This document shows, piece after piece, positions 1 through 64,000 of a DNA stretch of 64,000 nt. Numbering within the stretch: position 1 is the stretch's first letter; the number at the start of each line of letters is the position of its first letter. The notes under the pieces are model-generated. The model saw only the letters and a list, made by a program, of their open reading frames with translations, made no database searches and had not been told where the DNA came from. Made by a program: the position numbers and the translations under genes. The stretch is from Burkholderiaceae bacterium (GTDB lineage Bacteria; Pseudomonadota; Gammaproteobacteria; Burkholderiales; Burkholderiaceae): assembly GCA_947448695.1 (NCBI GenBank), contig CANFOL010000006.1:1-64000 (forward strand). Direction: 5' to 3'.

Positions 1-252
1 ACACGCCTCCTAGATAATGAAGAGGCAATGGCTGAGTACTTGTCACAAGTTTTAGAAGATGGTGACAATGCTGAGCTCATTCGCGCTCTTGGTCACATAG
101 CGAAAGCCAAAGGTATGGCGACAGTTGCTAGAGAATCCGATTTAGGTCGTGAAAGTCTTTATAAAGCTTTATCAGAGGGTTCTCAGCCAAGATTTGATAC
201 CATATCAAAAGTAATAAATGCACTCGGTTTAAAAATGAGTGTTCACTCTTAA
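1..252 (+). CDS. HigA-like antitoxin, second copy, cut by window start
   Basis: The frame is open from base 1, so the gene begins before the window. It encodes the last 83 residues of an antitoxin nearly identical to the complete one at 1076-1363: in the shared 74 residues from MAEYLSQ only five differ (R/K, D/G, V/I, M/I, S/A). The helix-turn-helix core lies around GMATVARESDLGRESLYKAL. Antitoxins of this family bind a Gp49/HigB-type toxin and repress their own promoter. Whether a toxin gene precedes it cannot be seen. Together with the downstream copy this shows a recent duplication of the module. Confidence 0.85.
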   Translation, partial: TRLLDNEEAMAEYLSQVLEDGDNAELIRALGHIAKAKGMATVARESDLGRESLYKALSEGSQPRFDTISKVINALGLKMSVHS

Positions 253-276
253 ATGAGTACAAATTAATCAAGGTTA

Positions 277-475
277 ATGATGACTTTACCTTTCAATGAC
301 ATTCGTAACTCTTCAGATCCTGATATTGCTGGATCTTATTATCCTATGTAACGTGCTGGACAAGCAGCCATAGACTTGGCAATCCAAACTAATACTGCAA
401 TTGTGACCACAGTTGACGGCAAGATTGTCCGCATTACTGCTGCCGGCTGATCAAACAGCGGCAGTTAACTTCTTA
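277..475 (+). pseudogene. Broken copy of the 66-aa unknown gene
   Basis: The sequence corresponds to the intact gene at 3654-3854. It reads MMTLPFNDIRNSSDPDIAG and then meets an in-frame TAA at 349-351, where the intact copy has a CAG codon. A one-base deletion near 443 also shifts the frame before the shared end LIKQRQLTS. Both lesions make this copy non-functional. It keeps the same upstream AAGG ribosome-binding-like sequence and the same downstream att-like region. Confidence 0.8.
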
Positions 476-499
476 AGCTAGTATTCGCTTGATACAAAC

Positions 500-522
500 C
501 AATCGCACACTCAATCGCACAC
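500..522 (+). repeat. Paired CAATCGCACAC direct repeats upstream of tRNA fragment
   Basis: CAATCGCACAC occurs at 500-510 and again at 512-522. The same pair, with one change, precedes the tRNA fragment at 3878-3900, and single or decayed copies precede the fragments at 2651, 9671 and 45330. A conserved spacing of about 60-70 bases to the tRNA core would suit arm-type integrase sites, but that role is inferred. Confidence 0.55.
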
Positions 523-570
523 TACTTAAATAGCCTTTCAAGCCATTGATTTATATTTAATTTTCAAGAG

Positions 571-624
571 GCATGATTACTTTTAATCCGTTGGTCGCGA
601 GTTCGAATCTCGCCCGTCCTACCA
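571..624 (+). other. tRNA-Lys-like 3' half, putative att site copy A
   Basis: The segment runs from the anticodon loop CTTTTAA through a perfect T arm (GCGAG, TTCGAAT, CTCGC) to CCGTCCTACCA, the CCA-ended acceptor strand. The variable loop TTGGTC and the TTT anticodon resemble tRNA-Lys(UUU). No 5' half (D arm, acceptor 5' strand) is present, and the 5' side of the anticodon stem does not pair. A tRNA truncated exactly in the anticodon loop is the usual footprint of tyrosine-recombinase integration at a tRNA gene. The match to Lys is from recall of the family pattern. Confidence 0.7.
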
Positions 625-644
625 AATAACAGTAATGATACCGG

Positions 645-679
645 TGCTTCAAATGCGAATTGCTTTTGAAGCATTTTTT
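645..679 (+). terminator. Intrinsic terminator after tRNA fragment A
   Basis: TGCTTCAAA at 645-653 pairs perfectly with TTTGAAGCA at 665-673 across an 11-base loop, and six T follow at 674-679. Its place just after the tRNA 3' fragment suggests it is the native terminator of the tRNA gene, which would make copy A the chromosomal side of an integration junction. Confidence 0.7.
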
Positions 680-744
680 CATTTATAACTACATGTTTTA
701 CTAATTTACTATCCCCTGTCAAGCGGGCGGTTTAAAAAAGATGC

Positions 745-772
745 TTGACTCTTGTATCCAAGTAGATACAAT
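745..772 (+). promoter_or_regulatory. higBA promoter with overlapping palindromic operator
   Basis: TTGACT at 745-750 and TACAAT at 767-772 are separated by 16 bases and form a good sigma-70 promoter. The palindrome TGTATC, six-base spacer, GATACA (753-770) fills the spacer and overlaps the -10 box. This is the expected position for autorepression by the antitoxin. The -10 box ends six bases before the ATG at 779, so transcription would begin at or next to the start codon. Confidence 0.75.
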
Positions 773-778
773 AAATGT

Positions 779-1072
779 ATGTCCTATTTTATTCAACAAA
801 CTGAGCTGTTTGAAAAGTGGCATGAATCCGTTAAAGATCTTAGAGCCAAAATCGCTATCGCAAGACGTATTGAAAGAGCAGAAAATGGCAATTTAGGTGA
901 TGCTAAGACTTTAGGTAGTGGCATTTCAGAGATGAGAGTTGATGTTGGATCTGGTTATAGGATTTACTTTACCGTGCGTGAAAGAGTTATCGTTATTTTA
1001 TTGGTTGGAGGAATAAAAAGTTCTCAACAATCAGATATTAAAAAAGCGATTCAGTTAGCCAAGGAGTTTTAA
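779..1072 (+). CDS. higB: HigB/Gp49-family toxin of a type II toxin-antitoxin system
   Basis: The 97-residue protein belongs to the RelE/HigB superfamily, Gp49-like branch, whose members cleave mRNA, usually on the ribosome. Family hallmarks are the basic RRIERAENGNLGD helix and the core GISEMRVDVGSGYRIYF, followed by a short strand VIVILLVGG and a terminal KKAIQLAKEF helix. An upstream in-frame TTG at 752 lies inside the promoter, so ATG 779 is chosen. There is no Shine-Dalgarno sequence and the transcript is probably leaderless. The antitoxin follows after three bases, giving the toxin-first order typical of higBA. Confidence 0.85.
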   Translation: MSYFIQQTELFEKWHESVKDLRAKIAIARRIERAENGNLGDAKTLGSGISEMRVDVGSGYRIYFTVRERVIVILLVGGIKSSQQSDIKKAIQLAKEF

Positions 1073-1075
1073 ATC

Positions 1076-1363
1076 ATGAACAAAACACAAAAACTAAAAG
1101 CATTTGATATTACACGCCTCCTAGATAATGAAGAGGCAATGGCTGAGTACTTGTCACAAGTTTTAGAAGATGGTGACAATGCTGAGCTCATTCGCGCTCT
1201 TGGTCACATAGCGAAAGCCAAAGGTATGGCGACAGTTGCTAAAGAATCCGGTTTAGGTCGTGAAAGTCTTTATAAAGCTTTATCAGAGGGTTCTCAACCA
1301 AGATTTGATACCATATCAAAAATAATAAATGCACTCGGTTTAAAAATCAGTGTTCACGCTTAA
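1076..1363 (+). CDS. higA: HigA-like antitoxin (addiction module antidote)
   Basis: The 95-residue protein is an addiction-module antidote with a Xre-type helix-turn-helix in its C-terminal half (GMATVAKESGLGRESLYKAL, then PRFDTISKIINALGL). It should neutralise the toxin encoded just upstream and repress the shared promoter at the TGTATC/GATACA palindrome. The start ATG lies three bases after the toxin stop, so the two genes are translationally linked. A near-identical copy occupies the left edge of the window and might cross-neutralise this toxin. Confidence 0.85.
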   Translation: MNKTQKLKAFDITRLLDNEEAMAEYLSQVLEDGDNAELIRALGHIAKAKGMATVAKESGLGRESLYKALSEGSQPRFDTISKIINALGLKISVHA

Positions 1364-1390
1364 ATTGGAACAAGTTTTTCAAGGTTAATT

Positions 1391-1417
1391 ATGGCAACGC
1401 CTATCAATGGCACGTAG
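1391..1417 (+). pseudogene. Short 5' remnant of the 66-aa unknown gene
   Basis: After CAAGGTTAATT, which matches the lead-in of the two longer copies, the frame reads MATPINGT and stops at TAG. This resembles the first residues of the 66-residue protein (MMTIPINDI). It appears to be a third copy cut down to its first codons, with the amidohydrolase region joined just downstream. Confidence 0.5.
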
Positions 1418-1443
1418 TGCGTTTAATTTATCCCAATCGTCGT

Positions 1444-2340
1444 TCAAATACGATAAAAATGAGCTGCATTATCATGAAGTATCTTTTGCTGCTCCTCTAA
1501 TGAATACTCTGATAAAACTCTCAAGTACAGACCTATAAAATCTGTGTAACTCATATGTAATTTTTCTAACGGGAAATTACTTCCAAAAATTGTTCGACCC
1601 ACACCAAAAATTTGAATACTATCTCTAATGACTTGTCGAATTTGTGGATAAGTAATCCCCGATGAAAACATACCTAAACCTGATATTTTAATATGCACAT
1701 TTGGAAATGATGCCAACTTAGCCAAGGCAACTCTCCAAGACTCAATTCCAAAAAGTGATCGGTCATAGAGCATGCCAGAGTGCAGCAAAATAAACTGCAC
1801 ATTGGGATAGTCTCTAACCAATTCAATTGCATGATCAGCCTGAGGTGCAAAAATCTGTAACTCAAAATGTAAATTTTCTTGCGCAAGAATATCAAAACCA
1901 CGCCTAAATTCTGAAGTATTACAAAGATCTGGCCGACTCACATTCTTTCGATATGGCGCGGTAGAATCCCAGTGTATTTGATGACGCACACCTCGAACAT
2001 TGGGATATTGCAGATGCTCTTTTATTTTCGATTCCAATTGAGGATCCGTCATATCTGCTTGAAATACAATGGCGTTTGGGTAACCGTTTTGATCACTCAC
2101 GGACTGTAACCACTGCGTTTCTAAAAGACTTTTCTCAATTCCCCAATTGGCTGTGACATGCACTGATTTAACCACTCCATGCGGACTTACATCCTGAATC
2201 CACTCTTGAACAGTATAATCTCTTCGAATTCCAAACAAATCACCAGCCATATGAGGCGGTGCAGGATCTTGTAACCAACTAATAAATTGACGTAACCATA
2301 GATGATGATGGGTATCAATAATAGGGCCTTGATAATTCAT
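1444..2340 (-). CDS. Amidohydrolase-family (COG3618-type) metal-dependent hydrolase
   Basis: The 298-residue protein is a TIM-barrel hydrolase of the amidohydrolase 2 group, whose members hydrolyse lactones or decarboxylate small acids. The metal-binding HxH pair is at residues 11-13 (DTHHHLW). Further family marks are VRGVRHQIHWD, FILLHSGM and the C-terminal NAAHFYRI. The usual GSDFP acid is Asn here (FGSNFP), which is common in this subgroup and may mean one metal ion or a different proton relay. It stands alone between toxin-antitoxin genes, inside the stretch bracketed by the long repeats, so it may be cargo. The substrate is unknown. Confidence 0.75.
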   Translation of the reverse strand: MNYQGPIIDTHHHLWLRQFISWLQDPAPPHMAGDLFGIRRDYTVQEWIQDVSPHGVVKSVHVTANWGIEKSLLETQWLQSVSDQNGYPNAIVFQADMTDPQLESKIKEHLQYPNVRGVRHQIHWDSTAPYRKNVSRPDLCNTSEFRRGFDILAQENLHFELQIFAPQADHAIELVRDYPNVQFILLHSGMLYDRSLFGIESWRVALAKLASFPNVHIKISGLGMFSSGITYPQIRQVIRDSIQIFGVGRTIFGSNFPLEKLHMSYTDFIGLYLRVLSEYSLEEQQKILHDNAAHFYRI

Positions 2341-2650
2341 GCGTACTCCATTTTTTATGATTTAACTTCACCAAAACTTTATCACTTATCTTAATAGATA
2401 TTAAAATTTTAGAGAAATTTGAAATGACCTCATTTTTAGTACCACTCCCAAGGAGAGAAATTTTTGATAATCTATCTCTAAAAGGAGAAAAATATGCCTA
2501 AAGGAATTAAAACTTAAGGAGATGCCTTTACTCTAACTTGAATACAAGCGTTACTTAAAGTAACGCCTGTACCCTTTCCAAATAAAAATCAATCGCACGC
2601 CGCTAAAAAAACCTTACGAAATATTGATTTATATACAATTTTCAAACGGC
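2341..2650. other. Intergenic stretch left of tRNA fragment B
   Basis: No convincing gene was found. AAAAGGAGAAAAAT precedes a seven-codon frame (MPKGIKT then stop at about 2494-2517), too short to call. A single CAATCGCACGC at 2590-2600 is the decayed counterpart of the paired repeats seen at 500-522. Confidence 0.5.
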
Positions 2651-2702
2651 GCAACTTCTTTTAATCCGTTGGTCGCGAGTTCGAATCTCGGCCGTCCTAC
2701 CA
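2651..2702 (+). other. tRNA-Lys-like 3' half, putative att site copy B
   Basis: From CTTTTAATCCG through the T arm to GTCCTACCA this equals copy A except in the bases just before the anticodon loop and one base at the end of the T arm (CTCGG instead of CTCGC). The upstream AT-rich spacer is shared in outline. It has the same orientation as the other copies and no 5' tRNA half. Confidence 0.65.
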
Positions 2703-2715
2703 AATAACATCGGTA

Positions 2716-2740
2716 TGTACCGAGCACATACTTTACACTT
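2716..2740 (+). repeat. Single 25-bp unit of the TGTACCG repeat
   Basis: This unit starts TGTACCGAGCACATA and ends CTTTACACTT. It is identical to the third unit of the tandem array at 4016-4090 and also lies just downstream of a tRNA fragment. It could be an end of a lost insertion element; no transposase is nearby. Confidence 0.6.
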
Positions 2741-2852
2741 TTTCGATCACATCCTGATTATTGGCTCTTCCCATCCTTCATACTTTAAAGTATGTCTTAG
2801 GCCATAAAGAATTTCAAATTACCAATTTGTTTATTTAAGAAAATTTAAAGTT

Positions 2853-3173
2853 TTACTCGGCAAATAATTCTTGAAGTATATTCAACATAGCACTTAAAGT
2901 TTTTGGTGAAACAGTTCCCATCTTTTTGGTTAATCTTACTTTATCAACTGTTCGTATCTGATCTAAAAGAATCAAACCTTTTTTCCCAGCATGAGTCAAG
3001 GGTATCCGAAACGGCGCTGAAAACCCTTTAGATGTCATAGGGGCAACAATTACTGTTCTAAGGTGCTCATTTAAGTCTATAGGAGAAGCTATAACACATG
3101 GGCGTGCTTTTTTGATTTCACTGCCAATTGTCGGATCAAGGTTTACTAACCAAATATCTCCTCTTTTCACCAA
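2853..3173 (-). CDS. mazF: MazF/PemK-family mRNA interferase toxin
   Basis: The 106-residue protein carries the MazF/PemK core: RGDIWLVNLDPTIGSEI at the N-terminus, KARPCVIASP, then TVIVAPMTS and the LILLDQIRTVDKVRL segment. Toxins of this family are sequence-specific endoribonucleases that cut single-stranded mRNA. Length and motif order are normal, so the gene looks intact. Its start overlaps the end of the antitoxin gene by seven bases, which couples their translation. Confidence 0.9.
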   Translation of the reverse strand: MVKRGDIWLVNLDPTIGSEIKKARPCVIASPIDLNEHLRTVIVAPMTSKGFSAPFRIPLTHAGKKGLILLDQIRTVDKVRLTKKMGTVSPKTLSAMLNILQELFAE

Positions 3174-3421
3174 ACTAAATCCTTATCTTCAGTGTTAGCA
3201 AATTCTCCCAACACAAGCATATCCCCATCCACCAAGCTCACTGCTTTTGCAGCCTCGCTCCATCCAGTCCGAACAGATTTAGAGGGCTTTCTTAAGATAA
3301 TTGCTCCATTTTCAATGGACACATCAGCAACTGATTGATCATCTAACCCAACCTGAGCAAGCATAGGTTTAGGTATAAGCACTCCCTTACTATTGCCAAT
3401 TTCTCTTATGTTAATTTGCAT
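3167..3421 (-). CDS. mazE: MazE-type (AbrB-fold) antitoxin
   Basis: The 84-residue protein has an AbrB/MazE swapped-hairpin DNA-binding domain in its first half (MQINIREIGNSKGVLIPKPML, IENGAIILRKP) and an acidic, probably disordered tail that would wrap the toxin (LVDGDMLVLGEFANTEDKDLVW). It lies upstream of mazF in the same operon. AGGAGG four bases before the ATG supports the start. The region upstream contains a repeated TGTTATTAC that could be its operator. Confidence 0.9.
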   Translation of the reverse strand: MQINIREIGNSKGVLIPKPMLAQVGLDDQSVADVSIENGAIILRKPSKSVRTGWSEAAKAVSLVDGDMLVLGEFANTEDKDLVW

Positions 3422-3430
3422 AAACCCTCC

Positions 3431-3469
3431 TGTTATTACAATGTTATTACTTACTTAAAACTCTGTCAA
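3431..3469 (-). promoter_or_regulatory. mazEF promoter with repeated TGTTATTAC element
   Basis: On the minus strand TTGACA (3469-3464) and TAACAT (3446-3441) are spaced by 17 bases, a near-consensus sigma-70 promoter. On the plus strand TGTTATTAC occurs at 3431-3439 and 3442-3450, an 11-base period that places both copies on one face of the helix and over the -10 region. Binding by the MazE product is an inference. Confidence 0.7.
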
Positions 3470-3653
3470 TCATTTGAACTAAATATTTAAATCCGTATTA
3501 TCCAAATACCCTTTTTACTTAAAAATATTCTGCATTGTCTTGAATTTGTAAAGCTTACTAGATTAAAGCGCTTAATTCATTCAGTGAAATTGATTTTCAA
3601 TATGCATGATATGGGGAGGATAAAACGCCGCCAGTTCAAATTAATTAAGGTTA

Positions 3654-3854
3654 ATGATGACTATACCTATCAATGACATTCGTAACTCTACTGATCCTGA
3701 TATTTCAGGATCCTACTATGCGATGCAGCATGCTGGACAAGCAGCCATAGACTTAGCAATCCAAACTAGTGCTGCAATTATGACCACAGTTGACAGCAAG
3801 ATTGTCCGCATTACTGCTGCTAAACTGATCAAACAGCGGCAGTTAACTTCTTAA
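3654..3854 (+). CDS. Small protein of unknown function (66 aa)
   Basis: The protein begins MMTIPINDIRNSTDPDISG and continues with a helical, alanine-rich segment (AMQHAGQAAIDLAIQ) and a strand-like end (SKIVRITAAKLIKQRQ). The pattern of a helix ending LAIQTxxAI followed by GKIVRI-like strand recalls small uncharacterised proteins seen near toxin-antitoxin genes, but I do not recognise a named family. AAGG lies five bases before the first ATG. A broken copy and a short remnant exist at 277-475 and 1391-1417, both following an antitoxin gene. That suggests it may once have been part of the toxin-antitoxin unit. Confidence 0.55.
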   Translation: MMTIPINDIRNSTDPDISGSYYAMQHAGQAAIDLAIQTSAAIMTTVDSKIVRITAAKLIKQRQLTS

Positions 3855-3950
3855 GCTAGTATTCGCTTGATACAAACCAATCGCACATTCAATCGCACAC
3901 TACTTAAATAGTCTTACAGGCCATTGATTTGTGTTTAATTTTCAAAAGGC

Positions 3951-4002
3951 ATGATTACTTTTAATCCGTTGGTCGCGAGTTCGAATCTCGCCCGTCCTAC
4001 CA
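3951..4002 (+). other. tRNA-Lys-like 3' half, putative att site copy C
   Basis: The segment is identical to copy A from CTTTTAATCCG to CCGTCCTACCA and shares its upstream spacer and paired CAATCGCACA repeats (3878-3888, 3890-3900). As in the other copies, the match to a tRNA begins in the anticodon loop and the 5' half is absent. Confidence 0.7.
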
Positions 4003-4015
4003 AATTTATTAGGTC

Positions 4016-4090
4016 TGTACCGGACACATGGTTTACACTTTGTACCGGACACATGGTTTACACTTTGTACCGAGCACATACTTTACACTT
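4016..4090 (+). repeat. Three tandem 25-bp direct repeats
   Basis: Units lie at 4016-4040, 4041-4065 and 4066-4090 with no spacing. The first two are identical (TGTACCGGACACATGG then TTTACACTT) and the third differs at a few bases (GAGC for GGAC and ATAC for ATGG). A fourth unit identical to the third sits alone at 2716-2740. The TGT...ACA look resembles an insertion-sequence end, but no transposase is present. Confidence 0.75.
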
Positions 4091-4181
4091 TTCCAATCCC
4101 ATGTAGATTTCAAACCCAATAATCTTTATTTTTCTTCCAAGTCTGACGACTTCTTCAATAAACCTGAATCACCTATCTAAA

Positions 4182-4255
4182 ACGCCGTAAGGCGTATCTA
4201 ACTAATGAGCTCGTAAGAGCGAAACCTCGAAAGCGGTCTTAAATTATCAAAGGAG
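4182..4255 (+). promoter_or_regulatory. Three consecutive GNRA-tetraloop hairpins and a ribosome-binding site
   Basis: ACGCC-GTAA-GGCGT (4182-4195), GCTC-GTAA-GAGC (4209-4220) and ACCTC-GAAA-GCGGT (4224-4237, one T/C mismatch) form three short stems, each capped by a GNRA loop. AAAGGAG at 4249-4255 follows. Three stems of the same architecture ahead of a ribosome-binding site suggest a structured leader RNA such as a cis-regulator. I cannot assign it to a known riboswitch class from memory. Confidence 0.5.
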
Positions 4256-4262
4256 AAATCTT

Positions 4263-4313
4263 ATGAAAATTGTAGGGCTACTGATGAACTTAAGTTCACA
4301 AGCGTTGGATTAA
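4263..4313 (+). CDS. Tiny leader-like reading frame (16 aa)
   Basis: ATG 4263 lies seven bases after AAAGGAG and opens a 16-codon frame (MKIVGLLMNLSSQALD) ending TAA at 4311-4313. It could be a short peptide, a leader peptide of the structured RNA before it, or the first codons of a gene lost by deletion. No longer gene follows on this strand, since the next gene is convergent. Confidence 0.3.
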   Translation: MKIVGLLMNLSSQALD

Positions 4314-4373
4314 CACCGATATTTTTAAATACTTCAATGACTTGAGGTGTTTAATTAATACGTAAATAATTTT

Positions 4374-5330
4374 TTAATCGACGGTAGCACCTGATGTTTT
4401 TACAATTTTGGCCCAACGACTTAACTCTTCTTTGAGGTAGTCTGAGAGCTTGTTGTTTGGGATAGGGCTTAAGTCTAATCCTTGACCGATCAACTTTTCT
4501 CTGACATCGTTTTTTTGCATAGTCTTAGCCATGGCATCTTGAATTTTTTTAGTAGTCTCAGGACTTACTCCTGCTGGCGAGAATAGTCCGACCCACACTT
4601 CGCCAATACAATCTGGATAGGTCTCTGCCATTGTTGGGATATCAGGAGCGCTTGAGGATCTTTTTGCAGAACTGATTGCAATAGGGTGTAATTTACCTGC
4701 TTTGATAAAGCCAAGGACAGATGGCAAACTAGCAAAGGCAAGTGGAATTTGACCGCCTAGCACATCATTAATCGCCGGTGATGCTCCCTTATAAGGTATA
4801 TGTAATAAATTAATATTTGCACTGACACCCAACATCACACCAAGTAAGTGGTTCAATGTCCCGCTACCACCCGAACCATAAGCAATTTCACCAGGTTTCT
4901 TTTTTGCGTCATTCACAACGTCTGCTAACGTTTTATACATAGAGTTTGGTTGTGTTACTAAAACATAAGGAGTAGCGCCAATGTATGACAGAAAGGTGAA
5001 ATCAGCTTGTGGATCAAAGCCTGGACTTTTATAAAGAGAGGGGTTAATGGCTTGACTACTATTGATGGTGAGCAGCAGAGTATAGCCGTCTTTAGGAGCC
5101 CTAGCTACAGATTGAGTTCCAATATTGCCCGCAGCGCCAGGTCGATTTTCTATCAATACAGAGCCAGATAAAACTTCGCCAAAAGAGGGTGCAAGAATAC
5201 GGCCAACAATATCGTTTGTACCCGCTACAGCATGAGGAACAACTACAGTCACGGGGCGATTAGGAAAACTTTGCCCCCAACTTAAATGGGGGAAAATAAA
5301 AAGCGCGAAGAAAAATGAGTATTTTTTCAT
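4374..5330 (-). CDS. Bug-type tripartite tricarboxylate transporter receptor
   Basis: The 318-residue protein starts with a signal peptide (about residues 1-19, ending LSWG-QS) and the Bug signature FPNRPVTVVVPHAVAGTNDI. Other family marks are the ENRPGAAGNIG loop and HIPYKGASPAINDVLGGQI. Bug proteins are periplasmic receptors that bind carboxylates or related small molecules and normally deliver them to TctA/TctB membrane partners. None is nearby, so this is an orphan receptor. It is the first of five in the window. The ligand cannot be told from sequence. Confidence 0.88.
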   Translation of the reverse strand: MKKYSFFFALFIFPHLSWGQSFPNRPVTVVVPHAVAGTNDIVGRILAPSFGEVLSGSVLIENRPGAAGNIGTQSVARAPKDGYTLLLTINSSQAINPSLYKSPGFDPQADFTFLSYIGATPYVLVTQPNSMYKTLADVVNDAKKKPGEIAYGSGGSGTLNHLLGVMLGVSANINLLHIPYKGASPAINDVLGGQIPLAFASLPSVLGFIKAGKLHPIAISSAKRSSSAPDIPTMAETYPDCIGEVWVGLFSPAGVSPETTKKIQDAMAKTMQKNDVREKLIGQGLDLSPIPNNKLSDYLKEELSRWAKIVKTSGATVD

Positions 5331-5541
5331 ACGTACGTCCTTGTTATGCTTTTTTATAAATACGCTAGAGTCCCTACGTATTGAACTGATGTTGATTTAA
5401 TACCTCGGTTAAAGAGACTATTCATATCTTATCATTGGATCATCCTTGCTGAAAAAATTGCTGATGCAATAAAAGGTGAAATCTAATAACTACAAATTCT
5501 CAAAGATTCTTCTAGAGGACAAAAACACCATTCAACATTAT

Positions 5542-6258
5542 TTAGTCTAGTTTATTAAATAATGGGGACAAGAGTACTAAAGGAGATGGTCTAAGTAGTC
5601 TTTTTTGATTTTTTAATATAACTGAGCTTGTTTCTTCAAGAAATAAGCTCCATAAGCCCTGCTGGGTTAATTCATTGTCATACATTTCTACCTCTTCCAA
5701 ACTTTTATGCCACCGATAAATAACAACTTCATGTTGTTGACCAACCAATGTTGAAAAACATCCAAATACCCCTTTAATAAAATGTGCGTTGCTAATTAAA
5801 GATTGATTATTAAGGGACTGCCAGAATAAATCCAAGGCTCCTGGAACCAATTGAAACTTAATTTCCTCGATGATAATTTGTGGGTTAGAAATAATATCTC
5901 CAATAGGTGTATTTCCAGGTAACCAATCCATCCCCTTCCCCCAAAGTGGATTGAGTTCATCGATAGGAGCTGGCATTAAAAAACTATTTTCCTGACGCAA
6001 CATTAGCGGTCTGACAACCTTGTAATAAGGATCGGCTTTGGGGTGTTTAAAGAACAATCGGTCTCGCCAATCATCAAAATCATCAAATCTCCACAAGTGG
6101 GTCACCTGGTCCTGATCACCACTCATTGTGGAAAAATATCCTATAACCCGAGCCATAATTGGCCTACTAGCATGGTCAAGGCCGCGAGTGAGTTGAGCTT
6201 CCCAGAATTTTTTTAATGTTCCAGGACGAAAGGTGTAAGTTCTGGATTCAAAGAGCAT
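5542..6258 (-). CDS. NIPSNAP-family protein with two repeated domains
   Basis: The 238-residue protein has two NIPSNAP-type (ferredoxin-like dimeric alpha-beta barrel) halves. The first spans about residues 1-100 (LFESRTYTFRPG, VTHLWRFDDFDDWRDR) and the second about 128-225 (IIEEIKFQLVPGALDLFW, HEVVIYRWHKSLEEVEMYD). There is no signal peptide, so it should be cytoplasmic. Members are often encoded beside Bug receptors and degradative enzymes, as here, where a Bug gene lies five bases upstream in the same operon. A role in catabolism is plausible, but the reaction is unknown. Confidence 0.75.
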   Translation of the reverse strand: MLFESRTYTFRPGTLKKFWEAQLTRGLDHASRPIMARVIGYFSTMSGDQDQVTHLWRFDDFDDWRDRLFFKHPKADPYYKVVRPLMLRQENSFLMPAPIDELNPLWGKGMDWLPGNTPIGDIISNPQIIIEEIKFQLVPGALDLFWQSLNNQSLISNAHFIKGVFGCFSTLVGQQHEVVIYRWHKSLEEVEMYDNELTQQGLWSLFLEETSSVILKNQKRLLRPSPLVLLSPLFNKLD

Positions 6259-6263
6259 AAGTT

Positions 6264-7232
6264 TTAAAGTTGAGGTATTTTGGCTTCATTCACAATAGTT
6301 TTCCATTTAAGGATTTGGTCATGTATTTCGCTACTTAAAGTCTCTGGTGATGAGGGCCTAACCATAGCTCCCGTAGATTCTAGTTTTTCTCTGACACTTG
6401 GCATTTCTAATACAGCATGAATTTCTCGAACTAATTTTTCAAGAATGGTGCGAGGCAGTCCCTTTGGCGCGCCAACAGCATGCCACGAGCGCACATCAAA
6501 ACCTGGCAATGTACTAGCTATAGGTGGAGTATTTGGAAGTGATGGCCAGACAGTTGGACTAGTTACTGCTATGGCACGGATCTTTCCAGACTTAATAGCC
6601 GGTAAGCTAACTGTAAGCGAATCTATCATGACATCAAATTGCCCCCCAACTAAATCTACTAAAGGTGTGCTACCGCCTCTGTATGGAATTGATACCATTT
6701 TTACTTTTGCGGAAGCTTGGATTAGCTCACCAATTAGATGAGGTGTGCTTCCTGGACCTAAATTGCTGTAAGAAATACTTTCGGGTTTGGCTTTTGCGGC
6801 AGCGATAATATCTGATAAGGAGTTAAAGGGACTATCGGCTCTTACAGTCAGCACAAATGGAAACTGTATCAACATAGAAATTGGCGTAAAGTCTTCTAAT
6901 GGCTTGTATGGCAATGACTTATAAGTTGCGGCAGATACGGCATGTCCACCATGCATCATCAGTAATGTATAACCATCCGGCTTGGCTTTTGCAACAAATG
7001 CATCCGCAATAATACCTCCAGCCCCACTTTTAGATTCAACGTTAATTGGTTGTCCTAATTTTTCTGCGAGTGGTGCTGCTACTATTCGAGCAACTATATC
7101 TATGTTACCGCCAACGCCAAAGCCATGGATAAGACTGATAGGTTTTTGAGGATATTCTTGTTGTGAATATCCAAAAGAAATATGTAATGCCATCATTACA
7201 GGAATACTTTTTAATAGTATTTTTTTAAACAT
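6264..7232 (-). CDS. Bug-type tripartite tricarboxylate transporter receptor
   Basis: The 322-residue protein has a signal peptide (to about residue 23, GYSQQ) and the conserved lead YPQKPISLIHGFGVGGNIDI, in which the usual IVPF is replaced by IHGF. The SKSGAGGIIADAFVAKAKPDGYTLL and SIPYRGGSTPLVDLVGGQFD segments complete the family pattern. It is the upstream gene of a two-gene unit with the NIPSNAP protein. No membrane partner is present. The altered first ligand loop suggests a ligand different from the other receptors. Confidence 0.87.
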   Translation of the reverse strand: MFKKILLKSIPVMMALHISFGYSQQEYPQKPISLIHGFGVGGNIDIVARIVAAPLAEKLGQPINVESKSGAGGIIADAFVAKAKPDGYTLLMMHGGHAVSAATYKSLPYKPLEDFTPISMLIQFPFVLTVRADSPFNSLSDIIAAAKAKPESISYSNLGPGSTPHLIGELIQASAKVKMVSIPYRGGSTPLVDLVGGQFDVMIDSLTVSLPAIKSGKIRAIAVTSPTVWPSLPNTPPIASTLPGFDVRSWHAVGAPKGLPRTILEKLVREIHAVLEMPSVREKLESTGAMVRPSSPETLSSEIHDQILKWKTIVNEAKIPQL

Positions 7233-7446
7233 AATATTGGGCCAATTAATCTATTCAATCATCTAAATCTTACCTTAAGTTTGTCATTTATTTTGTTAGA
7301 TTGATAGGTGTCTTCCCTAGTGCTTTCTCTAAATTTGATATGGAATTTAGAAACATAAATACTTTCAAGAATCCTTTTGCTCTCAAAGTCATTGGGATGT
7401 GCTCACAAGAGTAAAGTGTATTGCTGATAAAGACTGTAAAATCCGG

Positions 7447-7484
7447 CTACTTCCATTCCAGATCTCAAACCCGAATGGAAGTAG
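7447..7484 (-). terminator. Hairpin terminator of the BKACE gene
   Basis: CTACTTCCATTC at 7447-7458 pairs perfectly with GAATGGAAGTAG at 7473-7484 over a 14-base loop. On the minus strand it follows the BKACE stop by about 20 bases and is followed after a few bases by GATTTT, so it can end that transcript. Confidence 0.65.
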
Positions 7485-7503
7485 GTTGTATTGCAATTAG
7501 TTT

Positions 7504-8385
7504 TTAATTGGTAGGTTTCAGTTTAAGTATTTCTCTCGCATCATTTGAGGTTGCCAATTCTCCACCTAAATCTTCCACAATCCGTTTGGCACGTTCTACT
7601 TGTTGCGCATTACTTTCACATAAAACACCTTTGGACATATAAATATTATCTTCAAGCCCTACGCGTACACCACCACCTAACAGTAAAGATTGGGCAACGA
7701 TGGGAAAGGCAGCGCGACTGATACCAAATGCAGCCCATTTAGCACCATGCGGTAATTCATTGCGCATATACATGAGTGTTTGCGGGTTTGAGTTAAGGGC
7801 GTATTTCACACCCAATACAAAGGTAAATAGGCCAGGGCCTTCAAGCGTACCTTCTTTCATTAAGTCTTTAGCTAGATTTAAATCGCCTGTATCAAAGATT
7901 TCTAGCTCAGGCATCACGCCTGCATCGCGAATCACTTTTGCCATGACACGAACTGAAGCGGGCGTGTTCACTGCGATTTCATTCACTGTATTCATGGTGT
8001 TTAAATCCAAGGAACAAATGTCTGGTTTTAAGGCTGTAATATGTTCAACCCTTCTAAGGGGATGGCATAAGCTCGTGCCTGGCGCGAATACTTTCGGATC
8101 ATCCACTGAGGGAATAAAGCGAGCACCAACACCAGTAGTTAAATTAATCACAAGCTCTCTATTACGAGCCTTAATTAAATGCAGTACTTCTGCATAGTGG
8201 TCCAGTTCCATGGATGGTGTTCCATTTTCAGGATTGCGTACATGCAGATGCGCAACTGCAGCACCAGCATCCGCGGCTCTTAATGCAGACTCCGCAATTT
8301 GTGCTGGGGTAATCGGTAGGTAAGGCGTCATATCTGGTCTTGTCAAGCTTCCAGTAATAGCACAGGTCAAAATAGTTTTACTCAT
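7504..8385 (-). CDS. BKACE-type beta-keto acid cleavage enzyme (DUF849)
   Basis: The 293-residue TIM-barrel protein belongs to the beta-keto acid cleavage enzyme family, typified by 3-keto-5-aminohexanoate cleavage enzyme. These zinc enzymes condense a beta-keto acid with acetyl-CoA to yield acetoacetate and a new CoA ester. Family motifs are ILTCAITGSLTRPDMTPYLP, the zinc-binding VAHLHVRNPENG (HxH), SLDLNTMN, and VRVGLEDNIY with the conserved Glu. AGGAGAC precedes the ATG. It stands alone between two Bug genes. The family is functionally diverse, so the substrate is open. Confidence 0.88.
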   Translation of the reverse strand: MSKTILTCAITGSLTRPDMTPYLPITPAQIAESALRAADAGAAVAHLHVRNPENGTPSMELDHYAEVLHLIKARNRELVINLTTGVGARFIPSVDDPKVFAPGTSLCHPLRRVEHITALKPDICSLDLNTMNTVNEIAVNTPASVRVMAKVIRDAGVMPELEIFDTGDLNLAKDLMKEGTLEGPGLFTFVLGVKYALNSNPQTLMYMRNELPHGAKWAAFGISRAAFPIVAQSLLLGGGVRVGLEDNIYMSKGVLCESNAQQVERAKRIVEDLGGELATSNDAREILKLKPTN

Positions 8386-8573
8386 GAGTTGTCTCCTTTT
8401 TATTTATAAATTTTTTCTATTATGATGCCATGCTCAAGAAAAAACAGTATCCGATTTATTGGGGGATACCCTATCAATGGCACTTTTTACGTTTATTTCG
8501 ATTAGACTAATTCTCGAGACAAAGCAGGTAAATAAAATTTTTATAACTAAGATTTACTTTGAAAGATTGCAAA

Positions 8574-9548
8574 ATGAGCAAATTTTTAAATGGATTTTTA
8601 TGTATTTTTCTGTTGTTTTCTAGTAGTTCCTTTTCCCAATCGAATGCTCCTTACCCTAATAAACCAATTCGAATCATTGTTCCTTTTGCGGCAGGTGGTG
8701 CGGGTGATACAGCAGCTAGGGTGTTATCCCAAAAATTGAGTACGATTCTCAATCAATCCGTTTTGGTAGAAAATAAGCCTGGAGCTGGTGCGCAAATTGG
8801 CACACAGTTTGTGGCGAGTTCCGCCCCCGATGGATATACAATCTTGGCTGGGTCATCCGCCATTGTTGTTAATCCGGCGTTAAATGCAGCAACGGCAACC
8901 TATCACCCGGAAAAGGATTTCACACCAATTTTGATTGGTGCTACCCAACCAATGGTTATTGTGGTGAATCAAGCATTGGGTGTGAAAAATTTTAATCAAC
9001 TCAAAGAAATTGCGGCCAAGCAAAAATTATCTTTTGCTTCTGCCGGTGCCGGAACACAACCCCATGTTGCATGTGAGCGAATCTTTAATGGTCTATGGAA
9101 ATTAAATATTCCACATATTCCATATAAAGGAATTTCACCAGCAATCACTGGACTTGTCGGTGGCGAAGTTCCTATTTACTGTGGAGCACCAGTCGGTGTT
9201 GGACAGTTTGTGAAGCAAGGTAAGTTACAAGTATTGTTGGTTACTAGCGAGGCACGCGTACCTAATTTTCCTGATACTCCTACCGTCATAGAACTTGGAT
9301 TACCTGAAATGAAAGATGATATTTGGCAAGGCTTTTTTGCACCAGCAAAAACTCCTCCGGCAATTATTCAAAAATTGAACCAAGCCTTAAACCACGCACT
9401 AAAATCCCCCGATGTTATCGAAAAGCTAGAACAAAATGATTTCGTAATGCTAGGTGGTACACCAAAACAAGCAGCGGATTTCATTTCATCGGAGGTGGTT
9501 CGTTGGGGAAAAATCGCTACCGAAGTTAGTGCTTTACCAATGCAGTAA
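8574..9548 (+). CDS. Bug-type tripartite tricarboxylate transporter receptor
   Basis: The receptor is 324 residues from ATG 8574; a TTG five codons upstream is possible but makes a poorer signal peptide start. The leader MSKFLNGFLCIFLLFSSSS is followed by YPNKPIRIIVPFAAGGAGDT and NKPGAGAQIGTQFVASSAPD, all typical. IPYKGISPAITGLVGGEVPI marks the second lobe. It is divergent from the BKACE gene across a 188-base gap, so the two may share regulation, and it could capture the BKACE substrate or a precursor. Confidence 0.87.
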   Translation: MSKFLNGFLCIFLLFSSSSFSQSNAPYPNKPIRIIVPFAAGGAGDTAARVLSQKLSTILNQSVLVENKPGAGAQIGTQFVASSAPDGYTILAGSSAIVVNPALNAATATYHPEKDFTPILIGATQPMVIVVNQALGVKNFNQLKEIAAKQKLSFASAGAGTQPHVACERIFNGLWKLNIPHIPYKGISPAITGLVGGEVPIYCGAPVGVGQFVKQGKLQVLLVTSEARVPNFPDTPTVIELGLPEMKDDIWQGFFAPAKTPPAIIQKLNQALNHALKSPDVIEKLEQNDFVMLGGTPKQAADFISSEVVRWGKIATEVSALPMQ

Positions 9549-9996
9549 ACACAATAAAAATATGGCCATTAATGACCGTTTCATTTTCACAAGTGTTACC
9601 TTAAGAAATGCTTAAACTTTTCAAACTTCAAAACCAATCGCAAACCATCGATTAATATTTGATTTTTAAGATGCCTAACTTTTTAATCTGTTGGTTGCAA
9701 TTTCGAATCTCGACCGCCGGACCAAATAAATCAAAGCCTTACGAAAGAAATTTTGTGAGCCTTGTTTCTTAATGAAATCATTTAAGCTCTATGGGGTCAT
9801 TTACCCATTATTTAGAGCCAAAGAAGATATTTTTTTGTTTGTTGAATTGAAGGTGAACTGATATCAGTTAAGTTAAAAAATATTTAAAATTGAATAAAAA
9901 GAATTGGCTATAGAAGTCCCTAAAAAATGTAATGTAATATTTAGGTTAAGTATCTAATAAATAAATTAATAACAACCTTATAAAAGGAGACAAACC
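9549..9996. other. Intergenic stretch with decayed tRNA fragment D
   Basis: No gene was found. It holds CAATCGCAAAC at 9635-9645, the degenerate tRNA fragment at 9671-9724, and a nested hairpin in which GCTCTA (9786-9791) pairs with TAGAGC (9813-9818) with TGGG/CCCA inside. The last 100 bases are very AT-rich and probably hold the promoter of the next gene. AAAGGAGAC just before ATG 9997 is a good ribosome-binding site. Confidence 0.5.
9671..9724 (+). other. Decayed tRNA-Lys-like 3' fragment, copy D
   Basis: CTTTTTAATCTG, TTGGTTGCAATTTCGAATCTCG and GGACCA follow the pattern of copies A-C with several substitutions, and the T-arm stem is no longer perfect. The preceding CAATCGCAAAC and AT-rich spacer are also conserved. 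It looks like an old copy that has drifted. Confidence 0.5.
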
Positions 9997-10971
9997 ATGA
10001 GGATCCATCATCACTTTTTAACCGCGGTAGTTTTTACAATTAGTTCGTCATTTTCAGCTTTAGCCCAGACAAATTTTCCTCAAAGCCCTGTAACCATTGT
10101 TGTGCCATATGGTCCAGGAGGGGGTGCAGATATTTTCACACGAACCATTGCACCCAAAATGGGTGAGAAATTAGGGCAGCCTATTGTTGTCGAAAATAAG
10201 GCTGGTGGCGGAACTGCTATTGCTGCATCTGATGTTGCTCGTGCAAAGCCTGATGGATATCGTATTTTATTAGGTGACGTATCAACTTTTTCCACGAATG
10301 TCCACCTATACCAAAGACTTAGTTATGATCCACGTGATTTAACATCAATCTCTCTAGCCGGCCGCTCCCCATATCTTCTCTTAGTTAATCCCAAGGTGCA
10401 TCCGCAAAACTCACTTTCAGAGTTTATTTCATCTGTACAAAAGGCCCCTACCGGAACCATCAGCTACGGAAGCGCAGGGAATGGCGGGCCTTCTCACCTT
10501 GCCGCTGAGATGTTTGTCCGAGGTGCAGGAGTTAGCTTAATTCATGTTCCTTATAAAGGCTCGGGACCCGCATTGCCAGATCTACTAAGTGGCAACATTG
10601 GTATGATGTTCATGGATTATGCTCCAGCAAAAGCTCAAATCGCAGGGGGTAAGCTCCGCGCACTTGCAGTAACTTCAACTCAGCCAATCTCCATACTTCC
10701 CGGTATACCAACACTCGCTTCAACTTATCCAGGATTTGAAGCATGGTTTTGGATAGCATTGGCAGCGCCCAAGGGAACCCCAACCGCTACTATAGATAAA
10801 CTTCGCGAGGCATATATATACGCTATAAACGATCCAGAAACTAGAAAAACTTTAGTAGAGGCCGGAATTGAGCCACTCCAAAGTTCTTCTTCAGAGATGG
10901 ATACCTATGTCAAGTCCGAGTCCGTCCGTTTAGGTCGCATTATTAAAGAAGCTGGCATCCAACTAGACTAA
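9997..10971 (+). CDS. Bug-type tripartite tricarboxylate transporter receptor
   Basis: The 324-residue protein has a signal peptide (to about ALA-QT, residue 24), then FPQSPVTIVVPYGPGGGADIF and NKAGGGTAIAASDVARAKPDG, both Bug hallmarks, and HVPYKGSGPALPDLLSGNI. A good AAAGGAG site precedes the ATG. It is followed by a strong terminator and then the PRISE-type reductase and a dehydrogenase, which may act on the imported compound. No TctA/TctB genes are present. Confidence 0.88.
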   Translation: MRIHHHFLTAVVFTISSSFSALAQTNFPQSPVTIVVPYGPGGGADIFTRTIAPKMGEKLGQPIVVENKAGGGTAIAASDVARAKPDGYRILLGDVSTFSTNVHLYQRLSYDPRDLTSISLAGRSPYLLLVNPKVHPQNSLSEFISSVQKAPTGTISYGSAGNGGPSHLAAEMFVRGAGVSLIHVPYKGSGPALPDLLSGNIGMMFMDYAPAKAQIAGGKLRALAVTSTQPISILPGIPTLASTYPGFEAWFWIALAAPKGTPTATIDKLREAYIYAINDPETRKTLVEAGIEPLQSSSSEMDTYVKSESVRLGRIIKEAGIQLD

Positions 10972-10981
10972 TATAAAACAT

Positions 10982-11020
10982 CGTCACTCTTCCGATATGA
11001 AGATCAGAAGAGTGACGTTT
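10982..11020 (+). terminator. Intrinsic terminator after Bug receptor
   Basis: CGTCACTCTTC at 10982-10992 pairs perfectly with GAAGAGTGACG at 11007-11017 across a 14-base loop, followed by TTT. It ends 20 bases before the next start codon, so it would either terminate or attenuate read-through from the receptor gene into the reductase gene. Confidence 0.7.
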
Positions 11021-11040
11021 CACAAAGGTAGTGTCCCACA

Positions 11041-12120
11041 ATGAAAAAAATTGAACTCGAGAATGATTCTCGTGTAGCTCTTGTCGTTGGCGCAAATGGC
11101 ATCATTGGAAATAATATGCTCAAACACCTTCGCCAACAAACTAAGTGGAAATTATATGGTCTTGCCAGAAGAGAAATTGCCCCAATAACCAATGTGACTG
11201 GAGTTGAAACAGACTTACTTGATCAGAGCGCAAGCCATGAAGCAATTAACCGTATTGGCCCTGTCGACTATATATTTTTTAGTGCCTTGGATGTAAGGGG
11301 TACTCAGGAGGAGCAAGTCAAGCCGAATCTAACGATGCTTCATAACGCCGTAAATCCTTTATTGGATCCGGCAAAAAAACTTAAGCATATTTGTTTAGTA
11401 CATGGTACGAAATGGTACGGAAGTCATCTTGGGCCTTATCGAACTCCAGCAAGAGAAAATGACCCAAGGCACGAAGGCCCTAATTTTTATTATGATCAAT
11501 ATGACTGGTTAACTAGTATTCAGAAAAATCGAAACTGGACCTATTCAACAATCAGACCTCACTTTATCAATGGATTTAATGTAGGTAATCCTAACAATAT
11601 GATGGCTGCGGTTGGGGTATATGCAGCTATACAGCATGCACAAGGAAAACCATTAGATTTCCCGGGAACATTAGCCGCATATGAATCTTTGACCATGGTG
11701 TCTGATGTATCACTCGTGAATGCGGCAATGCTATGGTCATCGATCTCTAGTCACTGTGCTAATCAAGACTTTAATATTCATAATGGCGATTATTTTCGAT
11801 GGTGTAATGTGTGGCCATTATTAGCAGATGCGTTTGGCATGAGTTGCGGTAAAGTAGTGCCAACAAAATTATCAGAGTACATGCTTGAAAATGATGCTAT
11901 TTGGGATCGAATTGTGATGGAGAACGGATTAATTTCGACGCACGTTAATCAAATAGTTAGTTGGAAGTGGGCTGATTTTTTCTTTCGGGGCGAGTGGGAT
12001 GATATATCTTCCACGATTAAAGCGCGTAGCTTTGGATTTGATCCATTTATCGATACTCAAGAAGACTTACTTTCCAGCCTTGAGAGATATCGTGCAGAAA
12101 AGATACTTCCATCGCGCTAA
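11041..12120 (+). CDS. PRISE-type short-chain reductase (atypical SDR)
   Basis: The 359-residue protein has a Rossmann nucleotide site VALVVGANGIIGNN at residues 12-25. The segment LVHGTKWYGSHLGPYRTP followed by NFYYDQYDWL matches the progesterone 5-beta-reductase/iridoid synthase-like (PRISE) group, where the Tyr of NFYYDQxD is catalytic. Such enzymes reduce activated C=C bonds with NAD(P)H, although bacterial members are little studied. It is collinear with a downstream classical dehydrogenase 60 bases away. The protein is soluble, with no signal peptide. Confidence 0.75.
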   Translation: MKKIELENDSRVALVVGANGIIGNNMLKHLRQQTKWKLYGLARREIAPITNVTGVETDLLDQSASHEAINRIGPVDYIFFSALDVRGTQEEQVKPNLTMLHNAVNPLLDPAKKLKHICLVHGTKWYGSHLGPYRTPARENDPRHEGPNFYYDQYDWLTSIQKNRNWTYSTIRPHFINGFNVGNPNNMMAAVGVYAAIQHAQGKPLDFPGTLAAYESLTMVSDVSLVNAAMLWSSISSHCANQDFNIHNGDYFRWCNVWPLLADAFGMSCGKVVPTKLSEYMLENDAIWDRIVMENGLISTHVNQIVSWKWADFFFRGEWDDISSTIKARSFGFDPFIDTQEDLLSSLERYRAEKILPSR

Positions 12121-12180
12121 TAAGAGTTTGTTAGTCTGAAAGAGGTTCAAAAATTAAAATAATTTTAGGAGAATTGAAAA

Positions 12181-12924
12181 ATGTTATTGAAGGATAAAGT
12201 GGCTATTATTACTGGGGCTGGAAATAAATTAGGGATTGGTTTTGCGGCTGCTCAACTCTTTATTTCCAACGGTGCAAAAGTAGCTCTTGTAGATTTGGAT
12301 CAAGCCAAGGTTAACTTTGCAGCAGAAACTCTTGGCGCAAATGCGATAGGTATTCAGGCGGACGTACGTTCTGAAGAGGCTTGTAAAGAAGTTGCCCAGC
12401 AAGTCCATAAAAAGTGGGGTTCCATCGATATATTATTGAATAATGCAGGAGTTGTTGGAGCTCAACGTGTTACACAAATCACACGTGAGGCCTATGATGC
12501 AGTGCTGGATGTCAATTTGCGAGGGACACTTCATATGTCGCAAGCTTGTATACCATACCTACCACGCGAAGGAGCTATTATTTGTATGGCTTCAATTGCG
12601 GCCCAACGTGGTGGAGGATTACTTGGAGGTGCGCATTATGCGGCATCTAAAGGTGGTATTTTAGGCCTTATGAAAGCGATGGCTAGAGAGCTAGGCCCCT
12701 CCGGTATTCGTGTAAATGCGATTAATCCAGGATTGATTTTGACATCACTCAATCTTCATATATTTGACGATGCAACCTGTGAACAATTTAAATCGCAAGT
12801 TCCTCTAGGGCGCTTAGGAGGTCCAGAAGATGTCGCTGGTGCTTGTCTCTTTTTAGCGTCACCACTGTCAACATATATAACTGGAGCATCTATAGATGTG
12901 AATGGCGGCCTGCATATTCATTAA
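12181..12924 (+). CDS. Short-chain dehydrogenase/reductase
   Basis: The 247-residue protein is a classical SDR. It has the cofactor loop ITGAGNKLGIGFA (TGxxxGxG), the LLNNAGVVG motif, Ser in the SIAAQRGG strand and the catalytic YAASKGG (YxxxK). The end YITGASIDVNGGLHIH is typical. An acidic residue after the second strand (VDLDQAK) suggests NAD(H) preference. TTTTAGGAGAATTGAAAA supplies the ribosome-binding site. It probably forms a pathway unit with the preceding reductase. The substrate is not predictable. Confidence 0.88.
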   Translation: MLLKDKVAIITGAGNKLGIGFAAAQLFISNGAKVALVDLDQAKVNFAAETLGANAIGIQADVRSEEACKEVAQQVHKKWGSIDILLNNAGVVGAQRVTQITREAYDAVLDVNLRGTLHMSQACIPYLPREGAIICMASIAAQRGGGLLGGAHYAASKGGILGLMKAMARELGPSGIRVNAINPGLILTSLNLHIFDDATCEQFKSQVPLGRLGGPEDVAGACLFLASPLSTYITGASIDVNGGLHIH

Positions 12925-13136
12925 AAAGATTATTTAGTTTTTGTTTGATTGAGCTGACCTTTTATCAAAGATTTAGGATACTTTATTCGCTCTAAACGAT
13001 TTAAATTATACTTTTAGAGTTCCATCAAATAGAAACATAATAACTATTAGACTGATAAGTAAAACAGAAAATTAACTAAAAAAGCAAGCTTTGAAAATGC
13101 TGTAGAGAACAAATTGATAAAATAATTTCTGAAGAT

Positions 13137-14696
13137 TCATTGAATTGAATACAGATTCATATCGTCTTGATCTAACTGCGCAATCAGGCCAGTTTCCCAC
13201 TCAAGGTAACGGCGCGCCGCATCCTTGTTGCCATCATGCCGATCATGAACAAAAAATAAGAAATCAATGCAATCTATATCAGGCGGTATGGTTTGCGTAG
13301 AAATAGTTTCAAACTCTTTTGGAAACTCTGCACCCTCTAATTCATAAACCTGTATATTTAGATCCAATCCGTCAAGTTCCAAAAGCGCCCCGTAAGTGAG
13401 CGCAGGATCATCTGAAATAATCAGGATTGTTTCTTTAGCGCCTCGAATGATCTCATGTAGTCGAGGACGAATGGCCCAAAGAGCATTTGGCAAATGGCTC
13501 TTACGGTATTGCATGCTGCCACGAATATCTAGCATAGTGACAGAATCATTTTGATAGATTTGATACAAGTCTTTAGTCTTAAGAGTCGCTAAGCCAAGTG
13601 TATGATCAATCTGAATACGAGGTAAGCTAACTTTACTTTTTATACCTTCTTGTAAAACTGCCACATTATGCCCCATCTGCTTTAACCAGCTAGCAACGGT
13701 TATTGCCCGCACCCCATCAGAATCATACAAAACAATTCGAGCATTACGAACGCCAACAAATTGATCCGTAGCCTGAATTAATTGACCACCCGGGGTGTTT
13801 TGTGCTCCAGGAAGCCCATTGAGTGAAAACTCCTCTGCAGTCCTAACATCACAGAGATATAAAGATCGATCCTCATCATTTTTCCAGAGTAAAAACTGCT
13901 CATCTGAAATAAAAGGAATATCAAACTTACTCACCAAAGACTGAGAGGCTAGTAAAATCTCATCATCGACTCTAGGCTTTGCATATTGAGAAACTTTCCC
14001 ATGATCGAGAACATAGTCATTGAGATACCAGCCTTGGGTACCATTCTCTAAGGCAAAGATTGGATTTTTAATCCCCAAATTAATCAAAGTTTGCGCGCCA
14101 ATGATGCTGCGAGTTCTCCCTGCACAATTAATAATGATTTTGGTATCTTGACTCACAACATGACTTTTAATGCGGTAGGCTAACTCTCCGTTCGGGCAAC
14201 ATTGAGCCCCAGGAATGCTCATCTTTTTAAATTCACTCTGAGGCCTGCCATCTAAAATGATGAAATCCTCTCGGTCAACCATCATTTTCTTTAAATCATG
14301 CGCGCTTACTCTGGGCGTATGACACTGATGCTCAACTAACTCCCCAAAAGTTTTAGATGGCAGATTTACTCCAGCAAATAAATTAAATCCAGCATCCTGC
14401 CAACCTTGCGTGCCACCACTCAATAAATAAATATCTTGATAGCCCTGCTGAATAAGGGCTTGGGCCGCCTTCAGTGAAACACCAGCACCATTTTCGTCGT
14501 AGACCACAATCCTTACAGATTTACGAGGAGCTAATCGAGCCACATCATATTCAAGCCGACTATACGGCACAGAGGTTGCCAAGAAAAGATGTGACTCTCC
14601 ATATTGACCATGTTCACGCACATCAAACAAAGCAATTTCAGTTTTTCCATGCAACCATTGTTTTAAAGTTTTTGCATCAACTGATTGAATCGCCAT
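13137..14696 (-). CDS. Four-domain rhodanese-like protein with one catalytic cysteine
   Basis: The 519-residue protein holds four rhodanese domains at about residues 5-105, 130-230, 262-352 and 372-455. Only the second has an active-site loop with Cys (CAGRTRS, Cys191). In domains 1 and 3 the position is Asp (YDENG at 67, YDSDG at 325), and in domain 4 the loop reads SDDPA. Rhodaneses move sulfane sulfur from donors such as thiosulfate to thiols. Cytoplasmic location is expected, with no signal peptide. The cupin gene lies 35 bases upstream in the same direction, so the two probably form a sulfur-handling unit. Confidence 0.85.
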   Translation of the reverse strand: MAIQSVDAKTLKQWLHGKTEIALFDVREHGQYGESHLFLATSVPYSRLEYDVARLAPRKSVRIVVYDENGAGVSLKAAQALIQQGYQDIYLLSGGTQGWQDAGFNLFAGVNLPSKTFGELVEHQCHTPRVSAHDLKKMMVDREDFIILDGRPQSEFKKMSIPGAQCCPNGELAYRIKSHVVSQDTKIIINCAGRTRSIIGAQTLINLGIKNPIFALENGTQGWYLNDYVLDHGKVSQYAKPRVDDEILLASQSLVSKFDIPFISDEQFLLWKNDEDRSLYLCDVRTAEEFSLNGLPGAQNTPGGQLIQATDQFVGVRNARIVLYDSDGVRAITVASWLKQMGHNVAVLQEGIKSKVSLPRIQIDHTLGLATLKTKDLYQIYQNDSVTMLDIRGSMQYRKSHLPNALWAIRPRLHEIIRGAKETILIISDDPALTYGALLELDGLDLNIQVYELEGAEFPKEFETISTQTIPPDIDCIDFLFFVHDRHDGNKDAARRYLEWETGLIAQLDQDDMNLYSIQ

Positions 14697-14731
14697 TACA
14701 AATCCCTATTATTTGAGACATCACCCCACTC

Positions 14732-15232
14732 TTACACCACTTCGTATTTCAAACGCTTCACCTTTGACATGTCTGTCCCCTCAATGCGAATTAAACTTGT
14801 AGAGTCTTTGCGCTCAGGTGCATGTAGGTCACCTTCGTTGTAAAGGTGCGCAACACCGGGAGTCAATGCGTAAGATCGAACAACTTTCACTTTACCTGGT
14901 TTGTCAGCAGTAGCCTCTTCGATTTTTTGAAAATCTCGCATTTCAGTCCTGCCATGCACCTGTCCATAAATAGCCCAAGAATGTGCATGATCATGTGGAT
15001 CAGAACTTTTTGGGCCAAGATAATGATGAGCTAAAATACAAAATCCCAACTCAGGATCTTGATAAATCATTTCGCGTTCGCCAGTAGTTGGACCAAGATG
15101 CTTTGCAATAAAGGCCTGATCTATCAAAACATCTTGTAACGCTTCAGCGACTTTTTGACGCCCAGCAGGTCCAGGACTATTCTTCAGAAAATCGTGGCAC
15201 TGCCTAGCAAATTGTTCTAATGTGTGACTCAT
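14732..15232 (-). CDS. Small cupin-fold protein, possibly thiol-dioxygenase-like
   Basis: The 166-residue protein has a cupin metal motif (PHDHAHSWAIYGQVHGRTEM) and a second cupin strand GVAHLYNEGDLHAPERKDST. The HxHxxxWxIxG pattern and the pairing with a rhodanese recall cysteine dioxygenase-like or mercaptopropionate dioxygenase-like cupins, but this is not certain. ATG 15232 is chosen because AAGGAG lies nine bases before it. An ATG seven codons upstream would place that site inside the coding region. It sits upstream of the four-domain rhodanese in one operon. Confidence 0.65.
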   Translation of the reverse strand: MSHTLEQFARQCHDFLKNSPGPAGRQKVAEALQDVLIDQAFIAKHLGPTTGEREMIYQDPELGFCILAHHYLGPKSSDPHDHAHSWAIYGQVHGRTEMRDFQKIEEATADKPGKVKVVRSYALTPGVAHLYNEGDLHAPERKDSTSLIRIEGTDMSKVKRLKYEVV

Positions 15233-15253
15233 GCTGACTAGCTCCTTTATCAT

Positions 15254-15601
15254 TTTTAATGCCTTTATGTTACCAAAGTTTAGGTTGATTACTTTCGGTT
15301 AAATAACCCCGAATAATTGCTTCATCAAATACTCTATAAAAAAGAGCCTTCAGAGTCTTAAGATAGGTTTTCGATATAGCTGCTCCATTTCGTTCTTCAC
15401 GATCTCAATAGGATTGTTCCAGTGCACATAATTCCATTTGTCTAGCGAGTTACAATAGAACTTAACATGCGACTATAGTTAAATAAATCTTACTAAGATA
15501 TGAAAATAAAACATCTCTAAAGTGGGCGATTTTATTAACTAGTTAGCAAAGGAAAAATGTTCTAACATCATCAAAATTTATATTTTAAAGGCCACCTATC
15601 G
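15254..15601. other. Divergent intergenic region between cupin and gpt
   Basis: No gene was found in about 350 bases. It must hold the promoters of both the cupin-rhodanese operon and gpt. I saw no compelling hairpin or repeated operator. Confidence 0.5.
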
Positions 15602-16117
15602 ATGGATAACCACCGCCCCTATAAAGATGAAGTCATTATCTCGTGGACAGAATTACAACGAGATGCAAAATTTATCTCAAATCAGTTACATGCAATGGGT
15701 TCTTGGAAGGGCATTATTGCAATTACTAAAGGTGGTTTAATCCCTAGTGCCCTCATCGCTAGAGAGTTAGACATTAAACTGATTGATACGGTGTGTATTT
15801 CAAGCTATGGCAGCGCCTCTACTGGAATTGATCAACAACAAAATGATTTAGAAGTCATCAAAATGATTGATGGGGACGGTGCAGGATTTCTTCTAATCGA
15901 TGATTTAGTAGATACCGGAAAAACGGCAAAATTTATTCGCACAAAACTTCCAAAAGCATACTTTTGTACTTTATATGCAAAGCCAGCTGGAAAACCTCTA
16001 GTGGACCTCTATGTTCGAGAGTTCAAACAAAACCAATGGATTTTCTTCCCATGGGATATTGAATATCAATTTTCAGTACCAATCCACCACAGCCAGAATA
16101 GTACCCCTAAGGAATAA
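15602..16117 (+). CDS. gpt: Xanthine-guanine phosphoribosyltransferase
   Basis: The 171-residue protein matches E. coli Gpt in order and wording of its key segments: WKGIIAITKGGLIPSALIARELDI, DTVCISSYGS, the PRPP-binding loop FLLIDDLVDTGKTA, YAKPAGKPLVDLYV and the terminal IFFPWDIEYQF. It converts guanine and xanthine, and hypoxanthine less well, to nucleotides with PRPP. A short insertion after SSYGS and an extended tail distinguish it from E. coli. Its place beside the urate pathway and its importer puts salvage next to catabolism of the same bases. Confidence 0.93.
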   Translation: MDNHRPYKDEVIISWTELQRDAKFISNQLHAMGSWKGIIAITKGGLIPSALIARELDIKLIDTVCISSYGSASTGIDQQQNDLEVIKMIDGDGAGFLLIDDLVDTGKTAKFIRTKLPKAYFCTLYAKPAGKPLVDLYVREFKQNQWIFFPWDIEYQFSVPIHHSQNSTPKE

Positions 16118-16126
16118 TCTATTCCA

Positions 16127-16174
16127 ACCAATCAAGCAACTTAAAGTTACTGATTGGTCAATGAAGCTTCATTG
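16127..16174. terminator. Inverted repeats between convergent gpt and ABC permease genes
   Basis: ACCAATCA (16127-16134) pairs with TGATTGGT (16151-16158), and CAATGAAGCTTCATTG (16159-16174) is a perfect 16-base palindrome. Their location between two convergent genes makes a bidirectional terminator likely, although T tracts are weak. Confidence 0.45.
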
Positions 16175-16185
16175 TAAAAGGGGGG

Positions 16186-16953
16186 TTATTTTTTATCTCG
16201 ATGCGCCCACGCAGTTGTTCTTTTTTCCACCACAGCGAAAAACTCATACATCAACATCGCCATGACTCCAATGACAACTAAGCCAGCAAATGCGAGCGGC
16301 ATACGCATAGCAGACCCGGCTGAGACTAATAAATATCCGATACCTTCATTTGATGCATTCATTTCTGATACCGTCGTCCCCACAAATGCTAAGGTAATTG
16401 CTACTTTTAAACTCGCATAAAAGTAAGGCAGACATCTAGGAACACCTACTTTCTTCAGAATATCAATACGGTTAGCTCCGAGTACTCTTAAAACATCTTC
16501 GAGTTCGGGCTCTAAGGTAGAAAGGCCTGTTGCAATATTGACCATAATAGGAAAAAAGCTAATTAAAAATGCTGTCAAAATTGCAGGTCCTGCACCAATA
16601 CCAAACCACACAACGAGAATCGGTACAAAAGCCGCTTTTGGTAAGGCATTAAATGCAGTCATCAACGGATAAAAAGCATCGTAAGCCATTCGCGAAGAGC
16701 CAATTAAAAATCCTAACAAAACCCCTACAACAATTGAAATTCCAAAACCAACCATGGTTGTCCAAAAAGTGGTCCAAGCATGACGTAGAATTTCACCCTT
16801 AAACTCAATTAAATTTAAAGCAATCTGATAGGGGCTTGGGAAAATAAAATCACTGACATTCAACGCAACACAGATTAATTGCCATATGCCGATCGTGAAC
16901 AAAAGCAACCATAGTGCAGCATATTTTTCTAATATCGATTTTTTTTGCATCAC
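16186..16953 (-). CDS. NitT/TauT-type ABC transporter permease
   Basis: The 255-residue membrane protein has about six hydrophobic segments and the BPD_transp_1 loop RVLGANRIDILKKVGVPRCLPYFYASLKVAI. That loop contacts the ATPase. The family (SsuC/TauC/ThiX-like) forms homodimers that import sulfonates, nitrate, pyrimidine precursors or similar small molecules. The start overlaps the ATPase gene by four bases. The position next to uraD and puuE suggests a purine, urate or allantoin substrate. Confidence 0.88.
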   Translation of the reverse strand: MMQKKSILEKYAALWLLLFTIGIWQLICVALNVSDFIFPSPYQIALNLIEFKGEILRHAWTTFWTTMVGFGISIVVGVLLGFLIGSSRMAYDAFYPLMTAFNALPKAAFVPILVVWFGIGAGPAILTAFLISFFPIMVNIATGLSTLEPELEDVLRVLGANRIDILKKVGVPRCLPYFYASLKVAITLAFVGTTVSEMNASNEGIGYLLVSAGSAMRMPLAFAGLVVIGVMAMLMYEFFAVVEKRTTAWAHRDKK

Positions 16954-17744
16954 GCTTCCCTCACCTTTCCAATGTGAGTTCGTAACTCATGCACAATCGC
17001 AGTAAACGCCTCTGTATAAGTAACTTCAAGGTCTCTTGGTCTAGGCAAATCAATTTCTCGACGGTGAACAATTTTTCCAGGTCTTCTAGACATTACATAA
17101 ACTTCATCCGCAAGATAAGTGGCTTCTCTCAAGTCATGTGTTACCAAGATAACGTTAAATCCTTGGGCCGCATGAAGATCACGAAGAATATTCCACAACT
17201 CTTCACGAGTAAATGCATCTAAGGCCCCAAATGGCTCATCGAGAAGTAACATTTTTGGCTCATGAATCAAAGCCCGACAAATACTTGCTCTTTGTTGCAT
17301 TCCTCCAGAAAGTTGATAAGGCAACTTATCTTCATAACCTTTGAGGCCTACACTTTCAATTAATCGAATCGCCCGATCTCTAAACTCTTCTTTTTTAGAA
17401 CGCATTTGCGAGCGAAATGGCTCAACGATTTCTAAAGGTAACAACACATTTTCTAATGTCGTACGCCACGGCAACAATGTGGGAGCCTGAAAAGCCATGC
17501 CACTAATACTTAATGGGCCAGTCACAGGCTTTTGATTGATCATGATCTGGCCACGAGTTGGCTCTTGTAAGCCAGTGGTTAGTTTCATGAAAGTAGATTT
17601 ACCACAACCAGAGGGGCCAACAATGGCAACAAAACCACCTTTTTTTACCTCTAAATTAATATCTTCTATAGCAAAAGGGCCATTGATGGCCCCTTTGTCA
17701 TAGGTATGTGACACATCTTTAAACTGGATAAAAGATTCGCTCAT
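16950..17744 (-). CDS. NitT/TauT-type ABC transporter ATPase
   Basis: Counted from MSESFIQFKDVSHTYD, the protein is 264 residues. It has Walker A GPSGCGKST, Q-loop MAFQAPTLLPWRT, signature LSGGMQQR, Walker B LLLDEPFGALD and the switch VTHDLREA. The start is set at 17744, where its ATG overlaps the stop of the binding-protein gene in an ATGA junction. A further upstream start would add 17 residues inside that gene. It energises the adjacent permease. Confidence 0.9.
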   Translation of the reverse strand: MSESFIQFKDVSHTYDKGAINGPFAIEDINLEVKKGGFVAIVGPSGCGKSTFMKLTTGLQEPTRGQIMINQKPVTGPLSISGMAFQAPTLLPWRTTLENVLLPLEIVEPFRSQMRSKKEEFRDRAIRLIESVGLKGYEDKLPYQLSGGMQQRASICRALIHEPKMLLLDEPFGALDAFTREELWNILRDLHAAQGFNVILVTHDLREATYLADEVYVMSRRPGKIVHRREIDLPRPRDLEVTYTEAFTAIVHELRTHIGKVREA

Positions 17745-18757
17745 TTTGGAAAAATATTTCGTGATGCTGCAGATGGTAAAAAGGCTGGATTCCAAACAAC
17801 ATCTGGATTGACACGCGTCTTCGTATTAAACACGTCAGATACCTGTGATGCCATTAAAGCAACGCGCGGTAATGATGCATTTCCAAATCCTTCGGCTTTT
17901 GCATCTGGCGTAACAATCGCATCTTTGATTGCCATCCGCAAACGACGTTTTTCTAGCTCAACATTGATAATCCCATCCCTACGTTGAACAGCAGCGATAG
18001 CAGCATCCGGATTAGCTAAAACCTCTTTAGCACCCTTAGTAAATGCCTCTAAAAAAGCTTTGACGGCAGCAGGATTCTCTTTAATCAATTTGGGAGATGC
18101 AATAATCACGTTCCCATATAACTTAACTCCATACTGTGCATATGGAAAAGAAACGATGTCATCTGCTTTAATGCCGCGAGCCTCTAAATTCAGGATTGAA
18201 GTAAATCCAAATCCAGTAATCGCATCTAAGTCGCCTTTGGCTAACATCGTCTCTCTAAGCGCAGGCTCCATACTAATCCAATTAACTGCCCCAACCTTGT
18301 TGGCCGACTGAAATAAAGGGAATGATCTTCTGCCAGCGTCAAAGCCTGGTGCACCAAATTTTTTGCCCGTCATATCGGCAGGTGATTTAATTCCTGAACT
18401 TTTTAATGCCATTACTACTGCTGGCGTGTTGCCATAAACCACCATTAAAGCAACCGGCTTGTTGGGGGCATCAGGATTGTTTCCGTAAAACTCCATCAGG
18501 GCAGCAAAGTCAGCAAAACCCATATCATAGGCGCCAGATGCAACACGATTCACAGCATTTCCAGAGCCATTACCCGCATCAACAGTCACATCTAATCCAG
18601 CCTGTTTAAAGTAACCTTTCTCGACAGGCCATAGGAAAAAAGCAGCCGGCCCCTCAAAACGCCAATCTAGTTGAAATTTAATCGGTGTGTCAGCAAAACT
18701 AGTTACCGCGGTCATTGTAAAAACAGCGATTAATATTCTCTGTAACATTTTTTTCAT
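17741..18757 (-). CDS. NMT1/THI5-like periplasmic substrate-binding protein
   Basis: The 338-residue protein has a signal peptide (to about SFA-DT, residue 22) and an NMT1/THI5-like domain opening IKFQLDWRFEGPAAFFLWPVEKGYFKQAGLDV. The WRFEGPAA segment resembles binding proteins for pyrimidine-like or other N-rich small molecules, and the lobe GNGSGNAVNRVASGAYDMGF is typical. It leads the importer operon and lies 110 bases downstream of uraD in the same direction, so it may be co-transcribed with the urate genes. Confidence 0.87.
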   Translation of the reverse strand: MKKMLQRILIAVFTMTAVTSFADTPIKFQLDWRFEGPAAFFLWPVEKGYFKQAGLDVTVDAGNGSGNAVNRVASGAYDMGFADFAALMEFYGNNPDAPNKPVALMVVYGNTPAVVMALKSSGIKSPADMTGKKFGAPGFDAGRRSFPLFQSANKVGAVNWISMEPALRETMLAKGDLDAITGFGFTSILNLEARGIKADDIVSFPYAQYGVKLYGNVIIASPKLIKENPAAVKAFLEAFTKGAKEVLANPDAAIAAVQRRDGIINVELEKRRLRMAIKDAIVTPDAKAEGFGNASLPRVALMASQVSDVFNTKTRVNPDVVWNPAFLPSAASRNIFPK

Positions 18758-18867
18758 TTTGCGCAGCCTTTCTAGAAATGATACTTTTCAAGTTGGTAAT
18801 AATATAGTCGATTCAAGTCTAAATTAAATTAATTGGTTCTCACTAGTTATTTTGCACCAAGTTGGGA

Positions 18868-19386
18868 TTAGGTTACTAAATTCTCCAGGCGAAATCGCGC
18901 GATGAGGCCAATTTGGTGAATGCAATCCTGAAACTCTTTAGAAACGTCATTGTTCAACCTTTGTGAAAAATTCTGAATAATGCCTGCTCGTTGGTAGCCC
19001 TTGACTGCCAATATAAAAGGGAAGCCAAATTTAGCGTTATAGTCGCGGTTTAATTGATTTAACAATAAGAACTCTTCTTCGGAACAATTGTCGAGTCCTG
19101 CACCACTCTGCTCCCTTAGAGAGTCATCGGTTAACTGCTTTTTAATGGCGGCTTTACCTGCTAACTCTGGATGTTCTCTAATGAGTTGTAATTGAGCCTC
19201 ATACGGTGAAGAAAGGACAGTTTGCTGCATGCTTGAAGCTAAATGTGCCAAATCACGAAATGGTCGCGCACGGAATGCCTCCTGCGGAATCCAGGGACTA
19301 TGTTCATAAATCCCTGAAAATATGGAAACAAATTCATCTTGATTGAGTTGATTAATTTTTTCTATCGATAACGGTGTGGCGTTCAT
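18868..19386 (-). CDS. uraD: OHCU decarboxylase
   Basis: The 172-residue protein decarboxylates 2-oxo-4-hydroxy-4-carboxy-5-ureidoimidazoline to S-allantoin, the third step from urate. Diagnostic segments are FSGIYEHSPWIPQEAF, where the His is the proposed catalytic residue, and the substrate-binding REHPELAGKAAIK. The FPFILAVKGYQRAGI strand is also conserved. Its ATG overlaps the end of puuE by four bases, giving translational coupling. The enzyme is cytosolic and of usual length. Confidence 0.93.
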   Translation of the reverse strand: MNATPLSIEKINQLNQDEFVSIFSGIYEHSPWIPQEAFRARPFRDLAHLASSMQQTVLSSPYEAQLQLIREHPELAGKAAIKKQLTDDSLREQSGAGLDNCSEEEFLLLNQLNRDYNAKFGFPFILAVKGYQRAGIIQNFSQRLNNDVSKEFQDCIHQIGLIARFRLENLVT

Positions 19387-20366
19387 GGCTTTAAATGATT
19401 AACTTGTGGTGGGTGAATGTCATGCCAATGCTTTGCGATATCTACTCGTCGGCAAATCCAAACATGCGAATGCGATTGAATGTAATCCAAGATACGCTGC
19501 AAGGCTTTAAATCGTCCAGGTCTACCCAATAATCGACAATGCATACCAATCGATAACATCTTAGGTTGATTCATCCCTTCGGGATCGCCCTCCGCATACA
19601 AAACATCAAAGCTATCTTTAAGATATTGATAAAACTGTTCTCCAGTGTTAAATCCCTGAGGTGTTGCAAACCGCATATCATTGGCATCTAAGGTGTAGGG
19701 CACAATCATATGGGAGTGGTCTTTTCCATCGGTTGTTGTTACATTTGTCCAAAAAGGTAAATCATCCCCATAATAATCAGAGTCATATAAATAGCCCCCC
19801 TGCTCAAGTAATAAGCGCCGGGTGTTTGGGGAGTCTCGCCCGGTATACCAACCCAAGGGCGGGGAGCCAATTAATTGCGTAATTCTTTCTGTCGCAAGTT
19901 GCATATGTTCACGCTCAGTCTGTTCATCCATATTTTGATAATGGATCCAACGCCAACCATGACTAGCAATCTCATGACCGTACTCAACAAATGCCCTTGT
20001 CAGTTCGGGATGGCGTTCAAGTGCCATACCTATACCAAATATCGTCATGGGTAAGTCACGTCTTTTAAACTCATTCAAAATTCGCCAAACACCAGCCCTT
20101 GAACCATACTCATAAATAGATTCCATCGATAAATGACGGCTATCGTAAGCCACAGCCCCAATAATCTCGGATAGAAATTGCTCTGAGCCAGCGTCTCCAT
20201 GCAAAACAGAGTTCTCACCACCCTCTTCGTAATTGAGTACAAATTGCACAGCAATACGAGCCTGTCCAGGCCATTGTGGGTGGGGTGGATGCGCGCCATA
20301 ACCAATGAGGTCGCGCGGATAAGATGAATTTATAGGCATAAACATTAATATACTGCAAACTTTCAT
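19383..20366 (-). CDS. puuE: Cofactor-independent allantoinase (PuuE type)
   Basis: The 327-residue protein has a polysaccharide-deacetylase-like barrel. It carries the PuuE marks YPRDLIGYGAHPPHPQWPGQ, VLNYEEGGENSVLHGD, RAGVWRILNEF and the ring-binding GRDSPNTRRLLLEQGG. It opens allantoin to allantoate without the binuclear metal site of AllB-type allantoinases. The long leader before INSSYPRDL may be partly untranslated, so a start at M10 or M12 is possible. It is the first gene of the minus-strand unit and is divergent from uraH across 71 bases. Confidence 0.92.
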   Translation of the reverse strand: MKVCSILMFMPINSSYPRDLIGYGAHPPHPQWPGQARIAVQFVLNYEEGGENSVLHGDAGSEQFLSEIIGAVAYDSRHLSMESIYEYGSRAGVWRILNEFKRRDLPMTIFGIGMALERHPELTRAFVEYGHEIASHGWRWIHYQNMDEQTEREHMQLATERITQLIGSPPLGWYTGRDSPNTRRLLLEQGGYLYDSDYYGDDLPFWTNVTTTDGKDHSHMIVPYTLDANDMRFATPQGFNTGEQFYQYLKDSFDVLYAEGDPEGMNQPKMLSIGMHCRLLGRPGRFKALQRILDYIQSHSHVWICRRVDIAKHWHDIHPPQVNHLKP

Positions 20367-20437
20367 TCAGGTATGCTTACGCATTAGTTTGTTAGATTAG
20401 TAATACTTATTCACCTCTTATTATCGGTAACAAAATT

Positions 20438-20791
20438 ATGGGTAAACTCTCAACGCATGTATTAGATACCAGTATTGGTAAACCTGGAAAAGGTATTTCT
20501 ATCCAACTATTTAGTGTATCTGGCGCCCAGCAAGAATTATTGGCGACACGACTGACCAATAGCGATGGTCGCTGTGATGAACCTCTTTTGGATGGGGATC
20601 AGTTGAAAACGGGTGAATATCAACTTGAATTTGATATCGGTGCCTATTTTGCAAAGTCAAATCCTAACTTACAACAGCCTGCTTTTTTAAATAAGGTTGT
20701 CATCCGCTTTCAGGTAGCAAATACTCAAGAGAACTATCATGTACCACTGGTTGTTACACCATGGAGTTATTCAACCTACCGTGGTTCATAA
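20438..20791 (+). CDS. uraH: 5-hydroxyisourate hydrolase (transthyretin-like)
   Basis: The 117-residue protein is a transthyretin-related HIU hydrolase. It has the N-terminal STHVLDTSIGKPGKGI with the catalytic His, the middle LTNSDGRCDEPLL, and the signature C-terminal tetrapeptide YRGS. It hydrolyses 5-hydroxyisourate to OHCU in the second step from urate. No signal peptide is present. It starts the plus-strand unit with puuD, alc and allA. Confidence 0.95.
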   Translation: MGKLSTHVLDTSIGKPGKGISIQLFSVSGAQQELLATRLTNSDGRCDEPLLDGDQLKTGEYQLEFDIGAYFAKSNPNLQQPAFLNKVVIRFQVANTQENYHVPLVVTPWSYSTYRGS

Positions 20792-20850
20792 AAAGCTTTA
20801 GAATATTAAAAGTATCGTAGCGGGTATCTCAATTTGAGCGCGATCATTGG

Positions 20851-20876
20851 CTTCTGCAGTTCCGCCGTGGCAGAAG
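20851..20876 (+). promoter_or_regulatory. Hairpin between uraH and puuD
   Basis: CTTCTGC (20851-20857) pairs with GCAGAAG (20870-20876) across 12 bases. There is no T tract, so this is more likely a processing or attenuation element, or an operator, than a terminator. Function is not shown. Confidence 0.3.
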
Positions 20877-20927
20877 ATAAAGATAACTTATGATTAGAAT
20901 AAGTTTGTTTATGCTGGAGTAAGCACA

Positions 20928-22118
20928 ATGGAATATCTTTTACCCTATTTAATTGACTGGCTAAGTCTACTCTTACGCTGGTTACACCTGATTGTCGGAA
21001 TTGCTTGGATTGGAGCCTCTTTTTACTTTGTATGGCTAGATAACAGTCTTGTTCCGCCAACTGAGCAAAAATTAAAAGATGATGGTGTTAGTGGTGAGCT
21101 TTGGGCCGTTCATGGCGGTGGTTTTTACAACCCACAAAAATATTTTAACGCCCCCCCGCAATTACCTAAGCATTTGCACTGGTTTTATTGGGAAGCTTAT
21201 AGCGCCTGGATAACTGGTTTTTTGCTCTTTGCGGTTGCCTATCTTCTTAACCCAAGCGTAATGCTAGTTGATAAAAATGTTTTCGACATGTCAGGCAATA
21301 TGGCCGTCATTGCATCCCTTGCTTACCTTGTTGCTGGCTGGGTTGTCTACGATGCAATCTGTCGCTTCTTTGGGGTAGGTGATCAGGCAGATAAAAAAGT
21401 TGCGATTTGTCTTCTCATTTATATAGCACTCGCTTCCTACCTAGCCTGCCAAATTTTCTCTGGTCGAGCCGCCTATTTAATGACGGGGGCTATGATGGCA
21501 ACCATTATGGTGGCCAATGTATTTTTTTGGATTATTCCAGGTCAGAAGAAGGTGATCCAATCCATGAAAATAGGCGAAGTCCCTGAAATAATTCATGGTC
21601 AACGGGGTAAACAACGGAGTGTGCACAATACTTTTTTTACACTACCTGTGCTTTTTGCGATGATATCCAATCACTACAGTGTGGTTTACAACTCTCCACA
21701 CCATTGGCTAGTCTTAATTCTGATGATGCTAGGAAGTGCTCTGATCCGATTCTACTTTGTTTCGAGACATAAAAATAAACCGCACTATCCAGCATTAATT
21801 TTGGGGTCATTTTTACTCATCATTGCGATTTTTATCACTGCCCCATCACGGCCTACTGCTTCATCAAGTATCCCAATGTCTGCGCCAAACTTTACGCAAG
21901 TAAAAGCCATTATTGAGCAGCGTTGTGTCGCTTGCCATAATGCCAATGTAGCGAATAAGAATATTCGCTTTGATAGTGACGAATCGATTCAATCGCAAAT
22001 GGCGCTCATCTATCAACAAACAGTTGTAACAAAAATAATGCCCATGAATAACGCGACTGGCATTACCGAAGATGAAAGACGCACTCTAGAAGCTTGGTTT
22101 AAAGCCAATAACAATTAG
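20928..22118 (+). CDS. puuD: Membrane urate hydroxylase PuuD with C-terminal cytochrome c domain
   Basis: The 396-residue protein has about eight membrane helices, starting LIDWLSLLLRWLHLIVGIAWIGASFYFVWLD, and a C-terminal cytochrome c domain after residue 310. The haem site CVACH is at 333-337, with a likely axial Met in KIMPMN (371-373). PuuD oxidises urate to 5-hydroxyisourate and passes electrons to the respiratory chain through its haem domain, instead of making hydrogen peroxide as UOX does. Its place between uraH and alc fits this exactly. No soluble uricase gene is present. Confidence 0.93.
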   Translation: MEYLLPYLIDWLSLLLRWLHLIVGIAWIGASFYFVWLDNSLVPPTEQKLKDDGVSGELWAVHGGGFYNPQKYFNAPPQLPKHLHWFYWEAYSAWITGFLLFAVAYLLNPSVMLVDKNVFDMSGNMAVIASLAYLVAGWVVYDAICRFFGVGDQADKKVAICLLIYIALASYLACQIFSGRAAYLMTGAMMATIMVANVFFWIIPGQKKVIQSMKIGEVPEIIHGQRGKQRSVHNTFFTLPVLFAMISNHYSVVYNSPHHWLVLILMMLGSALIRFYFVSRHKNKPHYPALILGSFLLIIAIFITAPSRPTASSSIPMSAPNFTQVKAIIEQRCVACHNANVANKNIRFDSDESIQSQMALIYQQTVVTKIMPMNNATGITEDERRTLEAWFKANNN

Positions 22119-22129
22119 GAGATTAGAGA

Positions 22130-23137
22130 ATGAGTATTCCTGTCATTGACCCTGCCGCACCCTTGTTTACTCGCAAACATATTAATCTTGCAGATGCAGA
22201 ACTTGGCGCTAAAGCAATCAGTTGCTCCGATGAGTTTTTTGCGCCTCTAGAAAGAATGCTGAACCCCGAACCTGCGGTATTTATTCCGGGTAAATATGAT
22301 CTGAATGGTAAATGGATGGATGGTTGGGAAACCAGAAGAAAACGTACAGCCGGTACCGACTGGGCCATCATTGAACTTTTTAGACCTGGCTGTATTTACG
22401 GGTTTGATGTTGATACTAGTTTTTTTACAGGTAATTTTGCTCCTGCAATTTCAATCCAGGCCTGCTTTGAAGAACAAACACCAAACGCTAACTCAACATG
22501 GTTTGATGTTTTATCTCCAAAAACCTTACTTGGTAATCAACACCATTATTTTGAAATTGAACCATCCGCGAAAGTGAGTCATTTAAAAATCACGATATTC
22601 CCAGATGGTGGCATCGCTCGCCTTCGCGTTTATGGCAAACCAGCGATCGATTGGTCAAAGATTCCAACTACTGAAGTACTTAATTTTGCCGCTGTAGAAA
22701 ATGGCGCCCATACGATTATTGCCAATAATGAACATTTTGGTTTATCCATGAATCTGCTCAAACCTCAAAGAGGAAAGAATATGGGCGATGGTTGGGAAAC
22801 TAGAAGACGCAGAGAGCCCGGATTTGATTGGTGTCTGATCGAATTAGCTCATCCTGTTCTTGTGCAAAAAATTGAAGTTGATACCTGCCACTTTAAAGGG
22901 AATTATCCAGACCAATGCTCGTTGCAAGCCAGTCTTGTTACATCAGGAACAGATCAATCCGCTATTACGGAAAGTATGTTCTGGCCGACGCTGCTTCCTT
23001 TGCAAAAGCTGCAGATGGATCACCAGCACTATTACACATCAGAAATTGCTTCTATAGGTCCGATTACGCATGTACGGTTTAATATTTATCCTGATGGCGG
23101 GGTTTCTAGATTAAGAATTTGGGGAACGAAAGCATGA
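22130..23137 (+). CDS. alc: Allantoicase
   Basis: The 335-residue protein consists of two repeated allantoicase domains. Each contains the motif DGWETRR (about residues 62 and 220), a D-W pair in the following strand, and a closing PDGG-(I/V)-(A/S)-RLR motif (residues 161-170 and 322-332). It hydrolyses allantoate to ureidoglycolate and urea. The stop overlaps the allA start codon in an ATGA junction. Urea from this step feeds the convergent urease operon next door. Confidence 0.95.
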
Positions 23138-23640
23138 TTACCCTTCCTATTACTGAACTCACGCGCGAAAATTTTGCGCCATTTGGTGAAGTACTTGCCT
23201 TAGAAGGTGCCGAGCACTTTCCAATTAATCAAGGTAGTACAGAAAGGTTCCACGCACTGTCCTCAGTTGATACGAGCGACCAAAATGGTAAACCAATCAT
23301 CAGTCTTTTTAGAGGGCAGGCTTTTGCAAGGCCGTTTGAATTACGGGTCATGGAAAGACATCCACTTGGAAGCCAATCTTTCATCCCTGTTACCAAAGAT
23401 CTGAATAACAAATACTTAGTTGTCGTAGCCCCCGCTACTTGTCAAACAGAGACTGAAATTACTCAGCACTTACGTGCATTTATCGTTCAAGGATTTACTG
23501 GAGTCACTTATGCAAAAGGGGTTTGGCACCACCCATTAATTAGCCTTGATCAATTGCAGGATTTTATTGTTATCGACCGTCAAGGACCCGGCAACAATTG
23601 TGATGAAATTGAACTCAGTAATCAAATTAGGATTGATTAG
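23134..23640 (+). CDS. allA: Ureidoglycolate lyase
   Basis: Starting at ATG 23134, the protein is 168 residues. It matches All[14 protein letters not shown], the [12 protein letters not shown] segment, [14 protein letters not shown] and the metal-site strand [10 protein letters not shown]. It splits ureidoglycolate into glyoxylate and urea. An in-frame TTG at 23119 was rejected because the ATGA overlap with alc is the usual coupling signal. The last 14 bases overlap the 3' end of ureG on the other strand. Confidence 0.94.
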
Positions 23641-24256
23641 GCTCTAAGTGCCCGTTTTTCTCAATCATCTGAATGATTTTCGAGACACCTTCTAGTTTCT
23701 TTAAGTTCGTCATGACGTAAGGTTTATCGATGCGCATTCTTTTGGTGTCGGACTCCATAATCTCTAAGTTGGCGCCAACATAATCAGCAAGATCAATTTT
23801 ATTAATTACAAGTAAATCTGATTTAGTAATCCCTGGGCCACCTTTGCGCGGAATTTTTTCACCGCCTGCAACATCAATGACGTAAATGGTGTAATCCGAT
23901 AATTCAGGACTAAAAGTTGCCGCCAAATTATCTCCACCTGATTCGATAAAAACAATATCAGCCTGCGGAAATTTTTCAAGCATCCGATCTACTGCTTCGA
24001 GATTAATAGAAGCATCCTCTCGAATCGCGGTATGAGGACACCCACCAGTTTCGACTCCCATAATTCGTTCTGCTGGAAGTGCGCCAGAGATGGTTAATAA
24101 ACGCTGATCCTCCTTCGTGTAAATATCGTTGGTAATCGCCACAATATCGTATTTCTTACCCATCTCTTTGCACAGCATTTCCAATAAAGTGGTTTTACCA
24201 GATCCTACGGGACCACCAACACCAATTCGAAGAGGAGGAAGTTTTTTTGTACGCAT
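23627..24256 (-). CDS. ureG: Urease accessory GTPase UreG
   Basis: The 209-residue SIMIBI GTPase couples GTP hydrolysis to nickel delivery into apo-urease. It has the P-loop [13 protein letters not shown], the metal-binding CPH of [14 protein letters not shown], and the NKxD motif VINKIDLA. It closes the ure operon. Its stop lies inside the end of allA, so transcripts from the two convergent operons must overlap. Confidence 0.96.
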
Positions 24257-24270
24257 AAATTTTTTCTCGG

Positions 24271-24960
24271 TTAAGAACGGAATAAGCGTGAATACTGGTG
24301 CTCATGACGACTCGACAGTATATTTAGCTGATGTGCAAACGTATTTAATACGAATTTTTCTGACTTAGACTGTTCAATGACAACTTCTAAGTGTAAGGAT
24401 AACTTTTTACCAATCGCGACTAATATTTTCTGACCCGCTACTTGGCCTAAAGGAATTGACTTCACAGCCGCCATCACTTGATTTTCGAGCCACGAGTAGA
24501 GATAGATATGTAAGCCATTAATCGCTTGGACTTTTTGAGAGCTACAGATAAAGGCATGGGCACACGGCAATGTTATTGGCTGAATCGTATATAGCAAAAG
24601 TTTTTCTTGGTCACTACCCCAAGCATGTTCTTTAACCAACTTGAGCAGGGACCACCCCATTTGCTCTGTCTCCTGACGAAACTCACTCGTTTCTCTACTC
24701 GCCCAAAACCAATTATTCCAATAGGTAATTTTTTCCTCATCAAGCAATAACCATGCCTCATATAAATACAGCCAAATAATCGCCTCAGATTGAGTAATGA
24801 CTGAAAACAGATGCTCATCAATCCAATGATGCGCCTCATCTGCATTAGAAACAAATCCATGGCTAACAGCTGCTTCTAATCCTTGTGAATAACTAAACCC
24901 ACCAATCGGTAAGGTGGGTGACGCCAAGTGTAAAAGCGCTCCTAGTTCAGACGAGTTCAT
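24271..24960 (-). CDS. ureF: Urease accessory protein UreF
   Basis: The 229-residue helical protein opens [24 protein letters not shown], the classic UreF N-terminal motif, and ends with the conserved [11 protein letters not shown]. UreF joins UreD (UreH) and UreG in the complex that passes nickel and CO2 to the active site. It lies 14 bases upstream of ureG and 23 bases downstream of ureE. Confidence 0.95.
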
Positions 24961-24983
24961 ATACCACTTGATTTAAATGTAAC

Positions 24984-25526
24984 TTAGTGTTCATGATCGT
25001 GATTACAGTGATGATCATGCGCATGATATGCAGACTGGGCCAAAGCATAATCCTCAGCAAAAGTTGCATCATGGCCATGCTTATGTCCACCGCCATAAGC
25101 CCCATTTTCGGGCTCAAAGGGTTGGTCAACCAATTGCACATCGACACCTAATTTTTTCAACATGTCCGATAAAACTGGATCAAACTCCAACTGAAGATAG
25201 TTTTCACCAATTTCAATCGGTATGTGACGATTACCGAGGTGATAGCCAGCACGCATTAATTGAAAAGGGTTTTGAGCAGTCACCCTCATTACTTTCTCCG
25301 GAGCTGCTTTGACAAGAATAAATTGACCCTGCTCGTCGACTAAAACATCATTGTCCCGCATCACACTTCCTCGATGCAGCACTAACAGAACTTCTTCATT
25401 ATTCTGAAGAGTTACCACTTGACGACTCTTACTACGCTGTAAAAATGGCAGCTCTAATACAAGCGCATTTTTTAACAAAAATTTCGAAATTTTCGAATTA
25501 CCTAAATTTTTTGATATTTGGCGCAT
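24984..25526 (-). CDS. ureE: Urease nickel metallochaperone UreE
   Basis: The 180-residue protein has the peptide-binding N-domain and the metal-binding C-domain with GYHLGNRHIPIEI, including the conserved dimer-interface His. The C-terminus is rich in His (GGGHKHGHD, then HAHDHHCNHDHEH), about ten of the last 20 residues, which should bind several Ni ions. It follows ureC after two bases. The longer lead MRQISKNLGNSKISKFLLKN is unusual, and a slightly later start is possible. Confidence 0.94.
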   Translation of the reverse strand: MRQISKNLGNSKISKFLLKNALVLELPFLQRSKSRQVVTLQNNEEVLLVLHRGSVMRDNDVLVDEQGQFILVKAAPEKVMRVTAQNPFQLMRAGYHLGNRHIPIEIGENYLQLEFDPVLSDMLKKLGVDVQLVDQPFEPENGAYGGGHKHGHDATFAEDYALAQSAYHAHDHHCNHDHEH

Positions 25527-25528
25527 AT

Positions 25529-27226
25529 TTAAAATAAAAAATATCGTTGTGCGAGGGGCAACACCTTAGCAGGCTCACAGACTAATTGCAAACCATCTGC
25601 AAGAACTTCATACGTTTCTGGGTCGACAGAAATATTGGGTTGCCAATCGTTATGAACCATGTCTGATTTCTTAATATTTCTTGTGTTACTGACTGGCTCA
25701 AGTCGTTTTTTCAAATCTAAAGACTGAATTTTTTCATTTTGCATCGCTGCCTGAGAGACAAAGGTCATCGAAGTCTTAAGGCCGCCAGCAAATGCGCCAA
25801 ACATCGGTCGATAGTGAACCGGCTGGGGAGTTGGAATCGAGGCATTAGGATCGCCCATCGCTGCGGCAGCAATCATGCCACCTTTAATAATCAAACTTGG
25901 CTTTACCCCAAAAAATGCTGGTCTCCAAACAACTAAATCGGCTAACTTACCTTTTTCAACTGATCCAACCATATGAGAAATCCCATGAGTGATAGCCGGA
26001 TTAATCGTGTATTTAGCAATATATCTTTTAACTCTAAAGTTATCGGTTTGATGATCGCCAGTTAAGCTTCCTCGTTGATTTTTCATCTTGTGGGCAGTTT
26101 GCCAAGTCCGAATAATGACCTCCCCTACTCTACCCATCGCTTGACTATCGGAACTCATCATCGAGAATGCACCTAAGTCATGAAGGATGTCTTCTGCAGC
26201 GATCGTCTCACGTCGTATCCGACTTTCTGCAAAGGCAATATCTTCGGCGATTGAAGGGTCTAAATGATGACATACCATCAACATATCTAGATGCTCATCA
26301 ATCGTATTCACCGTGTATGGCATTGTCGGGTTGGTAGAGGATGGCAATACATTAGGCAACCCTGCTGCTCTAATAATGTCAGGAGCATGTCCACCACCCG
26401 CTCCTTCAGTATGGAAGGTATGGATCGTTCGATTCTTAAAAGCATCAATCGTCGCTTCTACAAAACCAGACTCGTTTAAGGTGTCTGTATGAATCGCTAC
26501 CTGAATATCCATTTCTTCAGCAACCGATAAACAACAATCAATTGCAGCAGGAGTTGTACCCCAATCTTCGTGCAGTTTTAAACCGATCGCTCCAGCTCTT
26601 ACCTGCTCTCTTAATGGTTCAGGCAAACTTGCATTACCTTTTCCTAAAAAACCCAGGTTCATCGGAAATGCCTCTGCGGCGCTGAGCATGCTGTACATAT
26701 GCCAAGGACCAGGGGTGCAAGTGGTTGCAAATGTCCCTGTCGCTGGACCAGTTCCTCCGCCAATCATCGTTGTTACGCCGCTCATGAGGGCTTCATCAAT
26801 TTGTTGGGGGCAAATAAAGTGAATATGTGAATCAATGCCTCCCGCTGTAACAATCATACCTTCAGCAGCAATCACTTCTGTACCTGGACCAATCACAATA
26901 TTGATAGCCGACTGTATGTCTGGATTACCTGCTTTACCAATTCCGGTAATCATGCCGTTTTTAATCCCAATGTCAGCTTTCACAATACCCCAGTGATCAA
27001 TAATGAGTGCATTGGTTATCACTGTGTCGACACAGTCCGCACTTAGTCGTTGACTTTGCCCCATACCATCGCGGATGACTTTACCGCCACCGAATTTAAC
27101 CTCTTCACCATAGATTGTGAAATCTTTCTCGACTTCGACCCATAGATCAGTATCCGCCAATCGAACTTGGTCACCTGTTGTTGGGCCAAACATTTCTGCA
27201 TAGGCCTTGCGAGATATCGTTGCCAT
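25529..27226 (-). CDS. ureC: Urease alpha (catalytic) subunit
   Basis: The 565-residue nickel amidohydrolase hydrolyses urea to ammonia and carbamate. The metal pair HIH is in [14 protein letters not shown], the carbamylated Lys in [12 protein letters not shown], further ligand His residues in [11 protein letters not shown] and [13 protein letters not shown], the catalytic-flap His in [10 protein letters not shown], and the Asp ligand in [14 protein letters not shown]. All are intact, so the enzyme should be active. AAGGA precedes the ATG by eight bases. Confidence 0.97.
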
Positions 27227-27280
27227 TAAAAAATCCTTGTCAGTTTTAGTTATTGATTGCCATACATCTGTAACTGAGAA

Positions 27281-27586
27281 TCACAATTTACCCATGACTA
27301 AACCATTAAAACCATAGACGGTTTTATCTCCAGCCAACTCTACAAGCTGTATTGTCTTTTTTTGTCCTGGTTCAAAACGTACCGCTGTTCCTGAAGCAAT
27401 ATTTAAACGGTATCCTCGACTCCTTTCCCGATCAAAACTTAAAGAGGTATTTACCTCAAAAAAATGATAGTGTGAGCCAACCTGAATAGGTCTATCACCA
27501 ACATTGGAGACAACCAATTCTGCAGTCTTACGCCCAACATTGATCTCAATATCCGGCCCAGAAGTTCTAATTTCCCCAGGAGTCAT
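27281..27586 (-). CDS. ureB: Urease beta subunit
   Basis: The 101-residue protein has the UreB signature [17 protein letters not shown] and [27 protein letters not shown]. It packs with UreA and UreC in the (ABC)3 holoenzyme. AAGGAC precedes the ATG. Here ureB is separated from ureA by ureJ, which is a less common order than ureAB. Confidence 0.96.
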
Positions 27587-27595
27587 GTTTCGTCC

Positions 27596-28168
27596 TTAAA
27601 TAGATTGAACAAATAGGGTCGCCGCAAAAATACCCGAACAGATCGTAAAAGCTTTTAAGATCCATTCATGTTTTTTGGATACGAACATGGCAATAAAGAA
27701 TCCGATTGCATGAATTGCTACTGTACTCAGTATTAATCCCGAGAGGACTGAGGATGACGAAACATCAAGCTCTACTGCGTGGGTTACACCGTGAAAAACA
27801 CCAATCACGCCAACAAATAAAGTAACTAGTGAAAATGATAATTTTGTCAATAAAACATGAACCAAAGGTAGAACGATGAGGGCTACTAATATCATTTGAT
27901 TAAGAAGATGAAGTTGTCCATCACCAACGGCAAGTCCTGAAGATAAAATCGCACTGAGTCCAAATGAACTAACAAAGATGGTCGGCAATATCACGCCTTT
28001 CTTCATGGGGAATTGATAAGCCATCACACCAATAATGAGCATGGTCAATAAATGATCCCACCCCGTGAGTGGGTGTAGCAAAGCACTAACAAAAGAAGTG
28101 TCATGATTTGGATGAGCAAACGCCTGATTCGAAGCCAATAAAGCAATTAAAAGGAGCCCTTTTTTCAT
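27596..28168 (-). CDS. ureJ: HupE/UreJ-family membrane protein
   Basis: The 190-residue protein has a signal-like first segment (ending AFA-HPNHD) and about six hydrophobic helices. It shows the HupE/UreJ marks HPNHDTSFVSALLHPLTGWDHLLTML and GVIGVFHGVTHAVEL, rich in membrane His. Members are thought to be secondary nickel or cobalt importers linked to Ni enzymes. Lying between ureA and ureB in the urease operon, it most likely supplies Ni2+. Confidence 0.9.
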   Translation of the reverse strand: MKKGLLLIALLASNQAFAHPNHDTSFVSALLHPLTGWDHLLTMLIIGVMAYQFPMKKGVILPTIFVSSFGLSAILSSGLAVGDGQLHLLNQMILVALIVLPLVHVLLTKLSFSLVTLFVGVIGVFHGVTHAVELDVSSSSVLSGLILSTVAIHAIGFFIAMFVSKKHEWILKAFTICSGIFAATLFVQSI

Positions 28169-28177
28169 ATTAAATCC

Positions 28178-28480
28178 TTATTGAATAGGTTGATGAACAG
28201 TGACTAATTTCGTTCCATCTGGAAATGTAGCCTCAATTTGTATATCCGGAATCATCTCGGGAATCCCCTCTAAAACATCAGATGACTTCAAAATCGTAGT
28301 GCCAAAGGTCATGAGTTCAGCAACGGTTCTGCCATCGCGCGCACCCTCCATGATGGCTGCAGAAATTAAGGCGATAGACTCTGGGTAATTAAGCTTTAAA
28401 CCCCTAGCCATTCGACGCTCGGCAACTAAGGCCGCAGTAAAAATTAATAGTTTATCTTTTTCTCTTGGTGTTAATTCCAT
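28178..28480 (-). CDS. ureA: Urease gamma subunit
   Basis: The 100-residue protein matches UreA along its length: [46 protein letters not shown] and the terminal [14 protein letters not shown]. It is the small structural subunit of urease. It follows ureD by 14 bases and precedes ureJ by nine. Confidence 0.97.
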
Positions 28481-28494
28481 AACTTATTACCTTT

Positions 28495-29373
28495 TCATGT
28501 CTTCCAAAGTCGAAGTGGCAAGGGTGGAATTCCCGAGACTTCTAAACGATACTTTAACCACATATGAATAAAACAATCTTTTAAATATTCTACTTCTGAA
28601 GATATCGCACGCACGATTATTAGACCATTTTTTTGAGGTAAATTAATTCTCGTTGCACCAACTTTGAGATTTTCAGACCACAACAAGGAATCTCTAATCT
28701 GTTCAAGCAATTCTTCGCTCACCTGATTCCCACAAAACCACATCGTACCCATAACGGAATAAGGTCCAAGTTTAGGTGTGGATTTGATCGATAAATCATC
28801 AGAGTCCAAAATACTGGAATCAACCCAATAAAAACGGTCGTTGATACTTAATTGCAGTTCGTTTCGTAGATGTGCTTCAGACCAAATTTCGCCACTCGCA
28901 GTTCTTCCTAGCTGAGCAATATCCCACCCAATCATTGAGGACTCTTCCTCTAACTGAATATGAATCAGATTATGTGCATTTGAGGCGTTGAAATAGATAT
29001 TTTCTTGCGGCAAAAAATCAAGGTACCCTCCTGAGGCAACACTTAACTTCGTTTGTTGAGAAGACAAAAGGCCATTTGATTTATACCATTTAGTAGCTCC
29101 AGGAGTTGTTATAACCGCCTTAGCATGAGGATGCACTCCAATATCTATCTTCAGGTGATCCCCGCCTGCTACACCAGCAGGCGGGTGCAAAATCACGGCA
29201 TGACAAACTTCATCACCCTCTGGATATAAGGATTTTTGAATAAGTAAAGGGCCAACATGATCTCTTCTGGACAGGATAGTTTTCGACGATTGAGGAGCCT
29301 TAGTAAACTCTAAATGCAGGCTTGCATCCCAGCGTTTGGGTATTTTAAGTGGCTCTAAAGTGATGATTTCCAT
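28495..29373 (-). CDS. ureD: Urease accessory protein UreD
   Basis: From ATG 29373 the protein is 292 residues. An in-frame TTG at 29412 would add 13. It carries the UreD pattern LHLEFTKAPQSSKTILSRRDHVGPLLIQKSLYPEG, CHAVILHPPAGVAGGDHLKID, TTPGATKWYKSNG and LDFLPQENIYF. UreD is the scaffold for nickel insertion and binds UreF and apo-urease. It begins the ure cluster and lies about 100 bases downstream of the molybdenum hydroxylase genes, with no clear terminator between. Confidence 0.93.
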   Translation of the reverse strand: MEIITLEPLKIPKRWDASLHLEFTKAPQSSKTILSRRDHVGPLLIQKSLYPEGDEVCHAVILHPPAGVAGGDHLKIDIGVHPHAKAVITTPGATKWYKSNGLLSSQQTKLSVASGGYLDFLPQENIYFNASNAHNLIHIQLEEESSMIGWDIAQLGRTASGEIWSEAHLRNELQLSINDRFYWVDSSILDSDDLSIKSTPKLGPYSVMGTMWFCGNQVSEELLEQIRDSLLWSENLKVGATRINLPQKNGLIIVRAISSEVEYLKDCFIHMWLKYRLEVSGIPPLPLRLWKT

Positions 29374-29474
29374 CTGTGAATTATGGCAGATACAAGCATT
29401 TTTAGACAGCAACTAAATAAGCAATGCCTTACCCATCAACCAATACGGCTTAGGAGAAAATTTTGTGCGCGTAC

Positions 29475-29969
29475 TTACCTAGTACTAACTTTAGGAAGCG
29501 GCTCAGTTTGAAGTAGAGCATTAGCTAACTGGGTCGCTTTAACAATTCCAGAATATCCTGTGCACCGGCATAAATTCCCAGACAACTCATTACGTATTTG
29601 GCTCTCTGTATTACATTTTTGACGCACAATCATATCTCTGACAGTGATGAGCATTCCTGGTGTACAAAAACCACATTGCAAACCATGTGCTTCAGAAAAA
29701 CACTCTCGAATCACTTTCATCTTGTCATCATCTTCAAACCCTTCAATCGTTTGCACGGACATGCCAGATACTGAAGTCGCTAAAGTAATGCATGATCGTA
29801 TTGGCTCACCATTGACTAAAACCGTACAGGCCCCACATACCCCTAACTCACAAGCTAAATGAGTGCCTGTAAGATTAAGGTTATTACGAAGAAGATCAGC
29901 TAGCGTCATTCGATCATCAATTTCTGTTTGAAGATTTTGATCATTGACCTGAAGTGAAATTGAACTCAT
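29475..29969 (-). CDS. Molybdenum hydroxylase iron-sulfur subunit (CoxS/XdhC-like)
   Basis: The 164-residue protein has two [2Fe-2S] sites. The plant-type set is in ACELGVCGACTVLVNGEPIRSC, and the second, helical set in LQCGFCTPGML plus [12 protein letters not shown]. It is the electron-transfer subunit of a xanthine dehydrogenase-family molybdoenzyme with the next two upstream genes. Its start overlaps the FAD subunit by four bases. The neighbouring urease and urate genes make a purine or other N-heterocycle substrate likely. Confidence 0.92.
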   Translation of the reverse strand: MSSISLQVNDQNLQTEIDDRMTLADLLRNNLNLTGTHLACELGVCGACTVLVNGEPIRSCITLATSVSGMSVQTIEGFEDDDKMKVIRECFSEAHGLQCGFCTPGMLITVRDMIVRQKCNTESQIRNELSGNLCRCTGYSGIVKATQLANALLQTEPLPKVSTR

Positions 29970-30814
29970 TTTTTTAAAGCCTCCATAACTGCTTTTTTAA
30001 TAATTGATCGATGTAGATTAAATTCATAAGACGATGACAAATGAAACGTATTTTCAAGAAGGTCACTTTCTAATAAGCCATTCAACTCTTTATCTAAATC
30101 AGTATTTTTTATATTTGCAGACATGAGATATTTAGATAGTCGAGGTAATAAAACTGGCTTATCTCCTGCAGCTCCTAAGGCTGCATTGAAAAGTCCTAAC
30201 TCTGGATCAATAACAATCGCCGCAATAGAGTGTGCAAACTCTCCAACCTTATGACAAAACTTAACATAAGACCACTTGGCTTCATTTGAAAGCTCAGGTA
30301 CTAAAACCCCTTTTACCAAATCAGTTTCTTTTAAACTCGTTTGCATCAATCCACACTGAAATTCACCCATAGGGGTTTCTATCTCATTGGCATGATTTTT
30401 AATAATTACAGTCGCACCAAGTGCAAGAAGTGCTGTCGGCCAATCTGCAGCTGGATCAGCATTGACGATACTACCGCCAATAGTCCCTTTATTTCGAATA
30501 CCACGATACGCAATACCTTGCGCAACATATTGAAGGTAACCCTTCGTGGGATCCGCAACCTTACCATCCTCAATCATTGCATGTGTAACAGCCGCCCCAA
30601 TGAAGAAACGACCTTTCATAGAAAAGGATTTTTTTAAATCAGATATTTTGGAAACGTCAATGACCTCTTCACTAAATATTAATCGCAGACACATCATTGG
30701 CATTAAGGATTGACCACCCGCCATGTACTTTGCATTTCCTTCGTGAGTTTGATGCAAAGCGATAGCTTCATCTATGCTATGCACGCTGTGATAGTTGACC
30801 TTACCTGATTTCAT
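29966..30814 (-). CDS. Molybdenum hydroxylase FAD subunit (CoxM-like)
   Basis: The 282-residue protein has the FAD-binding loops AGGQSLMPMMCLRL and TIGGSIVNADPAADWPTALLALGA of the FAD_binding_5 family, then the CO_deh_flav_C-type domain (EFAHSIAAIVIDPELGLFNAALGAAGDKP). It passes electrons from the iron-sulfur subunit to NAD+ or another acceptor. Four-base overlaps on both sides show tight coupling with the small and large subunits. Confidence 0.92.
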   Translation of the reverse strand: MKSGKVNYHSVHSIDEAIALHQTHEGNAKYMAGGQSLMPMMCLRLIFSEEVIDVSKISDLKKSFSMKGRFFIGAAVTHAMIEDGKVADPTKGYLQYVAQGIAYRGIRNKGTIGGSIVNADPAADWPTALLALGATVIIKNHANEIETPMGEFQCGLMQTSLKETDLVKGVLVPELSNEAKWSYVKFCHKVGEFAHSIAAIVIDPELGLFNAALGAAGDKPVLLPRLSKYLMSANIKNTDLDKELNGLLESDLLENTFHLSSSYEFNLHRSIIKKAVMEALKK

Positions 30815-33177
30815 ACAATCACCTCAGACTGTTTAGCCAACTTTCCTCTCGCCTTTACAATTGCGGCGTAAACTCTTGGAGGGGTCATTGGTGTTTCATT
30901 CAATTCAGCGCCAATCGATTTAAGGGCATCTCGTATAGCATTTGCAATCGCTGCTGGCGGCGCAATAGCACCTCCTTCACCCATACCCTTCATGCCATAC
31001 TCGGTGTGCTGTGATGGAGTAACCATATGGCCTATTTTTATCGCTGGTATTTCTGTTGCCCCTGGGATTAAATAATCTGCCAAAGTAGTTGCTAAGGGTT
31101 GGCCAGTTTCATTATAGGGAATCTCTTCATAGAGAGCCGTTCCTATACCTTGAGCAATCCCTCCAATAATTTGTCCATCAACAATTAAAGGATTCACCAC
31201 TGTGCCACAGTCTTCAACAATTGCATAATCTAAAATATCTACTTTTCCAGTATTAATATCAACGGCTACAACGGCTACCTGTGTTGCATAGGTAAATACT
31301 CCAGTATCAATATTAGGTTCATAAGTTACCAAAACCTCAAGTAAAGGATCTATTCCTTTCGGAAGAGCATCCTGCCTTAAATGCGCAATTCGAGCAACTT
31401 CTTTTAAAGCAATGGAACTAGTAGAGCCATGAATTAAATCATCTTCAAAACGCAAATCCTCTAATTGACAACCAAGTAAATGCGCTGCAATGACTCCAAT
31501 CTTGGTTTTGAGAAGTCGGCATGCTTTAGCAACAGCCCCGCCAGCCATGACCATGCTTCTTGAGGCAAATGTTCCCATACCAAAAGCACTTGTTTGTGTA
31601 TCACCATGACGAACACTGACATGGATTGGATCAATCCCTAGCTCTTCACAAGCAACCTGGGCAAGAGAGGTTTCCATTCCTTGTCCATGTGAAACAATTC
31701 CCACTGAAATAATCAATGAGCCATCCGTCATCATCCGTGCGGATGCAGTTTCATATCCTGGAATAACAGGCACTCCGCGAGAAACCCATTCCCCGCAGCC
31801 ATGCGCTGTCTGCTCTGTAAAAGAAGCAAACCCGACACCAATTAATCGGCCGTCAGATTCACCTTTTTGTTGACGTAATCGAATCTGATGAAATTCAATT
31901 AGGTCTACAGCTCGACGCACCGATTCTGCATAATTGCCACTATCAAATAATAGGTTGGTAATGTTGCGATATGGCATTGCTTCTACTGGCACCATATTTT
32001 CCATTCGAACTAAATAAGGTTCACGTCCAACGGCATGAGCGATCTCATCAATAATTCTTTCAATCGTAAAGCATGCTGCAGGTCTTGCCACCCCTCGATA
32101 TGCGCCTATAGGTGATTTATTGGTAGCGACTGTGTATGTTTTTACGCGATAGTTTGGCACGACATAAGGTCCTGGAATATTTCTAGAGGCCATGCCAGTT
32201 TCCATAAAAGGGCCATTAGGCCAATGTGAATAAGCGCCAGCATCAACATGTATATCAACATCTAGCCCTAGTATTTTTCCTTGAGAATCAGCGTATGCGG
32301 TCACTGCATGATGATGCTCTCGACAATGAATCGCAGTCATTAAATGTTCACGCTTATCATCAATCCACCGAACAGGCTTTTTAAGCTTTAATGCTAGAGC
32401 AACAACCATTAACTCCTCAGGATACAAAACTCTTTTAGCACCAAAAGCACCGCCCATATCAGGTGTAATTATGTGCAATTGATTTTCGTCAATCCCTAAA
32501 ACCTGTGCCATCCCAACACGAGTCTGGTGCGGAGATTGAGATCCAAGGTAGACAACTAACTCATTTAAACGATGATCCCATATAGCCAAAATTGCACGCC
32601 CCTCTAAAGGGGCAGCAGATTGTCGATTCATTTTAAAACTTCTCTGAACAGTAACAGTTGCCTGTTGCTTTGCAGTCTCTATATCTCCATATTGATTATG
32701 TTTAGAAACATAAATATTGTCGCCCCACTCTTCACGAATCAAGGGTGAGTCAGTATGAGTTGCCTCTAATAAATCAACTACAGCTGGCAATTCTTCAATG
32801 TCCACGAAGACGGAATCTGCAATATCTTCAGCGATGGACCGATTTGCACCGATGGCCATTGCGATCGCCTCTCCTGCAAATCGAACTCGCTCAGAAGCTA
32901 ATGCAGGATGCTCAGAGTATTTAAAACCTTCAACCTTAGGTACTGCAATAATTGGTTTTACATTTGGAAAGTCACTGGCCTGAAAAACCTGATCTTTAAA
33001 CTCCTCGGGAATTTGTATACTCTTAATAACTCCGTGAGCGTACGAACTTCGAACAAAAGCAACTTCAACAATCCCCGGAATCTGAATATCAGAAACAAAT
33101 TGACCCTTACCATGAAGATGGCGTGTATCTTCTTTTCTTAATAATTGTGCTCCAACACCCTTACCTGGTTTATCCAA
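30811..33177 (-). CDS. Molybdenum hydroxylase large subunit (form II CoxL-like)
   Basis: The 788-residue protein binds the molybdopterin cytosine dinucleotide cofactor. It has the N-terminal LLRKEDTRHLHGKGQFVSDI, the loop PDMGGAFGAKRVLYPEE, GAYRGVARPAACFTIERI and the catalytic Glu in KGMGEGGAIAPPAAI. The CO dehydrogenase signature AYRCSFR is replaced by AYRGVAR, so this is not a CO dehydrogenase. Such enzymes hydroxylate carbon next to ring nitrogen. It is transcribed towards urease and follows the Bug, RidA and HyuAB genes. The substrate is unknown, and purine or another N-heterocycle is inferred. Confidence 0.9.
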   Translation of the reverse strand: MDKPGKGVGAQLLRKEDTRHLHGKGQFVSDIQIPGIVEVAFVRSSYAHGVIKSIQIPEEFKDQVFQASDFPNVKPIIAVPKVEGFKYSEHPALASERVRFAGEAIAMAIGANRSIAEDIADSVFVDIEELPAVVDLLEATHTDSPLIREEWGDNIYVSKHNQYGDIETAKQQATVTVQRSFKMNRQSAAPLEGRAILAIWDHRLNELVVYLGSQSPHQTRVGMAQVLGIDENQLHIITPDMGGAFGAKRVLYPEELMVVALALKLKKPVRWIDDKREHLMTAIHCREHHHAVTAYADSQGKILGLDVDIHVDAGAYSHWPNGPFMETGMASRNIPGPYVVPNYRVKTYTVATNKSPIGAYRGVARPAACFTIERIIDEIAHAVGREPYLVRMENMVPVEAMPYRNITNLLFDSGNYAESVRRAVDLIEFHQIRLRQQKGESDGRLIGVGFASFTEQTAHGCGEWVSRGVPVIPGYETASARMMTDGSLIISVGIVSHGQGMETSLAQVACEELGIDPIHVSVRHGDTQTSAFGMGTFASRSMVMAGGAVAKACRLLKTKIGVIAAHLLGCQLEDLRFEDDLIHGSTSSIALKEVARIAHLRQDALPKGIDPLLEVLVTYEPNIDTGVFTYATQVAVVAVDINTGKVDILDYAIVEDCGTVVNPLIVDGQIIGGIAQGIGTALYEEIPYNETGQPLATTLADYLIPGATEIPAIKIGHMVTPSQHTEYGMKGMGEGGAIAPPAAIANAIRDALKSIGAELNETPMTPPRVYAAIVKARGKLAKQSEVIV

Positions 33178-33267
33178 TTTAACTATCCTTCAAAAGGTCA
33201 TTCATTGACATCTGTTACACAGAATTTTTATTTACTTGATAAAAATTATAAATATTGCAATGATTCT

Positions 33268-34269
33268 TTATAAAGGCTTCAAGCCCATCTCTTTCACTAA
33301 TTTGCCATACTTTTCAATATCGGCATGACGTAAAGCCTTAAATTCATCAGGGGATGTCAAATAAATCTCGGCGCCAAGGGTTTCAATTTGTTTACGCATT
33401 TCAGAAGTATTCATAGCCTCTTTTAAAGCTAGATTTAGTCTATACACAATTTCTTTAGGTAGTTTTGCTGGCCCTTCAATTCCCATCCAAAAATTCATAG
33501 TTGCAGATGGAAATCCTGCTTCCTTCGCTGTTTTCACGTCAGGTAGTGAGGGCGTTCTTTTTTCAGACATCACGAGTAATGGTCGAACGAATCCTCCTCG
33601 AATAAATCCAATTGTAGATGGTAAAGAATCAAATACCATGGATACTTGTCCCGAAATCACATCCGGAAAAGCCTGTCCTGATGATTTATAGGGTACGTGC
33701 ACCATATTTAACCCAGTGGCATTCAATAAAATTTGCCCAGATAAATGGCCTGTACTTCCAGGACCGGCAGATGCAAAACTTAAATTATTTTTTCCAGATC
33801 CTTTGCCATAAGCTACCAAATCCTCAAAAGTTTTTACAGGTAAATTATTATTAACTACCAATATATTCGGCGTGACAATAATTGTCCCAATTGCCGTAAA
33901 GTCATCTTCATTCTGATAAGTTAAATCTTTTAACAATACGGGAGCTACAGAAATCATTGGTGGACTTGTCAATAAAAGAGTGTATCCATCAGCAGCAGCT
34001 TTGGCAACGACAGCTGCACCAATTGTGCCACCCGCACCACCTCTGTTTTCGACGATCACAGCTTGCTTAAGAACATTGCCTAAACTTTGGGCAAGCACTC
34101 TACCTATCGTATCGGATACTCCTCCGGTAGCATAAGGTACTATTAATTTAATAGGCTTTGATGGATATTCACTTTGTGCGAGCACATTAGAACTTATGAA
34201 AAAAACGTGACTAAAAACTACACTAAAAACGATTCCTGGAAACTTTATAAACCTTTTCAAATTAAACAT
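33268..34269 (-). CDS. Bug-type tripartite tricarboxylate transporter receptor
   Basis: The 333-residue receptor has a long signal region (to about VLA-QS, residue 32), then YPSKPIKLIVPYATGGVSDTIGR, ENRGGAGGTIGAAVVAKAAADGYT and HVPYKSSGQAFPDVISGQVS. It lies between RidA and the molybdenum hydroxylase in one long operon, so its ligand is probably the pathway substrate. The membrane partners must be encoded elsewhere. Confidence 0.88.
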   Translation of the reverse strand: MFNLKRFIKFPGIVFSVVFSHVFFISSNVLAQSEYPSKPIKLIVPYATGGVSDTIGRVLAQSLGNVLKQAVIVENRGGAGGTIGAAVVAKAAADGYTLLLTSPPMISVAPVLLKDLTYQNEDDFTAIGTIIVTPNILVVNNNLPVKTFEDLVAYGKGSGKNNLSFASAGPGSTGHLSGQILLNATGLNMVHVPYKSSGQAFPDVISGQVSMVFDSLPSTIGFIRGGFVRPLLVMSEKRTPSLPDVKTAKEAGFPSATMNFWMGIEGPAKLPKEIVYRLNLALKEAMNTSEMRKQIETLGAEIYLTSPDEFKALRHADIEKYGKLVKEMGLKPL

Positions 34270-34300
34270 TTATTTCTCCCATTTATCAATCTAAATTTAA

Positions 34301-34651
34301 CTAAATTGCTGCCATCGCTGTTATTTCAATTAAACATTTTGGGTCATTAAGTTCAACCTTGCCACAACACCTTGTTGGTGTTTCATTCGGTATCACCCAA
34401 GCATCCCAAACACGATTCATTGCCGCAAAGTCATCCATCGACTTTAACCAAATTTGAGCAGAGATTAAACGTGACTTATTTGTTCCCGCCTCCTCAAGCA
34501 AAAGATGAATTTTTTCTAAAACTTGGCGGGTTTGATCTTCAATAGTTGTGCTTCTGTCATCAGGGACTTGCCCTGAAATATAAACAATGCCATTGTGAAT
34601 CAATGCTCTACTGCGCCTTGCATTTTGATCAATCCGAATAAAATCGCTCAT
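34301..34651 (-). CDS. RidA/YjgF-family protein
   Basis: The 116-residue protein has the RidA fold pattern: HNGIVYISGQVPDD at the N-terminus, LISAQIWLKSMDDFAAMNRVWDAWV, and the end RCCGKVELNDPKCLIEITAMAAI. The family deaminates reactive enamines and imines, and its Arg is present in the PTRCCGKVEL strand. In catabolic operons such members may act on pathway imines. It sits between HyuB and the Bug receptor. Confidence 0.87.
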   Translation of the reverse strand: MSDFIRIDQNARRSRALIHNGIVYISGQVPDDRSTTIEDQTRQVLEKIHLLLEEAGTNKSRLISAQIWLKSMDDFAAMNRVWDAWVIPNETPTRCCGKVELNDPKCLIEITAMAAI

Positions 34652-34716
34652 CTTTCAATTTCCTTAACGTTCAATTATTTTAAAAATTACTCCGTGCAAT
34701 ATCATTTCTATTTACA

Positions 34717-36291
34717 TCAAACTCCGTAAGCTCCTCCACCCGCAGTTTCCATTAAGACTAAATCTCCAGGTTGTAAAGATCTTGGTTCCGTAGGATCAAC
34801 ATCCACACCATTAATCACTAAACGCCCTTGTAATCCACCGCCTCCACCAGCAAGTCCAGATGGAACAGATTTAAGTTGAGTCATTAAAAACGAAGCCGTA
34901 ACACTTTTAGCTTCCTTCAGTAGTTCAAATTCAAAACTAATTCCATCTCCTCCATTATGTATTCCTCGACCACCACTATTGCGACGTATTTCTCTGCGAA
35001 GGACCCTAATTGGTGCAGAACTTTCCATTACCTCAACTGGAGTATTTCCTAAATTACCAGGAAATGACATTGCTGAAAAACCTGCTCTACGAGCAGTTGC
35101 GCCTTGGCCCGCATTTAAAAAATTGACGACTGCAAATCTCTTTCCTTGCCACTCACCAGACATTGTCATCGAAGAATTTGGAGACCCGCCTGCCCAAACT
35201 TTATCAGGCAATACTTCAGCTAGAGCTTTAAAAACAGCCGCTGGAAGTAAATGCCCAATTGCACTCCGACCGCCAGATGCAGCAGGATAGGTGGGATTAA
35301 ATAATGATCCTAGTGGCGCAGAAGAAGTAAACGGCATAAAGCAGCCTTCGTTGTTTGGAATATCTGCACACAACAAAGCTTTTAACCCGTATACCGTGTA
35401 AGCAAATGTATAAATTGGAACTACATTTACTGCACGTGCAATCTGTGGGCTAGATCCAGTAAAGTCAATGTGGATGCTGTCGCCTTGAACATCTAATTGG
35501 CATTGAATAATGAGTGGTTCTTCAAATCCATCATGTTGAACGGTAGAACGATAAATACCATCTGGTATTTTTCGAATTGCATCTCGCATTGCTTTTTCAG
35601 AGCGCTTTCGTAATTCCGCGCCTAGAATTTTTAGATCAACGACCTGTAATAAATCCTGTAATCGTTGGGACATCATTTTACAAGCGGAAACTTGCGCCCA
35701 AATATCCCCCATACCTTGATCAGGCACGCGAATATTTTGAGTAATCATTTCTATTAGAACCTGATTTGGCTCTCCCGCATCAAGCAGCTTCATCATTGGA
35801 ATCTGAAGCCCCTCTTCATAGATCTCCCGAGAACTATTACTTCGTAATTTGCCACCTATATCTGGAAGGTGTGAAACAACTGCAGCAAATGCAACTAACT
35901 TATCATGATGAAATATAGGTCTTACCGTTGTTACATCATGAATATGTCCAGAACCCTTCCATGGGTCATTCGTTATAAAAACATCTCCAGAAACCATTGT
36001 CTCTGGTGGATACTTATCTAAAAAGTGCCGAACTGTGGCTGGTAAACAACCAATAAATCCAGGCAAACTCATCGTCGATTGCGCTAAAGAGCGACCTTCC
36101 ACATCAGTCAATACAATCGCAAAATCGTTTCCATCTCGAACCAAGGTAGAAAAACAAGTTCGTACAAAGGCTGCTGACGCCTCATCAACAACACTAATTA
36201 ATCTCTTCCATAAGATTTCGAGCTCAATCGAACTTAAATGTTGCGAATGTTGGACGTCTTTATGGGAGTTCAGTTCATTTAATCGATTCAT
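34717..36291 (-). CDS. hyuB: Hydantoinase B/oxoprolinase-family subunit
   Basis: The 524-residue protein is a HyuB-type subunit. Hallmarks are AFVRTCFSTLVRDGNDFAI, GDVFITNDPWKGSGHIHDVTTVRPIF, NPTYPAASGGRSAIGHLL and the glycine-rich GLAGGGGGLQGR. With HyuA it forms an ATP-dependent amide or lactam hydrolase (5-oxoprolinase, N-methylhydantoinase, caprolactamase) or a related carboxylase. The gene follows hyuA with no gap. The ring type it opens is not evident, but the adjacent molybdenum hydroxylase could supply a cyclic amide. Confidence 0.9.
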   Translation of the reverse strand: MNRLNELNSHKDVQHSQHLSSIELEILWKRLISVVDEASAAFVRTCFSTLVRDGNDFAIVLTDVEGRSLAQSTMSLPGFIGCLPATVRHFLDKYPPETMVSGDVFITNDPWKGSGHIHDVTTVRPIFHHDKLVAFAAVVSHLPDIGGKLRSNSSREIYEEGLQIPMMKLLDAGEPNQVLIEMITQNIRVPDQGMGDIWAQVSACKMMSQRLQDLLQVVDLKILGAELRKRSEKAMRDAIRKIPDGIYRSTVQHDGFEEPLIIQCQLDVQGDSIHIDFTGSSPQIARAVNVVPIYTFAYTVYGLKALLCADIPNNEGCFMPFTSSAPLGSLFNPTYPAASGGRSAIGHLLPAAVFKALAEVLPDKVWAGGSPNSSMTMSGEWQGKRFAVVNFLNAGQGATARRAGFSAMSFPGNLGNTPVEVMESSAPIRVLRREIRRNSGGRGIHNGGDGISFEFELLKEAKSVTASFLMTQLKSVPSGLAGGGGGLQGRLVINGVDVDPTEPRSLQPGDLVLMETAGGGAYGV

Positions 36292-38406
36292 TTATTCAAA
36301 CTCCTTAATAACAATCGAAACTGTTAAATCTGAAAGAATCGTAACCTCTGAGGCTACAGGTACCACAATCGTAGATTCACGCTCTTCTAAAATCAACGGT
36401 CCATGAATGCTTTGTCCTGCTTTTAATGAATAACGGTTATAGACATTTACCAACCCGTAAGCTTTTTTAAGGGGTAAATAAATACTTCTCGTTTTTAATT
36501 CTTGATTAGAAACATGCGTTCGATTGTCTCCCCATTCAAAATGATGGCCCACAACTTTCTCACTCCCTGTCAATCGCCATGTGATGATTTGAGGATTGGC
36601 ATTGGGTACTAATCGACCATATAGTTTTTGATATTGATCTTCGAATAAACTCAGAATGAGTTTTCCCGTTTCAGAAGTTAACGATTGCCAATCAAGCGCA
36701 ATAGATATATCAGCACCTTGACCGTAATAACGCATTTCAAGTCCAATTTGCCAATGAATGTTTTCAGCATTGGCCATTTCTAATTCTTTCTCAGCATCAG
36801 TTTTGAGGGTTGTTAAGGTCTGCTCAATGATTGGCCAATCACAATTGGCAAGTAATTGAGGATTAGACCAAGCGCGATCCGCACGAGCTGGTGCAGCTAA
36901 CATACCTAGGCATGAACCTGCGCCTGCAGCTATTGGAATCAATACTCTTGGTATACGAAGATTTCTAGCTACTTCAACAGCATGCACGGGGCCTGCGCCG
37001 CCAGTTGCCACCATGGCAAAATCTCTAGGGTCGTAGCCATTTTCCGCAATATGGATGCGGGCGGCACTTGCCATATTTTCATTGACCATATTGTAAATAC
37101 CCCAAGCAGCATCGGTCATAGTGACCTCTAATTGATCTGCCAAATGAGTCATTTCAACTTCTGCTTGGTCAGTATTTAATTTCATCTCACCACCTAAAAA
37201 ACTATCGGCACTGAGATAACCCAAGATTAAATCCGCATCAGTCACCGTTGTATTTTTTCCTCCCTGGTCATAACATACTGGGCCTGGAACGGACCCAGAA
37301 GACTCTGGACCAACATTTAAAAGACCTAATCGGTTGACATAAGCAATCGACCCACCACCTGCGCCAATTTCAATCAGTTCTATACTTGGAATTAGGATCG
37401 GTAAACCAGAGCCACGTTTAAATCGCTGTACACGAGCACATTCAAAAAAATGTGCAATTGGTGCTTGTCCATCTACTGCGACACAGGCTTTTGCCGTTGT
37501 TCCCCCCATATCGAAAGCCAATACATGTTGAACGCCATTTTGACGGGCAGTATTTAGTGCAGAAAGGACTCCAGCCGCAGGTCCAGACTCTAACAATAAA
37601 ATAGGTGTCTGAGCAGCAGCTTTCGCTGAGGTAAAACCTCCACTTGAAACCATGACTCTTAAAGGTACATCTTTTTGTATTTTTTGAATTCGATCTTCAA
37701 GCTCTTCAAGATAAGATGCGACGATGGGTTTTACATAAGCACTAGCGACAACGGTTGAAGTGCGCTCATATTCCTTGATTTCGGAGGCTACTTCAGAGGA
37801 CAAGGAGATTGCAATTCCCGGAAATGCCTTTTGTAAGAATTGCCCAATCTGTTTTTCATGAACATCATTGATATACGAATGTAAAAAAGATACTGCAATC
37901 GAGTCTACTTGCATCTTTTTTAATTCTTTTGAAACTCTTTCTATTTCTACTGCTGATAAAGGATCAATGACTTGCCCCAGTGAGTTCAAGCGCTCCTTTA
38001 CTTCAACATAACAATTGGAATCTACTAAAGCTTGAGGTAACTCAATATCTAAATCGTAAATATCGTAACGCCACTCTCGACCAATTTCTAGTATGTCGCC
38101 CATTCCAGTCGTTGTGACTAGTGCAGTCTTAGTTCCTTTGCGCTCTATTAATGTATTAGTAATTAAGGTTGTGCCGTGAACTATTTCAGATAATTGAGCC
38201 GCATCAGAGTTTAATGACTGGCCTACTTGCTCTAGCAAATTTAGGATTAACTTTGAAACAGCTTCTCCAGGGTCACTTGGTGTTGTTGGAGTTTTTCCAA
38301 CCCAAATAAGACCGTTGGATGACAAAGTTGCAACTCCATCTGTAAATGTTCCGCCGATATCAACGGCGATACGTAATTGATGGGGAATATTGGAAAATTT
38401 GTTCAT
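36292..38406 (-). CDS. hyuA: Hydantoinase A/oxoprolinase-family subunit
   Basis: The 704-residue protein has an ASKHA-type ATPase fold split into Hydant_A_N (RIAVDIGGTFTDGVA at about residues 12-26) and Hydantoinase_A (HVLAFDMGGTTAKACV at about 294-309), plus VTDADLILGYL. It phosphorylates the amide or lactam so that HyuB can complete hydrolysis, coupling ring opening to ATP use. The length is usual for separate HyuA subunits. It lies between aldehyde dehydrogenase and hyuB in a single minus-strand run. Confidence 0.91.
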   Translation of the reverse strand: MNKFSNIPHQLRIAVDIGGTFTDGVATLSSNGLIWVGKTPTTPSDPGEAVSKLILNLLEQVGQSLNSDAAQLSEIVHGTTLITNTLIERKGTKTALVTTTGMGDILEIGREWRYDIYDLDIELPQALVDSNCYVEVKERLNSLGQVIDPLSAVEIERVSKELKKMQVDSIAVSFLHSYINDVHEKQIGQFLQKAFPGIAISLSSEVASEIKEYERTSTVVASAYVKPIVASYLEELEDRIQKIQKDVPLRVMVSSGGFTSAKAAAQTPILLLESGPAAGVLSALNTARQNGVQHVLAFDMGGTTAKACVAVDGQAPIAHFFECARVQRFKRGSGLPILIPSIELIEIGAGGGSIAYVNRLGLLNVGPESSGSVPGPVCYDQGGKNTTVTDADLILGYLSADSFLGGEMKLNTDQAEVEMTHLADQLEVTMTDAAWGIYNMVNENMASAARIHIAENGYDPRDFAMVATGGAGPVHAVEVARNLRIPRVLIPIAAGAGSCLGMLAAPARADRAWSNPQLLANCDWPIIEQTLTTLKTDAEKELEMANAENIHWQIGLEMRYYGQGADISIALDWQSLTSETGKLILSLFEDQYQKLYGRLVPNANPQIITWRLTGSEKVVGHHFEWGDNRTHVSNQELKTRSIYLPLKKAYGLVNVYNRYSLKAGQSIHGPLILEERESTIVVPVASEVTILSDLTVSIVIKEFE

Positions 38407-38455
38407 GAGCTTATGTTTGATTTTTTAATTTTGTACATTACATAGTTTCTGTATA

Positions 38456-39868
38456 TCAATATGCAATCGTAATTAAACGCTCTTCAGTCATTTCACGAGT
38501 AGCATAGGCAGGTCCTTCACGGCCAAAACCACTATTTTTTACACCTCCAAATGGCATAACATCTGCACGGGCGCTAGAAGCTTCATTAATATGAATACCG
38601 CCAAAACTTAACTTTTTAGCTGTCTGAAAAGCAGTAGAAAGGTTACTTGTGAATAGGCCTACAGCCAAGCCAAACGGACTATCATTAGCACGCATGACAG
38701 CTTCATCAATATGATCAAACTCTAAAATACTAATCACAGGAGCAAATATTTCCTCACAATAAACGCGCATTTGATCTTTAACATTAATCAGAATTGTGGG
38801 TTCCATCACATTACCAACACAGGTCCCACCTGTGAGTAATTGAGCGCCAGACTCAATTGCTTCATTGACAAATGACATCGCTCTCATCGCATGAGCATGG
38901 CTTATCATAGGGCCAATCATAGTTGCTGGATCAGCTGGATCTCCCGCTTTAGCTAATTTTGCTGCAGCAATCAATTTTGGAATAAACGTTGCTGAAATTC
39001 GGCGATCAACCAATAATTTTTGCACTGACGTACAAACCTGTCCCGCTTTACGAAAACCTGCATTGATAATTTTAGGGATTGCCATATCAATATCTGCATC
39101 ATGACAAACAATCGTACTAGCGATACTGCCAAGCTCTAGTTGGAGTCCTCGTAACCCAGCCGCTTTTTGAATCTCAAGTCCAACCCGCGTACTTCCCGTG
39201 AATGCATAATAAGCAATTCTTTGATCAAGTAATAATTGCCGTCCAATCGTTTCTCCAGGTCCATTCACCAAAGCTAATAATGAAGGTGGTAAACCTGCAT
39301 CAATTAATATTTTGAAAAGTTCTATGGAAGTTAATGGTGTGATTTCTGAAGGCTTCAAAACAACTGCATTTCCACCTGCCAATGCAGGTCCTACTTTATG
39401 CGCAACGGTATTGAGTGGCGAATTAAAAGGCGTGATTGCGCAAATCACACCACGTGGCATTCTTAATGTGTATCCCATACGGTTTTTCATTCCAGAAGCG
39501 ACCTCCATTGGAATTAATTCTCCATTGAGGTGTTTGGCAGCTTCAGCAGATAATTCAAGGGTTTGCACACAACGTCGTACTTCATTTTCAGCATCTGGCA
39601 AGGTAAACCCAGCCTCATTTTTCATCAGCTCCGATAAAATACTGATCCGTTCTTTTGTTAATCGTGATGCTTGCATGAGGATCTGATAACGATCATAGGG
39701 GCTTAAATGAGAAGATTCAAAACCCTGTAAAGCTCCATCAATGGCCTCTGTGACTTGATGAATTGATGCAACGGCCATTTGACCATACTCTTTTTCACTG
39801 TATTTGTCTTTTAAAACTTGTACTGATTCACCATCAACCCATTGACCTTTAATAAGAAGTTTAGACAT
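38456..39868 (-). CDS. NAD(P)-dependent aldehyde dehydrogenase
   Basis: The 470-residue protein is an ALDH-superfamily enzyme. It has ITPFNSPLNTVAHKVGPALAGGNAVVLKPSE, the cofactor loop FTGSTRVG, the general-base Glu in LQLELGS and the nucleophile Cys in KAGQVCTSVQ. It has no signal peptide. It follows the two-subunit decarboxylase by 11 bases, so the aldehyde made by decarboxylation of a 2-oxo acid is its likely substrate. Lactaldehyde, succinate-semialdehyde and sulfoacetaldehyde types share these motifs and cannot be separated here. Confidence 0.9.
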   Translation of the reverse strand: MSKLLIKGQWVDGESVQVLKDKYSEKEYGQMAVASIHQVTEAIDGALQGFESSHLSPYDRYQILMQASRLTKERISILSELMKNEAGFTLPDAENEVRRCVQTLELSAEAAKHLNGELIPMEVASGMKNRMGYTLRMPRGVICAITPFNSPLNTVAHKVGPALAGGNAVVLKPSEITPLTSIELFKILIDAGLPPSLLALVNGPGETIGRQLLLDQRIAYYAFTGSTRVGLEIQKAAGLRGLQLELGSIASTIVCHDADIDMAIPKIINAGFRKAGQVCTSVQKLLVDRRISATFIPKLIAAAKLAKAGDPADPATMIGPMISHAHAMRAMSFVNEAIESGAQLLTGGTCVGNVMEPTILINVKDQMRVYCEEIFAPVISILEFDHIDEAVMRANDSPFGLAVGLFTSNLSTAFQTAKKLSFGGIHINEASSARADVMPFGGVKNSGFGREGPAYATREMTEERLITIAY

Positions 39869-39879
39869 ATCAGTTTCTC

Positions 39880-40494
39880 TTATTTGTTTAAAGATAAGGC
39901 TTGCATAAACCCTAAACGTATCTTCACAGGATCACGATCTGTGGAAGCTATTGGGGTTTTATCATCAATTCGGGTTGCTATAAAATGCGGTCCATCCTCA
40001 GTCAAAGCTGCATCAATTAATTGTTCAAACTGTGCCTCATCTTTTGCCCAACAGCTTTTAGTGATGCCAGAGCCTTGCGCAATACTAACTAAATCAACGC
40101 ACGAATTAGTCAAGGTTGCTTGCTTTCCAGTAATTTGATACATACCATTATCAAAAATAATCATGGTGAGATTTTTGATGGCAGATCTTGCAACGGTTCC
40201 CAATGCTCCCAACTGCATTAAAAGGGAACCATCCCCCTCTAAAGCAAAGACTCTGCGCTCAGGTTGAGCTAAGGCAACACCAAAGGCAATTGGAATAGTC
40301 AAGCCCATACTACCTAACATATAGAAATTTTCAGGTCGTTGACCATTCGCCCAAAGATCGAAATTATTATTACCAATACCACCAATCACAGCTTCTTTGG
40401 CATGCAATTTTGAAACAAGTCTCTTCGTTAAATCAAACCGATTCATGACCAGAGCGTTTTCGCGTGAATTAGATAGTAGATTTAAATTAGTCAT
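39880..40494 (-). CDS. TPP-dependent 2-oxo acid decarboxylase, beta (TPP-binding) subunit
   Basis: The 204-residue protein carries the C-terminal TPP half: EAVIGGIGNNNFDLW, MGLTIPIAFGVALAQPERRVFALEGDGSLLMQLG with the GDG...N motif closing in IIFDNGMYQITG. It resembles the beta subunit of sulfopyruvate decarboxylase (ComE) and phosphonopyruvate decarboxylase. The alpha subunit lies two bases upstream. Whether the oxo acid carries sulfonate, phosphonate or a plain side chain cannot be told from motifs. Confidence 0.85.
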   Translation of the reverse strand: MTNLNLLSNSRENALVMNRFDLTKRLVSKLHAKEAVIGGIGNNNFDLWANGQRPENFYMLGSMGLTIPIAFGVALAQPERRVFALEGDGSLLMQLGALGTVARSAIKNLTMIIFDNGMYQITGKQATLTNSCVDLVSIAQGSGITKSCWAKDEAQFEQLIDAALTEDGPHFIATRIDDKTPIASTDRDPVKIRLGFMQALSLNK

Positions 40495-40496
40495 AT

Positions 40497-41039
40497 TCAG
40501 TTTTGCGCAGATCGTTTAGTTAAAAGAGGTGACAAAATCATTGCCGCTGGCGCCTGTGTAGCAAAAGCTTGCTTAATCATATTGTCAACAATAAATTCCA
40601 CATCATGAAGTCTTTCAATTGCATAATTTTCAATTCCTAATGTATTCAGAACAGGCCGCATCGTTCTACAAACAATTGCCTGACCAACCTGAAACTCCCC
40701 TAAAGTTCCTCGCTCTGAAATCATCATCAACACTGGGATCTGAAATGGAACTGCTAAAGAAGCAAGAATATTGGCCAAAGTAGCAAACCCACTTGTTTGC
40801 ATTAAAGTAATACCTCGTAATCCAGCCATATAACTTCCAGCAATAATGCCAATTGCCTCCTCTTCGCGAGCTGGGGCAATTACCGTAAAGTATGGGTCAG
40901 CATGTAATGCTTTTATTAATGGGGCTAATACTTTATCTGGAACATACGTAATTAAAGATACGTCATTACTCTTCAGAACACGCAATACGATTTCATACCA
41001 GGTTTCTTGTTGAGTATTAGAGGATTTTTCAGTAGTCAT
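40497..41039 (-). CDS. TPP-dependent 2-oxo acid decarboxylase, alpha (PYR) subunit
   Basis: The 180-residue protein is the pyrimidine-binding half, with the conserved Glu in PAREEEAIGIIAGSYMAG, then LMQTSGFATLANILASL and the MMISERGTLGEFQVGQ segment shared with ComD-type sulfopyruvate decarboxylases. It pairs with the beta subunit to bind TPP at the interface. Being split into two genes separates it from one-chain decarboxylases such as PPD. Confidence 0.84.
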   Translation of the reverse strand: MTTEKSSNTQQETWYEIVLRVLKSNDVSLITYVPDKVLAPLIKALHADPYFTVIAPAREEEAIGIIAGSYMAGLRGITLMQTSGFATLANILASLAVPFQIPVLMMISERGTLGEFQVGQAIVCRTMRPVLNTLGIENYAIERLHDVEFIVDNMIKQAFATQAPAAMILSPLLTKRSAQN

Positions 41040-41077
41040 GAGTTCGTTAAATCATTTCATTTTTCAATAGTGTTGGT

Positions 41078-41500
41078 TTAAGAAGGCTTAGCATTAACTT
41101 CAGGAACAGGCATTACATAGGTTCCTCGGCCACTGGCAATTAATTTATTTTCTAAATCATAGATATAAGCTTCACAAACGGAAAACTGCTTTCCCAATTT
41201 AATTACTTTTGCCTTCACGATTAAATCTCCAGGCTTTGCCATACGGTGATAGTCAACCCGTAAATCAATCGTTGGAACAGGTTTTCCAACCGTTTCAAAC
41301 AATACAAAATCTGCTGCAAAATCAATTAAGGCAGCTAATATCCCTCCTTGAGTCTGCATTAATTTAAGATTAGCTACCCACTCTTCTCGCCAAGTCGCAC
41401 GGACTTCAATCGTCTCTTTATCAATACTCAATACTTTTAGGCCTAACCAACTTAAATAGGGCCCTTTATCAATCACTTCCTGAACTTGCTCAATACTCAT
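41078..41500 (-). CDS. PaaI-type hotdog thioesterase
   Basis: The 140-residue protein has a single hotdog fold with the PaaI-like active-site segment MQTQGGILAALIDFAADFVLFE and the strand VPTIDLRVDYHRMAKPGDLIVKAKV. It should hydrolyse an acyl-CoA. It follows the acyl-CoA ligase by 13 bases, which fits a role in rescuing CoA from dead-end thioesters in this pathway. Confidence 0.83.
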   Translation of the reverse strand: MSIEQVQEVIDKGPYLSWLGLKVLSIDKETIEVRATWREEWVANLKLMQTQGGILAALIDFAADFVLFETVGKPVPTIDLRVDYHRMAKPGDLIVKAKVIKLGKQFSVCEAYIYDLENKLIASGRGTYVMPVPEVNAKPS

Positions 41501-41513
41501 GAAAGCTCCATCA

Positions 41514-43061
41514 TTATTTTTTAGTAGGTGTAGTTTCTGAAACGTTTACTTGACCTGCGTTATACATATCAATCCCTCTAACCTCTAAAGTCTTGCGATC
41601 GATCTTACCAATGGTGTTGAGGGGGAGTGCGTCAACAAAAAATACTCGACGTGGATATTGATATGGCGGAGCACTTTTCAGCGCATGCGCTTTAATATCC
41701 TCTTCAGTGAGTTTGGAGTCTTTATTAAGAACAACAAAGGCAACTGGTAAGCGATACTTAATTTCATCAGGAACAGGAACAACGACAGCTTGAGCAATTT
41801 CAGGATGACGCTCCAGCATCAACTCAACCTCTAATGGATAAATATTATGTCCACTAGAAACAAACATATCGTCAGAGCGACCCACGAAGAAATACCAACC
41901 AGCTTCATCCTTTCGAAGAATATCTCCAGTGTTGTACCAACCGTCTTGTAATTTTTTATGAGTCTCATCAGAATTATTCACATACCCATTCATCATGCCA
42001 GGACTTCTCACATACAAAACACCTTGATTCTCATTTTCCCCGCCAACAAACTTAAATTCGTTATCAGCAATTGGCCAACCAATTGAATGCCTTGGACGTA
42101 TCAAATTACTTTTATGATTTGAACCAAACAATGCAGAACTTGCTTCAGTGATGCCATAAATTTTGACAATTTCAGCTTTTGGAAACTTAATCGCAACCTC
42201 ATCTATCAGGACATCTGATGCTGGCGCCCCGCCCAAAGTAACAAGTCGAACAAAACTATAATCATTACCCTCCAACAATTCTTGTTGCTGCATCATCATG
42301 GCAAACATAGTTGGCACACCTGAAACTACGGTTGATTGATATTCTGTAATGTACTCAACATATTTTTTTGCGTCAAATTTACGCATTAAGATTACTGTAG
42401 AGCCACCAACAAGTACGCACTTGATGGAATTCATGGCGTGTTTGTGATACAAAGGCGCTGCCACAATCATACGGTCGTCAGGACAAAAGTTGCGATCACG
42501 TGAAATCGTTTCAGCTACAAAAACGTGTGCTCGATGAGATAGGCTAACTCCTTTGGGGCGACCAGTGGATCCAGAAGTGTATGCCTGAAAAGCTTCTTGG
42601 CTATACGTTGGAGTTATCGCTGTAAATGCGCCATAGTCTTTAAAAGCTTCATATCCAGTTGGTCCGATATCATCGATTTCAATCAGTTTGATATTGGCAG
42701 GACATTTATCCCGTGTAACCGACTCACAGAATATCAGTTGCACATCAGAATTTTTTACCATCCACTCTAAGTTGTCTTGTGTTTGAAGAATATTTAAAAG
42801 AACTGGCACGATTCCAGCACGCATTGATCCATAGAAAATTTCTAAAAATTCTGCACGATTTCCTGAAAGAATACCAATCCGAGTACCCTCTTTTAGCCCT
42901 AAATTTAATAATCCTTTTGCCACAGCATCACATGAAGCATGGTATTCCTGATAAGTAATTTCTCGCTTTTTTTCAGGGTTAGTTACATCAATAATCACCG
43001 GATAAGTTTTATCTCGATATTCTGAAGCTATACAACCTAAATTTTGTATTAATGAACTCAT
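41514..43061 (-). CDS. AMP-forming acyl-CoA ligase
   Basis: The 515-residue protein belongs to the ANL superfamily. It has the P-loop AYTSGSTGRPKGVSLSH, the A5 motif YGITEASS, the A7/A8 segment DGWYNTGDILRKDEAGWYFFVGRSDDMFVSSGHNIYP and the catalytic Lys in NTIGKIDRK. It activates a carboxylic acid to its CoA ester through an adenylate. The start overlaps the dehydrogenase gene by four bases. The acid is not known; a product of the aldehyde dehydrogenase in this operon is a fair guess. Confidence 0.9.
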   Translation of the reverse strand: MSSLIQNLGCIASEYRDKTYPVIIDVTNPEKKREITYQEYHASCDAVAKGLLNLGLKEGTRIGILSGNRAEFLEIFYGSMRAGIVPVLLNILQTQDNLEWMVKNSDVQLIFCESVTRDKCPANIKLIEIDDIGPTGYEAFKDYGAFTAITPTYSQEAFQAYTSGSTGRPKGVSLSHRAHVFVAETISRDRNFCPDDRMIVAAPLYHKHAMNSIKCVLVGGSTVILMRKFDAKKYVEYITEYQSTVVSGVPTMFAMMMQQQELLEGNDYSFVRLVTLGGAPASDVLIDEVAIKFPKAEIVKIYGITEASSALFGSNHKSNLIRPRHSIGWPIADNEFKFVGGENENQGVLYVRSPGMMNGYVNNSDETHKKLQDGWYNTGDILRKDEAGWYFFVGRSDDMFVSSGHNIYPLEVELMLERHPEIAQAVVVPVPDEIKYRLPVAFVVLNKDSKLTEEDIKAHALKSAPPYQYPRRVFFVDALPLNTIGKIDRKTLEVRGIDMYNAGQVNVSETTPTKK

Positions 43062-44053
43062 ATCTCAATAATCACTTTGCCAAAAACACGTCGATCTTCT
43101 AATAAACGTAAACCATCTGCTGCCTGAGCTAGGGGAAACACTTGATCAATGACTGGATGTATTTTTTTATCAGCGACAAATTGCAGGCATGCACGAATAT
43201 CCTCTGGTACATAAGCTCTGGAACCAATGATTTCCATCTCCCTAAACCATAAAAAACGAACGTCAACAGTACACAGATGATCTATTGTTGACCCACAAGT
43301 AAGAATTCGTCCATTTACGGCCATACTACGTTGAGTGGGTATCCATGTATCGCCACCTGTAAAATTGATTGCAACATCTACACCTTTTTTACCTGTTGCG
43401 ATCCACACCGCTTTGGAGAAATCTGGCTCATCAGCATAATTAATCACATGATCAGCACCTAGCGCTTTTAATTTTTGACTTTTTTCTTCACTACTTGTAC
43501 AGGCATAAACTTCACACCCTGCCATCTTTGCAAACTGCAAGCAAGACACGCCAACACCACCACTTGCACCAAGGATGAGTACTTTTTCACCTGCCTTTAA
43601 ACGACCGCGAGTAAATAGCATGCGGTGAGAAGTGCCATAAGCAATTGGCAGAGCCGCCGCTTCAATGTCAGTTACACCATCTGGGATTTCAATGAGTTGA
43701 CGTTGATCGACGCAGATAAATTCACATAGGCCGCCATTACCATGCTCACCGAGCACACCACCCTCAGCAAATTTTGGAAATAAGACAACTCGTTTACCGA
43801 CCCAATCATTAGAAACCCCTTCACCAACCTCACGGACGATTCCAACAACATCGCCGCCTGGAATTCGGGGCATCTTAGTCGGCAAATCTGGCATGCCATG
43901 AAGGACAAATACATCCATATAATTCAGTCCGCAGGCTTTGACCTCAACAATCGCAAAATTTGCTTTGACTTCTGGTTTGGGCCATTGATCTAACTTCATC
44001 TGCTCTACACCACCATGTTGCTGGATTGCAACCACTCTCATTTGATCTGTCAT
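43058..44053 (-). CDS. Zinc-type/quinone oxidoreductase-family dehydrogenase (MDR)
   Basis: The 331-residue protein is a medium-chain dehydrogenase/reductase with VKACGLNYMDVFVLHGMPDLP at the substrate domain and the NAD(P) loop ILGASGGVGVSCLQFAK. The usual catalytic zinc Cys position reads ACGLNYMD, and the structural four-Cys cluster is absent, so it may be zinc-free as in quinone oxidoreductases. It is the first gene of the long operon behind the LysR gene. Confidence 0.87.
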   Translation of the reverse strand: MTDQMRVVAIQQHGGVEQMKLDQWPKPEVKANFAIVEVKACGLNYMDVFVLHGMPDLPTKMPRIPGGDVVGIVREVGEGVSNDWVGKRVVLFPKFAEGGVLGEHGNGGLCEFICVDQRQLIEIPDGVTDIEAAALPIAYGTSHRMLFTRGRLKAGEKVLILGASGGVGVSCLQFAKMAGCEVYACTSSEEKSQKLKALGADHVINYADEPDFSKAVWIATGKKGVDVAINFTGGDTWIPTQRSMAVNGRILTCGSTIDHLCTVDVRFLWFREMEIIGSRAYVPEDIRACLQFVADKKIHPVIDQVFPLAQAADGLRLLEDRRVFGKVIIEI

Positions 44054-44235
44054 TCTTGCCCTTAAATATTGATACTTAAAACACTCACTATGTGTCAGTG
44101 GTCTTAGTCTAATATTTTTGTTTATTCAGCACAAATCAATTAATTCCAGTTATTATTCGTTTTTTTTAATAAATTGAAATCGTTCTATGAGTTTCTATGT
44201 GGCTTAGATTGTTGTGATCCAAGATTGCGAAATGA

Positions 44236-45144
44236 TTAACCGAGCTTTTTAATGGTTTCCATCAAAACATCTAAAATTCGTTGAGTATTCGGTGAAAATG
44301 AGCGAAGGTGTCTTGTAATAAGGCATATTTCACGTTGAATCACCGGCTCGGTTAGCTCTGAAAATAAAAATTCCTGCATGGGACCTGCTTTAGCTGCCAA
44401 AGAAGGTAGTACGGAAATCTTCCCACTCAACCTTAGCATGGCATATAGAGAAGTTGTACTTGAAGCTTGATCATGGGGATCTGCGTTTTTCCCAAATGAA
44501 ATTTCTGGATAAGTTTCAAGCAAGGAGCCTATCCCTGTATCTGAAGTAAGACCTATATATGGGTGATTTGCCAGATCCGCCCACTTTAAGGGCCGATTTA
44601 TTTTAGCTAAGACGTGATCATGGGGCATTACAACCCCAAAGGTATCATGAAGCACGGGCCGGTAATCTAATTCAGGATAGTTAAGAAGCCGACTGGTTAA
44701 TCCAAAATCAACTTCACCATCAAGTACTGCACGCTCAATTTTTGCTGAACCTGCATCTTGGATTGAAATGTTAACGTCAGGATATTGTTGCCGAAATGTA
44801 AGTAAGGCTGGAGATAGAATATGTACAGCCATAGAAGGTGCCGCTGCAATCCGAATTAAGCCTTGCTGACTTTTTGAAATCGCCTGTAAGTCATTCAGTG
44901 CATTATCAAAATCACGAACAATTTTTTCAGCTACTGGTTGAAAATTGATAGCATCTTCAGTCAACTCCACCCTTCTAGTCGAACGCTCAAAGAGCTTTAG
45001 TCCAATCTCTTCCTCGAATTGTTGAATAGTTGCGGTTAACGTAGATTGGGTTTGAAACAATCTAGCCGAGGCTAAGGTAAATGACCCAGTTTTTGCAACA
45101 GCTAAAAATGAACGCAAATGACGTAAGCTTATTTTTCTTACCAT
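44236..45144 (-). CDS. LysR-family transcriptional regulator
   Basis: The 302-residue protein has the winged helix-turn-helix LRHLRSFLAVAKTGSFTLASARLFQTQSTLTATIQQFEEEIGLKLFERSTR, followed by a periplasmic-binding-like effector domain (LIRIAAAPSMAVHILSPALL). It is transcribed in the same direction as the downstream operon, with 182 bases between, so it may activate that operon by binding in this gap. The effector is presumably the pathway substrate or an intermediate. Confidence 0.92.
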   Translation of the reverse strand: MVRKISLRHLRSFLAVAKTGSFTLASARLFQTQSTLTATIQQFEEEIGLKLFERSTRRVELTEDAINFQPVAEKIVRDFDNALNDLQAISKSQQGLIRIAAAPSMAVHILSPALLTFRQQYPDVNISIQDAGSAKIERAVLDGEVDFGLTSRLLNYPELDYRPVLHDTFGVVMPHDHVLAKINRPLKWADLANHPYIGLTSDTGIGSLLETYPEISFGKNADPHDQASSTTSLYAMLRLSGKISVLPSLAAKAGPMQEFLFSELTEPVIQREICLITRHLRSFSPNTQRILDVLMETIKKLG

Positions 45145-45495
45145 TTTAATGATGGATGCCTTCTCATTAGCATTTTATCCCCGCTGAATTGCTACAAACA
45201 TTGTAAAAACTATTTTTTTAATTTAATGCTTTATAAGAACTTGTGGGTAACTACATAAGACAAATCTCACACCCAATCGCACACCGCTCAAACTCAGTTA
45301 CAAAGTATCTATTTGTTTATTTTTAAAGAGGCTCAACTTCTTTTAATCTGCTGGCCTCAGGTTTAAATCTCTGTAGTCCTACCAAATAAGTTCTTCAAGT
45401 TTTGAGTAAAGAAAAATAATTCCGAATCAAAATCAACTATTCAACTTTAGGTCAAGCCGCTATAACGATGAAACCTACTGTTATCAAGGTATAAC
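45145..45495. other. Intergenic stretch with decayed tRNA fragment E
   Basis: No gene was found. It holds CAATCGCACAC at 45274-45284, preceded by a weaker copy (CAAATCTCACAC), and the decayed tRNA fragment. It also marks the boundary between the LysR-controlled run and the second molybdenum hydroxylase district. Confidence 0.5.
45330..45386 (+). other. Decayed tRNA-Lys-like 3' fragment, copy E
   Basis: CTTCTTTTAATCTGCTGG, GGTTTAAATCTCTG and AGTCCTACCA keep the outline of copies A-C, including the acceptor end and CCAAATA that follows, but the T arm is no longer paired. The upstream CAATCGCACAC at 45274-45284 is intact. An old att-like scar at this boundary suggests a past insertion. Confidence 0.5.
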
Positions 45496-46896
45496 CTATT
45501 CAACAAAGAAAGAATGTATCCATTCATTTGTTTTTAAAGGTACATTAGGATTTTTTTCTAACTGCTCGCCTAAGGCCACAACTGAATTTCTTAAGTTTGG
45601 TGCAAAATCCTTAGCTAGAAGATCAATCTTTTCTAATACAGTATGACGCTCTAATGGCCTAGAAGAACTTCCCAAAGCTGCTTCACAAAACTCAGAAATC
45701 TTATCCCCATTTTTTAACTCAACAGTAACTTTTGCGGGACGATCATACGGCCAAGGACGTACGTCTTTCATTTCTTGCATCAATACTTTATTTCTATTTG
45801 AGGCAATGAGAGTATTAGACATACTTTCATGCAAAAAATTCTCTGTTGCTTTGGCGCCGTTAACAATAGTGGCAGCTACTGCATGAGGTATTGAAAATTT
45901 TGCAGCCAAAGTTGTTACAGGATTTACATTATTAAAGTTCATCCCCATTTTTGAAACTTCTATCAATACAGAATGAATCTCATCTCCACCTCGAAGATTT
46001 GGATATTCATTTAAGATTTTTTCTAATGCTTCCATCGATGCATGTGCATGATGACATGACCCATAAAGCTTATGATAACCAGCCGTAATGGTCCAATCGG
46101 ACCCTAAGTCCATACAAAGATGCTCTGGCTTTGAATTTGCACCAAAACCAATTTGATAAATATCATATGGGCCAGAAGGTGTCCCATAAATATTGGCTTG
46201 TGCCATCTGGCAGGCAAAGTAACCCAACCAAGCCCCAGCTGCTGGCCAAGCATTCCGAATCAATGCGCCTTCAATTGGGTGACTGTATGGACCTGGCGAA
46301 ACCATCGTACAAGCACCAGTTAAGGTATTCATGAAAAGTGTTTTATCAAAACGCATCAAGCTAGCATATCCAGCTGCTGCACAAACAACATTAAACACAC
46401 CGTGGGGATGTAACCTAGGTAAAGTTTCAGGCCATGCTCTTGCGAAACGCGTGCCGACTTCATAAGCAACAACTACAGCCCTTAACATCTCTTGAATAGA
46501 TAAATCATTCGCTTGCGCTGCTGCTAATATAAGTGGTTGGCTAAGCGCCCCCGGATGAACAGCAGTTCGGGTATATCCATCGTCAAGCTCATTCCAAGTA
46601 ATAGCTAACCCATTAGCAAGTGCCGCATTCATCAAAGAAGTCTTGGGTCCATTCTTTCGAAAAACTGTTGCTTCCTCACTGCTTTTTTGATTCAACAATT
46701 GACTATGATAAGTATTTACTTCAGGCTCATTCGAAGCTGATAGCGTTGCGGCAATGTTATCACCCAGAATCAATACTGCTTGTTGTAAAACTTGATTAGG
46801 GATATCTTCATAGCGAAGGCTTGTTGCCCAATCTGATAATTTTGATAAATTTTCTGCAACGCTATTTTTAATAGCGGTTTGATCTACAGCATCCAT
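45496..46896 (-). CDS. MmgE/PrpD-family protein
   Basis: The 466-residue protein matches the MmgE/PrpD fold: SDWATSLRYEDIPNQVLQQAVLILGDNIAATLSA, then TWNELDDGYTRTAVHPGALSQPLILAAA with the conserved His-Pro-Gly, and the YGSCHHAHASMEAL helix. Known members are 2-methylcitrate dehydratase, iminodisuccinate epimerase-like enzymes and cis-aconitate decarboxylase. It follows the CoxL-like subunit after two bases, so it likely acts on a product of that pathway rather than on methylcitrate. Confidence 0.87.
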   Translation of the reverse strand: MDAVDQTAIKNSVAENLSKLSDWATSLRYEDIPNQVLQQAVLILGDNIAATLSASNEPEVNTYHSQLLNQKSSEEATVFRKNGPKTSLMNAALANGLAITWNELDDGYTRTAVHPGALSQPLILAAAQANDLSIQEMLRAVVVAYEVGTRFARAWPETLPRLHPHGVFNVVCAAAGYASLMRFDKTLFMNTLTGACTMVSPGPYSHPIEGALIRNAWPAAGAWLGYFACQMAQANIYGTPSGPYDIYQIGFGANSKPEHLCMDLGSDWTITAGYHKLYGSCHHAHASMEALEKILNEYPNLRGGDEIHSVLIEVSKMGMNFNNVNPVTTLAAKFSIPHAVAATIVNGAKATENFLHESMSNTLIASNRNKVLMQEMKDVRPWPYDRPAKVTVELKNGDKISEFCEAALGSSSRPLERHTVLEKIDLLAKDFAPNLRNSVVALGEQLEKNPNVPLKTNEWIHSFFVE

Positions 46897-46898
46897 AA

Positions 46899-49283
46899 TT
46901 AATCTTTTCTAAGAGCGTGCCAAATTTTATTCGAGGTAAATGGCATCTCTACACCCCTTACACCAACAGAGCCTAAAGCATCCATCATTGCACTAGTAAT
47001 TGCCGCAGGCGCGCCAATGGTTCCTGACTCACCACATCCCTTAACTCCTAAAGGGTTATGGGTACATGGCTGAGTTTCATCTGCTTCAGAAATAAAATCT
47101 GGCAATATATCTGCTCTTGGCATCGCATAATCCATAAATGAACCTGTCATGATCTGTCCAGACTCTGGTTCATAAATAGCACTTTCAAATAAAGCTTGAC
47201 CAATTCCTTGAGCAATAGCTCCATGAACTTGCCCTTCAACCACCATTGGATTAATCACTGTACCGACGTCATCAATGGCAATGTAAGAAAGCAATTGTGT
47301 AACACCATTTTGTGGATTAATTTCTATTTCGCAAACTTGCGCGCCATTTGACCAAGTCAAATTTGGTGGATCAAAAAAAGCATTTTCATGCAAAACAGGC
47401 TCCATCCCAGGCGGTAAATTATGTGCATAAGTAGCTGCACGGGATACTTGATACCAGTCTAGTTTTTCTTTTGTTTTTTTACTTACGAAATAGCCTAAGC
47501 TATCAATGATCTGATGTTCAATATCGGCAACATCACTACCAAGAAGGTGTGCCGCAAGTAATTTGGACTTTTCAAGAATTTTGTTGCAAGCCATTGTGAT
47601 AGCTCCACCTGCAATAACCATTGATCTTGACCCAAAGGTTCCAGTTCCATAAGGGACTCTTCCAGTATCGCCTTCTACTAACTCAATCATCGATAAAGGT
47701 AGGCCTATCTTTGAAGCGATGACCTGCGGAAATGTTGTCGCATGTGCTTGACCATGACTATGCGTGCCACACATTAAAAGAATACTGCCATCAGCTGAAA
47801 CACGAATATCGGCTGAATCAAAAAACCCGGCTCTTGCGCCAAACATACCGGCATATTTAGACGGCGCGACCCCAGAACTTTCGAGGAAATAACAAACACC
47901 AAAACCGCGTATCATGCCATTCTGCTTTGATTGTGCACGGCGTTTCTCAAAACCAGCAAAGTCAGAAACCTCAAGAGCTCTATCAAAAAGACGTTGGAAA
48001 TCGCCACTGTCATAAATTGGTCCTAACGGTGTGGAGTAAGGCATCTCACTCGACTTGATGAAATTTTTACGACGTAATTCCATACGATCCATACCGGTTT
48101 GCACTGCAGCTTCTTCAATCAATCGCTCTAAAACAAAACACGCTTCAGGTCTTCCTGCACCACGATACGCATCCGTTGGAACCGTATTGGTAAACATTGC
48201 ATCGACCTCTGCAAACACTGCAGGAATTTTATAAGGACCCGATAAAACAGCCGTGTAAACCGTAGTTGGAACTGCAGCACCGACAGTAGATATATATGCC
48301 CCAACAGCAGCAAAGGTTTTAACGCGAACAGCTAATATAAAACCATTTTCATCCAAAGCCATTTCAGCAGTGGTCATGTGATCACGCGCTTGATAATCAC
48401 TAATAAATGCTTCACTACGCGTTGAAGTCCACTTGATGGTTTTCTTTAGTTTCTTACAGGCCCAAGCCAAAATAGTTTCTTCAGGATACAACTTACCCTT
48501 TGTACCAAAACCTCCGCCAACATCTGGCGCAATCACGCGGATTGAATTTTCCGGTAAATTTAATTGCTCTGATGTGAGCTTACGAATATGATGCGGAACT
48601 TGAGTGGCCGACCAAAGCGTGAGCTCATGTCCATCCTCTCCAAGTGAAGGGGATACTTGGGCTAATACAGCTCTTGGTTCAATTGCTGCACAAATAATTC
48701 GATGATTTTTTATTTCTACACGAATCCGATGCGTTGCCTTTTCAAAGGCGGCATCGACTGGTTCCTTAGCGCCACGGTGAAACCTTACACACAAATTATT
48801 AGGTGCTTGTGCATGAAGTTGCGGGGCATTTGCAAGTGCGGCTTTCTCAACATTAACCACAGAGTCTAATACGTCATAGTCCACCTCGATCACTTCAGAA
48901 GCATCAATCGCTTGATGAACTGTCTTGGCAATAACCATAGCAACTATTTCACCAACATGGCGCACACGATCCGTAGTGATGGAATAACGCGGAGGCTCGT
49001 TCATTTGAGATCCATTTGCGCCAGGAATCATCCACAGCGGCGTCATTTTTCCAACGCCGTCTTTTAACAAATCTTGTCCAGTAAATACTGCAATGACCCC
49101 TGGAGAATTTTGTGCAACAGAAACATCGATGCTCTTAATTAGTGCATGTGCATGAGGCGATCTTAAAAAAGCACAGTAATATGTGTTTTCGGGAAGAATA
49201 TCTGAAACAAATTGTCCCCGTCCTTTAAGTAAGCGGTTATCTTCTCTTCTTAAAATTGCTTTACCAATTCCTTCTGTATGCAT
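46899..49283 (-). CDS. Molybdenum hydroxylase large subunit (form II CoxL-like), second set
   Basis: From ATG 49283 the protein is 794 residues. A GTG 17 codons upstream would add a stretch unlike the family. It has IGKAILRREDNRLLKGRGQFVSDI, PDVGGGFGTKGKLYPEE, DAYRGAGRPEACFVLERL and the catalytic Glu in KGCGESGTIGAPAAI. AYRGAGR rather than AYRCSFR rules out CO dehydrogenase. Its small subunits are absent on this strand and are encoded divergently at 51981-53268 behind an ABC importer, an unusual split arrangement. Confidence 0.9.
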   Translation of the reverse strand: MHTEGIGKAILRREDNRLLKGRGQFVSDILPENTYYCAFLRSPHAHALIKSIDVSVAQNSPGVIAVFTGQDLLKDGVGKMTPLWMIPGANGSQMNEPPRYSITTDRVRHVGEIVAMVIAKTVHQAIDASEVIEVDYDVLDSVVNVEKAALANAPQLHAQAPNNLCVRFHRGAKEPVDAAFEKATHRIRVEIKNHRIICAAIEPRAVLAQVSPSLGEDGHELTLWSATQVPHHIRKLTSEQLNLPENSIRVIAPDVGGGFGTKGKLYPEETILAWACKKLKKTIKWTSTRSEAFISDYQARDHMTTAEMALDENGFILAVRVKTFAAVGAYISTVGAAVPTTVYTAVLSGPYKIPAVFAEVDAMFTNTVPTDAYRGAGRPEACFVLERLIEEAAVQTGMDRMELRRKNFIKSSEMPYSTPLGPIYDSGDFQRLFDRALEVSDFAGFEKRRAQSKQNGMIRGFGVCYFLESSGVAPSKYAGMFGARAGFFDSADIRVSADGSILLMCGTHSHGQAHATTFPQVIASKIGLPLSMIELVEGDTGRVPYGTGTFGSRSMVIAGGAITMACNKILEKSKLLAAHLLGSDVADIEHQIIDSLGYFVSKKTKEKLDWYQVSRAATYAHNLPPGMEPVLHENAFFDPPNLTWSNGAQVCEIEINPQNGVTQLLSYIAIDDVGTVINPMVVEGQVHGAIAQGIGQALFESAIYEPESGQIMTGSFMDYAMPRADILPDFISEADETQPCTHNPLGVKGCGESGTIGAPAAITSAMMDALGSVGVRGVEMPFTSNKIWHALRKD

Positions 49284-49406
49284 GAAATTCTTTCTAATAA
49301 AAAAACTAGGGGTATGTATTAATTTAATGAGCACAACTTTTAATTTAATGTTATCTTATTTCTTAAATCCTAACAAATAATTCAAATTTTATAAAACGGA
49401 GACGTT

Positions 49407-50375
49407 ATGAAACTCATAAAAAATAGTTTAATTGCTTTAATCATTTTGTCATTGGGTATTTTTTCTTCCTTAAGCATGGCTCAACAGAAAATGAGAATGG
49501 GTCTATTTATTGCATCCTCCGCTCTTCCATACTTTATTGCTAAAGAGCGTGGTTATTTTGCAGCAGAGGGTCTGGATGTTGAGGGAGTACCTTTAGCAAC
49601 TCAACCATTAGTTGTTCAAGGAATCGTTACTGGAGATTTAGACGCTGCCTCCAATCTTTTGTCTTTAGAAGGCGCAAACATTAACGCGTTAAGACCAGAC
49701 ACATTAAAGTATATTTCTTTAAATTGCCAAAATGTGAAATACCAACTTGAGGCTTATGTGGTTCCTGTCAATAGCCCAATTAAAACCTTAGCAGAATTAA
49801 AAGGTAAACGAATCATGTCTGCGCCTGGCCCAGGAAATCTTTTTGTGGCAAAAGGAGTTCTGAAGGGTGCTGGTTTAGATGAAAAAGATTATCAAATGCA
49901 AGAACAACAAATGAGTGTTCACATTGGTGGTATGCAGTCTGGTCAATTTGATGCTGCTTACACACTTGAGCCAATCGTAAGTATGATGGTTTCTCAAGGA
50001 GTTGGTCGTAAGTTAGAAAGCGGTGTTATTGCTAAATATATGTTGGGTAGACCTGATGCCTGCGCCGTTCTTGGCGGTGGAGTACTTAGCTCTAAATTTA
50101 TCAAAGAGAATCCTCAGGCAGCAGAGCGATTTGCTAGAGCTTGGTCAAAAGCATTGAATGATGGTAACAATGACCCTAAGGCCCGTGACCTTCTGGTAAA
50201 GCATATGAATACATCTGCCAGCATCGCTCAAACCGTGCCTTTGTCTTATTACAAAATGGCTCGTGATTTGAGTACCCAAGACATTGCCGACTTTCAAAAC
50301 TTGATCAATCAGGCAACAACATACGGTTTAGTAAAAGAAAAAATTGATGCTAAATCATTTTTAAAAGTATATTAA
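49407..50375 (+). CDS. NMT1/THI5-like periplasmic substrate-binding protein
   Basis: The 322-residue protein has a signal peptide (to SMA-QQ, about residue 25) and an NMT1-like domain (MRMGLFIASSALPYFIAKERGYFAAEGLDVEGV, LKGKRIMSAPGPGNLF). It is the receptor of the importer formed with the next two genes. AACGGAGAC precedes the ATG. Its operon also encodes molybdenum hydroxylase subunits and a ring-opening amidohydrolase, so a nitrogen heterocycle is the likely ligand. Confidence 0.88.
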   Translation: MKLIKNSLIALIILSLGIFSSLSMAQQKMRMGLFIASSALPYFIAKERGYFAAEGLDVEGVPLATQPLVVQGIVTGDLDAASNLLSLEGANINALRPDTLKYISLNCQNVKYQLEAYVVPVNSPIKTLAELKGKRIMSAPGPGNLFVAKGVLKGAGLDEKDYQMQEQQMSVHIGGMQSGQFDAAYTLEPIVSMMVSQGVGRKLESGVIAKYMLGRPDACAVLGGGVLSSKFIKENPQAAERFARAWSKALNDGNNDPKARDLLVKHMNTSASIAQTVPLSYYKMARDLSTQDIADFQNLINQATTYGLVKEKIDAKSFLKVY

Positions 50376-50381
50376 TATTCA

Positions 50382-51155
50382 ATGAACGCAATACCTTATA
50401 AAAGAGTTTTACAGCCCCTGACGCCATTAGTTGGGGCTATTGCCTTCCTCTTAATTTGGTGGCTGTGTACCACTTTAAAATTGATTGATCCATTCTTATT
50501 GCCAACTCCACAAGCTGCCGCTAAAGCTATGTGGACTGGTCTATCAAATGGGACCCTATCCCTAGACATGATCATCACTATTCGTAGAACGATTTATGCC
50601 TTTTTAATTGCGGTACTTATCTGTGTGCCCCTTGGACTTATTTTGGGTAGCTCAGAACGCCTTTATAGTTCCTGCGAATTTGTGATTGATTTTTTTAGAT
50701 CAACCCCTGCTTCAGCTTTATTTCCTCTTTTTTTAGTTATCTTAGGAGTTGGGGAAAATACAAAAATTGCCGTAGCAGCATTTGGGGCTGGTCTTTTAAT
50801 TTTATTTAATACCGCCTATGGGGTAATGAATGCCAGGAAAGTAAGGCAAGCAGCAGCTCGTGTCATGGGAGCATCAAGTCTGAAAATTCTTTATGGCGTA
50901 ACACTCCTCGAATCTCTTCCGCAAACATTTGTTGGAATGCGCTCAGGAATCTCATTTTCACTAGTGATCGTGATTGTTGCTGAAATGTTTATTGGCTCTA
51001 CGGATGGATTGGGTCAACGCGTCATTAATGCTCAAATGATTTTTAATATGCCTGAAATGTATGCCACTATTTTTAGTGCAGGGGCATTAGGCTACGGTTT
51101 AAATCTTCTCTTCATTCTTGCGGAAAAACACTTTGTCCACTGGGGTGGAAAATAA
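50382..51155 (+). CDS. NitT/TauT-type ABC transporter permease
   Basis: The 257-residue protein has about six membrane segments and the cytoplasmic loop RVMGASSLKILYGVTLLESLPQTFVGMRSG that docks on the ATPase. SSERLYSSCEFVIDFFRSTPASALFPLFLVI is typical of the SsuC/TauC group. It starts six bases after the binding-protein gene. Confidence 0.9.
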   Translation: MNAIPYKRVLQPLTPLVGAIAFLLIWWLCTTLKLIDPFLLPTPQAAAKAMWTGLSNGTLSLDMIITIRRTIYAFLIAVLICVPLGLILGSSERLYSSCEFVIDFFRSTPASALFPLFLVILGVGENTKIAVAAFGAGLLILFNTAYGVMNARKVRQAAARVMGASSLKILYGVTLLESLPQTFVGMRSGISFSLVIVIVAEMFIGSTDGLGQRVINAQMIFNMPEMYATIFSAGALGYGLNLLFILAEKHFVHWGGK

Positions 51156-51185
51156 ACGTGTATTTCCAAATTTAATTAATTTATT

Positions 51186-51947
51186 ATGACGGCACATATC
51201 CAAATTCGTGGGTTGAGTAAAACTTTTGCTGGACAGGTACTGTACTCAAACTTTAATCTCGATTTTCCTCATGGGAAAATAACTTCAATCTTTGGTCCAA
51301 ATGGTTGCGGGAAATCCACCCTGATTAATATGATTTCTGGGCTAACGCCAATGGATGCAGGAGAGGTACTCTTTGATGGTAAGACTTTAGCTCAAACCGT
51401 TATAGGATATGTCTTCCAAAATTATCGAGACGCTCTTTTCCCATGGAAAAAAGCGATTGATAATATTAAATACCCTCTACAACTTGCTAATAAATCGTCT
51501 GGCGAAATCGAGTCTAGGACTCAGGAGTTAATTGAATCTTTCGATGTTCGTTTTGATTTAAATAGATATCCCTATGAACTATCAGGGGGTCAGCAGCAAT
51601 TGATTTCTATTATGAGGGCGCTCGCCCCTAACCCGGAAGTGCTTTTTTTAGATGAGCCATTTTCCGCACTAGATTATGAAATGACTCTGTTTATGCGCGA
51701 TAAACTGCAGGCAATTTTTGAAGCCACAAAAACAACCATGCTTCTAGTCTCTCATGATCTTGATGAGGCTGTGTATTTATCAGATCACATTCTAATGCTG
51801 ACTCGTCGACCTACTCAAATTGCACGCGAAATAGAATTTACAGCACCAAGACCACGGACCCCTACAACTTTAACTTCAGAACTATTTAATCAAGTCAAAG
51901 GTCAGTGTCTTGAAATCTTCCAAAAAGAAATCAAAGTTATAGATTAG
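51186..51947 (+). CDS. NitT/TauT-type ABC transporter ATPase
   Basis: The 253-residue ATPase has Walker A GPNGCGKST, Q-loop YVFQNYRDALFPWKK, signature LSGGQQQ, Walker B LFLDEPFSALD and the switch VSHDLDEA. With the permease it forms the importer. It shares the family, but not close identity, with the importer at 16.2-18.8 kb, so the two were probably acquired for different substrates. Confidence 0.93.
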   Translation: MTAHIQIRGLSKTFAGQVLYSNFNLDFPHGKITSIFGPNGCGKSTLINMISGLTPMDAGEVLFDGKTLAQTVIGYVFQNYRDALFPWKKAIDNIKYPLQLANKSSGEIESRTQELIESFDVRFDLNRYPYELSGGQQQLISIMRALAPNPEVLFLDEPFSALDYEMTLFMRDKLQAIFEATKTTMLLVSHDLDEAVYLSDHILMLTRRPTQIAREIEFTAPRPRTPTTLTSELFNQVKGQCLEIFQKEIKVID

Positions 51948-51980
51948 AATTATTTAATATTTTAAAAAAGGAGATGATCT

Positions 51981-52457
51981 ATGAGCATCCAAGTATCGAT
52001 GATCATTAATGGCCAATCAGTACAGCATGAAGTTGAAGAGCGAACACTCTTAGTTAATTTTATCCGAGACACATGTCGCTTAACAGGAACCCATATTGGG
52101 TGTGATACCGCACAATGTGGTGCTTGTACGATTCATTTAAATGGTAGAGCAATCAAGAGTTGTAGCATTTTGGCTATGCAAGCAGAAGGTGCAACAATTA
52201 CAACGATTGAAGGTATTTCCCCCGATGATCAATTGCATCCGATGCAAGAAGCCTTTAAAACACACCATGGCCTGCAATGTGGTTATTGCACTCCAGGAAT
52301 GATTATGAGTGCGATTGATCTTGTCAACAACTTTCCTAACCCGAGTAAAGAACTCATCCGTGAACAACTAGATGGGAACTTATGTCGTTGTACGGGCTAT
52401 CACAATATCGTTATAGCGATTCAAGAGGGGGCCAAAGTAATGAGCCCTACTAACTAA
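51981..52457 (+). CDS. Molybdenum hydroxylase iron-sulfur subunit, second set
   Basis: The 158-residue protein has both [2Fe-2S] sets: [23 protein letters not shown], and [14 protein letters not shown] with [12 protein letters not shown]. It follows the ABC ATPase by 33 bases with a good AAAGGAG site. It should partner the FAD subunit downstream and the large subunit encoded divergently at 46899-49283, since no other large subunit lies in this operon. Confidence 0.92.
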
Positions 52458-52473
52458 ATTTTCGGAGCGATTT

Positions 52474-53268
52474 ATGTACCCATTTTCGTTTCATCAGACT
52501 ACAAATGTTGCGCAATCTGTATCTTTAAAAAAAGAACATACGGAAGCAAAATATATCGCAGGTGGACAAAGTTTAATTGGTGTGATGAAGCTCAGGCTTG
52601 ATAAGCCTTCCCAATTAATTAACTTAGGTTCTATTCCTGAACTTTCAGGAATCTGTGTCGAAGGTAAGACAATCACTATTGGTGCAATGACTAGACATGC
52701 TCAAGTTGCTGCATCAAAAGATGTGAAAGCTTGTATTCCAGGTCTAGCTCAACTCGCAGGTCTTATTGCGGATCGCATGGTACGTAATATGGGAACTATT
52801 GGAGGCTCTGTTGCTAATAATGACCCTTCTGCAGATTACCCCGCTGGCTTACTGGGATTAAATGCAACTATCATTACCAATCAACGTGAAATTAAGGCTG
52901 ATGATTTTTTTAAGGGCATGTTTGAAACAGCTCTTGAAGCAAGCGAGTTAATCCAATCAATCCGTTTTACTGCGCCCATTAAATCAGCTTACGCTAAATT
53001 TAAACACCCTGCCTCAAGATACGCTGTCGTAGGAGTCTTTGTCGCGCAATTTGCTGATGAGGTACGTGTCGCTGTCACTGGAGCTGGCTCATCTGTTTTT
53101 AGACTTACTGAAGTAGAGAAAGCTCTTTCTAGTAATTTTTCTGCTCAAGCATTAGAAGCAGTTCATATTTCTGCTGATGGCCTAAATTCAGATTTCTTTG
53201 CGGACTCAACTTATAGAGCCCATTTAATTAAATTAATGGCAATTCAAGCTGTTAACCAAGCAAAATAA
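52474..53268 (+). CDS. Molybdenum hydroxylase FAD subunit, second set
   Basis: The 264-residue protein has [24 protein letters not shown] and [22 protein letters not shown], the two FAD-binding loops, then the C-terminal domain around [29 protein letters not shown]. It sits between the iron-sulfur subunit and the ring-opening amidohydrolase, which suggests hydroxylation and ring opening in sequence. Confidence 0.92.
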
Positions 53269-53285
53269 ACTTCACAGGATTTACT

Positions 53286-54380
53286 ATGTCAATTGATGTT
53301 GTTAAAGTTGAAATTAAAAGTGTTTCAGATGCCTCAGGACTTCTCCAACATATCGAGTCTGGAAGATTTAAAGCAGATGACGTCATAGCCGTCATTGGCA
53401 AAACCGAGGGTAATGGTGGTGTAAATGACTTTACAAGAATCTTATCTGATCATGCGTTTCGAAACGTATTATTGAAGCATGGCACCCGCACTGAGGAACA
53501 GATTCGAGAAATTCCGATGGTCTGGTCCGGTGGTTGTGATGGGGTCATTACGCCACATGCCACTATTTTTGCGCAAGTATCTGATACATCAAATACCAAT
53601 GAAAGTCGATTAGTCATTGGAACAGCCCTTAGCCCGCGCATTTATCCTGAAGATATCGGTCGCTTGTCAATGGTAGAAAAAGTTCGGCAAGGCGTACTTC
53701 TTGCGATGCAAAATGCTGGCATTGAAGACCCAAAAGATGTTCATTATGTTCAAACCAAAACACCCCTACTGACCATTGAGTCTGTTCTGGATGCCAAATC
53801 TAGAGGAAAAACTTTAGCCTGTGAAGTGCATGATTCAATGGGCGTTTCTAATGGCACTACTGCCTTAGGAATTGCTGCGGCTCTTGGGGAAATTCCAATG
53901 CCAACTGAAGAAGACATCTGTGAAAATCACGCCTTGTTTTCTTCTGTAGCGTCATGCTCCTCTGGCGTTGAATTAGATTTCGCTCAAATTGTTTTACTAG
54001 GAAATAAATCAGGTGCAGGGGGCCATTTTCGTATCGGTCACGGCATTATGCGCGACGCCATTGATATCGATGGGATTTATGATGCTATTCGATCTGCAGG
54101 TTTAACTTTACCGGATCGTCCTAGAGCAAGTGACTTAAACGGCAAACTGGTTAATTGCTTTATTAAATGTGAGGCTGATCAAACAGGTAAGCTTCGTGGT
54201 CGTCGACAAATTATGTTAGATGACTCTGACGTACACCATCACCGACACTCAAAAGCAGCTGTGGGCGGGGTTGCTGCTGCCGCGATTGGTGATCCAGCTG
54301 TCTTTGTATCCGTTGATGCCATGCACCAAGGACCACGAGGTGGTGGCCCTGTAATTGCGATTGTTGACTTAGGTAAGTAA
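53286..54380 (+). CDS. Ring-opening amidohydrolase (barbiturase/cyanuric acid hydrolase family)
   Basis: The 364-residue protein belongs to the AtzD/TrzD/barbiturase family, which opens cyclic imide rings using three Ser-Lys pairs. Hallmarks are [55 protein letters not shown] and [15 protein letters not shown]. Known substrates are barbiturate (giving ureidomalonate) and cyanuric acid (giving carboxybiuret). It follows molybdenum hydroxylase subunits, the arrangement expected for oxidative uracil breakdown through barbiturate. Motifs alone cannot separate the two activities. Confidence 0.88.
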
Positions 54381-54388
54381 AAGTTTCT

Positions 54389-54868
54389 TTATTGATAGAC
54401 TTTAGGGTCAAAGAAGCTCGTCCCCGCAATATAGCGTTTACCATCTGACATATCTGGGATTGGGCCCTTCTCGATTTTTCCTTCAAAGGTTAATTCGAGT
54501 TGAACCCCACTTGGATCATATACAAATAGTTGCCAAATTGTCGTGTTAGGAACCAAAAACTCACGATAAGGTAATTTCATTTCAATAAATTTTTCACGGT
54601 ACTCATGATATCCCGTGCAAGAAAAAGAAATATGGTCAATTGCCGCAGTACCTAATGGCGTCACACCATCAGCTCCCAATGCTGGTCCACCAGCATAACA
54701 ATGCAATATCGCTTGCCCACCAGGAATCGGGGCTGCTAGCCAAGCCCCAGGGAATCCAAAATCAGGGCGATAAATATCAATTAAACCTAAGACCTTAATA
54801 TAAAAATCTTTAGTTGCCTCTAAATTATTCGTTTTAACTGCGATATGGAACAAACCATTTGTAATCAT
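54389..54868 (-). CDS. VOC-superfamily (glyoxalase-like) protein
   Basis: The 159-residue protein has two beta-alpha-beta-beta-beta units with likely metal residues His in GLFHIAVKTNN, His in IDHISFSCTG and Glu in VQLELTFEG. YDPSG is the usual VOC turn. Members include lyases, isomerases and extradiol-type dioxygenases. It is convergent with the ring-opening amidohydrolase, and its pathway partner is the AtzH-like gene 13 bases upstream. Confidence 0.8.
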   Translation of the reverse strand: MITNGLFHIAVKTNNLEATKDFYIKVLGLIDIYRPDFGFPGAWLAAPIPGGQAILHCYAGGPALGADGVTPLGTAAIDHISFSCTGYHEYREKFIEMKLPYREFLVPNTTIWQLFVYDPSGVQLELTFEGKIEKGPIPDMSDGKRYIAGTSFFDPKVYQ

Positions 54869-54881
54869 AATTTCTTTCTAT

Positions 54882-55265
54882 TTATATTTTGTCGATCAAA
54901 CTAACATGAGCAGAAACAATTCTCCAACCTTCAGGGGTTCTTACCCATGTTTGAGATTGACGCCCCAATTTCCCTGGCACAGTATCTCTTTCAAATAAGG
55001 TATTAGCTGTAGCTAGGTCATTTCCAAACGTGGTGATCACTGTTCTACTAATACTTCTTAATAAACCTTTTGATGGTCTAGCGGCTCGAAATGCTGCGAT
55101 TTCATCAAACCCATATAAATTTTCATTCATGCCATAACGAATGACCAACGGATTATTCCAAAAAGAATTATCTAAAACATCAATCTTATTGTGAATCAAA
55201 GCGTCTTCATATTGATCAAAAAGGGCCTTTACTTCTGCATGAACGTTTGGAAGGTTAATTTGCAT
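54882..55265 (-). CDS. AtzH/HpxZ-like protein (SnoaL/NTF2 fold)
   Basis: The 127-residue protein fits the AtzH-like (DUF3225) family: FDQYEDALIHNKIDVLDNSFWNNPLVIRYGMNENLYGFDEIAAFRAAR and the end QSQTWVRTPEGWRIVSAHVS. Known members are HpxZ, linked to oxalurate (purine) catabolism, and AtzH, linked to cyanuric acid breakdown. Its presence beside a cyanuric acid hydrolase/barbiturase-family gene supports an N-carboxyl or ureido acid intermediate in this pathway. Confidence 0.8.
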   Translation of the reverse strand: MQINLPNVHAEVKALFDQYEDALIHNKIDVLDNSFWNNPLVIRYGMNENLYGFDEIAAFRAARPSKGLLRSISRTVITTFGNDLATANTLFERDTVPGKLGRQSQTWVRTPEGWRIVSAHVSLIDKI

Positions 55266-55707
55266 TTAATATTCTCATAATTATTAGGTGGTATTGCTTA
55301 CATGAAAGTTTAACTTAAAGAAAGGACTAAATTAGTGTACTTTTAGTAAGGATCAAATCGGATATTAGTATCTTATCACTGCACGATGCTTGGTTCAATA
55401 TAGATGATTTTCTATGCGTTGCTGCGAGGTAAAGTTGTTGTAAAACCATAACTTCTTTCATCCTAAAAATAACTTACAACTACTTTCTTGAAAATTTGAA
55501 TGGTGAGCAATAACAAAATGGACGGCTTTATTTGAGGCATTAGATTTAGTCAAAGCGTTATTTAATTTTCGAAATGACTGATGAAAAAATACACGTTCAA
55601 AGTCACTCTAAAAATAGATTAACTCACAGTGTCGTGCAGCTTCAATATATGCCTTTACAATAGAGGTTCAAAATCAAATAATAAATTCAAGCTATTAGGA
55701 GCCAGTA
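55266..55707. other. Divergent intergenic region upstream of HisD-like gene
   Basis: No gene was found in about 440 bases. CTGCACGA at 55379-55386 and TCGTGCAG at 55632-55639 form a distant inverted pair, each followed by a TTCAATATA-like stretch. They could be two sites for one regulator. TACAAT at 55656-55661 is a possible -10 box for the HisD-like gene, and TTAGGAG precedes its ATG. Confidence 0.35.
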
Positions 55708-57024
55708 ATGATCAAATATCTCAAGCGTGGTAAAGATGTTCAAATTCGCTTAGACGAGGATGTCAAAGTCCGCCAAACTGTTGAGAACATTATTAAAGAT
55801 GTCGAAGTAAGGGGTGACGAAGCCGTCAGGGAATATAGTAAAAAATTCGATAATTGGGATCCATCTGATTTCAGATTAAGTCAGGCCGAAATTGAAAAAG
55901 CTCGCAAATCTCTTTCCGCGCGCGAAATCGAAGATATTACCTTTGCACAAAAACAAGTTCGTAACTTTGCACAAATTCAACGGGACTCGATGAAAGATGT
56001 CGAAGTTGAAACCTATCCTGGTGTCATTTTGGGTCACAAACATATACCCGTCAATGCGGTCGGATGCTATATTCCTGGTGGTAAATACCCACTTTTAGCT
56101 TCTGCGCACATGAGTGTACTTACGGCTAAAGTTGCTGGGGTGAAACGTATTATTTCAACAGCTCCCCCATTCCAAGGGGTACCTCATCCAGCGATCGTAA
56201 CAGCGATGTCGATGGCTGGGGCTGATGAAATATATGTCCTAGGCGGAGTTCAAGCAGTTGTTGCAATGGCAGTAGGCACGCAAAGTATCGCACCTGTCGA
56301 TATGCTTGTTGGACCTGGAAATATGTTTGTTGCTGAAGCGAAGCGTCAACTCTATGGACGTGTGGGTATCGATTTATTTGCAGGCCCAACCGAAACTTTA
56401 GTGATTGCTGATGAGTCTGTTGACGGCGAATTATGCGCGGTAGACCTTTTAGGACAAGCAGAACACGGGCCAACATCTCCAGCGATTCTTCTTACCAACA
56501 GTGAAAAGCTTGCAAGAGAAACTATTGCGGAAGTTGAGCGCCAATTAGCCATCATCCCAACAGCCGCAATCGCAAAACAAAGCTGGGCTGATTATGGTGA
56601 AGTTATTGTCTGTGATACTTATGAAGAAATGCTACAAAAAGCGGATGAATTAGCCTTTGAGCACGTTCAAGTTATGACAAAAGATCCTGACTATTTCCTT
56701 AACAACATGACGAATTTTGGCGCCCTATTCCTTGGCCCAAGAACGAACGTTAGCTTTGGCGACAAGGTTATTGGCACGAACCATACTTTACCGACCAATC
56801 GTAATGCGCGTTATACCGGTGGACTTTGGGTTGGAAAATTTCTCAAGACCTGCACCTATCAAAGAGTGCTCACCGATGAGGCAAGTACAACAATGGGTGA
56901 GTACTGCTCTCGCTTATGTCATATGGAAAACTTTGCAGGTCACGGAGAACAAGCGAATATTCGTGTGCGTCGCTATGGTAACCGTCCTGATCTCGCCTGG
57001 TATGAACCAGTAGCTGCAAAATAA
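55708..57024 (+). CDS. Histidinol-dehydrogenase-like NAD enzyme, possibly HpsN-type
   Basis: The 438-residue protein has the HisD fold with [61 protein letters not shown] and GTNHTLPT. The catalytic-region text is FEHVQVM and KFLKTCTYQ instead of the PEHLEI and DFLRR forms of biosynthetic HisD, and no other his gene is near. Paralogues such as HpsN oxidise sulfopropanediol, and others act on unrelated diols, so a catabolic polyol or amino alcohol dehydrogenase is inferred. An SDR gene begins at its stop codon. Confidence 0.78.
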
Positions 57025-57785
57025 TGACTATGCGAGCCCCTAACTTTAGAGTAGATGGTCAGCGTGCACTGGTAACGGGAGGTAGTCGTGGTATCGGTTA
57101 TTGTGCGGCACTTGCCTTAGCACAAGCTGGTGCACAAGTGACAATAGTTGCAAGATCCCTTGACACACTGGTGTCCTCCCAACAGGAATTACTTGCCGAA
57201 GGTTTTACCTGTGAGATTGTACAACTCGATGTCACCGATCCTGTAGCGGTTGATCAAGCTCTTGTGGCTCGTGAACCGTTTCAAATTTTAGTGAACAATG
57301 CGGGTACGAATCGCCCAAAGCATCTCATTGATGTTAAAAATGAGGATATCGACGCCGTTTTTGATCTCAATATCAAGGCTGCTTTTTACGTTACCCGTAA
57401 AGTAACGCAGCAACTTTTAGCAGCAAAACTTCCCGGCTCCATTATTAATATCTCTTCCCAAATGGGAGTGGTTGGCAGTCCAAGACGTACTTTATATTGT
57501 GCCAGTAAACATGCTTTAGAAGGCATGACCAAAGCCTTAGCTTGGGAGCTTGGAGAAGCAAACATTCGTGTCAATACGATTTGTCCTACCTTTATTGAAA
57601 CAGATATGACAGCCCCCATGTTTGCTGACGCGACTTTTAAAAAATGGGTTATTGAAAAAATTGCTCTTGGACGACTTGGTCAACTCGAAGAAATTATGGG
57701 CGCAATTGTGTTTTTAGCAAGCCCCGCTTCTAGTCTGATGACGGGAAGTGCTTTAATGCTCGATGGAGGCTGGTCGGCCGCATAA
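57024..57785 (+). CDS. Short-chain dehydrogenase/reductase
   Basis: The 253-residue protein is a classical SDR with VTGGSRGIGYCAA, LVNNAGTNRP, NISSQMGVVG and YCASKHALEG (catalytic Tyr and Lys), and the tail LMTGSALMLDGGWSAA. An Arg after the second strand (VARSLDT) suggests NADP(H). It overlaps the stop of the HisD-like gene by one base, so the two are co-translated and probably act on linked alcohol and carbonyl intermediates. Confidence 0.9.
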   Translation: MTMRAPNFRVDGQRALVTGGSRGIGYCAALALAQAGAQVTIVARSLDTLVSSQQELLAEGFTCEIVQLDVTDPVAVDQALVAREPFQILVNNAGTNRPKHLIDVKNEDIDAVFDLNIKAAFYVTRKVTQQLLAAKLPGSIINISSQMGVVGSPRRTLYCASKHALEGMTKALAWELGEANIRVNTICPTFIETDMTAPMFADATFKKWVIEKIALGRLGQLEEIMGAIVFLASPASSLMTGSALMLDGGWSAA

Positions 57786-57926
57786 GCCCGCTTCACTTTC
57801 TGCAGAACAAATGCACCACTCTCATAATTGTTTATTTTATGAAATAAATGGATAGCATAATTTGATTGAGTTCTTTGTTCTTTTAATTACAGGGCTAGAT
57901 ATTGTGAATTTATGGCGCTAAGAACT

Positions 57927-59000
57927 CTAAAACAAATGACCACTTTTTGCGGCCTTTACACTTAGGTAACCTTCATTATGTATATTTGAAGGATAAATAT
58001 GCGGCACACGCTCAATTACTTCAATATTACAATTCGCTAAAGCAGTCACTTTCGCTGGATTGTTTGTCATTAACTTAACTCGATTGATATTTAACATGCG
58101 AAGCATTTGAGCAGCTGGTAAATAATTACGCTCATCGGCGTCAAAACCAAGTTGTAAATTAGCATCTACTGTGTCAAAACCAGCATCTTGCAATTGGTAT
58201 GCACGTAATTTATTAACAAGGCCAATGCCGCGTCCTTCTTGAGCAAGATATAAAAGAACTCCACTGCCAGCCAAAGCCATTTCACCAATGGCGCCACGTA
58301 ATTGATTCCCGCAATCACAACGCAAAGAGCCTACTAAATCTCCGGTAAAGCACTCCGAGTGGAGTCTAACTAGAACCGTCTCTGCAGTGTTAATCTCACC
58401 AACAATAATTGCTAAGTGCTCTGGACCACCATCGCGAGGGCGAAAGGCTACCATTCGAACATTTTCCGCATTCTCCAAGGGAACCCGCGCTTCACTTACC
58501 TGCATCAACGATTGTGCAGCAATCGTCATATAAGATTGAATCGAGCTCTCCTGAACTGAGAAAATATCAGGATTGCCCACACCTTCGACGATTAGAGCAG
58601 CTGGCAAGAGACGTGACAATTTTGACAAAGTAACACAGGCATTGGCTAACGAGTCTGCATCCTTTACTTCCAGGTTTTTCATGTTAGGCTGAGCTCTCAT
58701 GATTGAAAGTGGATTAGCCAAATATTCAATTAAATCGAAAGATAACCCCTGAGGGTGTGAAACCATACTGACTGGACGATCTGATTTATCGATACCTAGA
58801 ACATTTATCCGGGTACCGGTCAATATTAATTTAGGCTGTGTGGTACCCGACTGAGTCAATAATTTTAGATACTCGGGAGTCAAAGCATCAACTGCCAAAG
58901 TCAAATAACTCATTTTTTCATCGTAAACGCGCACCAATGCACCACGTCGCAATTCCGAAATAGCACGGTCAACTTCTATCAATGGATTAGGTATCATCAT
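57927..59000 (-). CDS. ribA: GTP cyclohydrolase II with degenerate RibB-like N-terminal half
   Basis: The 357-residue protein has a complete GTP cyclohydrolase II domain from about residue 175. Zinc ligands Cys217, Cys228 and Cys230 lie in HSECFTGDLVGSLRCDCG, followed by QEGRGIGL, LGFDADERNY, MTNNPAKV and ERVPHI. It makes the first intermediate of riboflavin synthesis. Residues 1-170 resemble a RibB (DHBP synthase) domain in outline, but the acidic ENEGD motif is missing, so that half is probably structural. It may serve FAD supply for the flavoenzymes here, but as a housekeeping gene that link is loose. Confidence 0.87.
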   Translation of the reverse strand: MMIPNPLIEVDRAISELRRGALVRVYDEKMSYLTLAVDALTPEYLKLLTQSGTTQPKLILTGTRINVLGIDKSDRPVSMVSHPQGLSFDLIEYLANPLSIMRAQPNMKNLEVKDADSLANACVTLSKLSRLLPAALIVEGVGNPDIFSVQESSIQSYMTIAAQSLMQVSEARVPLENAENVRMVAFRPRDGGPEHLAIIVGEINTAETVLVRLHSECFTGDLVGSLRCDCGNQLRGAIGEMALAGSGVLLYLAQEGRGIGLVNKLRAYQLQDAGFDTVDANLQLGFDADERNYLPAAQMLRMLNINRVKLMTNNPAKVTALANCNIEVIERVPHIYPSNIHNEGYLSVKAAKSGHLF

Positions 59001-59475
59001 TCATTAAAATATAGTATGTTGCTTAATTCAAGCAGGATTTACTTAGTAGCTCGCTAGAAACCACAAATAAGCTTATTTAATCAGTAAACTAAGTAAGTAT
59101 TATCTCACTCTATAGTGAATTCCATTGTGAGATGCCCCGTTTCTAAAATCATTCAATAAGGCCTCTCGATAATTACCTCACCTTAGCTAAAATCACCTCC
59201 ACCAATTCGAAATACATCAGTTGAGCTAAACCCTGAGTAGAATCAGTTTTTGAAAAATTTCTTGAATAAAGAATCATTTTTTACATACCTCATCATTTTA
59301 GAACCTTCTCGGCATGAATAAAAATGAAATTAAAAATAACCCCCATTTTTAATTGCCAGGTTTGAGAATTCAAACTTGATTGAATAGAGTTGAATTCTTG
59401 GCGTACATTTTGAAAAAATCATATATGCAATATTTTTATTAGGGAGTATAGTTAAATCTAACTAAAGGACTCCAA
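59001..59475. other. Intergenic stretch with inverted repeats
   Basis: No gene was found. ATCTCAC (59102-59108) and GTGAGAT (59127-59133) are inverted, and AGAATTCAA (59365-59373) is inverted to TTGAATTCT (59390-59398), with GTTTGA/TCAAAC (59360-59375) nested at its left arm. They may be operators or folded leader RNA for ribA or for the small frame at 59476. Confidence 0.4.
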
Positions 59476-59547
59476 ATGAAACTATTAATTTATATTACAG
59501 TTTTATTGATGATATGTGGATGCGCCGTTGTTGCCGTCCCACTGTGA
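59476..59547 (+). CDS. Small lipoprotein-like peptide (23 aa)
   Basis: ATG 59476 lies six bases after AAGGA. The frame reads MKLLIYITVLLMICGCAVVAVPL and stops. It is a hydrophobic leader followed by a lipobox-like ICGC, so the peptide would be a minimal lipoprotein or the surviving start of a longer lipoprotein gene truncated by a stop. Nothing downstream continues it in any frame that I can recognise. Confidence 0.35.
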   Translation: MKLLIYITVLLMICGCAVVAVPL

Positions 59548-59864
59548 CTATCTAACGCTTCTTAAAATTTTCGTGTAATTACTTTTAAGGATTGGATTGA
59601 GTTTGATAAACCCAAGGTCTTAGGATCAAATCCTAACATCAATCCTAGTCTTGCAAATAAAATTTCATACATTTGATTTAGATTTAAATCTAAATTGATT
59701 TCATAGATAAAAACCTTATCAGAAGTATTTTGTATCTACTTTAATGTGTCCTATCGTACTGATATTTTATATTTTACGGAGTAATCTTCACGTCTCTAGG
59801 AGCTAGTTTAATACCCTAGGACCATCGGGCAAATCCCATAACCACCCTATTTTTAAGGAACATC
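59548..59864. other. Intergenic stretch before fasciclin gene
   Basis: I see no gene here. CTAGG (59796-59800) and CCTAG (59814-59818) form a short inverted pair about 45 bases before the fasciclin start. The promoter was not identified with confidence. Confidence 0.35.
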
Positions 59865-60341
59865 ATGATACATAATTCATTCACAAGAAAATTAGTCGCC
59901 GTAGTTGCTTTACTATTTACATTTTCAACCGCGCATGCAGCAGATATTGTTGACACGGCCATCGCTGCTGGCGATTTCAAAACATTAGTCACTGCCCTCA
60001 AAGCTGCAGATTTAGTTGATACTCTCAAAGGTAAAGGGCCTTTCACAGTTTTTGCACCAACTGATGAGGCCTTTGCAAAAATACCAAAGGCAAAATTAGA
60101 TGCTTTATTAAAAGATAAAAAGGAATTAAAAAAGGTTTTAACTTATCACGTCGTATCTGGAAAAGTAATGGCGGCTGATGTTAAATCTGGCATGGTTAAA
60201 ACTTTAGAGGGTCACTCTCTCACAGTGACTTCGATGAATGGTGTAGTGAAAGTTGACAACGCTACTGTAACTAAAACTGACATCGTAACTGACAATGGTG
60301 TTATTCATGTTATTGATGTGGTAGTTATGCCAAAGAAATAA
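59865..60341 (+). CDS. Secreted fasciclin-domain protein
   Basis: The 158-residue protein has a signal peptide (to AHA-AD, about residue 26) and one FAS1 domain. Box H1 is [17 protein letters not shown], and box H2 is [14 protein letters not shown]; between them lies [16 protein letters not shown], with the conserved YH. FAS1 proteins are extracellular or periplasmic adhesion-type proteins. The start is supported by AAGGAACATC. A strong terminator follows, so it is a single-gene unit. Confidence 0.92.
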
Positions 60342-60368
60342 TTCACAGAATTTAATTCGGCAACGATC

Positions 60369-60395
60369 AGAGGCGCTTCGGCGCCTCTTCTGTTT
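60369..60395 (+). terminator. Intrinsic terminator after fasciclin gene
   Basis: AGAGGCGC (60369-60376) pairs with GCGCCTCT (60381-60388) around a very stable TTCG loop, followed by TCTGTTT. This is a classic rho-independent terminator. Confidence 0.88.
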
Positions 60396-60576
60396 GTGAA
60401 ACACGATCTGTTGTGTAACCTAATAAAATGTTTAAACTTAAACAAGCCTTATTTGAAGTTACGTTCATCAACATTTTCTGAAATTCAATTGCTCATTCCA
60501 ACGTATACCAAATAAATAACGATATAAGCTCAATAATTGAATGAATTTTGTTATTTCAAGTCTTTAGATATAGAAT

Positions 60577-60602
60577 ATAAATAATAAATAATAAATAATA
60601 AA
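60577..60602 (+). repeat. Tandem 7-bp repeat upstream of the M24 gene
   Basis: ATAAATA is repeated three times in full (60577-60597) and then in part (60598-60602), 20 bases before the ATG at 60623. The repeat lies in the leader or promoter spacer, where changes in unit number could alter expression. Confidence 0.6.
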
Positions 60603-60622
60603 AATCTAAATAGGGAGACATC

Positions 60623-61930
60623 ATGGATAGAAGATCATTTGAAAAACTTCTTGTCAGTGGCGGCGTAGGTGCAAGTTTATTACTCAATAACAGTTCACCT
60701 CTTGCTAAATCATTTGAGGGAATGAATCCTGCAGATTACTTAAAACTGCCCTCTAATTTCCGATCGATCTTTGACCATCCTTATCCCCAATTTACGGAAC
60801 AAGAATACTCAAGAAGAAAACAAGCTCTTGTAGATGTAATGAATGCACAAGAAATCGATACGGTCCTTGTGGTAACCACTGGAGGACTCGGCAATGCCAC
60901 TAGATGGCTTACCAATTGGCCCGGAACTCAACAAGCTCTTACGGTCTTTAAGCCCAATCAAAACTCCACGATGTTCGTGGAATACCATAATCACGTGGCT
61001 CTAGCAAAGATTCTTGCTCGAGATACGGAAGTTATTTGGGGTGGAGACAAAGGAATGGCTCCTTTGATGGATTTTTTGGCAAAACAAAATACTAAAAAAA
61101 TTGGTGTCATTGGCCCCTTAGTTGGTCCACGTTGGAAAATTCTGGAATCTAAATATCAAGTCGTGAGTCTAGATAACGAATATATCAAGTTAAGAATGAT
61201 TAAATCAGAAGAAGAAATTTCTTGGCTAAGAGTTGGTGCGGCAATGAGCGATTTAGGCATGACGGCCCTAATTAAAGGAACTCGCCCTGGCATGACCGAA
61301 CACGAACTTGCTGATCTTATTGAAAGAACTTATATTAGTCTTGGTGGAAATAACTGGATTCACTATATAGGTTCAACGTCGATGAAATCCCCTGATGTAT
61401 GTGTGCCAAGACAATTCACTTCAAGAAGAAAAATCCAAAAAGGAGATTTTGTCTTTTGTGAACTGTCCGCTTCATTCTGGGATTATTCGGGTCAAGTTTT
61501 AAGAGGATTCTCAGTGGATGCTGAGCCAACGTCTCTTTACAAGGATCTACATCAAACTGCCTACAGCGCCTATAACAGTATTACGAAAGTTATTCGCCCA
61601 GGAGTAAATACTAAAGAATTAATAGAAGCCTCGGGAATGATAGAACGTAATGGCTTTACAACGAATGACGATTTGGTACATGGCTATGGCGGTGGATATT
61701 TTGCACCCATTTTAGGTTCCAAAAGTCGTCCCTCCGGACATTCTACAGATATGGAATTAAAAGAAAATATGTGTATGGTTATTCAACCTAATGTCATTAC
61801 TCCTGATCAAAAAGCTGGTGTGCAATTTGGTGAACTGGTAAGAGTTACGAAAAATGGTTTTGAATCACTTCATCGCATGCCTCATGGCTTATTTAAAGCT
61901 GGGCAAGACTTAAAAATTTTAAATACTTAA
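60623..61930 (+). CDS. Exported M24-fold (aminopeptidase P/creatinase-like) protein lacking metal ligands
   Basis: The 435-residue protein opens MDRRSFEKLLVSGG, a twin-arginine-type signal, followed by a creatinase N-domain (about 60-185) and an M24 pita-bread domain (about 195-425). At the five metal-ligand positions of aminopeptidase P it has Glu280, Gln291, Gly357, Gln388 and Glu404 in place of Asp, Asp, His, Glu, Glu; only the last is kept. It is therefore probably not a metallopeptidase. Creatinase shows that this fold can act without metal. Location is likely periplasmic, and it is followed by a secreted amidohydrolase. Confidence 0.8.
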   Translation: MDRRSFEKLLVSGGVGASLLLNNSSPLAKSFEGMNPADYLKLPSNFRSIFDHPYPQFTEQEYSRRKQALVDVMNAQEIDTVLVVTTGGLGNATRWLTNWPGTQQALTVFKPNQNSTMFVEYHNHVALAKILARDTEVIWGGDKGMAPLMDFLAKQNTKKIGVIGPLVGPRWKILESKYQVVSLDNEYIKLRMIKSEEEISWLRVGAAMSDLGMTALIKGTRPGMTEHELADLIERTYISLGGNNWIHYIGSTSMKSPDVCVPRQFTSRRKIQKGDFVFCELSASFWDYSGQVLRGFSVDAEPTSLYKDLHQTAYSAYNSITKVIRPGVNTKELIEASGMIERNGFTTNDDLVHGYGGGYFAPILGSKSRPSGHSTDMELKENMCMVIQPNVITPDQKAGVQFGELVRVTKNGFESLHRMPHGLFKAGQDLKILNT

Positions 61931-62000
61931 ACACTTCACTTCTATCTAAATCCTGTTTTTAATCATTTAGGTAAGTCAAAGCGGAAAGTATTTCATTAAA

Positions 62001-62040
62001 TTTGATAAAGAGCACCTAACCTAAGGTGCTCTTTATCAAA
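62001..62040 (+). terminator. 17-bp perfect inverted repeat between M24 and amidohydrolase genes
   Basis: The 17 bases at 62001-62017 (ending AGAGCACCT) are the exact reverse complement of 62024-62040, with a six-base loop. There is no long T tract after it, yet the stem ends in CTTTATC. It can terminate the M24 transcript or fold in the leader of the amidohydrolase, whose ribosome-binding site AAAGGGG starts a few bases later. Confidence 0.6.
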
Positions 62041-62060
62041 ATATTAAAGGGGCATAAAAC

Positions 62061-63731
62061 ATGAAAATAATTAAAGATTTTAGAGTTCGCTTTTTTTTAA
62101 ACTTCTTGTTCTTCAATGTCTTTGGGGCATCTTCTGCATTTGCGCAAGCAGCTCCTGATCTTATTCTGCATAATGCCAAAATAATTACTGTAGACCAACA
62201 ATTTAGAATCGTTCAAGCGCTTGCAATTACTGGCGATAAGATCACTGCCACTGGAACGAATGCATCTATCTTAAAACTAAAAGGTAAAGCGACTGAAGTG
62301 ATCGACCTAAAAGGTAAATCAGTGATCCCTGGACTGATTGATAATCACGCTCACTTTATTCGCGCTCCAGAACATATGGAGTTACGCTTGGACGGAGTTT
62401 TATACCGTAAAGAAGCTATTCAACTGATTAAACAAGCTGTATCAAAAGCAAAATTGAATGGCTGGGTCGTCACAATAGGCGGCTGGTCAAGAACGCAGTT
62501 CTTAGATGATCCAAGAGGGTTTGATCTTGAAGAATTAGACCAAATTTCAAAAACTATTCCAATTGTTATTCAAGAAGTCTATCTTCGCACCTTTTTAAAC
62601 TCTGCAGCAATTACGCAATTAGATCTCAATGAGAATACTCCAGATCCCCGTGGTGGCAAGATTCTAAAAAATTCAAATGGCAAAGTATCAGGCATTGTTG
62701 AAGGCGCTGGTGGAGTTGCTTTTATTGCGTCGAAATTACCTTTACCTACTACTCAAGGATGGCAAGAAAATGTCAAAACCTATGCCACATACCTAAACCA
62801 ATTAGGTATCACTGCTTGGTATGATGCCGGCGGAAGAGGTATTGATGAGCGTCACTATCAAGCATATCAATCTTTAGCAGACCAGAATAAATTAACGGTC
62901 AGAGCTTTTTATACAACGATGCGGTCACCCTCTAATCCTCAAGAAGTTGATAAAGTTCTATTAGAAGTGAACTCTCAAAAGCCATTTCAAGGGAGTGATT
63001 TTATAGATAATATCGGTTGGGGAGAGTCAGTGTATGGTCCAGCATCTACCACTTTACTTAGCAATGACTTCAAAGTTCAAGCCCAAAATATGGAGCAGGT
63101 CAGACGATTAATCAAAGCCATTGCCTCAAAAGGTTTAATGCTCAATGCACATGTGGAAATGAAAAATGCGATTGATGCATATTTAGATGAATACGAAGCT
63201 CTTAATAAAGAAATTCCAATTAAAGGTTTAAAGTGGAGTTTTTCTCATGTAGATCAAATAACGATTGAACAAATTAATCGCATGAAAAAATTAGGTATGT
63301 CCGTTGGTCTTCATTGTCGCCCCATCATTCAAGGTCACCTCATGCAAGACGTCCACCATGAGGCATCAAAAACAATGCCGCCATTTAGATTGGTTCAAGA
63401 CAGTGGTATTTCATGGGGGCTAGGCTCAGATGCAACTGCAGTGACAACTGCAAATCCATTCTATAACCTTGATTTTGCAATTACGGGCAGAATGGTCAGC
63501 GGTAAAAAAATTAACTATCAATCTGTAACTCGCGAAGAGGCATTAATTGCCCATACAAGAAATAATGCCCAATTTGTATTTCAAGAACATAATTTAGGCT
63601 CTCTTCAACCTGGTAAATATGCAGACTTACTTGTGTTAAATAAAGATTATTTAACAGTTCCTATTAATGAAATTCGCAATCTCTTTCCTTTAGCAACAAT
63701 GGTCGCTGGTAAATTTGTTTATAAAAAATAA
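62061..63731 (+). CDS. Exported amidohydrolase (YtcJ-like, Amidohydro_3)
   Basis: The 556-residue protein has a signal peptide (to AFA-QA, about residue 30) and then an amidohydrolase with LILHNAKIITVDQQFRIVQALAITGDKI, the metal-binding HxH in IPGLIDNHAHFIR, further His in LNAHVEMKNAID and SFSHVDQI, and the Asp in WGLGSDATAVTTANPF. The composite end LGSLQPGKYADLLVL is usual. Such enzymes hydrolyse exocyclic amides or N-formyl groups in the periplasm. The substrate is unknown. It may work with the M24-fold protein upstream. Confidence 0.88.
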   Translation: MKIIKDFRVRFFLNFLFFNVFGASSAFAQAAPDLILHNAKIITVDQQFRIVQALAITGDKITATGTNASILKLKGKATEVIDLKGKSVIPGLIDNHAHFIRAPEHMELRLDGVLYRKEAIQLIKQAVSKAKLNGWVVTIGGWSRTQFLDDPRGFDLEELDQISKTIPIVIQEVYLRTFLNSAAITQLDLNENTPDPRGGKILKNSNGKVSGIVEGAGGVAFIASKLPLPTTQGWQENVKTYATYLNQLGITAWYDAGGRGIDERHYQAYQSLADQNKLTVRAFYTTMRSPSNPQEVDKVLLEVNSQKPFQGSDFIDNIGWGESVYGPASTTLLSNDFKVQAQNMEQVRRLIKAIASKGLMLNAHVEMKNAIDAYLDEYEALNKEIPIKGLKWSFSHVDQITIEQINRMKKLGMSVGLHCRPIIQGHLMQDVHHEASKTMPPFRLVQDSGISWGLGSDATAVTTANPFYNLDFAITGRMVSGKKINYQSVTREEALIAHTRNNAQFVFQEHNLGSLQPGKYADLLVLNKDYLTVPINEIRNLFPLATMVAGKFVYKK

Positions 63732-63827
63732 TAGAGTATCAACTGACGTTATTTTCTTAGCTGATGTAATGTCATCGATGATTTAGAATGACCTTACACT
63801 TAAACAAAACTGCGGATAATCGTTAGT

Positions 63828-64000
63828 ATGTTTATCAATCCAGTGATCATTTCTATTTTTAAAATCTTAGCGACCATTCTTGCAGCATTAGTTGCGGCAT
63901 TAGTTTGTGTATCTTTACATACGCCACTTCCCTGGATGATTGGACCACTGCTGATTACTGCAACTCTTTCTATGCTTGGTTTAGGCACTCTAAGCTGGGC
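63828..64000 (+). CDS. AbrB-family membrane protein, cut by window end
   Basis: ATG 63828 opens a frame that runs off the window after 57 residues. It starts MFINPVIISIFKILATILAAL and contains HTPLPWMIGPLLITATLSM, the typical first repeat of the AbrB (putative ammonia monooxygenase/transporter) membrane family. The frame has two hydrophobic segments so far. No Shine-Dalgarno is obvious. Confidence 0.65.
   Translation, partial: MFINPVIISIFKILATILAALVAALVCVSLHTPLPWMIGPLLITATLSMLGLGTLSW

Follow-up and report, generated by a model that had tools for sequence, protein, structure and literature searches.

A ten-gene unit combining a barbiturase-type ring opener with a three-subunit molybdenum hydroxylase in a Burkholderiaceae bacterium

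The window, i.e. the whole stretch of 64,000 nucleotides analysed here, harbours a unit of ten genes between positions 45496 and 55265, all of which were confirmed at the following positions.

45496-46896, minus strand: MmgE/PrpD-family protein (MmgE), 466 aa; Pfam PF03972 and PF19305, over cut-off
46899-49289, minus strand: molybdenum (Mo) hydroxylase large subunit (MoL), 796 aa; Ald_Xan_dh_C, MoCoBD_1 and MoCoBD_2
49407-50375, plus strand: ABC importer binding protein, NMT1/THI5-like; PF09084
50382-51155, plus strand: ABC importer permease; PF00528
51186-51947, plus strand: ABC importer ATPase; PF00005
51981-52457, plus strand: 2Fe-2S subunit of the Mo hydroxylase; Fer2 and Fer2_2, nine Cys
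52474-53268, plus strand: FAD subunit of the Mo hydroxylase; FAD_binding_5
53286-54380, plus strand: Bar, a barbiturase-type Toblerone-fold ring-opening amidohydrolase; PF09663 (AtzD/TrzD family)
54389-54868, minus strand: VOC-superfamily protein (VOC), 159 aa; PF00903
54882-55265, minus strand: HpxZ/AtzH-like NTF2-fold protein (HpxZ), 127 aa; NCBIfam HpxZ

This gene content, observed directly, and its arrangement are as described in the original prediction. The plus-strand genes are separated by gaps of 6-33 bp, with 17 bp between the FAD subunit and Bar genes. The MoL and MmgE/PrpD genes, both on the minus strand, lie 2 bp apart, and the divergent MoL and binding protein genes are separated by 117 bp. 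The VOC and HpxZ/AtzH-like genes converge on the end of the unit, 8 bp from the amidohydrolase gene. For MoL, the mechanical ORF starts with a GTG 45 bp upstream of the 46899-49289 call. A role of the LysR gene at 44236-45144 as the regulator of the unit is not supported, as it stays beside its own neighbours in genome G046, where the unit is inverted.

As judged by its sequence, the product of 53286-54380 is a barbiturase-type Toblerone ring opener, in line with the initial proposal. It scores 460.3 bits against PF09663 (cut-off 25) and is 64-65% identical to the solved barbiturase 5hwe, from Rhodococcus. In a tree built from 49 selected sequences, it falls inside a 28-row clade with 5hwe (support 100/100), apart from the cyanuric acid hydrolases; the nearest Bar from outside the genus is that of Bradyrhizobium (locus L020), which is of the Asp type. 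Three Lys-Ser dyads (K39-S81, K158-S225 and K294-S342) are present, together with R51 as the equivalent of Arg54. Barbiturases correspond to Toblerone group VI of Peat et al. (2013, PMC3758960), with the signature N195, H321, K325, V345 and S/A346 in AtzD numbering. Bar matches the first four of these five specificity residues and has Asp at position 346, the commonest state among Bar-type rows (61/84, Bradyrhizobium L020 included). PMC4051656 describes a barbiturase subgroup with glutamine rather than asparagine at the 195 equivalent. In our alignment, this position is Asn in both 5hwe and the window protein, which agrees with PMC3758960 and not with PMC4051656. In PMC3961730 and PMC7662398, barbiturase appears in the reference lists alone.

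The original prediction had also raised cyanuric acid breakdown on account of AtzD and AtzH. A route for this s-triazine, based on the AtzD-family and AtzH-like genes, would be in keeping with the resemblance of HpxZ to AtzH and with the score of Bar against the NCBIfam cyanuric acid amidohydrolase model (439.7, cut-off 360). However, this model is not discriminating, because a protein of the f3 type described below also passes it (453.1). At the specificity positions Bar has N, H, K, V and D, and not the R195, T321, R325, G345 and G346 of cyanuric acid hydrolases. Given this signature and the position of the protein in the Bar clade, we rejected the cyanuric acid route, which is very improbable. 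Furthermore, none of the six amidases of the same genome that were scanned (L098 was left out) exceeds the cut-offs of the AtzE models, the best score being 269.1 of 461.

HpxZ itself scores 186.8 bits with the NCBIfam HpxZ model (cut-off 135). It matches AtzH (6bjt) over its whole length (E 2.2e-42) and keeps all eight AtzH residues examined, Tyr22, Arg46 and six more. Tyr22 and Arg46 are given as catalytic for AtzH of Pseudomonas sp. ADP in PMC6219798. The nearest solved relative of MmgE is IDS-epimerase, a remote one (profile E 6.8e-16). For VOC, searched as a single protein, there was no solved relative at E 0.001, and its profile matches are weak; based on its superfamily, H8, H56, H79 and E125 may be metal ligands.

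The Mo hydroxylase comprises a 2Fe-2S subunit, an FAD subunit and a Mo large subunit with the Glu motif, as do three-subunit enzymes of the xanthine oxidase family. MoL harbours the motifs AYRGAGR at 374 and GCGESG at 751, the latter being the catalytic Glu motif. The nearest solved chains are 8uem, 1n5w and 1t3q. MoL is under every curated cut-off among the models listed for the large subunit, those for CoxL included (577.9 of 950 and 552.5 of 991.15 bits). The loop of CO dehydrogenase is AYRCSFR, where MoL has AYRGAGR instead. With the CoxL cut-offs not reached and this loop, we rejected an identity as aerobic CO dehydrogenase.

Among 186 genomes of the genus, the ten-gene unit is intact in six, with different flanks, and an MoL orthologue (at least 89% identity) is found in exactly the six Bar-bearing genomes. 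In G046, the ten genes are spread over two contigs. Since five other genomes of the genus show them in the same order and relative orientation, a conservation that we observed directly, the unit is not a chance assembly. In a seventh genome (G214), the other eight genes are open, Bar is absent and MoL is split into several frames. This joint absence of Bar and of an intact MoL is a direct observation; Bar may never have been present there, and the broken MoL gene may be an assembly error. HpxZ also occurs in two genomes devoid of Bar, at 76-86% identity. The co-occurrence of MoL and Bar in the same six genomes, as well as the conserved unit, supports the assignment of MoL to the small subunits, as first proposed, and to Bar.

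We compared the best 80 of at least 521 confirmed Bar loci, using thresholds of our own choosing; 39 of the 80 cover at least 19 kb, and cuts at contig ends lower the neighbour counts. A Mo hydroxylase large subunit is encoded at most 10 kb from Bar in 15 of these best 80 loci, a raw count without a background rate. The 15 include block genome L018, with 14 besides, and in some of them the Mo hydroxylase lies 4-9 kb away from Bar. This proximity recurs in other phyla and is not special to the window. The window MoL falls outside the clade containing six other Bar-linked large subunits. ATPases with 57-66% identity to that of the window occur in 16 of the remaining 79 loci of this set, and the binding protein is 37-46% identical to those encoded close to Bar elsewhere.

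These loci bear on the idea that barbiturate itself is the compound taken up and opened by the unit, with a Mo hydroxylase that acts on another substrate and shares the operon for transport or regulation only. Most importer-bearing loci among the best 80 harbour no Mo large subunit in the stretch covered, and the Mo enzyme represents a distinct lineage, both of which would fit. Nevertheless, the presence of MoL and Bar in the same 6/186 genomes, the absence of Bar from G214 together with its broken MoL and the 17 bp gap between the FAD subunit and Bar genes argue against it, and we find it quite improbable.

In the Bradyrhizobium L020 Bar row, the models for malonyl-CoA synthase and for an NCS2 nucleobase permease are over their cut-offs, those for uracil permease and cytosine deaminase match below cut-off, and a Pfam amidase and a malonyl-CoA decarboxylase are also found. 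Among the best 80 loci, 21 harbour an amidase, 15 an AllG-type oxamate carbamoyltransferase and none both. That the two never occur together suggests two ways of splitting ureidomalonate across Bar loci, one hydrolytic and one phosphorolytic. The HyuA/HyuB pair of the window (34717-38406) was rejected as a Bar-linked HyuAB, being 26-34% identical to pairs near Bar; one match reaches 40%, but with an additional HyuA encoded in L023. In most proteobacterial loci with the pair, the Bar-linked HyuAB is 64-84% identical to the L013 copy. In viral contigs, four stretches matched a pattern, and none encodes a relative.

Three genomes of another family (f3) harbour the same importer (binding protein, 75-77% identity; permease, 78-79%; ATPase, 77-78%), MoL and MmgE (58%) but a different ring opener; VOC is present in two of the f3 blocks (67-69%). 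The f3 ring opener is outside both the Bar and the cyanuric acid clades of the tree, and its gene is preceded by an FAD-monooxygenase-like gene. Blocks that share a core and differ in the ring opener point to another reading, in which the unit degrades a different N-heterocycle, either a pyrimidine substituted at C5 or a ring of purine origin. The importer, Mo enzyme, MmgE and VOC would then form the core, and the opener would be lineage-specific, of an undescribed Toblerone type in f3 and Bar here. This reading would accommodate MmgE and VOC, which have no place in the known pathway and are left unexplained by a uracil route. Furthermore, in the order an AtzD-family gene is found in 5/7 genomes with an MoL at 60% identity or more, versus 25/399 genomes overall (hypergeometric P 1e-5, uncorrected for kinship). 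Nevertheless, the window Bar carries the barbiturase signature, a near relative of it is encoded amid genes of pyrimidine and malonate type, and ATPases related to that of the importer accompany Bar at 16 of the remaining 79 loci of the best 80. We therefore regard a different heterocycle as possible but doubtful.

None of the ten genes of the unit codes for an amidase for ureidomalonate, and AllG was not found in the genome. An amidase encoded elsewhere in the genome (L100) is 46% identical to the amidase beside the Rhodococcus Bar (L083). At E up to 1e-120, it occurs in 13/186 genomes of the genus, five of them unit-bearing, and is missing in G246, one of the six unit genomes, which makes it weak as a strict partner. 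The product of the unit could end as malonate and urea. The genome harbours a malonyl-CoA decarboxylase gene (contig C33), near an ORF reading like a CaiB-type CoA-transferase, and, in the region 23627-29412 at a distance of 16-22 kb, urease genes (UreG, UreE, UreC and UreD); nothing ties either of them to the ten genes.

Our preferred reading, to which we give a probability of about one half, is that of a catabolic unit that exploits a pyrimidine-dione as a source of nitrogen, and perhaps also of carbon, by import, hydroxylation and barbiturase opening. The substrate would most likely be uracil or thymine. The ABC importer would bring the ring compound into the cell, and the Mo hydroxylase would oxygenate a ring carbon adjoining a nitrogen, yielding barbiturate or a closely related compound substituted at C5. 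Bar would then open the barbiturate-type ring to ureidomalonate or its analogue, and HpxZ, VOC and MmgE would process the open-chain product. We infer every one of these reactions, and this applies most of all to the choice of substrate and to what follows once the ring is open. Of the route originally proposed, the barbiturase-type opener and the Mo enzyme in the unit stand. Uracil as the substrate is unproven, because the f3 relatives use a different opener with the same importer and MoL, and so is a 'full route', because the unit has no ureidomalonate amidase.

To our knowledge, the first and third enzymes of the oxidative pyrimidine route have no assigned genes, and our literature search found none for either. 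The unit offers candidate genes for this old uracil-breakdown route, and the recurrence of Mo hydroxylases near barbiturase in several phyla makes the question of the uracil/thymine dehydrogenase directly testable. A broader and rather unlikely proposal is that the NMT1-type importer, CoxL-type Mo hydroxylase, MmgE/PrpD and VOC constitute an undescribed ring-catabolic module serving the openers of two Toblerone branches, one of them new, with the Mo enzyme gene being that of a uracil/thymine-type dehydrogenase and HpxZ replacing ureidomalonase.

The unit resembles several known systems in part. Bar shares with barbiturase 5hwe the fold family, the Lys-Ser dyads and N195, H321, K325 and V345, but it has Asp where the signature has Ser/Ala at 346. 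Its gene is followed by those of VOC and HpxZ, whereas an amidase gene follows Bar in Rhodococcus L083. In contrast with AtzH of Pseudomonas sp. ADP and HpxZ of oxalurate catabolism, the window HpxZ has no AtzG/AtzE in the unit and sits with Bar. The Mo enzyme has the domain make-up and the separate large, medium and small subunits of CoxL-type hydroxylases such as CO dehydrogenase and quinoline 2-oxidoreductase; unlike in these, the MoL gene is divergent from the small-subunit genes. The oxidative pyrimidine route consists of uracil dehydrogenase, barbiturase and ureidomalonase. The unit differs from it by the missing ureidomalonate amidase and the additional MmgE, VOC and HpxZ, but like that route it combines a barbiturase with a plausible ring hydroxylase.

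The ten genes of the unit, which we found at the positions and in the orientations given in the original prediction, are separated by 2-33 bp, except for a divergent gap of 117 bp between the genes for the molybdenum (Mo) large subunit and the binding protein. The source genome (2.6 Mb in 70 contigs) belongs to a genus with genomes of about 2 Mb, and the G+C content of the window is near 40%.

45496-55265: ten-gene unit (MmgE/PrpD, Mo large subunit, three importer proteins, 2Fe-2S and FAD subunits, Bar, VOC, HpxZ)
53286-54380 (+): Bar, barbiturase-type ring opener of the Toblerone family
54882-55265 (-): HpxZ, HpxZ/AtzH-like protein of NTF2 fold

The unit had been interpreted as a full import, hydroxylation and ring-opening route. 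This is supported in part. The barbiturase-type opener holds, based on its match to a solved barbiturase (PDB 5hwe) and its place in the barbiturase clade, and the unit is conserved, but the domain scan detected no amidase in it.

In a search against solved structures, Bar scored 496.6 bits with 5hwe, to which it is 65% identical, versus 293.3 bits with the best cyanuric acid hydrolase. The proposed placement of this amidohydrolase in a tree, here of 49 chosen Toblerone-family sequences, put it together with 5hwe in a single clade of 28 (support 100/100), and its closest relatives outside the genus in that tree are from Bradyrhizobium (L020) and Beijerinckiaceae (L024). Bar passes the NCBIfam equivalog model for cyanuric acid amidohydrolase (439.7 bits, cut-off 360), which would misname it. 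Five specificity positions are set out in the available text of Peat et al. 2013 (PMC3758960); by that text, Bar has the barbiturase residues N, H, K and V at four and Asp at the fifth. Among 84 barbiturase-type sequences, the fifth residue is Asp in 61, Ala in 14, Ser in 6 and Gly in 2, one being cut by a contig end. The Asp-type sequences are mainly from Proteobacteria, with some from Acidimicrobiia, Rokubacteria, Acidobacteria and others. L020, of the Asp type, has neighbouring genes that exceed the cut-offs of the malonyl-CoA synthase (820.8 versus 558 bits) and NCS2 nucleobase permease (307.8 versus 291.8 bits) models, that match Pfam amidase and malonyl-CoA decarboxylase, and that hit models for uracil permease, RutG and cytosine deaminase below cut-off. 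Given these pyrimidine- and malonate-type neighbours, Asp at the fifth position is no sign of another substrate.

Of the 186 genus genomes, exactly six have an orthologue of the large subunit at ≥89% identity, and Bar was found in these six and no others. Each carries the ten genes in one and the same order, with varying flanks; in G046 the unit is split over two contigs, with the break within Bar. Relative to neighbours shared with the window, a LysR gene on one side and a histidinol dehydrogenase (HisD) homologue on the other, the G046 block is inverted, as read from two contigs with several genes in between, and so the unit runs from MmgE to HpxZ with the LysR gene outside. Six may be an undercount, because contigs of G025 and G078 end inside an HpxZ gene. 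In G214, HpxZ, VOC, FAD, 2Fe-2S, the three importer genes and MmgE are all open, the large subunit is broken into several frames, possibly an assembly error since there are 290 contigs, and the search of the genus genomes found no Bar, which this genome may have lost or may never have had. HpxZ at 76-86% identity is present without Bar in G003 and G015. The G015 gene (76%; L161:1128-10203) accompanies another Mo hydroxylase and, by reading, a branched-chain-type importer, with no barbiturase.

Other genes of the window were also inspected. Another Mo hydroxylase complete with its three subunits (29475-33177) is encoded in the region 28495-38406, adjoining UreD and HyuB/HyuA genes and a gene reading like a Bug-type binding protein. 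At 38456-41039, beside an aldehyde dehydrogenase, are two small TPP proteins similar to the alpha and beta subunits of sulfopyruvate decarboxylase; neither reaches the sulfopyruvate cut-offs, and PRK06163 is passed by the second. The HisD homologue (over the hisD cut-off) and an adjacent short-chain dehydrogenase (55708-57785), kept in G046, are possibly a non-histidine dehydrogenase pair.

The strongest candidate within the unit for the step after ring opening is HpxZ, since ureidomalonate, like oxalurate, is a ureido acid. AtzH has been proposed to decarboxylate 1,3-dicarboxyurea (PMC6219798, available text), and HpxZ keeps Tyr22, Arg46 and the six other residues reported there as mutated in AtzH. 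The source genome yielded no AllG; it has one malonyl-CoA decarboxylase gene, near an ORF reading like a CaiB-type CoA-transferase. An amidase on its contig C20 is 46% identical to that beside the Rhodococcus barbiturase gene of L083, and is also found in genomes without the block. MmgE is only remotely similar to IDS-epimerase. Among the papers listed in our literature search, none dealt with genes for uracil or thymine dehydrogenase or ureidomalonase.

Large subunits at ≥60% identity occur in 7 of 399 genomes of the order: the window genome, G122, G171, G320 and G358 (69-71%), and G280 and G363 (60-61%). G122, G171 and G320, from another family, have the large subunit with MmgE (58%), binding protein (75-77%), permease (78-79%) and ATPase (77-78%). 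VOC (67-69%) is in the G122 and G320 blocks, and the 2Fe-2S (69%) and FAD (59%) subunits are in that of G122 only. In these blocks an AtzD-family gene follows an FAD-monooxygenase-like gene, so called from below-cut-off models in G171 and G320 and from the sequence start in G122 and G280. A CoA-transferase-like gene (below cut-off) comes next in G171 and G320. The AtzD-family proteins have the signature R, Q, R, G, G; they share 37-38% identity with Bar and 42-49% with two cyanuric acid hydrolases. With the G280 copy they form a clade (99/99) apart from the barbiturase and cyanuric acid groups, under a midpoint root and with a long branch.

AtzD-family genes of this clade, four genomes, each preceded by an FAD-monooxygenase-like gene
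L181:4278-5381
L180:7972-9075
L182:4564-5667
L193

The G280 pair lies near VOC and importer genes, with the large subunit on a separate contig. In G358, which has importer and large subunit, no AtzD-family gene was found at E up to 1e-20; G363 lacks both an AtzD-family gene and the importer beside its large subunit. The blocks of the other family count against a plain uracil reading of the unit: if the importer and the Mo enzyme act on one compound in all of these genomes, that compound is something other than plain uracil, unless the opener of the other family is a barbiturase too.

We counted genes, by thresholds of our own, in the best 80 of at least 521 stretches encoding a Bar relative. 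Near Bar, 15 of these 80 have a Mo large subunit (raw count; some Mo genes are 4-9 kb away) and 18 a binding protein, both including L018, from the block genome G247. The Mo pairing thus recurs, whereas MmgE, VOC and HpxZ mark this genus, all three being near Bar in just one of the 80, L018. A tree of 38 large subunits, with a narrow background sample and long branches that meet, groups six Bar-linked ones from Proteobacteria, Actinomycetota, Rokubacteria and Acidobacteria in one clade (100/100). The window protein falls outside it, in a clade of 21 with genus paralogues not beside Bar and both large subunits of the Bar locus L071. The partnership of Bar and Mo enzyme therefore seems to have arisen more than once.

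The same best 80 of at least 521 loci harbour HyuA (18), HyuB (22), amidase (21), malonyl-CoA decarboxylase (6), AllF (16), AllG (15), AllH (8) and carbamate kinase (13). In most proteobacterial loci having a HyuA/HyuB pair, it is 64-84% identical to that of L013. Amidase and AllG never share one of the 80 loci (uncorrected P 0.006). AllF lies within 10 kb of barbiturase in L037, L046, L048, L065, L067, L072, L074, L076-L078, L080, L081, L084 and L091-L093, all but L065 with an AllG-type oxamate carbamoyltransferase gene and some with AllH and carbamate kinase. These All-type genes suggest phosphorolysis of ureidomalonate. E. coli AllFGH converts oxalurate and phosphate to oxamate and carbamoyl phosphate (PMC11326118, available text, whose main text lacks the string 'barbitur'). 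By analogy, the same chemistry on ureidomalonate would yield malonamate and carbamoyl phosphate.

The barbiturase of L083, a Rhodococcus record, is nearly identical to 5hwe. Around its gene (L083:4338-12736) are an amidase gene immediately 3', CoA-transferase-like and acyl-CoA carboxyltransferase-like genes, and a uracil phosphoribosyltransferase gene. The last agrees with the Rhodococcus neighbourhood in which upp is said to lie beside bar, as Soong reportedly described in 2002.
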